Notes under the pieces: model-generated
Told to the model about the DNA's origin: nothing
Database searches by the model: none
Seen by the model: only the letters and a program-made list of their open reading frames with translations
In this document: in pieces, positions 1 to 64,000 of the stretch
How the letters are laid out: the number at the start of each line of letters is the position of its first letter
How positions within the stretch are numbered: the stretch's first letter is position 1
Translations under genes and position numbers: made by a program
Assembly (NCBI GenBank): GCA_948567375.1
Contig: OX419757.1
Location: 16,816,974-16,880,973 of the forward strand
Source: Lunularia cruciata
Taxonomy: Eukaryota > Streptophyta > Marchantiopsida > Lunulariales > Lunulariaceae
Direction: 5' to 3'
DNA length: 64,000 nucleotides

Positions 1-242
1 TTTCCCCAAAGCCAAACACCTAGGAATAATACCAAGTCAACACACTAAAATCCAAAATAGTGGTGCTCATCTTTTCTACTTCCTCTAAAGTAAGGTCCCA
101 TCTATCTTAGCTATGACTAACTTTAGCTAACCATGACTAATATAGAACCATCCTTTATCTCTATATAAATAATATCTCTTAAGTACTTGTAATACCAAGC
201 TAAATATCACAATACCACACACATGCACAAATTGGTGTTACA
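1..242 (-). mobile_element. Family A LTR, 5' (U3) part, cut by the window edge
   Basis: Reverse-strand piece of the roughly 690-bp family A LTR. Read on the minus strand, the sequence beginning TGTAACACC at 242 matches the starts of the LTRs at 14992 and 22884. It abuts the family B LTR remnant at 243, so it looks inserted into B1. The rest lies left of the window, so solo LTR or full element cannot be decided. Confidence 0.85.
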
Positions 243-2807
243 GATCCAATCTCTACTTCTTCTTCGGCTTTCAAACCCAAACCTGAAGTAATTTTACTTC
301 CTACTACTCTGTCCTCGGGTTTCATAACTCCTACATCCTCTACCGGATCTAACAATTCTCTTTCCTGATCTGAAATTTCACTAGTGGGTAATCTATCTAA
401 CTCCTTATCTGCTGACCCATTCTTCTCTAATATCTCCATCGCTAACTCCAAAGTCATCTATACCTCTACTTCATCTACTTCGGGTTTGGCTGTGACATCC
501 TTCCGAAGTTTCTCTATCTCTAATTTCACTAAGTCTAATCTAATTGTGATATTATCTTCCACTTCTAATATCTTCCTATCTACCCGAGTTCTTAGACTGA
601 TCAACAAGGCATTCAAATCTCTATCTTTTGCCTATCTTCTCCTCGTCTCCTGCACCAACAACTTCAACTCGTGCAGCGTCATCTCTTCAATCCGAATGCT
701 GGCCTCTGTACTTAGCATCACGTTCATTTTGAGGACAATCTCCTTCAGTGGCTCCAATCGCATCTTCCTTTCTCGTTCATGATCTGCAAGCCAATCCTCC
801 ATGTACATCACCAACTCCGCTTTGAACTTGGCTTTCACCGTTTCTTTCTCCTTCTCCTTCTGCTCAATCTTCTCCTCCTGATTACGAAGTAACTCTCGTA
901 ATCTCTCCTCTTCTCTATATTGCATTGCCAACTCCCTTTGCCAGAGTTGCTTCTTCTCCTCTACACTCTCCATCATTGTATCAAGCTCTTGTTCCTTCAC
1001 TGCTACCCTCGCCATAGCATGGATAATTTCTAATCTTGAATCAACAAACTGTTGCTTCAAGATCTCATACTCTGCTACTTGTCTTTCCCTCGCTATGTCA
1101 CTCTTCTTAACAAGATACATTACCTCTCTCTTCAAGTCTTCAATTACTTGATTCTTCACTACTGACTTCCCTTGCAGTACTTCCCTTTCCTCCTCACCTC
1201 GGGTTATAATCGCCTTCAACTCCAAGTTCTCTTCTTCTAATCTTGACAACACTTGCAGAATAGTCTTCACCTCTGGACATGTCGACTGCATCTCCTTCTT
1301 CTTGTGCTCCAACTTCACCAGCAATGGACACACAATCTCCTGCAAGTACTCCACTCCATTACTCGCAACTACTTCCTCCTGGGTAGCAATCTCCCTTCTC
1401 ACTTCTTGTTCTCCCTATACTCGCCTTCGTCTTTGCAGTCTTTGTATCGGAATCGACACCTCACTTCCTGAGCTAGCATTCACTTCTTCCTTCACCTTAC
1501 TTGGACCCGCTTCACACTTCGCCTTGCATCTTGAACAAACTACCCTCTGAGTTGCGATCTTCTTCTCTTTGGGCTTAGGTATCTCATCCTCCAACTTTGT
1601 ATTGTCTTTTGGCTCGAGCTCCACTTGAACTTCTTCTTCTTCCTCCACAACAACTGGTACCGACATCATTTCTCCACCTTCATTGCTGTCGCTACTTGTA
1701 TCCCCACTTTGCAGCATTAGCTCTGGTTCCTCCTTGCATTCCAAGTCTTCAGACTTGCACTCGGCTTCACCTTCTGAGTCTTCATCTTCTGACGCGATCA
1801 CCACCATGCCTCTCCTCGGGTTTCCTCTCTTGGTCTTCCGAGGTCGTGTCTTGTCTTTGGCTTTGCCCTGCCGACTTTGCTTCTTTGTCTTTGGAGTACT
1901 CACTTCTATTTCCATGCTCTTCCCCATCTTTGCGTAGTACTCAAAGTGCTTCGGATTTGAAGGATATACTATTGCACCTCTGCGTCGACTTCTCTTCTCA
2001 AGTCGGGATGGAAGTGCGATACCATTTGATTTTGCTCCGCCAAGTTGAGCAAATTCAACCCAAGGTAAAAATGTGCTGCAAATGGCATGATGTAATGTGG
2101 AGGCAACTTATCCCACAGATTCCACAGCATTTGTCGTGTCCTACCATGGAAGCACCTTGCCTAGTTGATTGGTTCTCCTGCAAACAACTTATGGAAGAAC
2201 AGTGCTTGGTGTTTCATCACATAAGTCGTTCTCTCCGGCTTCAAGATTACCATGAGATCACTAAACCCTAAACCCTCTCTTCACTGGATCCTTGTAACTC
2301 TCAACCTTGTATCCGTTCTTCATTCTCTTCGAAGAGAATGTGTCTCTCACTTCTTGAGTTTCTTTTGCTACTTCTCCCTTACCCAAGAAGGTGGTACCCT
2401 GCTCCCATGCCTGCTTCTCTCCCAAGCACTAATCTCCAATCCGACTCCGTCCAGTGAGCCGGATTTCCTCTCTTCCCCTCTTCCTCGGGGCCATCGAGAT
2501 ACTTGCTCTTGATAATCTCGGTCATAAAACCTGGAAAACTGACATTCCAATTCCATGCCAAGAACATGATCCAAAGTCGGCTCAAGACTTCAATTCTTGC
2601 AATCATGTCTAACCTCTGAATTGCATGATTCCTAATTGTGAATTTGGAGTTCTTCTTTCCTCCTCCTATCTCTCCTCCTTTCTCATTGTCTCTCGGTTTC
2701 ACTCTCTCAACTTCTCGCTTACACACTAGCGCATCTTCAACTCTATTTCCCTTTCCATGATCACCTGCAAGATGACTTCTCAATGGCAAAGGAAAATTGC
2801 TTGACAT
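200..2807 (-). pseudogene. B1 U3-encoded ORF remnants (plant-transposon-like domain plus coiled coil)
   Basis: Three reading-frame blocks lie in the same order as in B2. Block 2379-2807 shares the LAWNWNVSFPGFMT segment of the N-terminal domain. Block 1415-1927 is a charged Glu/Lys/Arg-rich region. Block 632-1402 is a long coiled coil (heptad-like Glu/Lys/Leu sequence, with LEEENLELK and QRELAMQYREEERLRELL). A short acidic C-terminal tail is at 243-457; the frame then runs into the inserted LTR. No catalytic motif is visible. Broken, with several breaks. Confidence 0.65.
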
Positions 2808-3221
2808 TGCTTTGTTGTAAGCCCGATTTTTATAGAGTTGCGCTTTCTTCGTCTCTCTTCAATTTGAGTTTCTACCGAGAAATCACACCTCTTGCATGCG
2901 CTTGTCACCGTCAATCGTACTTCACGCCTATGGGCCGCTAGTTTTGAACGGTCCCTTCTTGAATTTATCGCCTTGACAAAAGGTTGTTAGACTGTCTTTG
3001 CCTCGGGTTGAGCTCCACCTGATACAAAGACTCCTTACTTTGCTTTGTATGCTGATAGGGCATTTTTGAGTACTTTGCCTTATGACCCAAAGTCACTTTA
3101 CTTTGGGTTTCATCCCGAAGACTCTTTTCTTTGCCTTCTTTGGCCATACAGGCACAATTTGACTTCTCTATACACTTCTTCTCCTTTATTTTGAACAAAA
3201 ACAAAAAATGTGTGCACCACA
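243..3221 (-). mobile_element. B1: giant family B LTR remnant
   Basis: Minus-strand copy of the ORF-bearing family B LTR. Its minus-strand start (TGTGGTGCACAC at 3221) matches the LTR starts of B2, B3 and B4. It runs through the same coding blocks as B2 and is cut at 242/243 by a family A LTR, so its non-coding 3' tail is not in the window. At its other end it abuts a family C gag fragment, suggesting insertion into family C. It is a broken fossil with several breaks, and most CG-rich positions seen in B2 have decayed, so it looks older than B2. Confidence 0.8.
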
Positions 3222-4498
3222 CCAACTCCACAAATACTCCTCTAGGCTCTAGAGCACATACTGCACTCCTAGTCACTATGGCGGAGACATCTACCTATGC
3301 TGCTCCACATATGAAATCCAAAGCATCTCTATCACTAACATATGAGGTGGAAGCCTCAACACCCAAATCTGATCTCCTCTAAGCTATGGCCATGCTAGCC
3401 AATCTCTACTCCAATTGCTCAATGCAAGAAGTCATGGCTGTATTGGAAGTAAGGGCAGGTACTACACCTCTACTAGGTGTGGATCCTCTACCACCACGTC
3501 CTCCATGGCCTAGAGCTCCTTTACTACCTGCCATAGCAGCCCTACCACTCTATAACTTTGGGTGTAGGTCAAAGCACCGGTCACTAATGTGCCAAATCTG
3601 TGGCAATATTCACATGCCTCTATGCTTTAACACCTATTTATGCATGTGTGTGGTTTTGTGATATTTAGCTTGGTGTTACAAATACTTGAGAGATATTATT
3701 TATATAGAGATAAAGGTTGGTTCTAAATTAGTCATGATTAGCTAAAGTTAGTCAAAGCTAAGATAGTGGGGACCTTACTTAAGAGGAAGTGGGAAAGATG
3801 AGCACCACTATTATGGATTCTAGTGTATTGACTTAGTATTATTCCTAAATGTTTGGCTTTGAGGAGAGAGTTGAGAACTCTTGGGCCCGCAAGCCTTTTT
3901 GTTTTGGATTCTTTTATAGTCCAAGGATAGCCCATGTGAAGGAATCCTTGACTTAGTGGTTGGGTCAAGATAAGATCACATGCTTAGTGGAATATGCCCA
4001 TGTGAATGGATATTCCTTTATACTTTTGGCTTTACTTAACTTTTAGCCTAGTAACTTGAGTGACTATAGTAAATAGTAACTTTAGTGTGTAACTATTTCA
4101 CAAGTATATAAACAAGGAGTGAGGAGGTACTCATCATCCTTTCATTTGCAACTATCTCTCTCATTGAGTTGTCTAGTGAGCAATGTCTTGAGTCTTGGAG
4201 AGTTAGCCTTGGAGGAGTATTATGGAGTTGGGGTTCCTTGCTTTCTTAGTCCATAGTGCGCTACCATAATAGCCATCAGAGGTTCATCTTGAGTGAGATA
4301 TAGGCCGGCTCATAGTGCTAGCTATCATACACCAGAGATATTAGGTCCACTGCCCTAAGGGCACTCTCTCCTACGATGAGGTCCACCACAAGTCCAACAA
4401 ACAACACCACCACTCATTGGCTCCTATTGACCCAAAAATGAAGGTAAGGGTCTAGCTATAGTAGGCCCTCCACTCGCTCTATAGGATTTAGACTGTCC
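3222..4498 (-). mobile_element. Family C gag fragment, interrupted by a solo LTR
   Basis: Two pieces (3222-3626 and 4315-4498) match the minus-strand gag of C2 at about 45773-46366, including the region encoding ALEPRGA and the zinc-knuckle segment. A family A solo LTR (3627-4314) separates them. The left end abuts B1 and the right end abuts the A1 LTR. It is a separate copy from C3, because C3 has its own gag at 26860-28870. It is a heavily decayed fossil with no open frame of note. Confidence 0.75.
3627..4314 (+). mobile_element. Family A solo LTR
   Basis: Complete LTR of about 688 bp, from a degraded TGTAACACC start to GCCGGCTCATA at the end. No primer site or internal region follows; family C gag resumes directly. 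Flanks ATGCT (3622-3626) and GTGCT (4315-4319) look like a 5-bp target-site duplication with one change. A solo LTR is the usual product of LTR-LTR recombination. Confidence 0.85.
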
Positions 4499-5445
4499 TA
4501 TAATACCTATTTGTGCATGTGTGTGGTATTGTGATATTTAGCTTGGTATTACAAGTACTTGAGAGATATTATTTATATAGAGATAAAGGATGGTTCTACA
4601 TTAGTCATGATTAGCTAAAGTTATTCATAGCTAAGATAGAGGGGACCTTACTTTAGAGGAAGTGGAAAAGATGAGCACCACTATTTTGGATTCTAGTGTG
4701 ACTTGGTATTGTTCCTAGGTGTTTGCCTTTGAGGAAAGAGTTGAGAACTCTTGGGCCCGCAAGCCTTTTTGGATTGTTCTATAGTCCAAGGATAGCCCAT
4801 GTGAAGGAATCCTTGACTTAGTGGTTCGGTCAAGATAAGATCACATGCTTAGGGTAATATGCCCATGTGAATGAATATTCTTTTCTACTTTTTGACTTTA
4901 CTTGAATTTTAGCCTAGTAACTTGAGTTATTATGCACACTGGGCTAGAAATTTTGAAAATTGATAGGGTAAATTGCTCCCGCAACTGCATGCTCTCTGGA
5001 AAATTTTACAAAGTCTGCCATTTCTTTAATTTTTAGTGAGTTATTCTGAAAATTTTCAAGAAAATGAAATGCATTATATAATACTTGCTGCTACAAAAAT
5101 TAGAGAGAGATCATTTTAGCGCATGGAGTTATGAGTTTTTGAAGTGAAGGGGGTGGTTTTTAGACCAAATCTGGAATATATGTGCTGAATAGAGAGGTGT
5201 CTAGGCCATATGGCTCAAATGAAAAGATCTGAAATTTTGTAGGGAAGGACGCTCTAGAGGTGTGATCAAGTGTGCTAAATTTCAGAGGATTGTGATGTAC
5301 TGGTTGGCAGATTTGAGTAACATTGTGAGGAAGGGTTAATTTTGCAGAGTGGTGATGTCATGCATGAGGAGTTTGAGAGCAACAAAAAGCATGTTTGAGT
5401 GTTTAGATTCATCTTGGGAACAAAGGAGGTCATCAAGAGTGGAAA

Positions 5446-5828
5446 TTGAGACTATGCAAGGTTCCCAACGGGTTTGAGGTGATTGTAGGGGTGGATTTGA
5501 GGAAAAGAGAGTTTACAATAGAATTTGAAGAGAGTGTTGAGAGGATCCAAAAACCTACGCCACTTGGAGGAAAGAGTGAGTCTAAGTGCTTTCTATGTGG
5601 AGAGAAGGGACATAAAGCAAGTTCATGTCCATTGACCTTTGAGAGCAAGAGATTGAGGGAAAGGTGAGGCTTACTTGACTTGGGTTTGCATGTTGGACCT
5701 TTCTCACCAAGATTGGGAGGGAGAAGATCTAAGACCAAAGAGTTGTGTGAGATTTGTAGAGTTGAAGGACTTCTAAAAGGCCATGAATGTAGTGGAGTAA
5801 AATCACTTTTGGAGACTTTGGTGAAGGA
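5446..5828 (+). pseudogene. A1 zinc-knuckle ORF upstream of gag
   Basis: Remnant of a small family A protein encoded ahead of gag. It has one CCHC knuckle (CFLCGEKGHKASSC, C-x2-C-x4-H-x4-C) followed by a second Cys/His cluster (ELCEICRVEGLLKGHEC). The same pair recurs in A3 (20880-21233, -) and A5 (63448-63864). The ORF is split by the B2 insertion; the rest continues at 9613-9690. Function is unknown. Nucleic-acid binding is likely from the knuckle. Extra ORFs before gag are known from Ogre-type Tat elements, but I cannot show homology to those. Confidence 0.6.
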
Positions 5829-6497
5829 TGTGACAACCCGGCAAATATCACTTTTGCGGTAATCGGGTAAGTAAAGTTCGTTCCCGTAGAGATACGAGTC
5901 AGAAATGTCCAAATATGAAGCAAAGTAACAATTTCAGTTCTTCTTGGTTGCGTCTTTAATCTCTCAAGTAGAAACCACACCCAGAAGAGAGTAACAAGCA
6001 CTGACTCGCAGTCTTGTCACAAATTAACACTCCTTAATCACAACTCCATCAAATCTTTCCAAACAATCTTGATTGTGATGATTCAGGCTCTCCCGAAAAC
6101 GGCACTTCACTGCAAAATGACTTTGCCTCAGAATTGTGTTCTACCCCTCCACTGAAGGCACAACTTCCTCGATTGAAATTGCTTCACATCAACTTCGCAC
6201 TGCACTCACAAATGCAGAATATTACCAACACTACAATTCCTCTCAGATCTGTCAAGGCATTGCTTTGATTGCACTTCACTCAGGATCAAACACACAGAAT
6301 GAAGATCAAGGCTGTGGAATCCAACATCCAACAAGCACTCTGACTTGCACTTCAAATTTCTCCAAACATTCACAAACACAATTGCAAAGTTGATACTCGG
6401 AATCAAGCTCAAGCGACGAGCACTACTTCACAGCACTTTGCTTTATCTATTCTCAGAAATAATGAGCACTGAACAACACTTTCATGCAAATGCCACT

Positions 6498-6505
6498 CTT
6501 AAATA
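6498..6505 (-). promoter_or_regulatory. TATA-like box of B2 LTR
   Basis: TATTTAAG on the minus strand, about 676 bp upstream of the LTR end. The same octamer sits about 678 bp from the LTR end in B3 (19224-19231) and B4 (56848-56855). This conserved place makes it the probable core promoter and puts the whole coding region upstream, in U3. Confidence 0.5.
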
Positions 6506-6622
6506 GTGAAGCAATCGACAGTTCTAACAACTATACCGTTTCTACATCAACTGTTCTAACCTGCAGTTCCGAAATGACAATGCACCTCTTCATATCTGCC
6601 CCTTCAAATCTCAAATCGGTTA

Positions 6623-7738
6623 CTAATCCGATCCAATGTCTACTTCTTCCTCGGCTTTCAAACCCGAACCCAAAGTAATCTTACTTCCTACTACTCTGTC
6701 CTCGGGTTTCACAACTCCTAAATCTTCTACCAGATCCAGCAATTCTCTTTCCTGATCTGAAATTGCACTAGTGGGTAATCCATCTAACTCTTCATCTTTC
6801 GACCCACTCTTCTCTACTGTCGCTGAGGGCAACTCCGAAGACATTTGGATCCCGATGTTATCTACGTCGAGTTTTGCTTTAACATCCTGCCGAAGTTTTG
6901 CTTTAACATCCTGCCGAAGCTTTTCTAACTCTATTCTTACTAAGTCTAATCTAATCGTGATATTGTCTTCTACTTCTAAGATCTTCCTATCTACACGAGT
7001 TCTCAATTTAATCAACAAGACATTCAAATCTGTATCTTTCACTTGCCTTCGCCTCGTCTCCTGCAGACGCGCTTCTTCAATTCGAACGCTGGCTTCTATA
7101 CTTAACATTGCGTTTACCCTGAGGACTATCTCCTGCAATGGCTCTAATCTTGTCTTCCTTTCTCGTTCCTGATCTGCAAGCCATTCCTCTCTGTACATCG
7201 CCAATTCTTCTTCGAATTTGGCCTTCACCGCGTCCCTCTCTTTCTCCTTCTGTGCAACCTTCTCTTCCTGATTACGAAGTAAGTCTCGTAATCTCTCTTC
7301 TTCTCCATATCTCGCAGCCAACTCTCGCTGCCAAAGTTGCTTCTTCTCCTCCATACTCTCCATCACTTGATCGAGCTCTTGATCCTTTGATGCTACTCTC
7401 GCCATAGCATGGATGAGCTCTACTCTTGAATCAGCAAACTGCTGCTTCAAGATTTCAAATTCAGCTACTTGTCTCTCCCTTACGACGTCACTCTTCCTCG
7501 CAAGATCCTCTCGATAGCTCACTTCTCTCTTTAGGTCTTCGATTACCTGACCTCTCTCCACTGCTTCCGCTTGCAATACTTCTCTCTCCCTCTCACCTCG
7601 GGTTATACTCTTCTTCAACTCCGAGTTTTCTTCTTCTAATCTCGATACCACCTGCAATACGGTCTTTACCTCTGGACAAGTCGACTGCATCTCCTTCTTC
7701 TTCTTCTCCAACTTCACCAACAGCGGGCAGACTACCAT
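6623..7738 (-). pseudogene. B2 U3 ORF block III: long coiled coil
   Basis: A 371-codon frame dominated by heptad-like Leu/Glu/Lys/Arg sequence (LVKLEKKKKEM, VSRLEEENSELK, MEEKKQLWQRELAARYGEEE), then a repeated KLRQDVKA unit near residue 280 and an acidic tail ending EEEVDIGSD. The same tail occurs in B3 (18781-19089) and B4 (55930-56727). The predicted product is an oligomerising structural protein. It ends just before the LTR's 0.8-kb non-coding tail. The family is unrecognised. Confidence 0.55.
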
Positions 7739-8311
7739 CTATAGGTAATCTACTCCATTACTGATACCTTCGTCCTTCCGCGGAGTAGTCTCTCTTCTTT
7801 CTTCGTGTTCTCCCGATTCTCGCCTTCTTCTCTGGAGTCTTCGTATCGGAATTGATGCCTCATTGCCCGAGCTTCCTTCTACCTCTTCCTTCACTCTACT
7901 TGGTCCCGCTTCACCCTTCGCCTTACGTCTCGAGCGAATTCCTCGCTGTACTGCGATCTTCTTCTCCTCGAGCACCGTTAATTCGTCTTCCAGCGCCGCA
8001 TTGTCTTCGGCTTTTACTTTGGCTTGAATTTCTTCTTCGTATTCTTCAGCCGCTAGTGCCGAGGTCATTTCTCCACCGTCTTCACTGTCACTGCTTGTAT
8101 CTCCACTCTGCAGTGTCAGCTCAGGTTCCTCCTCACGTTCCGAGTCCTCCGTCTTGAGCTTGGCTTCGCCTTCTGAGTCTTCATCTTCCGACTCAATCAC
8201 CACCATTCCTCGCCTCGGGTTATTTTTCTGCATCTTCCGAGGTTTCTTGTTTTCTTCAGCGTCTGCTTGCCAAGTTCTCTTCTTCGTCGGGGTACTTTCA
8301 ACAACCTCCAT
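7739..8311 (-). pseudogene. B2 U3 ORF block II: charged low-complexity region
   Basis: A 190-codon frame rich in Glu, Asp, Lys and Arg, with acidic runs (ESEDEDSEGEAKL, SDSEDGG) and basic clusters (RRLQRRRR near residue 155) that could act as nuclear localisation signals. It lies between the plant-transposon-like block and the coiled coil, in the same order in B1, B2 and B4. No enzyme motif. It was probably the linker of one long protein. Confidence 0.5.
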
Positions 8312-8353
8312 GTTCTTCCTTGTCTTCGCGTAGTAATCGTTTGCGCTCCGGAT

Positions 8354-9253
8354 TTAGAGAATGTATTGCTGCTCCTCCGCGTTGACTTCTCTTCTCAAAT
8401 CAGGATGGAAATGAGACCCCATTCGATTACGCTCAGCCACATTGAGCAGATTTAACCCGAGGTAAAAGTGGGCTGCAAATGGTACGATGTAGTGTGGAGG
8501 CGACTTATCTCGCAGATTCCACACCATTTGCCTCGTTCTTTTGTGAAAGCACCTTGCCCAATTTATCGGTTCTCCTGCAAATAACTTGTGAAAGAACACC
8601 GCTTGGTGTTTCATCACATAGGTAGTTCTCTCTGGCTTTAGGAGGGCCATTAGTGCACTCACAATTCCCCTCCTCACTGGGTCCTTATAACTCTCAACTT
8701 TATACCCATTCTTCGTCCTCTTCGACGAGAAGGCTTCTCTCACCTCCTGCGTTTCTTGAGCTATCTCTCCTTTCCCCAAGAACGTGGCTCCCTGCTCCAA
8801 GCCTGCCTCCTTCCCGAGTACGAGTCTCCAATCCGACTCTGTCCAGCGAGCCGGATTTCCTCTCTTCCCTTCTTCCTCGGGACCATCGAGACATTTACTC
8901 TCGATGATTTTTGTCATGAATCCTGGAAAACTTACGTTCCAATTCCATGCCAGAAAGGTGATCCGAAGTCGGCTCAAGACTTTGATCCTTGCTTCTACAT
9001 CTAATCTCCGAATTGCATGATTTCTCACTGCAAATTCGGAGTTCTTCTTCCCTCCTCCCATCTCTTTTGCTTTCTTTCGGTCTCTTGATTTCTCTCTCTC
9101 GACTTCTCCCTTACGCACTAACACGAGTCCAACACTATGTCCCTTTCCCCGATCACCTGCAAGACAACTCCTCAACGGCGAAGGAAAATTGCTCGACATT
9201 TCGTCGTTGCAGTTTTGATTTTTATAGAGTTGCACTTCTTCGTCTTCCGTCAC
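8354..9253 (-). pseudogene. B2 U3 ORF block I: PF20167-like plant transposon protein domain
   Basis: A 299-codon frame. After a Lys/Arg/Glu-rich N-terminus (about residues 1-80) comes a folded region: FLAWNWNVSFPGF near 125, RWTESDWRLVLG near 165, then KPERTTYVMKHQAVFFHKLF and a stretch ending FYLGLNLLNVAE near 275. The pattern of a short Trp-rich strand region, a helix ending in a LY/FF-type segment, and a helix rich in hydrophobic residues resembles the putative plant transposon protein domain (PF20167) that often accompanies plant gypsy elements. That assignment is from memory of the family pattern, not a search. No catalytic residues are evident. The role is unknown. Confidence 0.5.
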
Positions 9254-9918
9254 TTCGAGTTTCTACCAAGAAATCACACCTCCTGCATGCACCTGTCACT
9301 GTCGCCTCACCTTCGCGCGTATGAGCCGCCAATTTTGAAACGGCCCCTTCTTGAATTTCTCGCCCTGACGAAAGGTTGTTAGACTGTCTTTGCCTCGGGT
9401 TGAGCTCCCCCCGAGCCGAAGACAATTTACTTCGTATCGTATGCTGACACGGCATTTCAAAGTACTTCGCCTTATGACCCAAGGTCACTTTACTTCGGGT
9501 TTCACCCCGAAGACAGTTTTCTTCGTCTTCTTTGGCCAAACAGGCGCAATCCGACTTCTCTATACACTTCTTCTGCTTTATTTTGAAAAAAACAAAAAAT
9601 GTGGGCACCACAAAGGATCTTGGAGAGAGTCTTAGTACAGCTACAGAAATACTACCACCTTCATAAGCTAGTTCTCAAGATTAGGGATGGAGATAATCTT
9701 TCAACTTATGGATAAACTATCCATGAGGGTTTGATTAATATGCACTCTAGGATTTGATGTTGCTATAGAAATCTTGGAGTAACATGAACCTTTTGTGTTC
9801 CCTAGGGTGGATTACTCTCAAATGGTGTTAGTCATGTACATACTCTATTAGTTATAGAGTGAGAGAAAAGAAAAGAGGAAAAAAAGTTTGAGAGAAAGAA
9901 AGATAGTGAGAGGTTAAG

Positions 9919-10677
9919 ATGGGGAAACTTCCGGTTTTCTTTGGCAAGGATGGAGAAGATGTGGAGGCCTTTGTGAGAGACTTCAAGAGAGCTTGCATAA
10001 GAAACAATGAGAGGAGGAAGAATGAGTGGGCCTCATTATTACCAAATTTCTTTGAGGATGCAACACTTACATGGTATGAGTCAGAATACCAAAAAAGAGA
10101 GAGGAGAGATGGGGAAGAGGAGTCTTGGGAGACTTTGACTTCAGCACTCATTGAGAAATTTCTTCTTGATGAGAGTTATGAGAGATTGATGAGTGAGGTT
10201 ACCATTCTCAAGCAAGGAGATGGAGAGAAAGTGAGAGTCTATGTGGAAAGAGTGGAAAAGTTAGAGTCCAGATTTCACATAGTGTTGAGGAAGGGTGGGG
10301 ATGATGTGGAGACTACTATGATTGGAATAGGGGCCATGCTCACCAAGAATTTCTTGGGAGGGTTGAGACCACAAATTAGAAGCAAGGTGTGATATGAGAA
10401 ACCTTCTTCCAAAGTTGAAGCTATCAAAATCACAATTCGTATGGAGGAGAGTTTGGAAGGGGATGAGAGTGATTTGGTGGTGAAGGAGGTTGTGCATCCT
10501 CCTCAAGGCTACAAGTATGGTGGAAATTCTGATACTTTGGTGGCAAGTGTTGCACCACAAGTAGTAGTTGCTCCAATTCTTGCCATGGAGGAAGGGGTTA
10601 TGAGGGAGCCAATAGAGGGAAAGAATGAGGTAGTGAAACCCAAGTGGCTCCTAATCCAAAAAAAGGTAAGGGGATAA
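9919..10677 (+). pseudogene. gag: A1 gag
   Basis: Capsid-type Gag of family A. It starts MGKLPVFFGKDGEDVEAFV and contains the retrotransposon Gag core: a DAT-LTWYESE segment near residue 50 and a WETLTSALIEKF segment near 75. The downstream part (KYGGNSDTLVA) corresponds to the Gag C-terminus better seen in A2. The start codon follows a purine-rich leader with no upstream in-frame start. Broken; about two breaks. Confidence 0.8.
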
Positions 10678-11441
10678 CATCCATAGATGTGGTTGAGAGC
10701 AAGTATGAGAAGGGAGAGTGCTCAAACTCCAAGGGTCTTAATTTGGAGCTTTTGGCACAAGAGAAGAAGAGAGCTCATTTTGCAAAGGATGTTCACTCTT
10801 CTCAAGGATTTACTGCAAGCAAGGATACTCCTATGTCTACTAGGAGCACTTGCACCTCAACACCATCAACAACAAAGACTCCAAGGAAGAAGATGAGGAT
10901 GGAGGATTTCTTGATTTCAAAGCAACAATGGAACTACAATGTGTTGGAGGGTGTTGGTAGTCACAAGGCTAACATCACAATGGGCCAATTGATTGCTTTG
11001 AACCCTACCTTGAGAAAGGAGTTTAGAGATGGTTTGATTTCTACAAGGAGCAAGAGGAAGAAGAAGGCAAAAGCTCCAATATCAATGGGGGTGGTGGATG
11101 CCAAACAAACACCATGGGAGGCTTGTGAATATGCCTCTAAGATTGATGTGAGAGTGAATGGTCACAACATCAAGGATGCATTGGTTGATGGAGGATCAGC
11201 AGTAAATGCTTTGTCAGAAAGGTTGATGAAGAAGTTGGGTATGATACCCTCAAAACCTTCAACATTTGTGGTGAGCATGGAAAACAAGCAACAAGTTCGA
11301 CCAGTAGGGGTGATGGATAAAGTGGTAGTTTTAGTTATGGGAGTTCAAAATCTCATGACTTGCCATGTCTTGAAGGATTCAAGCTATGACTTACTACTTG
11401 GGAGGCCATGGTTGAGAGTAGCATGCACAATGGATAGATGA
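10644..11441 (+). pseudogene. A1 aspartic protease region
   Basis: A 265-codon frame. The C-terminal half holds a retropepsin: VNGHNIKDALVDGGSAVNAL carries the catalytic Asp in a D-G-G-S context (about residue 180), and YDLLLGRPWL near 250 is the conserved late strand. In the family this enzyme cleaves Gag-Pol inside the particle. The N-terminal half (Ser/Thr-rich, STCTSTPSTTKTP) is Gag-Pol linker. RT follows after a short gap. Confidence 0.8.
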
Positions 11442-11453
11442 CACAAAGGGTAC

Positions 11454-13324
11454 TTGAGGATTAGGCCATCAAACCATAGAGTCACAGTTCCTATGACTAA
11501 CACCACCAACACTTCACATTCAGATACACCATCTTCTTATTATTGGGAATCAAATTTTGAAGAAGGAGCTTTAGGTGTGGACACACGCATGGAAGAGGAG
11601 ACTTCCACGAAGGAGGATGAATCTAAATCTGATTCAAATGTGTATCCTTTGTGTGCTATGGATTTTGCACCTAAGCTAGAGGTTTTGAAGGACCAAGATA
11701 AATCACCATTGACACTTGAGGAGGTAGAGAGAATGTTATCTACCCTCAAGTATGGTCCAAATGTTACCAAGGAGGAGAAGGTGAGATTTGAGGAGATTTT
11801 CCGCAAGTTCATCCATGTGTTTGCTTTTAGTTACAAGGATTTGAAGGAAATCACCTTGGAAGAGCACAAGATAGAGGTGGAGTCACATGCAAGACCAATC
11901 CGCCAAAAACAATGTTGCATTAGCACACCAATATCTTTGGTTGTGAATGAGGAGATTGACAAGCTCAAGGAGGCCGGATTTATCTTTGAGGTGGAGAATT
12001 TAGAGTGGGTGTCTCCAATTGTGATTGTGAAGAAAAAGAATGGCAAGCTTCGGGTATGTGTGGATTACAAGAAGCTCAATGTTGTTACCAAGAAGGACTA
12101 CTACCCATTGCCATTCATTGATGAGATCTTGGAGGAGGTTACAAGTCATGAAAGGTACAGTTTTGGAGATGGTTATAGTAGATATAACCAAATCAAGATT
12201 GCACCAGAGCATCAACAACTCACCACATTCAACACACCTTGGAGAAATTATGCTTTCAAGGTCATGCCTTTTGGGCTTTGCAATGCTCCAGCCACATTCC
12301 AATGGTTCATGAACAAGGTATTTGAACCTTTGATTGGGAAACTTGTGAGAGACTTCATTGATGACTTTTGTGTCTATGGGAGCAAGGAGGAGCACTTTGA
12401 GCACCTAATCAAGGTCTTGCAATGCTTGGATGAGGCAAATGCATCACTCAACCCAGAGAAGTGCATTTTTGCATGTGAAGAAGGTCTACTTTTGGGGCAT
12501 ATCATCTCCAAGGATGAAATAGCAGTTGATCCTGAGAAGGTGAGGAAAATCTCAAACCTTCCATTCCCTTCTAGCTTGACAAAGTTACAACAATTCTTGG
12601 GGATGGTTGGGTACTATAAGAGGTTCATCTTCTCATTTTCCAACAAGGCTTATGCATTGACCATCTACATGAAGAAGGGTGTAGATTACATGGTGATTTT
12701 GGAAGACAAGGAGGCTCTCAAAGCTTTTGAGGAGCTCAAGCAATCCCTTGTTGTAGCTCCAATTCTTGCTAAACTTGATTGGAGTAAGCCTTTCATCCGC
12801 TACATTGATGCTTCTAATGTAGCTATAGGATGCACTCTTAGTCAATTAGACCAATATAGGCATGATTATCCAATAGCTTATGCTAGTAGGTAGATGGTTT
12901 CAGAAAAAAGAACTACTCTATCACGGAGAGAGAAGGGTTGGCTATGATCTTTGGTCTCAAGAAGTTTAGACACTACTTGATTGGAGGGAAAGCTACCATT
13001 GTCACGGATCAAAAGGCTTTGAAGTACATCTTCAAAAAGCCTAATGTTGAAGAGAGACTAGCAAGGTGGATGATACTCTTGTTTGAGTATGACTACACCA
13101 TTGTGGATAGGCCAGGAAAGAAACATGCAAATGCTGATTTGTTATCTAGGGCCTATGATCATGATGGATATGAGCTAGTGGATGATTCCTTTCCGGATGA
13201 GGAGCTCATGACAATCTCAATCACTCAAGAGGTTCCAATGGAGTACAAGGAGATTGTGGATTTTATGACAAGAGGTAACTATCCAGAAGGAATGCATGCT
13301 AGGGAGAGGAAGGCCTTGCAGTAA
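11454..13324 (+). pseudogene. pol: A1 reverse transcriptase and RNase H
   Basis: RT palm and fingers: EEIDKLKEAGFI, SPIVIVKKKNGKLRVCVDYK, PFGLCNAPATFQ and the active-site box FIDDFCVYG (about residue 305 of the first frame). The connection domain follows (FLGMVGYYKRFI), then RNase H starting YIDASNVAIGCTLSQ and continuing in 12938-13324 (VTDQKALKYIF, RPGKKHANADLLSR). The DDF variant of the Y-x-D-D box is typical of Athila/Tat elements. These enzymes copy element RNA and remove the template strand. About one or two breaks. Confidence 0.85.
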
Positions 13325-13541
13325 GATCTAGACCTTACACAATGGTGGAGGATATTCTTTTTCACCAAGGAACAGATGGTCTACTTTGAAGTGCAATGGG
13401 TAAGGAAGAGTCTATCCTACTCATAAAGGAGTTTCATGAAGGTTTAGTGTGTGGAGGACACTTTGTAGGAAAGGTGACTGCTTTTAAGATTCTAGATGCA
13501 GGTTACTATTAGGGAGGGATTTTCAAGGATTGTCTTGATTA

Positions 13542-14510
13542 TTGCCAAACTGTCATGTTTGTCAAGCTTTTTCTGGAAAGTCTACTACCAGTCTACCTCT
13601 TAGATCAATTCCATTGTTAAGACCTTTTGAGAAGTGGAGAATTGATTTTGTAGGTCCTCTCAATAGAACCCCAAGGAACAATCGGTACATTGTTGTAGTT
13701 ACTTATTATCTTACCAAGTGGGTTGATGCTAGACCATTGAGGGACAAGAATGAAGATGAAGTTGGGAGATTTCATTATGAACAAATTATCACTAGGTTTG
13801 GGTGCCCTTTGGAGTTGGTTTCTGATAGAGGAGGAGAGTTTACAGGAAGCATCACTACAGCAATGCTACAATATTTCTCTATCACACATAGAGTAACTAC
13901 ATCCTATAAGCCAAATTCCAATGGCTTGGCAGAGAGAACCAATCAGACCTTGTGCATGATGTTGGCCAAAGATGTAGAAATAGAGAGGGCTAAGCATCAT
14001 TAGGACAAGAGGATCCATGCAGTGTTGTGGGAGTATAGGACGACTATGAAGACTTCCACCGGATATTCTCCATTTCATTTGGTATATGGTATTGAGTCTA
14101 CCTTACCTATTCACTTTGACCCTCATACCTTCCAAAGCATTCATAGGAGATTGAAGAAAGCACATGGAGGTGATGCATAGAAGTCAAGGAAGGATCAACT
14201 CATGGAATTGGAGGAGGCAAGAGCAGTTGTTATGGTTTGAGTGGAGCAAGCCCAAAGGAAACAAAAAGAGAGCTATGACAAGAGGCAAGGCAAGAAGAAG
14301 GTGGAGCCTTTCAAAGAAGGTGATTGGGTAATGTTATTTGATTCCATTTGATTCAAGAGTGCAAAAGAAGTTTTTGCCTAAGTACTTTGGACCTTTCATA
14401 GTGGAGAAGGTGTGGGGCAATTACACCTATGATCTCAAGGAATTGGGAGGAAGACACTTTGATAGGATTAACCATGATAAGTTGAAGATGTACCATAGAA
14501 GGTAGAGAGG
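13542..14510 (+). pseudogene. A1 integrase
   Basis: The DDE core is clear: first Asp in WRIDFVGPL, second in LVSDRGGEF, Glu in NGLAERTNQT. The zinc-binding region begins upstream (CHVCQAF near 13545). The C-terminal part (PKYFGPFIVEKV, INHDKLKMYHRR, to about 14504) is the usual SH3-like module, and no chromodomain follows. It joins element DNA to the chromosome. Broken; a few breaks. Confidence 0.8.
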
Positions 14511-14553
14511 CCTTCATTTTGAGGACAAAGTGAAAACTTAGTCCGGAGGTAAA

Positions 14554-14914
14554 TGTAACACCCATTTGTGCATGTGTGTGGTATTGTGATATTTAGCTTG
14601 GTATTACAAGTACTTAAGGGATATTATTTATAGAGATAAAGGATGGTTCTATATTAGTTATGGTTAGCTAAAGTTAGTCATAGCTAAGATAGAGGGGACT
14701 TTACTTTAGAGGAAGTAGAAAAGATGAGCACCACTATTTTGGATTTTAGTGTGTTGACTTGGTATTATTCCTAGGTGTTTGGCTTTGAGGAAAGAGTTGA
14801 GAACTCTTGGGCCCGCAAGCCTTTTTGTTTTGGATTTTTCTTTAGTCCAAGAATAGCCCATGTGAAGGAATCCTTGACTTAGTGGTTGGGTCAAGATAAG
14901 ACCACATACTTAGG
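14554..14914 (+). repeat. A1 3' LTR, truncated
   Basis: Begins TGTAACACCC directly after the purine-containing GTCCGGAGGTAAA, as expected for the 3' LTR behind a polypurine tract. It is cut about halfway and joined to a repeated copy of the element's 3' UTR. Confidence 0.8.
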
Positions 14915-14991
14915 GGACCTTCACTTTCAGGACAAAGTGAAAGAGAGACCTTCACTTTCAGGACAAAGTGAAAACTTAGTCCGGGGATAAA
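14914..14991 (+). repeat. Duplicated 3' UTR / polypurine segment between A1 and A2
   Basis: ACCTTCACTTTCAGGACAAA occurs twice (about 14917 and 14949) and resembles the segment before the A1 3' LTR (14513-14530). It ends GTCCGGGGATAAA right before the next LTR, so a second polypurine tract with its own LTR is joined here. This is the mark of recombination between element ends. Confidence 0.7.
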
Positions 14992-15683
14992 TGTAACACC
15001 CATTTGTGCATGTGTGTGGTATTGTGATATTTAGCTTGGTATAACAAGTACTTAAGAGATATTATTTATATAGAGATGAAGGATGGTTCTACATTAGTCA
15101 TGATAAGCTAAAGTTAGTCATAGCTAAGATAAAGGGGACCTTACTTTAGAGGAAGTGGAAAAGATGAACACCACTATTTTGGATTCTAGTGTGTTGACTT
15201 GGTATTATTCCTAGGTGTTTAGCTTTGAGGAAAGAGTTGAGAACTCTTGAGCATACAAGCCTTTTTGTTTTGGATTCTTCTTTAGTCCAAGGATAGCCCA
15301 TGTGAAGGAATCCTTGACTTAGTGGTTGGGTCAAGATAAGATCACATGCTTGGGGGAATATGCCCATGTGAATGGATATTCCTTTCTACTTTTTGACTTT
15401 ACTTGACTTTTAGTCTAGTAACTTGAGTTACTCCAGTAATTAGTAACTTTGGTACGTAATTATTTCACAAGTATATAAACAAGGGGTGAGGAGGTACTCA
15501 TCATCCTTTCATTTGCAACTATCTCTTTCTCATTGAGTTCTCTAGTGAGCAATATCTTGAGTTTTGGAGTGTTAGCCTTGGAGGAGTATGATGGAGTTGG
15601 AGTTCCTTGCCTTCTTAGTCCATGGTGCGCTACCATAATAGCCATCAAAGGTTCATCCCGAGTGAGAGACAAGCCGGCCCACA
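14992..15683 (+). repeat. Complete family A LTR (A2 5' LTR)
   Basis: 692 bp, TGTAACACCC to GCCGGCCCACA. It contains TATATAAA (15472-15479) about 210 bp before its end, a probable promoter core. It is the clearest full-length reference for the family in this window. Confidence 0.9.
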
Positions 15684-15687
15684 TTTT

Positions 15688-15705
15688 TGGTTCCGTTGCC
15701 GGGAC
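15688..15705 (+). promoter_or_regulatory. A2 primer-binding site, tRNA-Asp-like
   Basis: TGGTTCCGTTGCCGGGAC lies four bases after the LTR end. It resembles the plant tRNA-Asp complement (TGGCGCCGTTGCCGGGGA) but differs at several positions. The same place in A5 (62538-62555) and A3 (22174-22191, -) differs too, so another tRNA or a decayed site is possible. Confidence 0.55.
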
Positions 15706-16541
15706 CTCTCTAGAAGGCAAGATAATGTTCCGTGTTCAATTCTACATTAGGCAGAAGGAGGCTATGAGAGCTCACTTAGAGAGAACATTAGGAGAGGAGA
15801 GGGCTGAACTTATGTTGGAGAACCAAGATCCATTTGTATACCTTGTAGTTCATTATGATGTCTTTGAAGTGATTTTGTACATCTTGTACACATGAGAGGA
15901 TTTGGAGAGATTGTGTGAGGTGGATTGCAGATTTTGGGGATTAAGGTGATTTTGGGCAAAATCTCAAGTTTAAGATCTGGATTGGAAATTTCTACACATG
16001 ATAGCTTGGGTTATTTTTCATTTAGCACACTTGAAATTATTTTGAGAGCTACTATGCGCACTGGGTTAGAATTTTAGAAAGTTGATAGGGTAAACTGCTC
16101 CCGCAACTGCATGCTCTCTGGAAAATTGTACATAGTCTGCCATTTCTTCAATTTTCAGTGAATTTTCCTAAATATTTTCAAGAAAATTCAGTGCATTGTA
16201 TTTTACGTGCTGCCACAAAAATTAGAGAAGGTCATTGTTGCACCTGGAGTTATGAGTTTTTGAAGTGAAGGGGGTGGTTTTCAGACCAAATCTGAAATAT
16301 GTGTGCTGAATAGAAAGGTTTCTAGGCCATATGGCTGGATGAAAAGAGCTGTAACTTTTCAGGGAAGGACACCATGGAGTTTTGATCACGTGTGCAAAAT
16401 TTCAGAGGACTATCACATACAAGTTAAGAGATCTTAGTGAAATTGTGAGCAAGGGTCAATTCTGCAGAGTGGAGATCTCATGCATGAGGAGTTTGAGAGC
16501 AACAAAAAGCATGTTTGAGTGTTTAGATTCATCTTGGAAAC

Positions 16542-17240
16542 ATGGAGGGTCACCAAGAGTGGGAATTGAGACTATGCAAGGTTCCCCAAGGGTTTGAGGT
16601 GATTTTAGGGGTGGATTTGAGGAAAAGAGAGTCCAGATTTTACATAGTGTTGAGGAAGGGTGGAGATGATGTGGAGACTATTATGATTGGCATAGGGGCC
16701 ATGCTCACCAATAATTTTGATGGAGGATTGAGACCACAAATTAGAAGCAAGGTGAGATATGAGAAACCTTCTTCCAAGGTTGAAGCTATCAAGATCGCAA
16801 TTCGTATGGAGGAGAGTTTGGAAAGGGATGAGAGTGATTTGGTGGTGAAGGAGGTTGTGTATCCTCCTCAAGGCTACAAGTATGGTGGAACTTCTGAAAC
16901 TTTGGTAGCAAGGGTTGCACCACAAGTAATAGTTGCTCCAATTCTTGCACCTTCACCAAAGGATCCACTTCAAACCATCACTGAACAACTTGCGGATCTC
17001 AAGATCAATGTGGTGCAACTATGGGAGAAGAGAGAGGTGGATCAAAATGTAGGGAGAGGGCCTAGGAGTTATGGAAACTATCCATATAGAGGAGGCCAAC
17101 CAGCCAACAATTTCAATGATAGAAATTGTTTTGGTTGTGGAGGATGAGCCCATATCCAAAGGAATTGCCCAAATTTCACTTACCATGGAGGAAAGGGTTG
17201 TGAGGGAGCCAATAGAGGGAAAGAGGGAAGTAGTGAAACC
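16542..17240 (+). pseudogene. gag: A2 gag, shortened
   Basis: The leader-proximal coding segment joins directly to the Gag C-terminal half (RKGGDDVETIMIGIGAML, LRPQIRSKVRYEKPSSKVEA). A knuckle begins NCFGCGG near 17128 and continues toward NCP near 17163. It is broken with internal loss, and gives the Gag C-terminal part that A1 lacks. Confidence 0.7.
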
Positions 17241-17596
17241 CAAGTGGCTCCTAATCCCATCAAAGGTAAGAGGATAAAATCCATAGATGTGATTGAGAGC
17301 AAGTATGAGAAGGGAGAGTGCTCAAACTCCAAGGGTTTTAATTTTGAGCCTTTGGCACAAGAGAAGAAGAGAGCTCGTTTTGCAGAGGATGTTCATTCTT
17401 CTCAAGGATTTACTCCAAGCAAGGATACTCCTATGTCTACTAGGAGCACTCGCACCTCAACACCATCAACAACAAAGACTCCAAGGAAGAAGTTGGGGAT
17501 GGAGGATTCTTGATTTCAAAGCAAAAATTTTAACTACAATGTGTTGAAGGATGTTAATAGCCACAAGGCTAACATGACAATGGGCCAATTGATTGC

Positions 17597-18005
17597 TTGA
17601 ACCCTACCTTGAGAAAGGAGCTTAGAGGTGGTTTGAGTTCTACAAGGAGCAAGAGGAAGAAGAAGGCAAAAGCTCTAGTATCAATGGGGGTGGTGGATGC
17701 CAGGCCAGCACCATGGGAGGCTTGTGAATATACCTCCAATATCGATGTGAGAGTGAATGGTCATAACATCAAGGATGCATTGGTTGATGGAGGATCAACA
17801 CTAAATGCCATGTCAAAAAGGTTGATGAAGAAGTTGGGTATGACACCCTCAAGACCTTCAACATTTGTGGTGAGCATGGCAAACAAGCAACAAGATTGAC
17901 CAGTAGGGGTGATGGATAAAGTGGTAGTTTTAGTTATGGGAGTTCAAAATCTCATGACTTGCCATGTCTTGAAGGATTCAAGCTATGAATTTCTACTTGG
18001 GAGGC
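17597..18005 (+). pseudogene. A2 aspartic protease region, interrupted by B3
   Basis: Same domain as in A1: VNGHNIKDALVDGGSTLNAM holds the catalytic D-G-G-S, followed by VVSMANKQQ and the MTCHVLKDSSYEFLLGR strand. It runs straight into the B3 insertion within the LLGRPWL-equivalent motif, and the linker resumes at 19902. Confidence 0.75.
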
Positions 18006-19901
18006 TGTGGTACACACATTTTTCATTTTGGATGAGTTTGAAGAAGAAGTGCCTTGCTGAAACCAAATTGAAACCAAATGGAGAAGAAATGAGAGGAAAT
18101 TTGTATTTTGATCAAGCCCGAAGAAGTCTTCTTTGTGTCAAATGAAGACGGACTCAACCAGGATTGAAAGAGGGCAGACCCAAAGGAGGAATGGAAGTTA
18201 CAGGTCAAGATTCTTGCAGGGGCTATATCTCAATGTTCACAAGTCCAAATCAAGCGTGCTATATCTCGTTGGAAGCGTCTTGTTTAGGGCTTTCTATTGC
18301 TACCAAAATTGCAAAGTTTGGAAGTTTGTAAATTTAAAGTTTTGGGAGTAACTGTACAAAGTAGTTTAGTGTCTTCGGGTTGGCGTCTTCGGACCTCGGA
18401 CTTGAGACTTTGGACTTCGCACTTGAGTCTTCGGTCTTCGGATTTTGGACTTCAGATTTACATAACTTTGGGTTAGAAGCTTCTTTGACTCAAGACAAAG
18501 ATGACTGTTTCTGAGATAGTCGGACCTCGGAGTGCAATGAAAATGAATTTAGGAATCTTGCTAGAGGCATTAGAGAGAGTTAGGATAGAGAAAGAATAGA
18601 TAGTTAGGATACCCGTGACTTCAATTTCAGTTCTGATTGAAAATGGAATAGGAATTGAAGGAGAAGTAGTAGTAGTGAATAAACCCAAAGTGCAAGATCA
18701 GATTGTAAGTGTTTTTGGGTCAATAACATGAGTGATTAGGGGAAAGTGGGTTACAAATTGAAGGCGTAGATATTGTTTAGATGCTTTCAATTACAATTTG
18801 TGATGAGGATATAGTAGAATTAGCAAAGGAATTGATTGTAATTAGACCCAATGTTGTAGAAGTAGGAGTACAGGTGTCATCGGACTTGTTATTTGATACA
18901 TTAGAGAAGAGTGGGTCAGGAGATAAGGATGTAGATGGATTACTTGTGAGCTCAATTGTAGATTGTAGTGTAGAAGTAGTAGAAATAGTGAAGGAATTGG
19001 TAGAATTAGCTATACTCAAAGAAGGAGAAATAGTAGGAAAATCATCGGGTTTGGAAGCCGATGATGAGGTAGACATCAGATCAGGATAAGTGTCAATTTT
19101 GAGATAGGAAGAGGCAGATATGAAGAGGCAGATATGAAGAGATAGATTGTCAATTGGGATTTGTAGGTAGGAAAAGATGTTAGGAAGCGGTGCAGAGGTA
19201 GGAAGAACTTCTGTTTGCTTCAGTATTTAAGTGGGGCATTTGTAGTCTTATGTTATTCATATTCATATTTCTGAAGATAGATAAAGTGAAGTGCTGTTCT
19301 AAGTGCTCGTCGCTTAAGCTTAATTCCGATTGTCAATTTTGTGTTTGTAGTTGTGAGTGTGTGTAGAATTCCAAAGAGCAAGTCAGTATGTCTGTGGATG
19401 TTGGAATTTGCAGCCTTGATCTTCATTCTATGTGTTTGATCTTGAGTGAAGTGCATTGGAGCAATGCCTTGACAGATTTGAGAAGAATTGTAGTGTTGGT
19501 AGTATTTTGCATTTGTGCGTGCAACACAAAGTTGATGTGAAGCAATTTTGATCGAGGAAGTTGTGCCTTCAATGGAAGGGTAGAACACAATTCTAAGGCA
19601 AAATTGTTCTTTGCAATGGAGTGCCGTCTTTGGGAGAATTTGAATCATCACAATCAAGAGTTGTTTGGACAGAATTTGCTATGTTGTGATTATGTGTGTG
19701 TATTTGTGACAAGTTGTCAAGATTGTGAGCTTGTTACTCTCTTCTGGGTGTAGTTTCTACCTGAGAGATTAAAGAAGCAATCAAGAAGAACTGCAATTGT
19801 GACTTTTGACTTTGTATTTGGACATTTCTGAATAGTATCTTTGCGGGAACAAACTTTACTTACCTGATTACAACAAAAGTGATATTTGCCGGGTTGTCAC
19901 A
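18006..19901 (+). mobile_element. B3: shortened solo LTR of family B
   Basis: A 1,896-bp unit from TGTGGTACACAC to GGGTTGTCACA in the A2 protease. Flanks GAGGC (18001-18005) and CAGGC (19902-19906) form a 5-bp duplication with one change. It keeps the LTR start, the acidic C-terminal tail of the U3 ORF (18781-19089) and the 0.8-kb promoter-bearing tail, with TATTTAAG at 19224-19231. About half of the full LTR has been lost internally. The repeated CTTCGGACC/CTTCGGTC-like stretch near 18375-18450 is CG- and TTCGG-rich. Confidence 0.8.
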
Positions 19902-20879
19902 CAGGCCATGGTTGAGAGCAGCATGCACAACTGATTGATGGCACAAAGGGTACTTGAGGATTGGGCCATCAAACCATAGAGTCACAATTCCTATGACCCA
20001 CACTATCTTCTAATTATTGGGAATCAGATTCTGAAGAAGGAGCTTCAGGTGTGGACACAAGCATGGAGGAAGAGACTTCCATGGAGGAGGATGAAACTCT
20101 CCTCCATATGAATTGCAATCTTGATAGCTTCAACCTTGGAAGAAGGTTTCTCATATCTCACCTTGCTTCTAATTTGTGGTCTCAATCTTCCCAAGAAATT
20201 CTTGGTGAGCATGGCCCCTATGCCAATCATAATAGTCTCCACATCATCTCCACCCTTCCCTAATACTCTACAAAATTTGGACTTTAACTTTTCCACTCTT
20301 ACCACATAGACCCTCACTTTCTTTCCATCTCCTTGCTTGAGAAAAGTTACAACAATGATCAATCTCTCATAACTCTCATCAAGAAGAAAGTTCTCAATGA
20401 GTGCTGAAGTCAAAGTCTCCCAAGACTCTTCTTGCCCATCTGTCCTCTCTCTCTTTTGTTATTTTGACTCATACCATGTAAGTGCTGCATCCTCAAAGAA
20501 ATCTCGTAATAATGAGGCCCACTCATTCTTCCTCCTCTCATTGTTTCCTATGCAAGCTCTCTTGAAGTCTCTCACAAAGGCCTCCACATCTTCTCTATCC
20601 TTGCCAAAGAAAACCAGAAGTTTCCCCATCTTAACCTCTCACTATCTCTCTTTTCTCTCAAATTTTTTTTCTTTTTTTTTCTCTCACTCTTGAACTAATA
20701 AAGTATGTACATGACTAACACTATTTGAGAGTAATCCACCCTAGGGAACACAAAAGGTTCAGGTTAATCCAAAATTTCTATAACAACATCAAATCCTAGA
20801 GTGCATATTAATCTAACTCTCATAGATAGTTTATCCATAAGTTGAAAGATTATCTCCATCACTAATCTTGAGAACTAGC

Positions 20880-21233
20880 TTATGAAGGTGGTAGTATTTC
20901 TGTAGCTATACTAAGACTCTCTCCAAGATCCTTCACCAAATTCTCCAAAAGTGATTTTACTCCGCTACACTCATGTCCTTTTGGAAGTCCTTCAACTCCA
21001 CAAACCTCACACAACTCCTTGGTCTTAGATCTTCTCCCTCCCAATCTTGGTGAAGAAGGTCCAACATGCAAACCCAAGTCAAGTAAGCCTCTCCTTTCCC
21101 TTAATCTCTTGCTCTCAAAGGTCAATGGACATGAACTTGCCTTACGTCCCTTCTTTCCACATAGAAAGCACTTAGACTCATTCTTTCCTCCAAGTAGTGT
21201 AGGTTTTTGGATCCTCTCTAACACTCTCTTCAA
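20880..21233 (-). pseudogene. A3 zinc-knuckle ORF upstream of gag
   Basis: A 117-codon frame with the CCHC knuckle CFLCGKKGRKASSC (a variant of C-x2-C-x4-H-x4-C) and the second cluster ELCEVCGVEGLPKGHEC, then a Ser-rich end (ILPPS). It confirms that the extra ORF is a family A feature, since A1 and A5 have the same order. Function unknown. Confidence 0.6.
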
Positions 21234-22195
21234 ATTCTATTGTAAACTTTCTTTTCCTCAAATCCACCCTTACAATCACCTCAAACCCTTGGGAAACCTT
21301 ACATAGTCTCAATTTCCACTCTTGATGACACTCCATGTTCCCAAGATGAATCTAAACACTCAAACATACTTTTTGCTGCTCTCAAACTCCTCATGCATGA
21401 GGTCTCCTCTCTGTAGAATTAACCCTTCCTCACAATGTCACTCAAATCTTTCAACCCTAGTATGTCACATTCCTCTAAAATTTCACATACTTGATCACAC
21501 CTCTAGGGTGCACTTCCTTGCAAAATTTCAGCTCTTTTCATCAAGCGATTTGGCTTAGACACCTCTCTATTCAGCACACATATTCCAGATTTGGTATGAA
21601 AACCACCCCCTTCACTTCAAAAACTCATAACTCCCTACGCGAGAATGATCTCTCTCTAATTTTTTGGCAGCAAGTAGTATACAATGCACTTAATTTTCTT
21701 GGAAATTCTTAAAATAATTCACTAAATATTGAAGAAATGATAGACTCTGTACAATTTTCCAGAGAGCATGCCGTTGCGGGAGCAGTTTACCCTATCAACT
21801 TTCAAAAATTCTAGCCTTGTGCGCATAATAGCTCTCACAATAATTTTAAGTGTGATAACTTAAAAATAACCCAAGCTATCATGTGTAGAAATTTCAAGTC
21901 TAGATCACAAACTTGAGATTTTGCCCAAAAATCACCTTAATCCCCAAAATCTGTAATCCATCTCACACAATCTCTCCAAATCCTCTCATGTGTATAAGAT
22001 GTATAAAATCACCTCAAAGACATCATAATGAACTACAGTGTATACAAATAGATCTTGGTTCTCTAACATAAGTTCAGCCCTCTCCTCTCTTAATGTTCTC
22101 TCCAAGTGAGCTCTCATAGCCTCCTTCTGCCTAATGTAGAATTGAACGGAACATTATCTTGCCTCCTGGAGAGGTCCTGTCAATGGAATCAAAAA

Positions 22196-22884
22196 TGTGA
22201 GCCGGCCTATCTCTCACTCGGGATGAACCTTTGATGGCTATTATGGTAACGCACCATGGACTAAGAAGGCAAAGAACCCCAACTCCATCATACTCCTCCA
22301 AGGCTAACACTCCAAGACTCAAGACATTGCTCACTAGAGAACTCAATGAGAGAGATAATTGCAAATGAAAGGATGATGAGTACCTCCTCACCCCTTGTTT
22401 ATATACTTGTGAAATAGTTACGTACCAAAGTTACTAATTACCGTAGTAACTCAAGTTACTAGACTAAAAGTCAAGTGAAGTCAAAAAGTAGAAAGAAATA
22501 TCCATTCACATGGGCATATTCCACTAGCATGTGATCTTATCTTGAGCCAACCACTTAGTCAAGGATTTTTTCACATGGGCTATCCTTGGACTAAAGAAGA
22601 ATCCAAAACAAAAAGGCTTGGAGGCCCAAGAGTTCTCAACTCTTTCCTCAAAGCCAAACACCTAGGAATAATACCAAGTCAACACACTAAAATCCAAAAT
22701 AGTGGTGCTCATCTTTTCTACTTCCTCTAAAGTAAGGTCCCCTCTATCTTAGTTATGACTAACTTTAGCTAACCATGACTAATAAAGAACCATCCTTTAT
22801 CTCTATATAAATAATATCTCTTAAGTACTTGTAATACCAAGCTAAATATCACAATACCACACACATGCACAAATGGGTGTTACA
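22196..22884 (-). repeat. Complete family A LTR (A3 5' LTR)
   Basis: 689 bp, TGTAACACCC (22884) to GCCGGCTCACA (22196) on the minus strand, closely similar to the LTR at 14992-15683. Followed on the minus strand by a tRNA-Asp-like primer site. Confidence 0.9.
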
Positions 22885-24316
22885 TGCCACCATAAACTCC
22901 TTCCTCTCATCATCATGTTAAGTGAGCACCACTCCAAGCTCCAACATACTGCAATTAATGTGTACCTCAAATGGTCATCCTCTAATTGGTCTCCTCAAAA
23001 TAGGAGCAAATGTCAATCTCTCCTTGAGCTCTACAAAAGCTCTCTCTTCCTCATCTCTCCAACACCACTATTGTGTAAGCTTGGTCAACTTTGTCAAGGC
23101 CTTGGCAATAACACTAAATCCTCTAACATATCAATGATAGAAGTTTGCCAACCCAAGGAATGCTCACACTTTACTCACATCCAAAGGCCAAGGAATACAT
23201 GCAATAGCCTCCATCTTGGTCTGCTAAACACCAAGTCATCCAAGGTACATAGTGTAACCTAAATACTCAACCTACTTGTGGAAGAATCTACACTTCATAG
23301 GATGTAATTTGAGTCCATGAGATCTCAATCTCTCAAACAACTCCAACAAATGTCTCTCATGCTCCTCCATAGTAGTACTATAGACCAAAATGTCATCAAT
23401 ATAGCACCAAGCAAAATCCAATCCATCTAATATCTTGTCCATGACCCTTTGGAACTAGGTAGGAGCATTCTTTAACCCAAATGGTAAGAAATTCCACTAA
23501 TATAACACATCCTTACCATGAGGATCAATAACCCAAAATGCTATCTTGGACTTATACTCCTCCTTGATTGGTAATTGATGATATCTTGCTCAAAGATCCA
23601 AGGTATTGAAGACCTTTGCATGCCCAATTGCATCAAAGATCTCCTTTGGTGTAGGCATGGTATGCCAATCAGCCCTAGTTTTTTTGGTTGATGGGATGTT
23701 AATCTCTACATATCTACCTATTTGTATAGTATCCATCCATATCTTTCTTGGTTGACATCATTGTAGTTGATGCATACTCTCCATGTGAAATCTCCATCAA
23801 ACTATCCTCAAAAAGGTCTCTCCTTTGGCTCTAAATCAATGCGTGCTCCATGTCACTATATCTATAGGGATGTAAAAAATTTGATGTATCACTAATTAGC
23901 TCAATCAAAATACCAAGTCTCTTTAGAGCACCAAAATCCTTCATATTGAAGGCAAAAAAACTCTTGTAGTTCCTCAAGAACCTCCAAACTCTCCATCTTT
24001 CCACTCATAAGTGTGGGTCCCAATTTTGGCTTCCAAGTAATCCTCTATAACTAATGTAGGAGTGGAAGACATACTGATTGGTGCTACACAGAGCCCTTGG
24101 GAGCAATAATGTCATGCCTCCAACCACTAGAGGTCCCAACCTCCATGTAAAAAGCTCCCTCTAATCCGGCTGTAAGCTCCATACATCCTCTAGCAGCATC
24201 CCAAGTAGACCAAGGGTGTATCCAAGTAGACCACGCTCACATAGATGGACCCCAAGTAAACCACTCTCACTAGTAGCCACTGGATGTGTCCCAAGAATAC
24301 CTTGCCTACTTGGTCT

Positions 24317-25008
24317 TGTGAGCCGGCCTGTCTCTCACTCAGGATGAACCTCTAATGGCTATTATGGTAGCACACCATGGACTAAGAAGGCAAGGAACTC
24401 CAAATCCATCATACTCCTCCAAGGCTAACACTCCAAGATTCAAGACATTGCTCACTAGAGAACTCAATGAGAGAGAGATAGTTACAAATGAAAGGATGAC
24501 GAATACCTCCTCACCCCTTGTTTATATACTTGTGAAATAGTTATGCACTAAAGTTACTATTTACCATAGTAACCCAAGTTACTAGGCTAAAAGTCAAGTA
24601 AAGTCAAAAAGTATAAAGGAATATCCATCCACATGGGTATATTTCACTAAGCACGTGATCTTATCTTGACCCAACCACTAAGTCAAGGATTCCTTCACAT
24701 GGGCTATCCTTAGACTATAGAAGAATCCAAAACAAAAAGGCTTGCGGGCCAAAGAGTTCTCAACTCTTTCCTCAAAGCCAAATACTTAGGAATAATACTA
24801 AGTTAATACACTAGAATCCAAAATAGTGGTGCTCATCTTTTCCATTTCCTCTAAAATAAGATCCTCACTATCTTAGCTATGACTAACTTTAGCTAATCAT
24901 GACTAATGTAGAACTATCCTTGATCTCTATATAAATAATATCTCTCAAGTATTTGTAATACCAAGCTAAATATCACAATACCACACATATGCACAAATGG
25001 GTGTTACA
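24317..25008 (-). mobile_element. Family A solo LTR inside C3
   Basis: Complete 692-bp LTR between the RT and methyltransferase regions of C3. C2 shows the uninterrupted sequence at about 43455. Flanks (GGTCT and GTCCA) share only GTC, so the target duplication is not clean. Confidence 0.85.
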
Positions 25009-25129
25009 GTCCATCACTCCCAGCATGTGCCTGAATTGTCTTGATAGGCATAGAGTTCACAAGTGTCCTATCAAGTGCATCCTATGCTGCTTTGTTAAGC
25101 CAAGGCTCACAATCCAAGTCAAACGGTTC

Positions 25130-26100
25130 ATGTCCATAGCTCAACCTAACACCTGATGCATGGATGCCTATAACACTATTAGAACAACAATAATACCAAT
25201 GCAAAAACCCATCGCTTGCTCTCTCTCATTGACATTAGCTTCTGCCAATTGTTGTTACTATGAGTCCCAAACAAGTCCAAGACCTCCTCTTGAAAAGCAT
25301 GAGAGCCTAGGAAACTCATGAGTGTAGGTAAAGTGACCTTGGGCTATCCAACAAGGTTCACCATTACCATAGGTGACCTATCAACCACTACCATTGTCTG
25401 AGACTGATGCCCAACATCCAAGATATCATGAAAAGTGAGGTGGTCTAATTGCTAAATCCCATCATCCCATCATAAGCACGTTGTAGAACCTCTCTAGGTA
25501 AGAGGTTCATCTACCAAAGACAAAGATGATGAGCCTGTAATCCAACTTTGGCTGCATCCAACAACACGATAGGTCCTATCCAAGAATGTACTTGATGTGT
25601 AATCACCACCACCTAAGTGTAAGAATCATCCATCAAAGGGCTTTCTCCAAAACATAAGCTAGAGAAATGGATTGATGAGCTTGGAGATGTTGTAGTATAC
25701 ATAATATTTCCCAAAACACACCAAAACAAGGATCTTGAAGACCCAGACCTTGGCCAACACATGTATGTCCTTGATATGGCCATCCAAAAATCACCAAATG
25801 AATAGGACCATGTCTCTCTAGATCTTGCACACCTAGCAAGGAAATGCCTATTTGTAGGGTCTTCTAGTAACCCCTGATTGTTGACATTGGTAATAATTCA
25901 AGATACCGATAGGCCAAGTGTGCCATATGATGTAGAGAGTCTTGCCTAACAGTCTCATCTCTCTCCACATACAAGTACCTCTATACTTGTATATCCATAT
26001 ATAGTACCGTAACTAGTCTAGTGCTAATCCCACCGAACAACTCCAATAGGTATACTCCCTCTACTAGATACTTCCAAGCAATGAATGTGGTATCTAGAGG
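25130..26100 (-). pseudogene. C3 DNMT3-like cytosine-C5 methyltransferase domain
   Basis: Second independent witness of the family C methyltransferase. LLELFGGIS near 26040 matches the SAM-binding motif I. RHGPIHLVIFGW near 25795 leads into the motif IV block. LGLQDPCFGVFWEILCILQH near 25740 matches the following helix, and AYVLEKAL near 25640 stands at motif VI. It lies in the same place as in C2, between protease and RT. Fossil, broken in many places. Confidence 0.75.
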
Positions 26101-26859
26101 TGTCAAGGTAATAGACTTTGGAGGCTCATCCTCACACTGGCCTCTTGGTAGTACAAAGGCTCCACTCCAAGCTTGTTGCACCAACTGATTTGCATGTTGT
26201 TGCAATGCCTCCTTTGAACTCCACAATAGAACATCCATGGTGGATGGTATGATCCCATTTGTACTCCAAATCCAAATGATATCCTCTATTATTGGAGTAT
26301 TCTCTCCATGGAAATTCCCCTCCAATATGTCACTAGGCCTAGTAAGAAAACCATTGAAAGCTAAAATTGATGCTGCTATAGTCCCGGATTGTAGTGAGCC
26401 AAGATTGCCACTACTGAAGCATACTAGTAAGCAACATACTTGTCCTTCACATCACTACCAACTTGGTCTATAGGAGGCTGCCTCCTCCCAATATTCAATA
26501 CTAAAGCCCATGGGGTATAACACTACTCTCCCAACTAACACATCATATGACTCAACTACTATTGCAATAGCCTAAGCTCTCACCATAGAGCTATCAGTTG
26601 GATGACCAGGCTGAATCTAGACAAAAAGCTCTCCACATGTGATATAATATGTAGAACCACCCCCTAGACATGCTTGGATCTGAAATGGACACCTCTACAT
26701 GTCAATCTTCCATAATTCCAGATTGACAACTCAAGCCTTCTCCAACATAAAGGGTTATGCACTAAAGTCTAGTAAGACCCTCCGTGATGTATAGACTTTC
26801 CATGAAGGTCCCACCAAACAAAAAATCCCCCTCTAGTTATCCAATAGGAAAAATCCAAG

Positions 26860-28870
26860 TGTGAATTATGCTTGCTCAAAGGCCGGTCTAGTTGGTAATT
26901 CCTCCAATCTAGTCATTGCTATCTGCCATAAACCACTAGTCGTTGAGCGGATCTCATGCTCCTCAACCAAGTTAGCTCCGCTATCAACCACCTTTGCTCT
27001 AGAAGTTGGAACCACATCATCCCTACTCTCACAAACTATGGCAGCCAACAAGAACACTAGAGCTGGGTCAACTCCCAATGTAGACATGTCATTGGTTGAG
27101 AATAATGGAAAGCGCATAATCAACTGAGCTGCCCCCAATATCGAGCTAGACTCAATAGGTGTAGTAGCAAGTGACTTAATAGTAGGTAGTCTATCATGCA
27201 ACCCATCACCACTATCACACCTAGACTAGGACATCTAAGAGCCATGGATGTTGTCTGTAGTGCCTCAAAGAGTGCAAAAGACTGGGGAAGTCTAACCTAT
27301 CTACCAACCTTTTATCTTTGTGGATCTAACACTATTGATACTTCTTGAGGCTTTGGAGCACATACTGCCCTCCTAGTCACTATGTTTGATGCATCTACCT
27401 ATGTTGCTCTTCACTTGAAGTCCAAGATGTCTCTATCACTAGCATATGAGGTGGAAGCCTCTAGCACTCAGATCTGATCTCCTCTAAACAATGGCCATGC
27501 TAGCCAATCTTTGTTCCAACTGCTCAATCTGAGTAGCCATGGGTGTATTAGAAGTAAGGGTAGGATCCACACCCCTACTAGGTGTGGATCCTCTACCACC
27601 ACCGCTACCACCTCACTCTCCATGACCTCGAGCTCCTCTACTACTTGTCATAGCATCCCTACCACTCTATAACTTAGGGTGTAGGTCAAAGCATTGATCA
27701 CTAGTGTGACCAAATATGTGGCAATGCTTACACTATCTTTGTGCTAGCTATGATGTACCAGAGGTATCAGATCTTCTGCCTTGGGTGCACTCTCTCCTAT
27801 GGTGATGTCCACCATAAGTCCAACAAGCCATACTACCACTCATTGGCTACTATTGACCTAAAATTGAAGGTAAGGGTCTAGCTACACTAGTCCTTCTGCT
27901 CGTTCCATAGAATCTGGGCTGTCTACCATGTCCTTGGAAACCAACATGGCATGGTGCAATGTGCTATATTTTGGAAGAGTAACAACTATAGATGAGGTCT
28001 TCCTATCAAATCTAGACATCACTACTCTCTCCTCCACCATGTTGAGCTCAATATGCTTAGCCAAACCAAAGATCATTGCCAAAGTAAGCAAAGTAGCCTA
28101 TAACAATGTAGCATCATGGACTCTATGTTGCAATTCCTTGTCCAATATCCCAGACCAAAATTGGATTACTTGGGAATAAGTAACTCCTGGAGTAAAATTG
28201 ATCAGCCATCTCATGCAAGTGTATGCCTTGCATAGGCTCATTCTGCTAGAACTCTTGCAAGCTCCTTAGCTTGTCAGCGTGTTAGTCCGCAGTCCTAGTA
28301 TATTTGCCTCAAACACTAGAAAAACTCTACCATGGGATTAAACTCAATACTACACCACTTCTTGTAGTGGTACCTCTACTTGTAGTAGCACCATCTCCAA
28401 GAAATCCACCAACATTACTAGAGCTAGAACTCATGTGTACTATCAATCTACCCCTAGAAACTGAGCCTGAAGTGATGAAGATGTACTTTTGAGACCAATA
28501 TTGTCTCCACAACACAATCTCCTCCAAGTGAGCTCTCCTGAACTCATGGTAGTTGTCCGTTGATGGACTCTCCAAGTGCTAAAACAACCCCTTCTATGCC
28601 ATGAAGGGTGCAAACAAAGTTGTGTTTTCATATTTACTACAGATCACACCAACTATTGAACTCTTGGATGAAGTCATCTAACTCAATGGTACCCACTATA
28701 CCAGAGTAACACCTGGAGCCTTTGGAGGCCCCATAAATCTTGTCCATGTCCCACAAAAATGATGCAGATACACCAAGTGCACTCTCAATTGAATCAACTC
28801 TTGTGTCAAACTCCAACTTAAAGTCAATCTACTCACTCATTGGGACCTAAGATACAAGCTAATACAAAGC
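26860..28870 (-). pseudogene. gag: C3 gag
   Basis: Decayed Gag matching C2: N-terminal part near 28860-28300 (DDYHEFRRAHLEEI equivalents), LAMIFGLAKHIELNMVEE near 28070, the zinc-knuckle area near 27840-27700 and the protease-proximal region near 27200. Many breaks; the only long frames are short. Confidence 0.65.
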
Positions 28871-29483
28871 GCCACCCTGAGTAAACCCATTGCATATTGT
28901 ATCACTATCTCCTCCAAAATCTCCAGAGAACTCCAATCGTGACAAAGTAACAGAAACTATAACTCATAATTGTAACCACCACAAGTACCCCACCAAGAAT
29001 CACCACCAAATGCCAACACCAAATGAACACTACCCACTAGTGTAACTCTAATTAGGCAACTACATTAGGAGAAATAGCAACTTGTAACCTACCATCTCAA
29101 CATGCACGCTCACAGTCTACATGTCATCACTTCTTGCCTCATTGGAGAGAAATATAGGTAGTCTAACTGGTCATCACTTTAGCCTCATTGCCAAGAACAC
29201 ACCAATGCTCTAAAGTCAGGGCACCTCACAAAAACATGGTGCACAAATAGGAAGTAGAGAATGGAGGAGGTCCAATCACATGAAATCTAAATAAAAAGCC
29301 CTCCATCTCATAAATCAACACCGGATTGACTTTGTCATCATTTGGTATTTGACATAATAGAAATTATCTACTTCTTAAACTACCAAGATCACCAAGAATG
29401 GGATCAAATTGTCTTTGCTAGCCAAAGCTACATGTATATAGATATCAATGGAACAATCACTAGGACAACAAGTGAGGGTGGAC

Positions 29484-29649
29484 TATGAGGTGGCTTGTCT
29501 TTCACCCAAGATGAACCTCTTGTGACAACCCGGCAAATATCACTTTTGCAGTAATCGGGTAAGTAAAGTTGCTATATAAACAAACATCCCATCTTGGGAT
29601 TGAGTCATTTACAATAGTTGCTATATAAACAAACTTCCCATCTTGGGAT
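29484..29649. repeat. LTR scraps and a short tandem duplication
   Basis: 29484-29520 is the last 37 bp of a diverged family A LTR (minus). 29521-29570 is the last 50 bp of a family B LTR (minus), TGTGACAACCCGGC onward. Then a unit of about 35 bp containing CTATATAAACAAAC and CCCATCTTGGGATTG occurs twice (about 29568-29602 and 29617-29651) with one change. These scraps separate C3 from the diverged LTR that follows. Confidence 0.7.
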
Positions 29650-30344
29650 TGTAACACCCAATGTTGCATGTATGCTCTATGGTGATATTAAGTTTGGGTA
29701 TTGCAAGTAGTTGAGAGATATTATCTATATAGAGTTTAGCTAATTTTTTACATTAGCCATGATTAGCTAGAGTTAGTCATAGCTAAGATGGAGGTGACTC
29801 TACCTTAATAGAAGTAAAAAGAGTAAGCATCACTATTTTGGATTCTAGTGTATTGACAATATATTATTCCTAAGTGTTTGGCATTGAGGAAAGAATTGAG
29901 AACTCTTGGGCTTGTAAGCCTTTTGGTTATAAATTTTTCTATAGTCCAAAGATAGCCAACGTGAAGGAATACTTGACTTAGTCATGTCAAAATAAGACCA
30001 TCTGCTCAAGGGATTACTTCAATGTGTATGGATATTTCATGATACTTTTGACTTTATATGATTTAAAGCCAAATAATTTGAGTTACTCCAATTAGTAACT
30101 TTGGTGTGTAACTATTTGACGGGTATATAAGCTAGGCATGAGTAGATACATATCACATTTTCATTTGCAACTCTCTCTCTCATTGATTTCTCAAGTGAGC
30201 AATGGCTTGAGTCTTGGAGGTGCCTTGAAATTTTAGCCTTGGAGTAGTGTGATGGAGTTTGTGTTCTTTGCCTTCTTAGTCCATAATATGCTTCCATAAT
30301 AGCCATCAAAGGTTTATTTTATGTGAGAGATAGGCTGGCTCATA
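29650..30344 (+). mobile_element. Diverged family A-type LTR (A')
   Basis: 695 bp, TGTAACACCC to GGCTGGCTCATA, alignable over its whole length to the other A LTRs but far more diverged. It represents an older subfamily. No primer site or internal region follows, and no clear duplication flanks it. It truncates element D. Confidence 0.75.
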
Positions 30345-30436
30345 AGATTGACTATGTTTAGGTGGCTTATTCAAAGTGCCAAACAACCTAATTGGCAATT
30401 CTCACCTTGGTATTGTACTTGAATTTGTCATTGGAA

Positions 30437-30742
30437 CTAATCAAATTGAATCTTATGATATTCAAACCAAGGAAGACCTAAAGTGATATTGTAGTGTAAG
30501 AAAGTGACTACAAATCTCATGTACTTGGAATACTCCTTCTCTATCTTGAATGAAATGGGTTGTGAGGTCCAAAATGTAGAATCCTTCCTACCATTAACCA
30601 TCATAAATTTGTTGCTTAATTTTAGCTTTATATGAATACCTAATGCCTTTGCTAATTGCATACATATGCGATTGTAAGAACTCCCAAAATCAACCAAAAT
30701 TCTACAACCACAATCAGAAATTATACCTTGCAAGTCAATCAA
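30437..30742 (-). pseudogene. D aspartic protease
   Basis: A 101-codon frame with GCRILVDFGSSYNRICMQLA (retropepsin active-site strand in a D-F-G-S-S context), a middle strand TSQPISFKIEKEY and the late strand YNITLGLPWF. Length and order fit gypsy retropepsins. Confidence 0.75.
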
Positions 30743-31966
30743 ACTTGCATATGTTGAGCCTTCAACCCATTGGAACTAATCAAATTTACAATAAGTGGCT
30801 TGATATCTTTATATGGATTATTTGTTTCCTTGATCATTGGACTCCATGCATGCCATTTGGGCAACTAGTTAAAGTCATCCATTCTAGAGTGGATATTTTG
30901 CAATGCAATGTCCAATTTGATGACAAATGAAGCAACCATCATTTTTTTACAACCAGTCTTGGTCTATTGTGCCAGTGGTCGTTTTTGGATACCATCATTC
31001 TCTATTGGTGCCAACTTGTCCACTTGTGCTTGATGTGTTTGTAGATTTTATAGAGCTTTGGGTTGAGACCAATTTGAGGTAACCAAGGATTCAAAGGGGC
31101 TCAAACATCTACATGGCTTCTTTTAGATGCTTGAGTTCACATTTGGTTACTTTCATTTGGTGCATGATTTAAAACCTCTCATAAAGAGATCCCAAGCTTC
31201 ACTTTCTTGTATGTCCAGAATCAACATCATAGTGTTTTCAAATTGAGAAATGTAATTTCTCATTAAACCAATCTATCTCAATTCAGGTAGTCAATCTTGT
31301 GTAACTTGGGTAGCATTCACAACTTGGAATCACCCAATGATTGTACTCTTAAAGTGTTCCAATGTCAAAATTGGAGCAACAAATTACCATTGAATTTTTT
31401 CCACCTAAAATTTTCACCATACTTTTGCTGCTCCCTCTAATTGACTTGAAGCCAAGTTTGATTTATCTTCAATCATTTACAAGATTTGTGGCTTCAAAAT
31501 AAAATTCAAAATAGAATACAACATTCTCTATTGCTCCCAATAGATTCTTATCTTCAAAGACCTTTGGTTTTGGAAATTGTAATCAATTTTCTTAATCTCA
31601 AAATGCTACTCTCTCCAGTTGCTCATTTCATTGATCATCACAATATCTCTCTTCCAACAATTGAGTAAGATGCTCGATTTATTGTAACATGGCAATGATA
31701 ACTTTGGGCATTACTTCCATGAACTATACACTACCAACTTGTAATTCTCTAGGTCAACATGTAAAATTCAGCACAATCACCACTCTCTATAAGTTATAAT
31801 TAGAAATATTAATGGTTCACTGGACAAGATGATTGTATTCAAAAAGTCTTGGCCAAAGTGTGAAGTGATAAATTGCTAGAAATGATACTTTAGCAACACA
31901 TAAATACAAAAAATCCTAATGCTTTAGGAGAGACTCATTTGGTGGTCTACAAATTTCATCCATCAT

Positions 31967-31984
31967 ATTCTTGCTCTAATACCA
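31967..31984 (-). promoter_or_regulatory. D primer-binding site, tRNA-iMet type
   Basis: TGGTATTAGAGC on the minus strand one base after the LTR end, one change from the plant initiator tRNA-Met complement TGGTATCAGAGC. Confidence 0.75.
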
Positions 31985-31985
31985 A

Positions 31986-32562
31986 TGTAAAAGATCAAGA
32001 CCAAGGAGAGAAATAGGAGAATAGAAGATCACATTGAAACTCTCAAGTGAGAGAAATTCCTAATGTCTAGCACAAACTTAGGCTTTGGTATTTATAATAA
32101 AGAAAAATAAGGCTCTTGAGAAGTTTCCAAGGAAAACCGCCTTCTTGGAGTGCAAGTTAAGCTATCCAAGAAGTTTTTCTTTAGAAGCTACCTACTTGGC
32201 ATACAAGCTAAGCTAGTTGTTAACTTGGTGTGCTAGTTATCCAATCCATGGATGGTACCTAGAAGCTTCACACCAAGAAGCTTCTTAGTACTTCTCCAAT
32301 ATTCTATCAAAAAGCTTCTTATGTGCTTTTTGAACATTCTTAGAATTCCTAGTTATATTTGGCATATTTTACTCAATCACTAACCTTTGCTAACTCATCT
32401 GCTAATTGGCTTACTAACTCTTTATTATTACACCTTAGGATAGGAAACACACATGCAACCTACTCCATCTTAGCATGTAGCTATCTCTCTTGAGCCTCCT
32501 AGCTAGCTTGCACATACCCTCTTATAAAGGCATTTTTTCCACACTATGCACTTTTGATAACA
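31986..32562 (-). repeat. D 5' LTR
   Basis: Its inner end (TTTTACA, minus strand) is fixed by the adjoining primer site. The outer border is set at TGTTATCAAAAG near 32562 as the best TG start. No second LTR is present for comparison, so the outer end is approximate. Confidence 0.5.
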
Positions 32563-33959
32563 CTATACATCATACCTTCTCCACTTTACTAGGGCCATGT
32601 ATGCTCTCACAACTATCAAAGGAGTAGTGTAGTCTAGAGGAGTATTGTAGACTATATATAGTCCTACTCATGGCCATGGGAGGATGTGGTCTCATGCTAT
32701 AGGAGACCATTTCACCAACAGCCTTTATAGATGCATGGGATCTAATGGCCCACCACTTAGCGGACATGTTCTTACCCTATAATCATCCTTTTGTATTGGC
32801 ACCTATCACAATAGTAGACTCAAACACCCTTGACTTTAAGAATTATCCATGGTTGGCTCAAGTCCTACATGCACAACACTCCCAACATTGGCCAACTTTG
32901 TTTCACTAGACTCTAAGAGGATTCAACTAGACATCAATGAGTGTATGCACACCCACCTCCTCACCAACATCATTATTGATGCACCATTATCGGATAGAGC
33001 TAAGATTTTTTCTTGTGGAAGGAAGAGCTCTAGAACTCTGCTCCATGCTTTCCCTTTAATACAAGATTCTCATTTCATGTTTGAGGAGTTCTCCTTTGCA
33101 CTCTGCTTATATTTAGGTCTCTATCATCTGGCCCTACTGGGGCTCCCATTCTATAATACAAGTAGCTAGACATATTATTTGGAGGTGAAAATTGGCTTGG
33201 CAACATCTAGAAGGATTTTGTGTACAATGGGCTAGGAAGATTAGGTAAAACTATCACCAAAAGAGTACTTTTACTCATAGTGCAGAACCCAAAATTAGCC
33301 TAAAACTTTTGAGTCAATTTCAAAGGCCTAAATGGATGAATTAGGCCTTGGAAATGGAAATTTTCATCTCCCTTAATGAAATAGGATTGCCTTCTCCTCC
33401 TAAGATTTGTCTCATCAAGAGATTTCCAATGGTACATCACCCACATGATTTTGAGCTCCCTATAGGAAGATTCTCTAAAGATTCCCTTTGGTCAAACCCG
33501 TTTGACCAACTAGATAGGACAAGGATTGACATGTCACCCATCCAAATAACTAATTCAAGGACAAAGCTCACAGAAAGGTCACCAATCCATGTATTTGATC
33601 CAAGGGTGGAGCTTCCTTTGAAGGGATCCTCTTTGTTATATAATAAAGAGGAGGTGCTCCTTTGGGGCATCAGAGTATTGAGTGTGAAACTTGTGTTTTC
33701 TCTCTTGTTCCTCTCTTGGAGAGTTTGCTTGTCCTTGGAGTATTACAAGTGCCCATCTTGTTTGGGGTCCTCCTCCCTCACTTACAAGATATACCATGAG
33801 AGTGCCTCTATTACACAATCAAACAATAGTTTTCTAATTGTCTTTTAGTTGGTTGCTTTATTACCTCTCCCATGGTTTGGCTTGGAGGTCTAGGTTTTGT
33901 TTCATTTTTGATCCTTAGGTATTGTTGGGCATTATGCTTGGTTTTCCTCTTGCATTCCT
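32563..33959. other. Unassigned sequence left of C1
   Basis: About 1.4 kb that was contiguous with 53121-53823 before C1 inserted. It holds a possible LINE remnant (32849-33169) and a 166-codon open frame at 33348-33848 with no recognisable domain. The frame overlaps TTATATAATAAAG, and its last third is hydrophobic. I would not call it a gene. No intron-exon pattern or known host protein was recognised. Confidence 0.5.
32849..33169 (+). pseudogene. Possible LINE reverse-transcriptase C-terminal remnant
   Basis: A 106-codon frame. The segment LLHAFPLIQDSHFMFEEFSF followed by ALCLYLGLYHLALLGLP resembles the A-W-L-x-A-L-P and efRxAlRlRLGLP pattern found near the C-terminus of some non-LTR retrotransposon polyproteins before their Cys-rich end. 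The match is by eye and weak. RT proper and the endonuclease are not visible nearby. It could be chance. Confidence 0.25.
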
Positions 33960-34395
33960 TGTCACACCATTTGTAGCATCGCACCTAGATTGCCCCAACG
34001 CTAGAGTAATAGTGTTGGTAGTCAGAGGTATTTTGGTAATTAATCATAGACCACTTTATGTTTATTTTATGTTTGGGATATTGAATACATGGTAGGGCCC
34101 ACTTTCACTTGCACCAATTGCACCATTAGTGGAACCATTAGGGTTGGGAGATCTAGGTCAAAATCAAAGGTATACCTTGAAAGTGCAGCCCTAGAGAGCT
34201 CACTTCTATGATGTTGACCCTTTGAGTTCTTAGCTATGGTGGAAAAAAGCCAGCAAGCATCACATGGAGTCTCTTAGCTAGAGTGTGAGTGGCTTGACTA
34301 TAATCAATGCACAACTGTTGGCAGATTGTTGAATGAAAGATCAAGTATTGATCTGATTTGAGTTGATTCAAGTTGATAAAGAACAAATTACATTA
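33960..34395 (+). repeat. C1 5' terminal block A (split direct repeat)
   Basis: About 436 bp starting TGTCACACC and ending in the AAATTACA area, matching C1's own 3' block (52582-53003) and both C2 A blocks. The roughly 105-bp B block that follows A at the 3' end does not follow it here. Confidence 0.8.
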
Positions 34396-35403
34396 AGAAG
34401 TGAGAGTCAAAAGGAAATTGGGTGCAAGAATTGAGGGTGTTGGTGGTATCTCCAAGCTTGATCGATCATTGGTACTTGGATTGTGATTTGGATTCCACTA
34501 AAAGTGATTGTGTGCAGAAGTGCAGGCCAAATTTTCCTCAAAATATAGTTAATTTCAAGCAATAGTGTTTGTTTTGAGCTCAAGAGGTGAAAGGATGACC
34601 AATTTGGTGCAAATTGAACTCAAAGAGAAAAATTTGAAGGTGGACTTGGGAACCCATTCTCATGAATTAGAGATTTGAAGATCCTAATCCTTTCAATTTA
34701 GCTCCAATGGAGATTTAGCAAAGGATTTGGCGGTCAGCTAACTCTAAGGATTAACGTCAAATTTTACATCAGATTTTAGGGAGGATTTATGTTAGATTTC
34801 AGCCAGAGGAAGCTTGATTCCATTCTTGATGATCCTTGTAATGTAAGAAGTAGATAGATACTCCAATTATATCAAATGCCAAATGGTGGCAAAGTCAGTC
34901 TGATGTTGATTTATGAGATGGAGGATTTTTGTTTAGCCTTCTTGTTATTGGATCCCCTCCATTCTCTACTTCCCATTTATGCACCATGTTGATATGAGGT
35001 GCCTTGACTTTAGAGTGTTGGTGCTATGGTGTGCTCTTGATAGTGAGGCTAGAGTGATGACCAGCCAAATTACCTTGTTTCTCTTTGGTGAGGCAAGAAG
35101 TGATGACCTATAGATCATGAGTGTGTGGTGTGATAGTAGGTTATAAGTCACCCTTTCTCCTATTGTAGTTGTTGTAATTAGAGCTACATTAGTGGGTGGT
35201 GTTTGGTTGTGTTGGCACTTGGTGGTGTTGGCATCTTGTGATGATTCTTGGTAGGGTACTTGTGGTGGTTACGGTTATGGTTTGTAGTTTGTAGTTACTT
35301 TGTCATGATAGAGTTCTTTGGGGATTCTAGAGGAGATAGTGTTGCAATACGTAATGGGTTTAGTCAAAATGGTGCTCAATATTAGCCTCTATCTCAGGTC
35401 CTA

Positions 35404-36330
35404 GTGAAGGAGGAGATTGACTCTAAGTTGGAGTTTGACACAAGAGTTGATTTAGTTGAGAGTGCACATGATGTATACGCACCATTGTTATGGAACATGG
35501 ATGAGATTTATGGGGCCTCCAAGTGTTACTCTGGTATAGTGGGTACTACTGAGATGGATGACTTCATCCAGAAGTTCAGTAGTTGGTGTGCTTTGTAGTA
35601 GAGGCAAAACCCGACATTGTACACACCCTTCATGACATAGAAGAGGTTGTTTCAGCACTTGAAGTGTCCATCAATGGGATACTATCATGAGTTCATGAGA
35701 GCTCACTTGGAAGAGATTGAGTTATGGAGATAATATTGCTCTCCAAATTATGTCTCCATCACTTCAAGCTCAATTTCTAGGAGTAGGTTGGTAGTACCTA
35801 CAAGTTCTAGCTCCAATAGCATTGGTGGATCTCTCGGAGATGGTGTTACTATAAGTGGAGGTACTACTAAAAGAGGAGGTGAAGTATTGGGGTTTTAACC
35901 TGATGGTGGAGCCTTTTAGTATTTGAGGTAGAACTATTAAGGAGTGCAGATTGACAAGTTGAGGAACTTGTAAGAGTTCCAACAGAAGGCTAGAGAGAGC
36001 ATACACTCGTATGAGATGACTAATCAGTTTTACTCAAGGAGTTATTGAGGCCCAGGAAGTCCAATTTGGTATGGGATTTTGGATAAAAAGTTACAATGTA
36101 GAGTATGTGATGCTACATTATTATAGGCTATGTCACCTACTTTGGTAGTAGTCTTTGGTTTGGTTGAGTGTGTTGAGCTCAACATGATGGAGGAGAGAAG
36201 ATGACATTTGGATTTGGTATAGAGGTCTCATCCACACTTGTTACTTTTTCCAGAGTGTAATAGAGTGTTCCACACCTTGTTGGCTTTTGAGAGTAGAGTG
36301 GACAACCCAGATTCTATGGAGATTGTGGAG
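35404..36330 (+). pseudogene. gag: C1 gag
   Basis: Starts near MKEEIDSKLEFDTRVDLVES, matching the C2 gag start. Later segments (YYHEFMRAHLEEIELW, FNGLVECVELNMMEE equivalents) follow in order, then two knuckles near 36400-36540. Heavily decayed. Confidence 0.7.
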
Positions 36331-38109
36331 GTGCCTAGTGTAGCTAGACCCTTACCTTCCTTTTTAGGTCAACAACAGCCAAGGAATGGTGGTGTTGCTT
36401 GCTAGACTTGTGGTGGACCTCACCACAAGAGAGATTGCACTAAAGGTAGCAAACATGATATCTCTAATGCATCACAATTAGCACAAAGACAATGTGACCT
36501 TTGCCACAGATTTGACCAGACTAGTGATCAATGCTTTGACCTACACCCAAAATTACAGAGTTGTAGGGCTGCTACGGCAAGTAGTAGAGGAGCTCTAGGT
36601 CATGGAGGACAAGGTGGTAGGGGTGCAATACTTGCTCTTACTTCTAATATAGCTACGGCTACTTGGATTGAGCAATTGGAGCAAAGATTGGCCAACATGG
36701 CCATTGCTTAGAGGACATCAGATTTTTGTGTTGAAGGTTCTACCTCTGGTAGAGATATTGGTGATAGAGACATCTTGGACTTCATATGGGGAGCAACACA
36801 AGTAGATGTCTATGTCGTAGTGACTAGGAGTGCAATATGTGCTCTAGAGCCTAGAGGAGCATCAATGGAGTTGGACTCGCAAAGAAGAGAGGTTGGTAGA
36901 CAAGTCAAACTTCCCCAATCTTTTACACTCTTTGAAGCACTATAGACAACATCCATGGCTCCTAAATGTCCTAGTAAAGGTGTGGTAGATGGTGATGGGG
37001 TGGTAGGTAGTGATGGGATGCAAGATAGACTACTTGCTAGTCAGGCACTTGCTACTATACAAATTGAATCTAGCTTGATGTTGGGGGTGGCTCAATTGAT
37101 TATGCGCTTTCCTTTGTTCTCAACCAATGACATGTTTACTTGGGCAGTTGACCCACCTCTACTATTCCGATTGGCTGCCACACTTTGTGAGAGTAGGGAT
37201 GATGTGGTTCCCATTACTAGAGCAAAGGTGGTTGATAGTGGAGCTTACTTGGTTGAGGAGCATGAGATTTGCTCAGTGACCAATGGGTTATGGTAGGCAA
37301 TAGTAGCTATATTGGAGGAGTTATCAACTAGACTTACTTTTGAGAGAGTGTGGTTCACACCTAGGGTTGTCTTGTTGGATAACCAAGGTTTTTTTGTTTG
37401 GTGAGACCTTCAAGGAAGGTCTATATACCATAGATTGTCTTATTAGACTTTGGTACATAGCCCCTTATGTGGGGAATGTTATAGTTATTGGTCTAAAGCT
37501 TTGGAAGACCAATGTGAAGAGGTGTCCATTTCAGATCCAAATATCTTTATGGAGCGGTTCTACATATTACATCACATAAGGAGAGCTTGTTGTCTAGATT
37601 CAGCTTGGTCATCCTATTGATAGCTCTATGGTAAGAGCTCCGGCTATTTGCAACCATAGTTGAGTCATATGATATGCTTGTTGGTGGAGCAATATTATAT
37701 CCCATGGGTTTCAATATTGAATTTTGGGGAGAGACAACTTCCTATAGACCAGGTTGGTAGTTAGGTGAAGGAAAAATATGTCACCTACCAATACACTTTA
37801 GTAATGGCAGCCTTGGCTCACTATAGTCAAGGACCATGGTATCATCAATTTCAACTTTCATGGTTTTGTTACTGGGCCTAGTGACTTATTGGAGTGGAAC
37901 ACCCATGCATAGGATACTTCAATACCAGAGTAGATCACTTGGATTTAAAGTACAAGTGGGATCATTCCATTCACCTTGGATGTTCCATTGTGGAGTTAAG
38001 AAGAGGCATTGTAGGAGCATGTAGATCAATTGGTGCAATAAGCTTGGAGTGGATCCTTTGTACCATAAGGAGATCAATATGAGTATGAGCCACTGGAGTT
38101 GATTACCTT

Positions 38110-39110
38110 GTCACCTTGAATACCACACTCATTGCTTGGTAGTATCCAATAGATCAAATTTTTTGGTGGGATTAGCATTGGACTAGCTCCGATATTACAA
38201 GTAAGTATCTAAGTATAGGGTAATTGTGTGTATAGAGAGATAAGACTACTTGTCAAGTCTCTCTACATCATGTGGTACATTTGGCCTATCGGTATCTTGA
38301 GTTATTATCTATGTCAACAATCAAGGGTTACCAAAAGCTACTACCAGTAGATATTTCCTTGTTGGGAGGAAAAGATTTAGAGAGATATGGTCCTATTCAT
38401 TTCGTGACTTTTGGATGGTCATGTTAGGGATATACACATACTAGCTAAGGTCAAGGTCTTCAAGATCCCCATTCTAGTGTGTTTTGGGAGATGTTACGTA
38501 TTCTATGACATCTCCAGGTTCATCAATTTGTTTCTCCAACTTACATTTTGGAGAATGTCCCTTTGATGGGTGATTCTCATACATGGGTGGTGGAAATACA
38601 CATCAATCCATCCTTAGATGGAACCTTCCATGTTGTTAGATGCAGCTAGAGTGAGATCATAGGCTCATCATCTACATCTTTGGTGGATGAACCTCTTACC
38701 CAAAGAGGTTTGACAATGTGCTTATGATGGGATTCAACAACTAGACCACCTTATTGTTGATGACATTTTGGATGTTGGTTGTCAGTCTCAGATGGTGGTA
38801 ATGGTTGATAGGTCACCTATGGCAATAGTGAACCTAATTGATAGCCTTGAGTTGCTTTTCCCACACTTATGAGTTTCCTAAGCTCTCATGCTTTTTGAGA
38901 AGAAGACTTGTTTGGGATTCACAATTATAGTAGTTGGTGGAGCCTAATGCTAATGAAAGGAAGCAAGCAATGGGTTTTTCCATTGGTATTACTACTATTA
39001 TAGTAGTGTTAAAGGCATCTAAGCATCAAGCTATGGACCCAAATTGTTTGACCCGGATTATGAGCCTTGGCTTGGCAGAGCAATGTAGGATGTGTTTGAT
39101 AGGAATCACC
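38110..39110 (+). pseudogene. C1 DNMT3-like cytosine-C5 methyltransferase domain
   Basis: Third copy of the methyltransferase. A motif I equivalent (FGGIS) is at about 38163-38177, the motif IV area (F-G-W) at about 38408-38422, ENV of motif VI at 38551-38559, the R-W-W-type motif VIII region near 38655-38690, and the C-terminal VEPNANERKQAMGF segment near 38935. C2 inserted just downstream, before RT. Fossil with many breaks. Confidence 0.7.
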
Positions 39111-39282
39111 ACTTGGACACTTATGACCTCCGTGCCTATTGAGACAATTTAGGCACATGCTAGGGATGATGGACCAAGTGTGCAAGGTATTCTTAGGACA
39201 CAACCAATGGCTACTAGTAAGAGAGGTCTACATGAAGTGAGCATGGTCTACTTGGATTACATCCTTGGTCTACTTGGGATGC

Positions 39283-39944
39283 TGTCGTGCGTATATACAT
39301 CGCTACACAACATACATCGCTGTCAACATCATACACTATAGAAGCACAACTCACACATAAGTCATACATAGACTCTAAAGTGCCACAATAATCAGATTGC
39401 TTAACATTCTCCACTCAACTCAACTCAGATCAGTACTTGATCTGTCACTCTATAAACTGCCAACAACTGGGCACAGATTACAGTCAAGCCACACCCACTC
39501 AAGCATAGAGAATTCAGATGACGCTCGCCGGCCTCTGTCCACCATAGCCAGGAACTCGAAGGCACAACATCAGAGAAGTGAGCTCTCTGGAGCTCACTTC
39601 AAAACTATACCCCCTGGACTCGAGCTAGCATTGAAACCCTAACGGTCCCGCTGACGGCACACTCGACGGTGCAAATGGTGCAAAGTGACGGTGGGCCCCA
39701 CCGTGAAGTCAGTACCCCGAACACCAAATCTGACTGTCAGAAAGTAGTCCTTGAGAAACTGCTAGAATAACTCTAACTACTATCACTGGAACTCCAATGT
39801 CCAAGCAGCTAGATGCGGAACTACAAATGGCATGACAACTGTCGTGCGTATATACATCACTACACAACATACATCACTGTCAACATCATACACTATAGAA
39901 GCACAACTCACACATAAGTCATACATAGACTCTAAAGTGCCACA
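39283..39944 (-). repeat. C2 3' terminal B-A-B block
   Basis: On the plus strand: outer B 39283-39387, A 39388-39837, spacer AC, inner B 39840-39944. The two B copies (105 bp) differ at about two positions. At the inner B/A joint GCATGACA-AC-TGTCGTGC is an 18-bp near-palindrome that looks like a joint of two element ends. Next to the inner B is a C-run (39945-39958; G-run on the coding strand), the likely polypurine tract. Confidence 0.85.
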
Positions 39945-40110
39945 ATCGCCCCCCTAGCTGGCGGTTAGGTCCCTCTAACTCCAGATAGCCATCTACTCTA
40001 AGTATATGGTATACCCTCTAATGGGCAAAGATCAGGAGGCCGGGTGCTATGGAGCCCCATCGTTAGTTGCCTGTCTGCAATCTATACCATATAAAGAATG
40101 AACTAGCTAT

Positions 40111-40655
40111 AGGTCAAGTACATCTAGGACATAACCACTGTCCTTAAGGAACCACCATGAGGGGAGGAGTCATACATGCCATATGCCATCCTCTCGAACA
40201 ACTATCACACACTAACATAGTAGCAGCTCCACCAGAAGAGCCACATAACATACACCTCAAGCCTGCACGTACAAGTGCCAAGCTTGGGTCCATAGTACCA
40301 TCAATGTTTGGGAGGTGGCATGGCGCACAATTGCACACATGATCCTTCCAAACAACACCATCACGTCCTTCTAACACAAGGACTCCAGATGGCAAAACCT
40401 CACGCACTCTCAAGATAGTGCGGCCTGTAGAAACATCAAGTGTCATCGGTGCTGTCTGCTGTAGTATACATAGTCGCCTGGATGAAATCGACGGATCGAG
40501 GGTCTATAACCTCCTCCTTGAATGGTAGCATAGCGTAAAGTATCTCTATGCTGAGCAATCGCCAAGTTCTCAAAGGCCATTGGCATCACTCTCCAAAAGA
40601 TCTCTGCCCGCTGAGAACATGCGCTCATCCATACATCGGGGTCATCCAAGTCCAA
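40111..40655 (-). pseudogene. C2 integrase C-terminal module with PHD finger
   Basis: 40655-40443 carries the linker helix (MAFENLAIAQHRDTLRYA) and a RFHPGDYVYYSRQHR strand. 40446-40144 continues with ILRVREVLPSGVLVLEG (SH3-like strand) and then a PHD finger at 40117-40254: C-x2-C (CMLC), C-x2-C (CDSC), H-x2-C (HMAC), TPPL and a final W-x-C-x2-C. PHD fingers bind histone H3 tails. Here it takes the place where chromoviruses have a chromodomain, so a targeting role is likely. Broken, about one or two breaks. Confidence 0.8.
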
Positions 40656-40700
40656 AACTACAGTAGCATCTCGACGAATGGCTGCAGGTAAATCTGGATC

Positions 40701-41877
40701 TCATCCATAGAGTAGAAAGTATGGAGAGAAGGATGCTAAGGAGGCTTGCCGGCTGAACCGATAGCCCATGGCCAACCAAGGTAACTGGAGATCCCAATCT
40801 CCCAAGTGGCCTCTCTGCAAACCATACTTTCGCAATCCTTTCTTCACCGTCTGAACCACTCTCTCTGCTAAGCCATCTGCCTCAGGGTGATCTCGGGATG
40901 TAGTATGATGATCAATCAAAGCCTTGTCACACAAGACCTGAAACTCCCCCAAGAACTCTGTACCTTGATCAGTCAAAACCTCAGCTGGTGCACCAAAATG
41001 ACTAAGAACTTGATCCAGGAATGAGTAAGATGTCCCTTCACTAGACTTGTCAGGAAGTGCCACCAACTCAATCCACTTGGAGAAGTGCTCCACCATCACC
41101 AAAACATACCGATGATGTCTCACAGTCAGCGGTAAAGGTCCGGTGAAGTCTAAACTCCAATGGTAACCCAATCCCATGATAGGTAATGGGTGTAATTGTG
41201 GCATAGGAGCATTGAATGATGCTCTAACTCGGTTACAAACCACACATCTGGCAACAAACTGCTATACCTTGGTCTGCATACCACGCCACCAATAATGACT
41301 CTAGAGTAAAAATATATGTACGCTTTACTCCAAAATGTCCCAGCTCCTCATGAGCATGACGGACCAATTGTGGTCTCTGTGATGGAAGTGGTACTACTCG
41401 CACTCTACCATCCTCCCATACACACAAAAGGTGTCTACCGTCCAATCTGAACCATCTAGCTCGCTGAAGAACACGGTCTCTCTCCTTGGCCCCAACCGTG
41501 CCACCCACAACACCAGTGCAAAGATAGTCCATCACTAAGACATCATCATGAATGTCTCGCTGAACTGTACTAATATCTTCACTCTCTAGATCTATGACCT
41601 CAATAACTCCTCTTGTATGCGCTGAGAGAGATACCACCAAAGTCTCTGCAAATATACACAGAAAGGCCGATGCATGCCAACCTGGCACCATCTCCTCATC
41701 TGTCTCACCATGCCAACGTGCTCCGGTCTGATCCTGCTGGCTGGGACATGGGTTTCTACTCAACCCATCTGCATCACGGTTCACCACTCCAGGTCTGTGA
41801 ACAACCGTGAAATCATACTCCTGTAAAATCAGAGCCCATTGTGTAAGCTTCCCTGAAAGCTTGTCAGACTCCATCAA
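40701..41877 (-). pseudogene. C2 RNase H end and integrase
   Basis: 41877-41233: RNase H end (VHRPGVVNRDADGLSRNP), a linker, then the integrase zinc region (LVRHAHEELGHFGVKRT with H-x-n-H; CQMC). 41243-40701: catalytic core with Asp in YHWSLDFTGPL, Asp in VLTDQGTEFLG and Glu in EADGLAERVVQT. This is a DDE integrase, which fits the observed target duplication. It continues into the C-terminal module at 40655-40443. Confidence 0.85.
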
Positions 41878-41934
41878 CCACTTCAGCGGCTGATGATCAG
41901 TGATGAGAGTGAAGGGGTTACCAAATAGGTAACA

Positions 41935-43215
41935 TCAGAAATGTGCTACTGCCCAAACTGCTGCCAAGCACTCTCCCTCATATGAACTATACTTCACCTC
42001 CGCTGAATTGTTGGAGCGATTAGCATAGGCCACCACAAACTCCTTCTCCTCATCATGATGCTGGGTGAGCACCGCTCCAAGCCCCAACATACTCCAATCA
42101 ATGTGAACCTGAAATTGTTGTCCCTTGATTGGTCTCCTCAAAATAGGAGCAGATGTCAACCTCTCCTTGAGCTCTACAAAAGCTCTCTCCTGCTCATCTC
42201 CCCAACACCACTCCTGTGTAAGATTGGTCAGCTTTGTCAAGGCCTTGGCAATGGCACTAAATCCTCTAACATAGCGGCGATAGAAGTTTGCCAACCAAGG
42301 AATGCTTGCACTCTGCTCACATCCGTAGGCCGAGGAATACGTGCAATAGCCTCCACCTTGGTCTGCTGAACACCAAGTCCTCCGGGGTAGATAGTGTGAC
42401 CCAAATACTCAACCTGCTTGTGGAAGAACTTACACTTCCCAAGATGTAGTTTGAGTCCATGAGATCTCAACCTCTCAAACACCTCCAACAACTGTCTCTC
42501 ATGCTCCTCCACAATAGTGCTATAAACCAAAATGTCATCAATATAGCACCGAGCAAAATCCAATCCAGCTAGGATCCTATCCATAACCCCTCTGGAACTC
42601 AACAGGAGCGTTCTTCAACCCAAATGGTAAGAACCTCCACTGATATAACACATCCTTGCCGTGAGGATCAATAGCCCAAAATGCTGTCTTGGACTTATCC
42701 TCCTCCCTGATCGGCAACTGATGATATCCCGCTCAAAGATCCAAAGTACTGAAGACCTTTGCATGCCCAATTGCATCAAAAATCTCCTCCGGTGTAGGCA
42801 TGGCATACCGATCAGCCCTGGTCTGTCGGTTGATAGGACGGTAATCTCCACACATCCGCCTATCTGTATAGTTGCCATGCATATCCTTCTTGGCTGGCAT
42901 CACTGTTGCTGATGCATACTCTCCATGTGAAATCTCCACCAAACCAGCCTCAAAAAGGTCACTACTCCGGCTCTGAATCAATGTCCTCTGCATATCACTA
43001 TATCAATAAGGATGTCGGAAAACTGGTGTGTCGCTAGTCAGCTCAATCCGTATTCCATGTCCTTTCAGAGCACCCAAATCCTTCATACTGAAGGCAAAAC
43101 AACTCGTGTGACTCCTCAAGAACCTCCAAACCCTCCGTCTTTCCTCTCTAGTAAGCTTGGGTCCAAGATCTGGCTCCCAAGTATCCTCTGTAACTGTAGT
43201 AGGAGTGGAAGACAT
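41935..43215 (-). pseudogene. pol: C2 reverse transcriptase and RNase H start
   Basis: N-terminal segment TRLEERRRVWRFL-like at 43215-43003, RT fingers (LVEISHGEYASATVMPAKKD, MCGDYRPINRQTRADRYAMP), active-site box RCYIDDILVYST near 42550, thumb/connection (KLHLGKCKFFHKQVEYLGHT, VQAFLGW), then RNase H (FQVHIDWSMLGLGAVLTQHH with the catalytic Asp; YSSYEGECLAAVWAV with Glu). The Y-I-D-D box fits Ty3/gypsy. Several breaks. Confidence 0.85.
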
Positions 43216-43559
43216 ACTGATTGGCTGCTACACTAGGCCCTTGGGAGCAATAGTGTCATGCTCCCGACCACTAGAGGTCCCAACCTCTGTGTGAAAAACT
43301 CCCTCCACTATGGCTGCAAGCTCCACACGTCCTCTGGCTGCATCCCATGTGGACCAAGGGTGTAATCCAGGTAGCCCACGCTCACCTGGATGGACTCCAA
43401 GTAGACCACTCTCCCTAGTAGCTACTGGATGTGTCCCAAGAATACCATGTCCACTCAGTCCATCGCCCCCAGCATGTGCCTAAATTGTCTTGATAGGCAC
43501 AGGGCTCACAAGTGTCCAAGTGGTGATGCCTATCAAGCGCATCCTATGCTGCTCTGCCA

Positions 43560-44552
43560 AACCAAGGCTCACAATCCAAGTCAAATAGTTCAGGTCCATA
43601 GCTTGACCTAACACCTAACGCCTGGATGCCTCTGACACTACTGGAACAGTGGTAATACCGGTGCAAAAACCCATCGCCCGCTCTCTCTCATCAGCATTGG
43701 GCTCCACCAATTGCTGTAACTGTGAGTCCCAAACAAGCCCAAGGCCTCCCTCTCAAAAAGCATGAGAGCCTGGGAAACTCATGAGTGTGGGAAATGCAGC
43801 TCTAGGCTGTCCAACTAGGTTCACCACTGCCATAGGTGACCTATCAGCCACTACCACTGTCTGAGACTGACGCCCAACATCCAAGATATCATCAACAAGA
43901 ATGTGGTCTAGTCGCTGAATCCCATCATAACTACGTTGTAGAACCTCTTTGGGTAAGAGGTTCGTCCACCAAAGACGAAGACGATGAGCCCGTGATCCCA
44001 CTCTGGCTGCATCTAACAATACAGCAGGTCCCATCCAAGAATGGACCTGATGTGCACTCTAGTGCGAGAATAACCCAACAAAGGAACGTTCTCCAAAAGG
44101 TAAGCTGGAGAAACAGACTGATGAACCTGGAGATGTCGTAATATCCGTAACATCTCCCAAAACACACCAGAACGAGGATCCTGAAGACCCAAACCGCGGC
44201 CCGCACGTGTATGTCCCTAACATGGCCATCCAAAAATCACCAAGTGAATAGGCCCATGTCTCTCTAGGTCATGCGCCCCCAGTAAGGAAATGTCTCTTGG
44301 TAAGGCCTTCTGGGTACCTCTGACTGCTGACATCGGTAATAACTCCGGATACCGATAGGCCAAGTGTGCCACATGATGTAGAGAGACTCGCCTAGCAGTC
44401 TCATCTCTCTCTACATACAAGTACCTCTGTACTCGAATACCCGCCTGTAACACCGCAGCTAGTTCGGTGCTGATCCCACCAAACAACTCCAATAGGCATA
44501 TCCCCTCTATTGGATACTGCCAAGCAATGAGTGTGGTATCCATAGGTGTCAA
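43560..44552 (-). pseudogene. C2 DNMT3-like cytosine-C5 DNA methyltransferase domain
   Basis: A captured methyltransferase of about 330 codons. Motif I LLELFGGIS (about 44465-44495) is the SAM-binding loop. GIRVQRYLYVERDETARRVS follows the DNMT3 pattern after motif I. GPIHLVIFGWPC (about 44217-44252) is motif IV with the catalytic-type Pro-Cys. GVFWEMLRILRHLQ and LLENVPLLG (ENV at 44085-44093) form the helix and motif VI. SRAHRLRLWWTNLLP (about 43950-43995) mirrors the DNMT3 motif VIII AHRARYFWGN. DERERAMGF-type sequence (about 43660-43700) resembles the C-terminal motif IX/X area. Known enzymes of this family transfer a methyl group to cytosine C5. It sits between protease and RT. Broken; a few breaks. 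No target-recognition data can be read from it. Confidence 0.85.
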
Positions 44553-44618
44553 AGCAATCGCCTCTAGAGGCTCATCCTCACACTCATCCCCTGATGGTAC
44601 GAAGGCTCCACTCCAAGC

Positions 44619-45194
44619 CTACTGCACCAACTGATCTGCATGCTGCTGCAATGCCTCCTCTGAACTCCACAATGGAACATCCAAGGTGGATGGAACAATC
44701 CCACTCGTACTCCAAAGCCAAGTGATCTCCTCTAGTACTGGAGTATCCTCTGCATGGGCGTTCCCTTCCAACAAGTCACCAGGCCAAGTAATTGCACCGT
44801 TGAAAGCTAAAACTGATGCTGCCATGGTCCCGGATTGTAGTGAGCCAAGACTGCCACTACTGAAACGTACTGGTAGGCAACATACTCGTCCCTCACCAGA
44901 CTGCCAACCAGGTCTATAAGAGGCTGTCTCCTCCCAATAGTCAATGCTGAAACCCATGGGGTATAACACTGCTCCTCCAACTAGCACATCATATGACTCA
45001 GCTATCGTTGCAATAGCCTGAGCTCTCACTACCGAGCTATCAGTCGGATGACCAGGCTGAACGTGGACAACAAGCTCCCCACGTGTGATGTACTGTGTCA
45101 AACCACCACCTAGAGATGTCTGGATCTGAAATGGACACCTCTCCACATCGGTCTTCCGTAACTCCAGACCAACAACTGCAGCCTCTCCCAACAT
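44619..45194 (-). pseudogene. C2 protease body and linker to methyltransferase
   Basis: A 191-codon frame. SYDVLVGGAVLYPMGFSIDY near residue 70 matches the late strand of gypsy retropepsins (Y-D-V-L-x-G). The C-terminal half (ITWLWSTSGIVPSTLDV, SSEEALQQHADQLVQ) has no known domain and leads to the methyltransferase. Confidence 0.65.
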
Positions 45195-45200
45195 AAGGGG

Positions 45201-46097
45201 CTACGCACCAGAGTCTAACAAGACTCTCTGTGGTGTATAGACCTTCCTTGAAGGTCCCACCAAACAAAAAATCCCCCTCTGGTTATCCAATAGGACAACA
45301 CCAGGTGTAAACCGCGCTCTCTCAAAGGCCGGTCTAGCTGGCAACTCCTCCAGTCTAGCTGCTGCTGCCTGCCATAAACCATTGGTCGCTGAACGGATCC
45401 CATGCTCCTCAACCAAGTCAGCTCTACTACCAACCACCTCTACTCTAGTAGTAGGAACTGCACCATCCCTACTCTCACACAACGTGGCAGCCAACCGGAA
45501 CACTGGGGTTGGGTCAACTCCCAATGTAAACATGTCACTGACTGAAAACAAAGGATGCCGCATAATCAGCTGAGCCGCCCCCAACATCATGCTAGACTCA
45601 GTCTGTGTAGTAGCAGGTGGCTGACTAGCAGGTACTCCATGAGGTACTCCATCACCACCTACCACACCTGCACTGGGACGTCTAGGAACCATGGATGTCG
45701 TCTGTAATGTCTCAGATAGCGTGAAAGATTGGGGAAGTCTGACCTGTCTCCCAACCTCTCCTCTTTGTGGGTCCAACTCCACTGATGCTCCTCTAGGCTC
45801 TAGAGCACGTACTGCACTCCTAGTCACTGCTGCAGATGCATCCACCTGTGCTGCTCCGCACATGAAGTCCAAAGCATCTCTATCACCAACATATGAGGTG
45901 GAAGCCTCAACACCCAAATCTGATCTCCTATGAGCAATAGCCATACTAGCCAATCTCTGCTCCAACTGCTCAATCCGAGTAGCCATAGCTATGTCAGAAG
46001 TAAGGGTAGGTACTGCACCCCTACTAGGTGTAGATCCTCTACCACCACCTCTACCACCTTGTCCTCCATGAATTGGAGCTCCTCTACTACTTGCCAT
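45201..46097 (-). pseudogene. C2 Gag-Pol linker with RGG tract and protease start
   Basis: A 298-codon frame. Residues about 9-20 form a Gly/Arg tract (GGQGGRGGGRG), typical of RNA-binding RGG boxes. A short coiled segment (TRIEQLEQRLASMA) follows, then a long linker, and the frame ends with the retropepsin active-site strand RVLLDSGA. The protease continues in the next frame. Confidence 0.7.
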
Positions 46098-47302
46098 AGC
46101 AGCCCTACCACTCCGTAACTCCGGTGTAGGTCAAAACACCGGTCACTAGTGTGACCAAATCTGTGGCAGTGCTCACACTGCCTCTGTGCTGGCTGTGATG
46201 CACCAGAGGTATCAGGTCCGCTGCCCTGAGTACACTCTCTCCTAAGGTGAGGTCCACCACAAGTCCAACAAGCAACACCACCACTCACTGGCTGCTGCTG
46301 ACCCAAAAATGAGGGTAAGAGTCTAACTCCACTAGGCCCTCCACTTGCTCCATAGGATCTGGGCTGTCCACCCTGTCCTCAAAAACCAACTGGGCGTGGT
46401 GCACTCTGCTGCACTCTAGAAGAAGTCACAGTTGTGGATGGGGTCTCTCTACCAAATCCAGATGTCACCATTCTCTCCTCCACCATATTGAGCTCAATAC
46501 GCTCAGCCAAACCAAAGACTACTGCCAAAGTGGGCGAAGTAGCCTGCAACAACGTAGCATCACAAACTCTACGTTGCAACTCCCTGTCCAGTATCCCATA
46601 CCAAAACTGGACTGCCTGGGCCTCAGTAACTCCCTGAGTGAAACTGATCAGCCGCCTCATGCAAATGTATGCCTCGCGTAGGCTCTCTCTAGCCTTCCGC
46701 TGGAACTCCTGCAAGCTCCTCAGCTTGTCAGTCCGCACTCCTTGGTAGTTCTGCCTCAAACACAAGAAGAACTCCACCATGGGGTTAAACCCCGGTACCA
46801 CACCACCTCTTGCAGCGGTACCTCCACTCGTAGTAGCACTATCTCCAGCTAGTGCACCTCCACTATCTCCACCAACACTACTCAAGCTAGAACTTGTGGG
46901 TACAGCTGATCTACTCCTGGCCACCGAGCCTGAAGTAATGGAGACATAGTGTGGAGACCAATACTGTCTCCATAACTCAATCTCCTCCAAATGAGCTCTC
47001 CTGAACTCATGGTAGTCATCCATCATCAAACCCTCTAGATGTTGAAACAACCCCTTCCATGCCATGAAAGGTGTGAACAAAGTCGGGTTCCACATCTGCT
47101 GCAGATCACACCAACTGTCAAACTCCTGGATGAAGTCATCCAACTTAATGGTACCCACTGGACCAGAGTAATGCCTAGGGCCTTTGGAGGCCCCATAAAT
47201 CTTGTCCATGTCCCACAACAATAGTGCGGACACACCAAGTGCACTCTCAACTGAATCAGCTCCTGTGTCAAACTCCAACTCAGAGTCAATCTCCTCCATC
47301 AC
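45989..47302 (-). pseudogene. gag: C2 gag with two zinc knuckles
   Basis: A 307-codon frame (47302-46379) starts MMEEIDSELEFDTGADSVES and contains the Gag core (DDYHEFRRAHLEEIELWRQY, LREAYICMRRLISF, ERIELNMVEERMV). The next frame (46306-45989) carries two knuckles: CWTCGGPHLRREC (C-x2-C-x3-H-x4-C) and CEHCHRFGHTSDRC (C-x2-C-x4-H-x4-C). The product packages element RNA. Broken; one or two breaks. Confidence 0.8.
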
Positions 47303-48657
47303 TGGGACCTAAGATATAGGCTGATACCGAGCACCACTCCGAGTAAACCCACTACGTACTGCAGGGCTAACTCCTCTGGAATCTCCAAAGAACTCTGTTG
47401 TGACAAAGTAACCACACCAACAAACCCAAACCACCAACTGCAACAGCAAGTCGCAACCGCAAGTGCCCCACCAACTAAACACCACCCACTAATGTAACTC
47501 TAACCGAGATAACTACACTAGGGGAAGGGCAACTTGTAACCTGCCATCATAACACGCACTCTCACGGTCTACAGGTCATCACTTCTTACCTCACCGGAGA
47601 GAGACAAAGGTAGTCTGGCTAGTCATCACTCCAGCCTCACCACCGAGAGCATACCAGAGCACCAACGCTCAAAAGTCAAGGCACCTCACACAAACGTGGT
47701 GCACAAATAGGAAGTAGAGAATAGAGGGGATCCAATCACAAAAAATCTAAACAAAAACCCTCCATCTCATAACACAACACGGGACTGACTCTTCCACCAT
47801 TTGGCATTTGACATAAGAGCAGTTCGGATCTAAGTCCTAAGCTACCAGGATCACCAAGAATGGGATCAAACTGCCTCTCCTAGCCAAAGCTACATGTGTA
47901 TAGATAACAGTGGCACAGTCACTATAACAACAAGTGAGGGTGGACCAGTTGGCTAGGGCACCAGTCTAGGAACAAGAGATCTAGGGGTCAAACCCTGTTG
48001 CGCACAATCTAGCAGGAAAGGCAGATTTTGCCAACCAATTACCAAGATCTACTCTAAACTAGCTAGCCTCACGCCAGCAAGTTGGCTTTCTGGCCCTTTT
48101 AGGCCTTCGTAGCCTCTCATAGCCCACAGCCCTATGCCTTGAAGCCTCTAAACACCAAATGAGGCCTTTCTTGTTGCCACTTCGAACCTCCTCCAAAATT
48201 AGCAAAACTCCTCCAGATCTACGAAACTCCTCCAGATCTGGCCATAAAATCTGACGTAAACCCTAACGATGGATGTCCGCCAAATCCCCCGCTAACTTTC
48301 CACTCGAGCCAAATTGACAAAACGGGTTTTTCCAAATCACAATTTCATGAGAAGAGCTTCCCAACTCCACCTTCAATTTGACTTTTTGAGCCCAACTCGC
48401 AGCAAATTTGTCGTGCCTTCACCTCTTGAGCTCAAAATCACAACACTGCTCAAAAATTGCTCCTTCTTTGCTCAAAATTTGGCCAGCACTTCCGCACACC
48501 GTCCACCTAATTGCCAAATCTGCATCAACTGAACGAGCTTCTGCACACTAGGGAAACACAGAACTTGAATCGAGCTACCACGATCCACCAAGCTTGGAGA
48601 TACCACCAACACTCAATGTTCTTGCACCCAATTTCCCCCTAACTTCACTTCTCTGAT
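47303..48657 (-). other. C2 untranslated leader
   Basis: About 1.35 kb between block A and the gag start. No sizeable minus-strand frame. C1 has an equivalent leader at 34396-35403, with matching start and end segments. Nothing else is recognised in it. Confidence 0.6.
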
Positions 48658-49108
48658 GTAATCTGATTGCTTAACATTCTCCACTCAACTCAACTCAGAT
48701 CAGTACTTGATCTGTCACTCTATAAACTACCAACAACTGGGCACTGATTACAGTCAAGCCACACCCACTCAAGCATAGAGAATCCAGGTGACACTCGCCG
48801 GCCTCTATCCACCATAGCCAGGAACTCGAAGGCTCAACATCAGAGAAGTGAGCTCTCTGGAGCTCACTTCGAAACTATACCTCCCTGGACTCGAGCTAGC
48901 ACTGAAACCCTAACGGTCCCACTGACGGCACACTTGACGGTGCGAATGGTGCAAAGTGATGGTGGGCCCCACCGTGAAGTCAGTACCCCGAACACCAAAT
49001 CTGATTGTCGGAAAGTAGTCCCTGAGAAACTACTAGAATAACTCTAACTGCTATCACTGGAACTCCAATGTCCAAGCAGCTAGATGCGGAACTACAAATG
49101 GCGTGACA
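48658..49108 (-). repeat. C2 5' terminal block A
   Basis: About 451 bp, TGTCACGCC to CAGATTACA on the minus strand, matching 39388-39837. It is followed directly by leader sequence (TCAGAGAAGTG), with no B block. A primer site is not certain; TCAGAG shares six bases with the tRNA-iMet complement. Confidence 0.85.
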
Positions 49109-49238
49109 GGATGCAGCTAGAGGACATATGGAGCTTGCAACCAGATTGGAAGGAGTTTTCCACACTAAGGTTGGGATCTCTAGTGGTTGGAGGCATGATA
49201 CTACCACTCCTAAGGTCCTAATGTAGCAGCCAATCAAT

Positions 49239-50700
49239 ATGTCTTCCACTCCTATGATAATTACACAAGATACTTGGGAGTTAGATCTTGGACCCAAGCT
49301 TATAAGAAGAGAAAGACTAAGAGTTTGGAGGTTCTTGAGGAGCTACATGATTTATTTTGCCTTTAGTATGAAGGATTTAGGTGCTCTAAAAGTACTTATT
49401 CTTTGGATTGAATTGAACAGCAATACACCATTTTTTGATGTCCTTATCAATATAGTGACATAGAGAGAGCATTGATTTAGAGCCAAAGTAGAGACCTTTT
49501 TGAGGTTGGTTTGGTGGAGATTTCACATGGAGAGTATGCATCAACTACAATGATGCCAACCAATAATAATATGCATAGCAACTACACATATAGGCAGATG
49601 TGTGGATATTACCGTCCTATCAACCAATAGACTAGGACTGATTGGTTTGCCATGCTTACACCGGAGGAGATCTTTGATGCAATTGGGCATGCAAAGGTCT
49701 TTAGTACCTTGGATCTTCAAGTAGGATATCATTAATTGCCAATTAGTGAGGAGGATAAGTCCAAGACAACATTTTGGGCTATTGATCCTCATTATAAGGA
49801 TGTATTGTATCAGTGGAAGTTCTTACCTTTTGGGTTAAAAAACACTCCTACTGAGTTCTAGAGAGTCATGGGTAGGATCCTAGTAGTATTGGGTTTGCTT
49901 GGTGCTATATTGATGACATTTTGGTCTATAGTACTATTGTGGAAGAGCATGAGAGATATTTTTTGGTGGTGTTTGAGAGATTGAGATCTCATGTACTCAA
50001 ATTACATCTTGGAAAGTGTAGATTCTTCCATGAGTAGGTTGAGTATTTGGGTCACACTATCTACCCTGGAGGACTTGGTGTTCAATAGACCAAGGTCAAG
50101 GCTATTGCATGTATTCCTTGGTCTACGGATGTGAAAGGAGTGCAAGTGTTACTTGGGTTGGCAAACTTTTATCGCCGCTATGTTAGAGGATTTAGTGCCA
50201 TTACCAAGGCCTTGATGAAGCTCACCAAGCTTACATATGAGTGGTGTTGGGGAGATGAGAAAGAGAGAGCTTTTCTAGAGCTCAAGGAGAGTTTGACATC
50301 TACTCCTATTTTAAGGAGACCAATCAAAGGATGACCATTTTAGGTTCACATGAATTGGAGTATGTTTGGGCTTGGAGTAGTGCTCACTTATTATCATGAT
50401 GAGGGGAAGGAGTTTGTGGTGGTCTTTGTTACTTGCTCCAACAATTAAGTGGAGGCAAATAAAGTTCATATAAGGGAGAGTGCTTGGTGGCAATATGGTT
50501 TACAGCACATTTCCAATGTTACCTATTTGGTAACCCCTTTACTTTCATCATTGATCAATAGCCATTGAATTGGTTGATGGAGTTTGATAAGCTTTTAAGG
50601 AAGCTTGCATGATGGGCTCTAATTTTATAGGAGTATTATTTCATGGTTATTAATAGACCTAGAGTGGTGAACCATGATGTAGATGGGTTGAGTAGAAACC
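49239..50700 (+). pseudogene. pol: C1 RT and RNase H
   Basis: Starts MSSTPMIITQDTWELDLGPK (as C2 at 43215) and continues through the RT palm near 49700-49950. The connection and RNase H segment is at 50131-50334 (LLGLANFYRRYVRGFSAITK) and beyond. Same order and spacing as C2. Heavily broken. Confidence 0.7.
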
Positions 50701-51167
50701 CATGTCCCAACCAGCAAGATCAGATCGGAGCATGTTGGCATGGTGAGACAGATAAGGAGATGGTGTTAGGTTAGCATACACCTACCTTTCTTTGTAGATT
50801 TTTTAAGGCTTTGGTGGTATCTCTCTCAATGCATATAAGAAGAGTTATTGAGGTCATAGATCCAGAGTGTGGAGATAGTGGCATAGTTCAACGAGACATT
50901 CATGATGATGTCTTAGTGATGGACTATCTTTGCATTGGTGTTATAGGTGGCACAAGGAGAGAGACCATGTTCTTCAACAAGCCAAATGGTTTAGATTGGA
51001 GAGTAGATACCTTCTTCATGTATGGGAGGATGGTAGAGAGAGGATGGAAGTGGTACTACTGCAATAGTACCATTTCCAACTTAGAGACCACCGTTGGTCC
51101 ATCATGCTCATGAGGAGCCAGGATATTTTAGAGTAAAGCATATATATAGCTTACTCTAGAGTCATTA

Positions 51168-51742
51168 TTGGTGGCACAATATGCAGACCAATGCACAACA
51201 ATCTTTACCAAATGTGTGGTTTGTGACCAAGTTAGAGCATCATTAAATACCATAGTTACACCCATTATCTATCAAGGGGTTGGGTTACCATTGGAGTTTA
51301 CTGGACCTTTATCGTTGATTGTGAGACATCATCAATATATTTTGGTTATGGTGGAACACTTCTCCAAGCAGATTGAGTTGGTGCACTTCTTGACAAGCCC
51401 AATGAAGGGACAACTTACTTGTTCTTAGATTGGGTTCTTAGTCATTTTGGTGTACCAACTAAGGTTTTGACTTATCAAGTTACAAAGTTCTTGGGAGAGT
51501 TTCAGGTCTTGTGTGACAAGGCTTTGATTGATCATTGTACAACCTCCCAAGATCACCTTGAGGCAGATGGCTTAGCAAAGAGATTGGTTCAAATGGTAAA
51601 GAGAAGATTAGGGAAGTATGTTTTGCAAAGAGGCCACTTGGGAGATTGGGATCTCCAATTACCTTGGTTAGCCATGAGCTATTGGTTCAGCCGGCAAGCC
51701 TCCTTAGCATCCTTCTCTCCTTACTTTCTACTCTATGGATGA
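51168..51742 (+). pseudogene. C1 integrase core
   Basis: CVVCDQVRASLN (zinc-region end), GVGLPLEFTGPLSLIVRH (first acidic site area), LGEFQVLCDKALIDHCTTSQ, and EADGLAKRLVQMV around the Glu region. It matches the C2 integrase closely in order. Broken, a few breaks. Confidence 0.7.
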
Positions 51743-52181
51743 GATCCATATTTACCTATAGCCATTCATTGAGATGTTATTGTAGTTTTGGACTTGGATG
51801 ATCCAAGCATATGGATGAGCACATGTTCTCAACGAGCAGAGATCTTTTGGAGAGTGATGCTGATGGCCTTTGAGAACCTGGTAATTGTGTAGCATACATT
51901 ACATTATGCTTCGATTCAAGGAGGAGGTTATAAACCCTTGATCTATCAATTTCATCTAGGTGATTATGTATATCTACAGCAAATAGCATTGACAACACTT
52001 GATGTTATTATGGGCTACACTATCTTGAGAGTAGGTGAGGTTTTGCCTTCTGGCATCCTTGTGTTGGAAGGACATGATGGTGTTTTTGGAATGATCATGT
52101 ATGCAATTGTGCACCATGCCACCTCCCAAACAATGATGGTACAATGGGTCCAAGCTTAGCACTTGTACGAGCAAGCTTAAG

Positions 52182-52317
52182 GTGTATGTTAGGCAGCTCT
52201 TTTGGTGGAGCTATTATTATGTTAATGTATGATAGCTGTTTGAGAGGATGGCATATGTTATGTTTCACACCTCCCCTCATAATGGTTCCTCAATGACAAT
52301 GGTTATGTCCTAGATGT
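52182..52317 (+). pseudogene. C1 PHD-finger remnant at integrase C-terminus
   Basis: Same module as C2 40117-40254: LRCML, DSCLRGWHM and TPPL are readable, followed by the W-L-C-P-R-C end. Its presence in both copies shows that the finger belongs to the family. Confidence 0.7.
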
Positions 52318-52490
52318 ACTTGACCTATAGCTAGTTCATCCTTTATATGGTATAGATTGTAGACAAGCAACTGACAATGGAGCTTGATAACACCTATCCT
52401 CTTGATCTTTTCTCACCATAGGGTATACCATTTACTTGGAGTAGATGGCTATCTAGAGTTAAAAGAATCTAAATGCTAACTAGGGGCAAT

Positions 52491-53120
52491 TATGGCACTT
52501 TAGAGTTCATGTATGACTTATGTTTCAGATGTGCTTCTATAGTGTATGATGTTTGCAACAATTGTCTATGCGCACAATAATTGTCACACCATTTGTAGTG
52601 TTGCACCTAGATTATTTGGATGATGGAGTTGTAGTGTTTGTTGTCAGAGGTATTTTGGTATTTACTCATAGACTACTTGTTGACGGTCAGATTTCATGTT
52701 TGGGGTATTGATTTCATGGTGGGGCCCATCGTTTGCACCATCAGGTGTGCCATCAATGGGAGATCTAGATCAAATTCAGAGGTATACCCTAGAAGTGTAG
52801 CCCCAAAGAGCTCACTTCTTTGATGTTGAGCCTTTGAGTTCTTGACTATGGTGGATAGAAAGTTGGCAAGCGTCACCTAGAGTCTCTTAGCTACAGTGGG
52901 TGTGGCTTGACTGTAATGAGTGCCCAATTGTTGGCAGATTATTGAGTGAAAGATCAAGTACTGATCTAATTTGAGTTGATTTGTTTGATGAAGAACTGAT
53001 TATTGTAACACTTTAGAGTTCATGTATGACATGTGTGTGAGTTGTGCTTCTATAGTGTATGATGTTGACAATGATATATGTAACAATGTATGTTGTGTAG
53101 TGATGTATATACGCATGACA
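52491..53120 (+). repeat. C1 3' terminal B-A-B block
   Basis: B1 52491-52579 (TATGGCACTTTAGAG to GCGCACAATA, slightly shortened), A2 52582-53003 (TGTCACACC onward), B2 53004-53120 (TGTAACACTTTAGAG to GCATGACA). A G-run (TAGGGGCAAT) at 52481-52490 precedes B1, the likely polypurine tract. Same arrangement as C2. Confidence 0.8.
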
Positions 53121-53823
53121 TCCTTGGTGCTTTATGATCCTTTTTTCCTTTGGTATATATATCTATGCATGTTAAAAAATAGGATTGGTCACCATTAAGA
53201 GTACTTGAAGTCCCCTTTGGTAAAGTGATGTTAATAGCCAATATGTTGTTCTCTTGTGTTCCTTGTACTCTTTATAAGGGTCAATCAACGCATGGCGCTT
53301 GAAGAGGCTATTTTGGTGCTCAACTAAATTCCTCAAGAGCTTTTAAATGAAGAAAGGAATGATAGGAGTCTACTATGTGAGAAGTGAGATTAGATTGCAC
53401 TTGTTTTAATAGTAAACATTAAAATTATCATTAAAATATGCATTATCATACTAATATCATGAAAAAATGTACAAAAATTAGATCTTTTATTTTTAATTTA
53501 TATTATATAATTATATTATAATTTTACTATTCTTTGACGAACACTAGAGGGACCAATCCAAATTTGACTTACTTATCTTCTTATAGAAACTTGTGCTCCT
53601 CTACAAATGAAAGTCCAACACATAAGCATGGATGAGGAAAATACCAATTTTAAAGAAAAGTGATTGAAAAATAAATTTTGTTTTTCACCAAGATATAAAA
53701 ACAAAACTACTTAGGACTTCTAAATATTACTTTAAAATGGAAAATTCTCATATTTTATATCACAAATTCAGATAATATTGTTTAAAGTCTTGCTCTTGTT
53801 GGTTGTAATAATTATAGTTCATG
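53121..53823. other. Unassigned AT-rich sequence right of C1
   Basis: About 0.7 kb between the C1 end and the B4 LTR. It is AT-rich (for example 53460-53530), with no convincing ORF, repeat or RNA gene. It probably belongs with 32563-33959 to the locus that C1 entered. Confidence 0.5.
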
Positions 53824-53961
53824 TGTGGTACCCACATTTTTTCTTTTTTTTATGGTTAGTAGTGTTTAAGAGATGAAGTAAGCACAAAAAAGTCAAATTG
53901 CAAACAACAAAGAGGTGAAAGTAACTTTGGAGGAAAGCCGAAGAAGCTGACATCGGATCCG

Positions 53962-56727
53962 ATGATGGAGGTACTCAAAAGAGGAGGACGCCAGAAGCAG
54001 GCCAAAGATCATCGTCTTCGGGTTAGAAAATGCAAGAATGATGAAGACCGTTTAACAACCTCGGTACGTGGCAAGAAAGTACATTTCAAGAAACGGCGGG
54101 GGCAGAAGAAGCATGTCTTGACAGTGACCGAGAGAGCACGCAGAAGAGAGAAACTCATAGACAAAATTGATTGAAGAATGACTGTGATTCGGGGCAATAT
54201 AAAATTGCGAATGCGTAGAGGGAAGTTGAATTCGCTGAGTAAATTTCCAATTCCTCTGAGTAGTCATCCTGCAGGAATGCGTGTCCAGAAGCCCGTCGAG
54301 AGTGAAATTTTCCAAAACCCTGAGGGAGTTAGAGTGTCTCGTCCAAGAGAGGGGCTGATCTTCCAACAGCGTAGAACGAGAGAACAAATCATGGCAAAGA
54401 AGGTGGCCAACGCGCTGGCAGTGAGAGGTTTTGCAATTTGAAGGGTAGACGTAGTAGCGAGGATTGAAGTCTTGGTTAGACTTCGTATCACCTTTTTAGC
54501 TTGGAACTGGAATTTCAGTTTCCCGGGAGTGATGGCAGAAATCGCTGCCAGTAATTGTGAGGAGGGTCCCGAAGTGGAGGGGAAGAGAGGCAATCCGGCT
54601 CGATGGACAGAGTTGGATTGGAAGTTAGTCCTGGGGAGAGAAGCAGGAGAGCCAACATGAATCACCTTCTATCGGAAGTGTGATGCTGCAGAGGAGACAA
54701 CGGAGATTCATAACTCATTTTTTGCTCCACGAACTACGAATGGTTACAAGGTGGAGTCCTATCCGGACCCAATCCAAAGAAGTATTGTAGGGGCGATGAT
54801 GGCCATGTTCAAGCCGGAGCGAACAACGTATGTAACCATGCAGCAGGCGGTCTTCTTCCACCAGATGTTTGTAGGAGTACCCGTGAATTGGGCAAAGTGT
54901 TTCCATCACCAAACAAGGCAGATGGTAGTGAATTGGCAAATGGGCTCGCCACCGCATTAATTTGTGCCATTTGCAGCACATTTCTACTTTGGCCTAAACT
55001 TGCTCTCTGAAGACAAGCGGCATCGTATGGTCTCCCACATGCACCCTGATTTGAGACAAGAAGCCGACAAGGAGGAGCGATAGTATATGCTTCAGCTGCG
55101 GGTGAATGACGAATACTTTGCAAGAACGAGACAGTGGAAGATCAAAGATGCGGCCAGTCCGAAGACGAAGAAGCAAAGTAAACCCGAAGAAGCAAAACCA
55201 TTGGCCATCCAACTCAAGACTTGGAGGCTGATGTTGAAGACCGCAAATGTCGTGAGAAGAGCATCATCGGGATCAGAGTCTGATGAAGAAACGGAGTCGC
55301 AAGAAGAAGACTCAAAAGAAGAAGAGCTCACATTGAAGAGTGGGGAGTCAGGTAGTGAAAGTGAGGGAGAGCCCGAAGTCCAGCAATTGGTGGTGGTGAG
55401 TGAAGCGGGCAAGGCGATGGTGGAGAACAAGCCAAAACCCGAAGCAAAGAAGGAATATCCCGTGGAGCCGAGTTCAAGAGGCCAAGACGAAGATAACGCT
55501 GACACTCTAAAGATACGAAGATCACGACTTCGGATGAAGGAGCCGATGACACAGGAAAAGACTCCAGACAAAGAAGGCAATGATGAAGAAGAAACTTTTG
55601 GCAGGATATTATATTTAACGAAGGTGGTCACACCATTGCTGGAGATTTTGAAGGAATATCAGAGAGGAATTCCCCAAGATCAAGTAAAAGGGATGAATGA
55701 GCTGCAGGTGGTGAAGCATCTGTTGAAGGAAGTGAAGGAGCTGCAAGAGCATCAAATCCGAAGAAGTGCGAAAATTGAAGATCTTTGGAGGGAGGAAGAT
55801 TTGAGGAAGAAAATGTTGAGTGTGTTACAAGAGAGTTGTGCAAAAAAGGAGAAGGACCTGCAAAAGCAAGCCAGAGAGTTGAAGGAGCAGGCGATGTGGC
55901 TCAGCAAGATGTAGGAGGAAGTAAGTAATGTGCGCGTCGAGAAAGTCCATTTTAAGGCGATGAACATCGTAAGGGAGCAAGAATTGGACAGCTTGAAGAA
56001 GAGTGCCGCAACAAAAGATCAAGCATGGCAGAGAGAATTGGCGTCAAGGCAAGAAGAAGAAGAGCGTTTGCGAGAACTTGTCAAGAGTGTGGAGCAGCAA
56101 AAAGTGCAGTATGTAGAGGAGAAGAAGATGCTTGCTGCAAAATACGAAGACGAGTTGCAAATGTATCAGGTGGAGTTGAAGGTGGAGCGTTCTCGAGGAT
56201 ATGCATCGGAATCAGTAGGGGACCTTGCTGGGAGATTACGAGCAATTCTAAGTACGGAGGCTGAAGGAAGATTGGAAGAAGCTCGTCTGCATGAGTTGAA
56301 GTTACTTGTGCAAGAGACTCGGAAGCGAAGAGCTAAGGATGTGGACATGAACACATTGCTGATTCAGTTGAGAGAGCGAGTAGACAAGAAAATGTTAGAT
56401 GTAGAGAATAATGTTAGTCTTAGATTGGATTTAGTCAATTCGGAATTGGAGAAAATTTGGAATAGTGTGACAGTGGAGAAGAAACCCGATGTCGCAGAAG
56501 TAGGAAGTCAGGTGTCATCGGACTTGAGAATTGACACTTTAGAGAAGAGTGGGTCGGGAAATAAGAGTGTAGATGGATTACCCATGAGCTCGATTGTAGT
56601 TCCTAGTGTAGAAGTTGTAGAATTAGTGAAAAAATTAGTAGAATCAGTCATACCCGAAGAAGATGAAGTAGTAAGAAGATCATCGGGTTTGGAAGCTGAT
56701 GATGAGGTAGACATCGGATCAGGATAA
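53962..56727 (+). pseudogene. B4 U3-encoded ORF remnants
   Basis: Blocks in the same order as B2. 53962-54441 is very basic (Arg/Lys-rich, KKVHFKKRRGQKKH). 54472-54660 has LAWNWNFSFPGVMAEIAASN and RWTELDWKLVLGREAG. 54751-54960 has KPERTTYVTMQQAVFFHQMF. 55087-55914 is charged, with acidic runs and coiled-coil sequence. 55930-56727 is a 265-codon coiled coil ending in EADDEVDIGSG. The coding span is about 2.8 kb and ends just before the 0.8-kb promoter-bearing tail. Function unknown. The N-terminal part resembles the plant transposon protein domain discussed under B2. Confidence 0.65.
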
Positions 56728-56847
56728 ATGTTGATTTTGAGATAGGAAGAGGCAGATATGGAGAGATAGACTGTCATTTAGGATCTGCACGTAGGAAGAG
56801 ATGTTAGGAAGCGGTGCCTATGAAGGAAAATCTGCCATTTGCTTCAA

Positions 56848-56855
56848 TATTTAAG
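56848..56855 (+). promoter_or_regulatory. TATA-like box of B4 LTR
   Basis: TATTTAAG, 678 bp before the LTR end, in the same place as in B2 and B3. It marks the likely end of U3. Confidence 0.5.
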
Positions 56856-57533
56856 GGAAGCATTCGCAGTACGATGTTATTCAGTATTCACATTTCTAAA
56901 GATAGATAAAGCGAAGTGTTGATTTCAGTACTCGTTGCTTAAGCTTAATTCCGATTGTCAATTTTGTGTTTGTGTTTGTGAGTGTGTGGAGAATTCTAAA
57001 GAGCAAGTCAATGTGCTTGTGGATGTTGGAATCTGCAGCCTTGATCTTCATTCTGTGTGTTTGATCCTGAGTGAAGTGCATCGGAGCAATGCCTTGACAG
57101 ATCTGAAAGGAATTGTAGTGTTGGTAGTATTTTGCATTGGTGAGTGCAACACAAAGTTGATGTGAAGCAATTTAGATCAAGGAAGTTATGCCTTCAGTGG
57201 AGGGGTGGAACACAATTCTGAGGCAAAATTGGTCTTTGCAGTGAAGTGCCATCTTTGGGAGAATCTGAATCATCACAATCAAGAATTGTTTGGACAGAAT
57301 TGACTATGTTGTGATTATATGTGTGTATTCGTGACAAGTTGTCAAGATTGTGAGCTTGTTACTCTCTTCTGAGTGTAGTTTCTACCTGAGAGATTAAAGA
57401 AGCAATCAAGAAGAACTGCAATTGTGACTTTTGACTTCGTATTTGACCAATTCTGGATTGTATCTCTGCGGGAACAAACTTTACTTACTCGATTACCGCA
57501 AAAGTGATATTTGCCGGGTTGTCACATGATTTT

Positions 57534-57551
57534 TGGCGCCGCTGCCGGGGA
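57534..57551 (+). promoter_or_regulatory. B4 primer-binding site (tRNA-Asp)
   Basis: TGGCGCCGCTGCCGGGGA, 17 of 18 bases complementary to the plant tRNA-Asp 3' end (TGGCGCCGTTGCCGGGGA), seven bases after the LTR. Confidence 0.85.
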
Positions 57552-57614
57552 TACAAATCTCGGAAGTGGAAGAATACAAAGCCAAATTTGATACTGGGTG
57601 TTCATGCAATATGA

Positions 57615-58515
57615 ATGTCTGCATTGAGAGAACAACAAGACAAGAGGGCTCGAAGACAAGTGGTGCAGCGTGAAGAAGATGAACGTTTGAAAGCCCCATA
57701 CACTTCAGACGAAAGTGAACAAGAAGAATTGGACTTTCAACTTCTCCATGAAGTACAAGCAGCCCTGCGCAAACTTGATCAAAAGAGATGCAAAAGAGGT
57801 TGGCAAGGCTACTTTTCATCCCCGTTTGCCAAGACCAAGAAAGACTCAAGCGGGCAGACATACGCGCTACGACCCAGTACACCAACTTCCCCTAAAGCTG
57901 TAAAGGAAGTTGATTTCATTAAGAAGTTTGTTCGAGAAAAGACAGCACAAACACTTACGGAGGAAGAGTGTCAACATCTGGTACAAAAAATTCCTCGGTT
58001 ATCCCGAAGAAGATTTGAAGATCAGATGAAAGCTGTGAACCCTCTTACTTCTGATCGGGTTGAAGTCGACACCACCAAAGAAGAAGAAATTGTTGAAAAC
58101 AACCCCAATTTGAACTCGACAAATTGGAACCCGTGGGCAGACAACACGGCGTCCATACCAAGTAGCTTTGCGGTTCCCGTAAGTTCAACTTTACCACACC
58201 CAAATCTGCCGCACCAAACAATGTCTTCGTTACCCGTGACCCGACATGCTTATCAAAAGTACAAAGGTACAGAGCAAGATGAAGATCCTGACAAATTCAT
58301 TGAGGAATTCGAAGTCATTTCCTTTGCCAACAAGGAACATGACTCTACGGATCGACTGCGGATTTTTCCAAGCCTGCTCTGAAAGAAGGCTCAAAGTTGG
58401 TATACTCATATAACGCAGAAGGGACTTACCCCAGCGGACTAGGCAGACTTATGGAATGGCTTCTTGGAACAATTTCAGGAAGTGGATTATGATACGAGTG
58501 TCTTTGCGGCACTCA
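57615..58515 (+). pseudogene. gag: B4 gag
   Basis: A 255-codon frame to 58382 starts MSALREQQDKRARRQ. The N-terminal half is charged (QREEDERLKAP, EVQAALRKLDQKR). The retrotransposon Gag core begins near residue 215 (YKGTEQDEDPDKFIEEFEVI) and continues to about 58515 (QSWYTHITQ, FLEQFQEVDYD). Broken; few breaks. Confidence 0.75.
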
Positions 58516-58521
58516 ATGATT

Positions 58522-59368
58522 TGGATAGTATCTCTACGGGAACAAACTTTACTTACTCGATTACCGCAAAAGTGATATTTGCCGGGTTGTCACATGATTT
58601 TTGGTGCCACTGCCGGGGATACAAATCTCGGAAGTGGAAGAATACAAAGCCAAATTTGAAACTGGGTGTTCATGCAATATGAATGTCTGCATTGAGAGAA
58701 CAACAAGACAAGAGGGCTCAAAGATGAGCGGTGCAGCGTGAAGAAGATGAACGTTTGAAAGCCCCATACGCTTCAGAAAAAAGTGAACGAGAAGAATTGG
58801 ACTTTCAACTTCTCCACAAAGTACAAGCAGCCCTGCGCAAACTTGATCAAAAGAGACGCAAAGGAGGTTGGCAAGGCTACTTTTCATCCCCGTCTGCCAA
58901 GACCAAGAAAGACTCAAGCAGGCAGACATACGCGCTATGACCCAGTACACTGACTTCCCCTAAAGCTATAAAGGAAGTTGATTTCATTAAGAAGTTTGTT
59001 CAAGAAAAGACAGCACGAACACTTACGGAGGAAGAGTGTCAACATCTGGTACGAAAAATTCCTTGGTTATCCCGAAGAAGATTCAAAGATCAGACGGAAG
59101 CTGTGGACCCTCTTACTTCTGATCGGGTTGAAGTCAACACCACCAAAGAAGAAGAAATTGTTGAAAACAACCCCAATTTGAACTCGACGAATTGGAACCC
59201 GTGGGCAGACAACACGACGTCCATACCAAGTAGCTTTGCGGTTCTCGTAAGTTCAACTTTACCACACCCAAATCCGCCGCACCAAACAATGTCTTCGTTA
59301 CTTGTGACCCGACATGCTTATCAAAAGTACAAAGGTACCAAGCAAGACGAAGATCCTGACGAATTCAT
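58522..59368 (+). mobile_element. B4 repeated segment: LTR end, primer site and partial gag
   Basis: 73 bp of LTR end (58522-58594), a primer site (58602-58619, TGGTGCCACTGCCGGGGA) and a second gag start region (58681-59368), closely similar to 57615-58310. Gag then joins an LTR tail at 59369. It looks like a second element's 5' part joined by recombination. Confidence 0.8.
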
Positions 59369-59983
59369 TGATAGATAAAGCAAAGTGCTGGTTTCAGTAC
59401 TCGTCGCTTAAGCTTAATTCCAATTGTCAATTTCATGTTTGTGTTTGTGAGTGTGTGGAGAATTCTGAAGAGCAAGTCAATGTGCTTGTGGATGTTGGAA
59501 TCTGTAGCCTTGATCTTCATTCTGTGTGTTTGATCCTGAGTGAAGTGCATCGGAGTAATGCCTTGACAGATCTGAGAGGAATTGTAGTGTTGGTAGTATT
59601 TTGCATTGGTGAGTGCAACACGAAGTTGATGTGAAGCAATTTCAATCGAGGAAGTTGTGCCTTCAGTGGAGGGATGGAACACAATTCTAAGGCAAAATTG
59701 GTCTTTGCAGTGAAGTGCCGTCTTTGGGAGAATCTGAATCATCACAATCAAGAATTGTTTGGACAGAATTGACTATGTTGTGTATTCGTGACAAGTTGTC
59801 AAGATTGTGAGCTTGTTACTCTCTTCTGGGTGTAGTTTCTACCTGAGAGATTAAAGAAGCAATCAAGAAGAACTGCAATTGTGACTTTTGACTTCGTATT
59901 TGACCAATTCTGGATCATATCTCTACAGGAACAAACTTTACTTACTCGATTACCGCAAAAGTGATATTTTCCGGGTTGTCACA
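59369..59983 (+). repeat. Family B LTR tail
   Basis: The last 615 bp of a family B LTR (GATAGATAAAGC to GGGTTGTCACA), lacking the TATA-like box and the U3 ORF. It is the third LTR end within 2.5 kb. Confidence 0.85.
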
Positions 59984-60054
59984 TCATGTATTGGGGATTG
60001 TTGCTCCAAGCTATGATAAGTGCATTAATAGAATGTTTGAATTAAATTGTATAT
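59984..60054. other. Short unassigned spacer
   Basis: About 70 bp between the B LTR tail and A4. AT-rich; no match to other sequence in the window was seen. Confidence 0.4.
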
Positions 60055-61903
60055 AGCATCTTAATTTGGAGCTTTTGGCACAAGAGAAGAAGAAAGCTCG
60101 TTTTGGAGAGGATGCGCACTCTTCTCAAGGATTTACTCCTAGCCAAGATACTCCTATGTCTATTAGGAGCACTTGCACAAGCACTTCAACACCATCAACA
60201 ACAAAGACTCCAAGTTGGAAGAAGTTGGGGATGGAGCACTTCTTGATATCAAAGCAACAATGGAATTACAATGTCTTGGAAGATGTAGGTAGTCACAAAG
60301 CTAAAATCACAATGGGCCAATTGATTGCTTTGAACCCTACCTTGAGAAAGGATCTTAGAGGTGGTTTGAGTTCTACAAGGAACAAGAGGAAGAAGAAAGA
60401 AAAAGCTCCAGTATCAATGGGGATGGTGGATGCCAAGCTAGCACCATGGGAGGCTTGTGAATATGCCTCCAAGATTGATGTGAGAGTGAATGGTCTTAAC
60501 ATCAAGGATGCATTTGTTGATGGAGGATCAGCAGTGACTACCATGCTAGAAAGGTTGATGAGGAAGTTGGGTATGATAATCTAAAGACCTTCAGTTGTGG
60601 TGAGCATGGCAAACAAACAACAAGTTTGACCAATAGCGGTGATGGATAAAGTGGCAATTTAAGTTATGGGAGTTCAAAATCTCATGACTTTCCAAGTCTT
60701 GAAGGATTCAAGCTATGACTTACTTCTTGGGAGGCTATGGTTAAGAGCAACGTGTACAACTGAATGATGGCACAAAGGGTACGTGAGGATTGGGTCATCA
60801 AATCATAGAGTCATAATTCATGTGACTAACACCACCAACACTTCACATTCAAATACACCATCTTTTGATCATTGGGAATCAGATTCTAAAGAAGGAGCGT
60901 CAAGTGTGGACAAAAGCATAGAAGAGGAGACTTCCATAGAGGAGGATGAATCTGGATTTGATTAAGATGTGTATCCCTTGTGTGCTATGGATTTTGCACC
61001 TAAGCTTAAGGTTTTGAAGGACCCAAATAAATCACCATTGACACTTGAAGAGATAGAGAGGAGGTTATCTACCCTCAAGTATGGGCCAAATGTTACCAAG
61101 GAGGAGAAGTTGAGATTTGAGGAGATTTTCCGCAAGTTCATCCATATGTTTGCTTTTAGTTACAAGGATTTGAAAGAAGTCGCCTTGGAGGAGCACAAGA
61201 TAGAGATGGAATCACATGCAAGACCAATCTACCAAAAGCAACATTGCATTAGCCCATTAATATCTTTGGTTGTGAAGGAGGAGATTGATAAGCTCAAGAA
61301 GGCCAGATTTATCTTTGAGGTGGAGAATTCAGAATGGTTGTCTCCAATTGTCATTATGACAAAAAAGAATGGCAACCTTTGGATATATATGGATTACAAG
61401 AAGCTCAATGCTATTACTAAGAAAGACTATTACTCTTTGACATTCATTGATGAGATCGTGGAGGAGGTTGTAGGTCATGAGAAGTACAGTTTTAGAGATG
61501 GTTATAGTGGATATAACCAAATCAAGATTGCACCAGAGCATCAAAAACTCACCACATTCACAACACCTTGGGGAACTTATTCTTTCAAGGTCATGCCTTT
61601 TGTACTTTGCAATGCTCCATCCACATTCCAATGGTTCATGAACAAGGTATTTGAACCTTTAATTGGGAAATTTGTGAGAGACTTCATTGATGACTTTTGT
61701 GTCTTTGGGAGCAAGGAGGAGCACATTGAGCACCTAACCAAGGTCTTGCAATGCTTAGATGAGGCAAATGCATCACTCAACCCAGAGAAGTGCATTTTTG
61801 GATGTGAAGAAGGTCTACTTTTGGGGCACATCATCTCCAAGGATGGAATAGCAGTTGACCTTGAGAAGGTGAGGAAAATCTCAAACCTTCCATATATTCC
61901 ATA
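60055..61903 (+). mobile_element. A4: internal fragment of family A (protease to RT)
   Basis: Begins in the Gag-Pol linker (LELLAQEKK) and runs through protease (VNGLNIKDAFVDGGSAVTTM at about 60490) into RT (60969-61907: KYGPNVTKEEK, SPIVIMTKKNGNL, FIDDFCVFG). It ends in the connection region, where it joins an LTR. No LTR of its own is present. The order equals A1. Broken; about four breaks. Confidence 0.8.
60969..61903 (+). pseudogene. pol: A4 reverse transcriptase
   Basis: An open frame of about 310 codons containing RT fingers and palm with FIDDFCVFG and LLLGHIISKDGIAVD, closely similar to A1 RT. RNase H and integrase are missing. Confidence 0.8.
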
Positions 61904-64000
61904 TTGAGAGATATTATTTATATAGAGATAAAGGATGGTTCTACATTAATCATGATTAGCTTAATTTAGTCATAGCTAAGATAGAGGGGACCTTACTTTA
62001 GAGGAAGTGGAAAAGATGAACACTACTATTTTGGATTCTAGTGTGTTGACTTGGTATTCTTCCTATATGTTTGGCTTTGAGGAAAGAGTTGAGAACTCTT
62101 GGGCCTACAAGCCTTTTTGATTGGATTTGTCTATAGTCCAAGGAAAGCCCATGTGAAGGAATTCTTGACTTAGTGGTTGGATCAAGATAAGATCACATGC
62201 TAGTGGAATATGCCCATGTGAATGGATATTCCTTTCTAGTTTTTGACTTTACTTGAGTTTTAGTCTAGTAACTTGAGTTACTACGGTAATTAGTAACTTT
62301 GGTGTGTAACTATTTCACAAGTATATAAACAAGGGGTGAGGAGGTACTCATCATCCTTTCATTTGCAACTATCTCTCTCTCATTGGGTTCTCTAGTGAGC
62401 AATGTCTTGAGTCTTGGAGTGTTAGCCTTGGAGGACTATGATGGAGTTGGAGTTCCTTGCCTTCTTAGTCCATGGTGCATTACTATAAAAGCAATCAGAG
62501 GTTCATCCTGAGTGAGAGACAAGCCCGCTCACATTTTTGGTTCTATTGCCGGGACCTCTCTAGAAGGCAAGATAATGTTCCGCGTTCAATTTAACATTAG
62601 GCAGAAGGAGGCTATGAGAGCTCACTTGGAGAGAACATTAGGAGAGGAGAGGGCTGAACTTATGTTAGAGAACCAAGATCTATTTGTATACCCTATAGTT
62701 CATTATGATGTCTTTGAAGTGATTTTTTACATCTTGTACACATGAGAGGATTTGGAGAGATTGTGTGAGGTGGATGCAGATTTTGGGAATTAAGGTGATT
62801 TTGGGCAAAATCTCAAGTTTCAGATCTGGACTTGAAATTTCTACACATGATAGCTTGGATTGTCTTTCAATTAGCACACTTGAAATTATTATGAGAACAA
62901 CTATGTGAACTAGGCTAGAATTTCTGAAAATTGATAGGGTACACTGCTCTCGCAACTACATGCTCTCTAGAAAATTGTACAGAGTCTGCCATTTCTTTCA
63001 TTTTTTGTGGATTTTTCTGAAAATATCCAATAAAATTAAGTACATTGTACCCTACTTTTCTCCACAAAAATTAGAGAGAGATCATTCTTGCGCAAGGAGT
63101 TATGAGTTTTTGAAGTGAAGGGGGTGGTTTTCAGACCAAATCTGAATATGTGTGCTAAATAGAAAGGTTTCTAGACCAAATGGCTCAATGAAAAGATCTG
63201 AAATTTTGCAAGGAGAGACACCTTAGAGTTGAGATCAAGTGTGCAAAACTTGAGAGGACTGTGATGTACTGGTTGGGAGATTTGAGTGACATTGTGAGGA
63301 AGGGTCAATTCTACAGAGTGGAGATCTCATGCTTGAGGAGTTTGAGAGCAACAAAAAGCATGTTTGAGTGTTTAGATTCATCTTGGGAACATGGAGGGTC
63401 ATCAAGAGTGGAAATTGAGACTATGAAAGGTTCCTCTAGGGTTTGAGGTGATTTTCAAGGTGGATTTGAGGAAAAGAGAGTTTACAATAGAATTTGAAGA
63501 GAGTGTTGAGAGGATCCAAAAACCTACACCACTTGGAGGAAAGAGTGACTCTAAGTGCTTTCTATGTAGAAAGAAGAGACACAAGGGAAATTCATGTCCA
63601 TTAACCTTTGAGAGCAAGAGATCAAGGGAAAGGAGAGGCTTACTTGACTTGGGTTTGCATGTTGGACCTTCTTCACCAAGATTGGGAGGGAGAAGATCTA
63701 AGACCAAGGAGTTGTGTGAGGTTTGTGGAGTTGAAGGACTTCCAAAAGGACATAAGTGTAGTGGATTAAAATCACTTTTGGAGAAGTTGGTGAAGGATCT
63801 TGGAGAGAGTCTTAGTACAGCTACAGAAATACTACCACCTTCATCAGCTAGTTCTCAAGATTAGTGATGGAGATAATCTTTCAACTTATGGATAAACTAT
63901 CCATGAGAGTTAGATTAATATGCACTTTAGGATTTGATGTTGCTATAGAAATCTTGGAGCAACCTGAACCCTTTGTGTTCCCTAGGGTGGATTACTCTCA
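61904..64000 (+). mobile_element. A5: family A element, 5' part, running out of the window
   Basis: LTR lacking its first 50-60 bp (61904-62533), tRNA-Asp-like primer site (62538-62555), leader, and zinc-knuckle ORF (63448-63864). The gag start expected from A1 would lie shortly beyond 64000. Its zinc-knuckle ORF shows the uninterrupted sequence into which B2 inserted in A1. Broken. Confidence 0.8.
63448..63864 (+). pseudogene. A5 zinc-knuckle ORF upstream of gag
   Basis: The longest version of this ORF (138 codons): VDLRKREFTIEFEESVERIQ, a knuckle region starting CFLC, PRLGGRRSKTKELCEVCG, then a Ser-rich end. An upstream frame (63261-63446) probably belongs to the same gene's N-terminal part. 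It shares no visible homology with Gag of the same family. Confidence 0.6.

Follow-up and report, generated by a model that had tools for sequence, protein, structure and literature searches.

The 64,000-nucleotide stretch of Lunularia cruciata DNA analysed here (the window) contains three copies, termed C1, C2, and C3, of a retrotransposon family of the Ty3/gypsy type. The fullest explanation of our observations, which we consider probable, is that the working members of this family encode a catalytically conserved DNA methyltransferase (MTase) of the DNMT3 type. Elements of this kind have been known since 2018; the window family adds to them a branch that is new, larger, and informative as to structure.

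Gene order and size of the family

The family has the gene order Gag-PR-MTase-UAG-RT-RNaseH-IN-PHD, distributed over two open reading frames. The upstream frame, 1428 aa long in loci L012 and L013, comprises a Gag region (PF03732 at E 0.07, below the cut-off and in L012 only, of two frames scanned), two zinc knuckles and a DSGAQ protease motif, both recognized by eye, and, after them, the C5-methyltransferase domain PF00145. The downstream frame, 1037 aa long in L015, L018, and L019, matches RVT_1, RT_RNaseH, Integrase_H2C2, rve, and PHD in that order in Pfam. The order PR-RT-RNaseH-IN with an rve integrase is that of Ty3/gypsy elements (Metaviridae), here with the MTase inserted between PR and RT; this assignment is domain-based, and the Pfam matches to RT, RNase H, H2C2, and rve agree with the Ty3/gypsy classification proposed in an earlier note on this DNA. 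Among the Pfam matches of the L015 and L018 downstream frames, no chromovirus chromodomain was found after the integrase, where a PHD finger stands instead; one relative, P0236, also carries PF00385. We regard this anatomy, as read from the sequence, as nearly certain.

A 36-base stretch covering motif IV of the MTase occurs at 3669 places genome-wide with at most three mismatches (0 for a reversed-pattern control), and a 36-base integrase stretch occurs at 3850 places at the same tolerance, which suggests that nearly all copies of the family have the MTase; these counts leave out more diverged copies. Were all places full length (9.8 kb), the family would amount to ~36 Mb, or ~6% of the 566-Mb genome, and many are shorter. 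A PF00145 profile scan of the genome scored 123 places from 2161 candidates, among which L001-L004 are host genes by translation and three more had other profile ranges. Twelve ten-kb loci were taken from this list partly for their long open frames and hence lean to young copies, and 20 further fragments are the next places in the list, minus some partial or odd matches. The host retains at least two intron-bearing DNMT3-like genes, named by eye, at L001 (G000:C7:31988337-31991654) and L004 (G000:C1:51667193-51670357), along with a DRM-like gene at L002 whose permuted motif order was likewise read by eye; DRM is described as limited to streptophytes in PMC12344493.

Copies in the window

C2 is a complete element (39283-49108, minus strand) with the layout A-coding-B-A-B, where A and B denote terminal repeats; it starts with TGTC, finishes with GACA, and is nested in C1 in the opposite orientation. 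It is flanked by a 6-bp target-site duplication, GGATGC (39277-39282 on the left and 49109-49114 on the right), a hexamer that C2 itself contains once at the corresponding position. Read along the minus strand, C2 begins with repeat A1 (48659-49108; 95.3% identity with A2), within which the predicted RNA 5′ end and self-primer TCACTTCTCTGATG (48838-48851) is the exact 14-nt complement of the primer-binding site CATCAGAGAAGTGA (48645-48658) adjoining A1. There follow a decayed Gag, zinc-knuckle, and protease region (44568-46618; 92-93% aa identity to L015 ORF1 by tblastn, with anatomy after L012 and L015), the decayed DNMT3-like MTase (43534-44564), an in-frame TAG in the context TAG CAG CCA between the MTase and RT frames (43228-43230), and a decayed RT-RNase H-H2C2-integrase-PHD region (40117-43227; 75-95% aa identity to L015 ORF2 by tblastn, with Pfam domains taken from L015 and L018). 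The PHD finger at the end of this region (40120-40254) was positioned by tblastn and matches PF00628 at 2.2e-10 in L015. The 3′ part consists of the polypurine tract (PPT) GCTAGGGGGGCGA (39946-39958) adjoining repeat B1 (39840-39945), repeat A2 (39389-39837), which lies 2 bases past B1, and repeat B2 at the 3′ end (39283-39388).

C1 is an older copy on the plus strand, split by C2 (33960-53120; A1/A2 identity 77.7%; target-site duplication TCCT), with its decayed MTase at 38107-39098 and TAG CAG CCA, between the MTase and RT frames, at 49224-49226. C3, on the minus strand, is an interrupted copy spanning the Gag to RNase H part (22885-28172), with a decayed MTase at 25072-26118, and a fragment of the Gag part of the family was found by tblastn at 3223-4498 (minus strand). 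All three copies are pseudogenes. Relative to the L015 MTase, tblastn gave aa identities of 92% for C2 (44564-43534), 59-73% for C3, and 55-65% for C1; the C2 domain contains a stop and a frameshift ahead of motif VIII, stops also interrupt the C3 domain, which no longer has the Cys of motif IV, and C1 has several stops.

The motifs that the earlier note had described in C2 are present at the coordinates it gave and lie on the minus strand, with motif I (LLELFGG) starting at 44495, motif IV (GPIHLVIFG) at 44255, motif VI (ENVP) starting at 44093, and AHRLR of motif VIII starting at 43989 but in another frame. In C1, C2, and C3 alike, the domain found with the L015 MTase query has the Gag-protease region on one side and the RT region on the other, and this identical slot, shared with the copies read elsewhere in the genome, upholds the claim that the MTase is a family trait and no chance insertion. 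The expectation that PF00145 would recognize the window copies held only in part: of the seven stop-free pieces scanned, all from C2 and C3, one matches, with a score under the cut-off (E 0.0022; 17.9 bits, cut-off 22), and outside the window, other copies in the same genome exceed the cut-off. Because the window copies are decayed, the profile test on them is weak.

Several other sequences accompany these copies. Three 700-base repeats in or beside C3 (22196-22892, 24317-25016, and 29650-30342), with identities of 90.9% (direct) and 77-78% (inverted), are perhaps an insertion splitting C3. Another, distantly related Ty3/gypsy element at 10629-14108 (plus strand; protease PF13975 7.9e-8, RT PF00078 1.1e-24) shows 30-41% aa identity to the downstream frame (ORF2) of the MTase family, and a further RT frame lies at 60966-61907 (plus strand; PF00078 2.7e-22). 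Open frames of 150-371 aa are present at 6623-9674 and 632-2107 (minus strand) and at 55084-56727 and 57615-58382 (plus strand); Pfam gave no match in the six open frames scanned (6623-7738, 8354-9262, 632-1414, 55084-55914, 55915-56727, and 57615-58382).

Identity and conservation of the methyltransferase

A PDB sequence search with the MTase (METHYLTRANSFERASE) returned DNMT3A at the top of 53 matches (E up to 1) with E 3.4e-11, DNMT3B second, and DRM2 at 5.2e-3. The MTase of relative P0001 was modelled with AlphaFold from a 25-row alignment (pLDDT 88.6), and the best 50 of 188 Foldseek matches of this model (E ≤0.001) are all DNMT3A, 3B, or 3C chains, the top match reaching E 2.0e-18 and a TM score of 0.82 by target length. 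Both searches back the DNMT3-like identity put forward in the earlier note, and by sequence and modelled fold the enzyme is closest to DNMT3, whose de novo CG methylation activity it may share. PF00145 is matched in L006 and L008 at E 1.5e-8 and 6.5e-9 (34.9 and 36.1 bits against the curated cut-off of 22), and at E 1.9e-7 and 2e-7 in two family open frames (1428 and 1292 aa); an NCBIfam scan matched TIGR00675 only, below its cut-off. The C-terminal motif is unlike that of DNMT3 in detail, reading GQAMDL versus GRSWSV in DNMT3A. An origin from DRM was rejected: the motif order is canonical, with motif I ahead of IV, VI, and VIII, the circularly permuted order is absent, and DRM2 is weak in the PDB search.

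The 265 relatives include 156 with a full-length MTase, and in these the catalytic columns are nearly invariant (Cys115 98.1%, Glu158 100%, Asn159 98.1%), as are two arginines of motif VIII (Arg198 98.1%, Arg200 99.4%); the Pro of motif IV and the Val of motif VI fall outside the columns kept at ≥90% in the same set. When the 33 aligned copies of this genome are compared outside CpG, variants confined to a single copy number N 107 : S 43 and variants shared by at least two copies N 46 : S 46 (p 0.001), a modest shift that is not significant for transitions alone (p 0.17). This shift fits purifying selection in transposing lineages followed by free decay. The tail from the MTase to the stop shows no clear constraint, with small counts.

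A conserved UAG between the two frames

The two frames are in phase, with one TAG between them. The stop codon is TAG in all 33 aligned copies (32 loci plus C2), and the six bases after it are CAGCCA in 31, CAGCTA in one, and CAGCAA in one, so that 32 of 33 fit CARYYA. When the stop was left open in a genome search, 715 exact places were found, and 100 of them that were listed comprise 97 TAG, 2 TAA, and 1 TTG. UAG CARYYA is the readthrough signal of tobamoviruses, and readthrough of the UAG is here predicted with high confidence. Only a minority of translations would pass the stop; MTase output would thus resemble that of Gag, and RT-IN output would be lower.

Terminal repeats, probable self-priming, and a possible route of integration

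The layout A(450)-coding-B(106)-2 bases-A-B is found in nine of the 12 ten-kb loci as well as in C2 and C1, whereas L013 has the start of A1 only and L011 and L019 lack A1. Across nine genome copies, identity between A1 and A2 ranges from 99.3% (L015) down to 88.2% (L018). With A only at the 5′ end and B-A-B at the 3′ end, two full-length direct LTRs are not encountered. Target-site duplications in 11 scoreable copies are of 4 bp in nine and 6 bp in C2 and are missing in L018 (L017 was unscored).

The sequence right after A1 is complementary to A258-271 over 14 nt, and this self-complement is present in all 10 copies with the site (nine exact over 14 nt, one with one mismatch), the match being imperfect in the older C1. 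A TATA-like GTATAGT lies 28 nt upstream of the predicted RNA 5′ end in the four copies read (L015, L010, L020, and L017). The predicted RNA 5′ end complements the site next to the 5′ repeat, the hallmark of Tf1-type self-priming. A canonical tRNA-primed element with a tRNA-iMet-like primer-binding site was rejected, as the site lacks TGG and has the 14-nt self-complement instead. Self-priming, with the RNA 5′ end deduced from these features, is very probable.

From the self-primer and the PPT before B1 it follows that the cDNA should have LTRs of the form B-GC-A with the outer ends TTGTGG and GATTA, and that joining of the LTR ends and subsequent opening of one B-GC-A would produce the integrated form A-coding-B-GC-A-B. 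The A|B joint would then be remade in every cycle and should vary in length, whereas the copied B-GC-A should not. The predicted joint GATTA|TTGTGG is the commonest, accounting for 88 of 100 joints listed (1579 places), and length variants make up 12 of these 100 A|B joints (+G 3, +A 3, +T 2, -1 1, -3 3) versus 0 of 100 listed at B|A (858 places; Fisher p 0.0003). In the 100 B-GC-A sequences listed of 858, base changes are common and length changes are absent. The descent of the variants was checked with 14 of them (12 fetched plus L010 and L019) and eight plain copies, one row (L061) being poorly aligned: the nearest neighbour shares the variant type for one of the 14, with one more near tie, and the A|B variants do not look like inherited groups. 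The contrast between a variable A|B and an invariant B|A suggests that the two ends of the cDNA become linked ahead of the integrase step, as they would be in a two-LTR circle, and we consider an end-joined circle or concatemer the probable intermediate.

The sequence GACAGCTGTC (GACA-GC-TGTC) at the B|A junction is a perfect palindrome. Retroviral integrases leave two-base overhangs, and nicks 3′ of each CA in the palindrome would do the same. In the cycle that we propose, the RNA would begin at position 258 of A, fold back to the site next to A1, and prime itself; together with the PPT before B1, this would yield a linear cDNA with B-GC-A LTRs, whose ends would be joined into a two-LTR circle with an A|B joint. 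The integrase would nick the GACA-GC-TGTC palindrome in one LTR with loss of GC, and the opened circle would be inserted with a 4-bp duplication to give A-coding-B-GC-A-B. The 6-bp duplication of C2 counts against this 4-bp model. The pattern of the ends suggests insertion from a DNA circle, a route not known among the relatives of the family; two-LTR circles of retroviruses are generally held to be dead ends. The complete proposal, namely a green-plant lineage with a DDE integrase that integrates from two-LTR circles via a palindrome within the LTR and not via the linear cDNA ends, and that co-packages a DNMT3-type enzyme which would methylate the circle and thereby premark every new copy, is tentative, with the balance of probability somewhat against it. 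If true, the circle cycle would also account for the DIRS-like repeats reported for KnitGypsy-Dnmt3.

Alternatively, the A|B joint may arise by an RT template switch from the U5 end to the U3 start, or the elements may derive from head-to-tail cDNA dimers, with the integrase still acting at the B|A palindrome. One-base additions, which are typical of RT template switches, occur in eight of the 100 A|B joints listed, and head-to-tail dimers would yield the identical A-coding-B-A-B product. However, the -3 variants (three of these 100 joints) suit microhomology end joining, and a template switch must explain the missing B before A1 in all 12 copies readable there (10 loci, C1, and C2), and we judge this explanation unlikely. 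A tyrosine-recombinase element, to which the A-coding-B-A-B layout would point as the PAT/DIRS type named in PMC5890265, is so improbable that we rule out a DIRS/PAT assignment, given the rve integrase with H2C2, the target-site duplications in 10 of 11 copies, and the absence of a recombinase domain from the Pfam matches of four frames scanned.

Methylation signature and candidate roles of the enzyme

Differences of the C-to-T type among the 33 copies reach 7.4% in CG, 5.6% in CHG, and 1.0% in CHH contexts (A-to-G 0.4%), a pattern that points to methylation of the copies in CG and CHG over evolutionary time. The host enzymes MET1 and CMT serve the CG and CHG contexts too, and the signature therefore gives the element's own MTase no credit. 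The MTase, packed with the cDNA, would methylate the new copy before or during integration; such self-methylation of the cDNA is a candidate role to which we give somewhat less than an even chance.

The enzyme may instead act on the host or on RNA, for example by upsetting host silencing, and not on its own DNA. Its position upstream of a leaky-type stop, from which it would be produced in excess, speaks for this possibility, and RNA is discussed as a possible substrate of LINE-borne enzymes in PMC5890265; against it, sequence and fold are of the DNMT3 and not the DNMT2 type, and its locations, next to PR/RT in one class of elements and next to RNase H/IN in the second, suit a function within the particle, which makes this possibility improbable. 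Somewhat less probable still is that the MTase slows the element, early self-silencing limiting host damage and aiding persistence. This idea is also raised in PMC5890265 and accords with a mutation signature of methylated copies, but host enzymes would give an equal signature and the family grew to thousands of places. Chance insertion of a host MTase gene into one copy, for which we counted nothing in favour, is ruled out by the shared slot in the window copies and in open-frame copies elsewhere, by its recurrence in other species, by the single clade formed by the 45 retrotransposon-borne MTases (retro-MTases) tested, and by a host DNMT3 that differs and has introns.

A PHD finger after the integrase

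The polyprotein ends, after the integrase, in a PHD finger, whose closest solved structures include CHD4 PHD2, KDM5A/5B PHD1, PHF21A, and AIRE PHD1. Several of these bind unmodified H3K4. By analogy, the PHD finger could tether the integrase to chromatin with unmethylated H3K4, the job that chromodomains have in chromoviruses, a role to which we give even chances. Local phmmer searches found PHD in 90 of 96 relatives with at least 260 residues after the integrase.

Relatives and architectures

Protein searches yielded 179 matches for the MTase domain (120 listed), 47 for longer proteins, and 113 for the second architecture, comprising 265 distinct identifiers. The species named include the liverworts and mosses Marchantia polymorpha, M. 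paleacea, Riccia sorocarpa, Calypogeia fissa, and Sphagnum (three species), as well as Closterium sp., Monoraphidium neglectum, Cymbomonas tetramitiformis, and one bacterial MAG, most other rows being without a species name. The nearest named elements to the window family are from liverworts and Sphagnum. No protein under a Klebsormidium name appeared among the rows listed, which for the MTase-domain search are 120 of 179 and mostly bear no species name, and two scans of viral contigs gave no relatives of the family. One full RT-RH-MTase-IN-PHD polyprotein, P0231, is filed under a bacterial MAG (Minisyncoccia) and is probably algal DNA in a bacterial bin.

By phmmer domain order, the 265 relatives comprise 98 with RT or RH before the MTase, 15 with MTase-IN only, 29 with PR-MTase, seven with PR-MTase-RT, five with MTase-RT, and 111 with the MTase alone. 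Two main architectures can be recognized: PR-MTase-RT, in bryophytes and Closterium, and RT-RH-MTase-IN, in Monoraphidium, Cymbomonas, and many unnamed sources. A third order, MTase-RT-RH-IN, is seen in P0167 and P0262, which have 29-31% identity to the queries and pair in the tree (96/97).

In a tree of 45 retro-MTases hand-picked from the 265 and five cellular rows, the retro-MTases form one clade (98/99), and the cellular branch closest to them is DNMT3 (91/73). The window family falls together with Marchantia, Sphagnum, and one Calypogeia row (100/99). No supported clade unites all PR-MTase rows (52/89), a second Calypogeia row, P0118, falling outside the main group; owing to long branches, the deep order of the tree is unsure. 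The Sphagnum MTases group with those of Marchantia inside the liverworts (96/79; P0142 and P0013 versus P0121 and P0123), a possible sign of horizontal movement from moss to liverwort or the reverse.

Implications

The genome of L. cruciata measures 565.6 Mbp (PMC12885004), and its extra size has been ascribed to Ty3/Gypsy bursts (PMC9985172). Given these bursts and the thousands of places occupied by the family, genome growth in this liverwort may have a DNMT-bearing element as one of its drivers. Carriage of a silencing enzyme of the host's kind is a rare trait in transposons; among Gypsy elements it now extends beyond one charophyte to bryophytes and Closterium as well as to two further green algae. 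With the end structure, the ability of a DDE integrase to use circles can be tested concretely and cheaply, and why a parasite brings along the very mark that silences it becomes a testable question in culturable liverworts.

Comparison with known systems

The soybean LTR element SIRE1 is read through at UAG CARYYA, the context also found here, but it is a Copia element in which readthrough leads to an env-like frame and not to RT. Tf1 has ordinary LTRs and chromodomains, as do the plant Tcn1 chromoviruses, unlike the MTase family. The Tf1/sushi group and the plant Tcn1 chromoviruses are also self-primed Ty3/gypsy elements (PMC6317226); the main text of that survey contains neither "methyltransferase" nor "PHD". 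Some clades of Tat/Ogre elements carry an extra domain, an archaeal RNase H and not an MTase, between PROT and RT, and others carry it between RH and INT (PMC6317226); these are the two slots that the MTase occupies here. An orchid Ty3/gypsy element with an m6A demethylase domain has likewise captured a nucleic-acid-modifying enzyme, albeit another enzyme in another host (PMC9289625).

The earlier note had mentioned MTase-bearing retrotransposons from dinoflagellates and charophyte algae, and PMC5890265 indeed describes Dnmt3 in Gypsy elements of Klebsormidium, a charophyte, and in Symbiodinium DIRS elements, a precedent repeated in PMC12344493. SymbioDIRS-Dnmt3 and SymbioLINE-Dnmt likewise carry cytosine MTases and differ in using a tyrosine recombinase or LINE machinery, the captures being independent according to PMC5890265; the SymbioDIRS-Dnmt3 enzymes of Symbiodinium perform de novo CG methylation in yeast (PMC5890265). 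A 2019 account gives such elements as absent from land plants, "such as tracheophytes" (PMC6338049), and in the open-access literature searched, with subscription papers mostly outside, we found neither a bryophyte case nor a PHD finger in MTase-bearing elements; "PHD" does not occur in the main text of PMC5890265. The closest counterpart is KnitGypsy-Dnmt3 of Klebsormidium nitens, described in 2018, which has a Dnmt3-type MTase with its catalytic residues kept within a Gypsy Pol and showed no activity in yeast, a result called inconclusive in the paper (PMC5890265). Its host is a charophyte alga and not a liverwort, and the comparison is made by description; the Gypsy domains, the DIRS-like repeat layout, and the Dnmt3 reported for it (PMC5890265) are all present in the window family.
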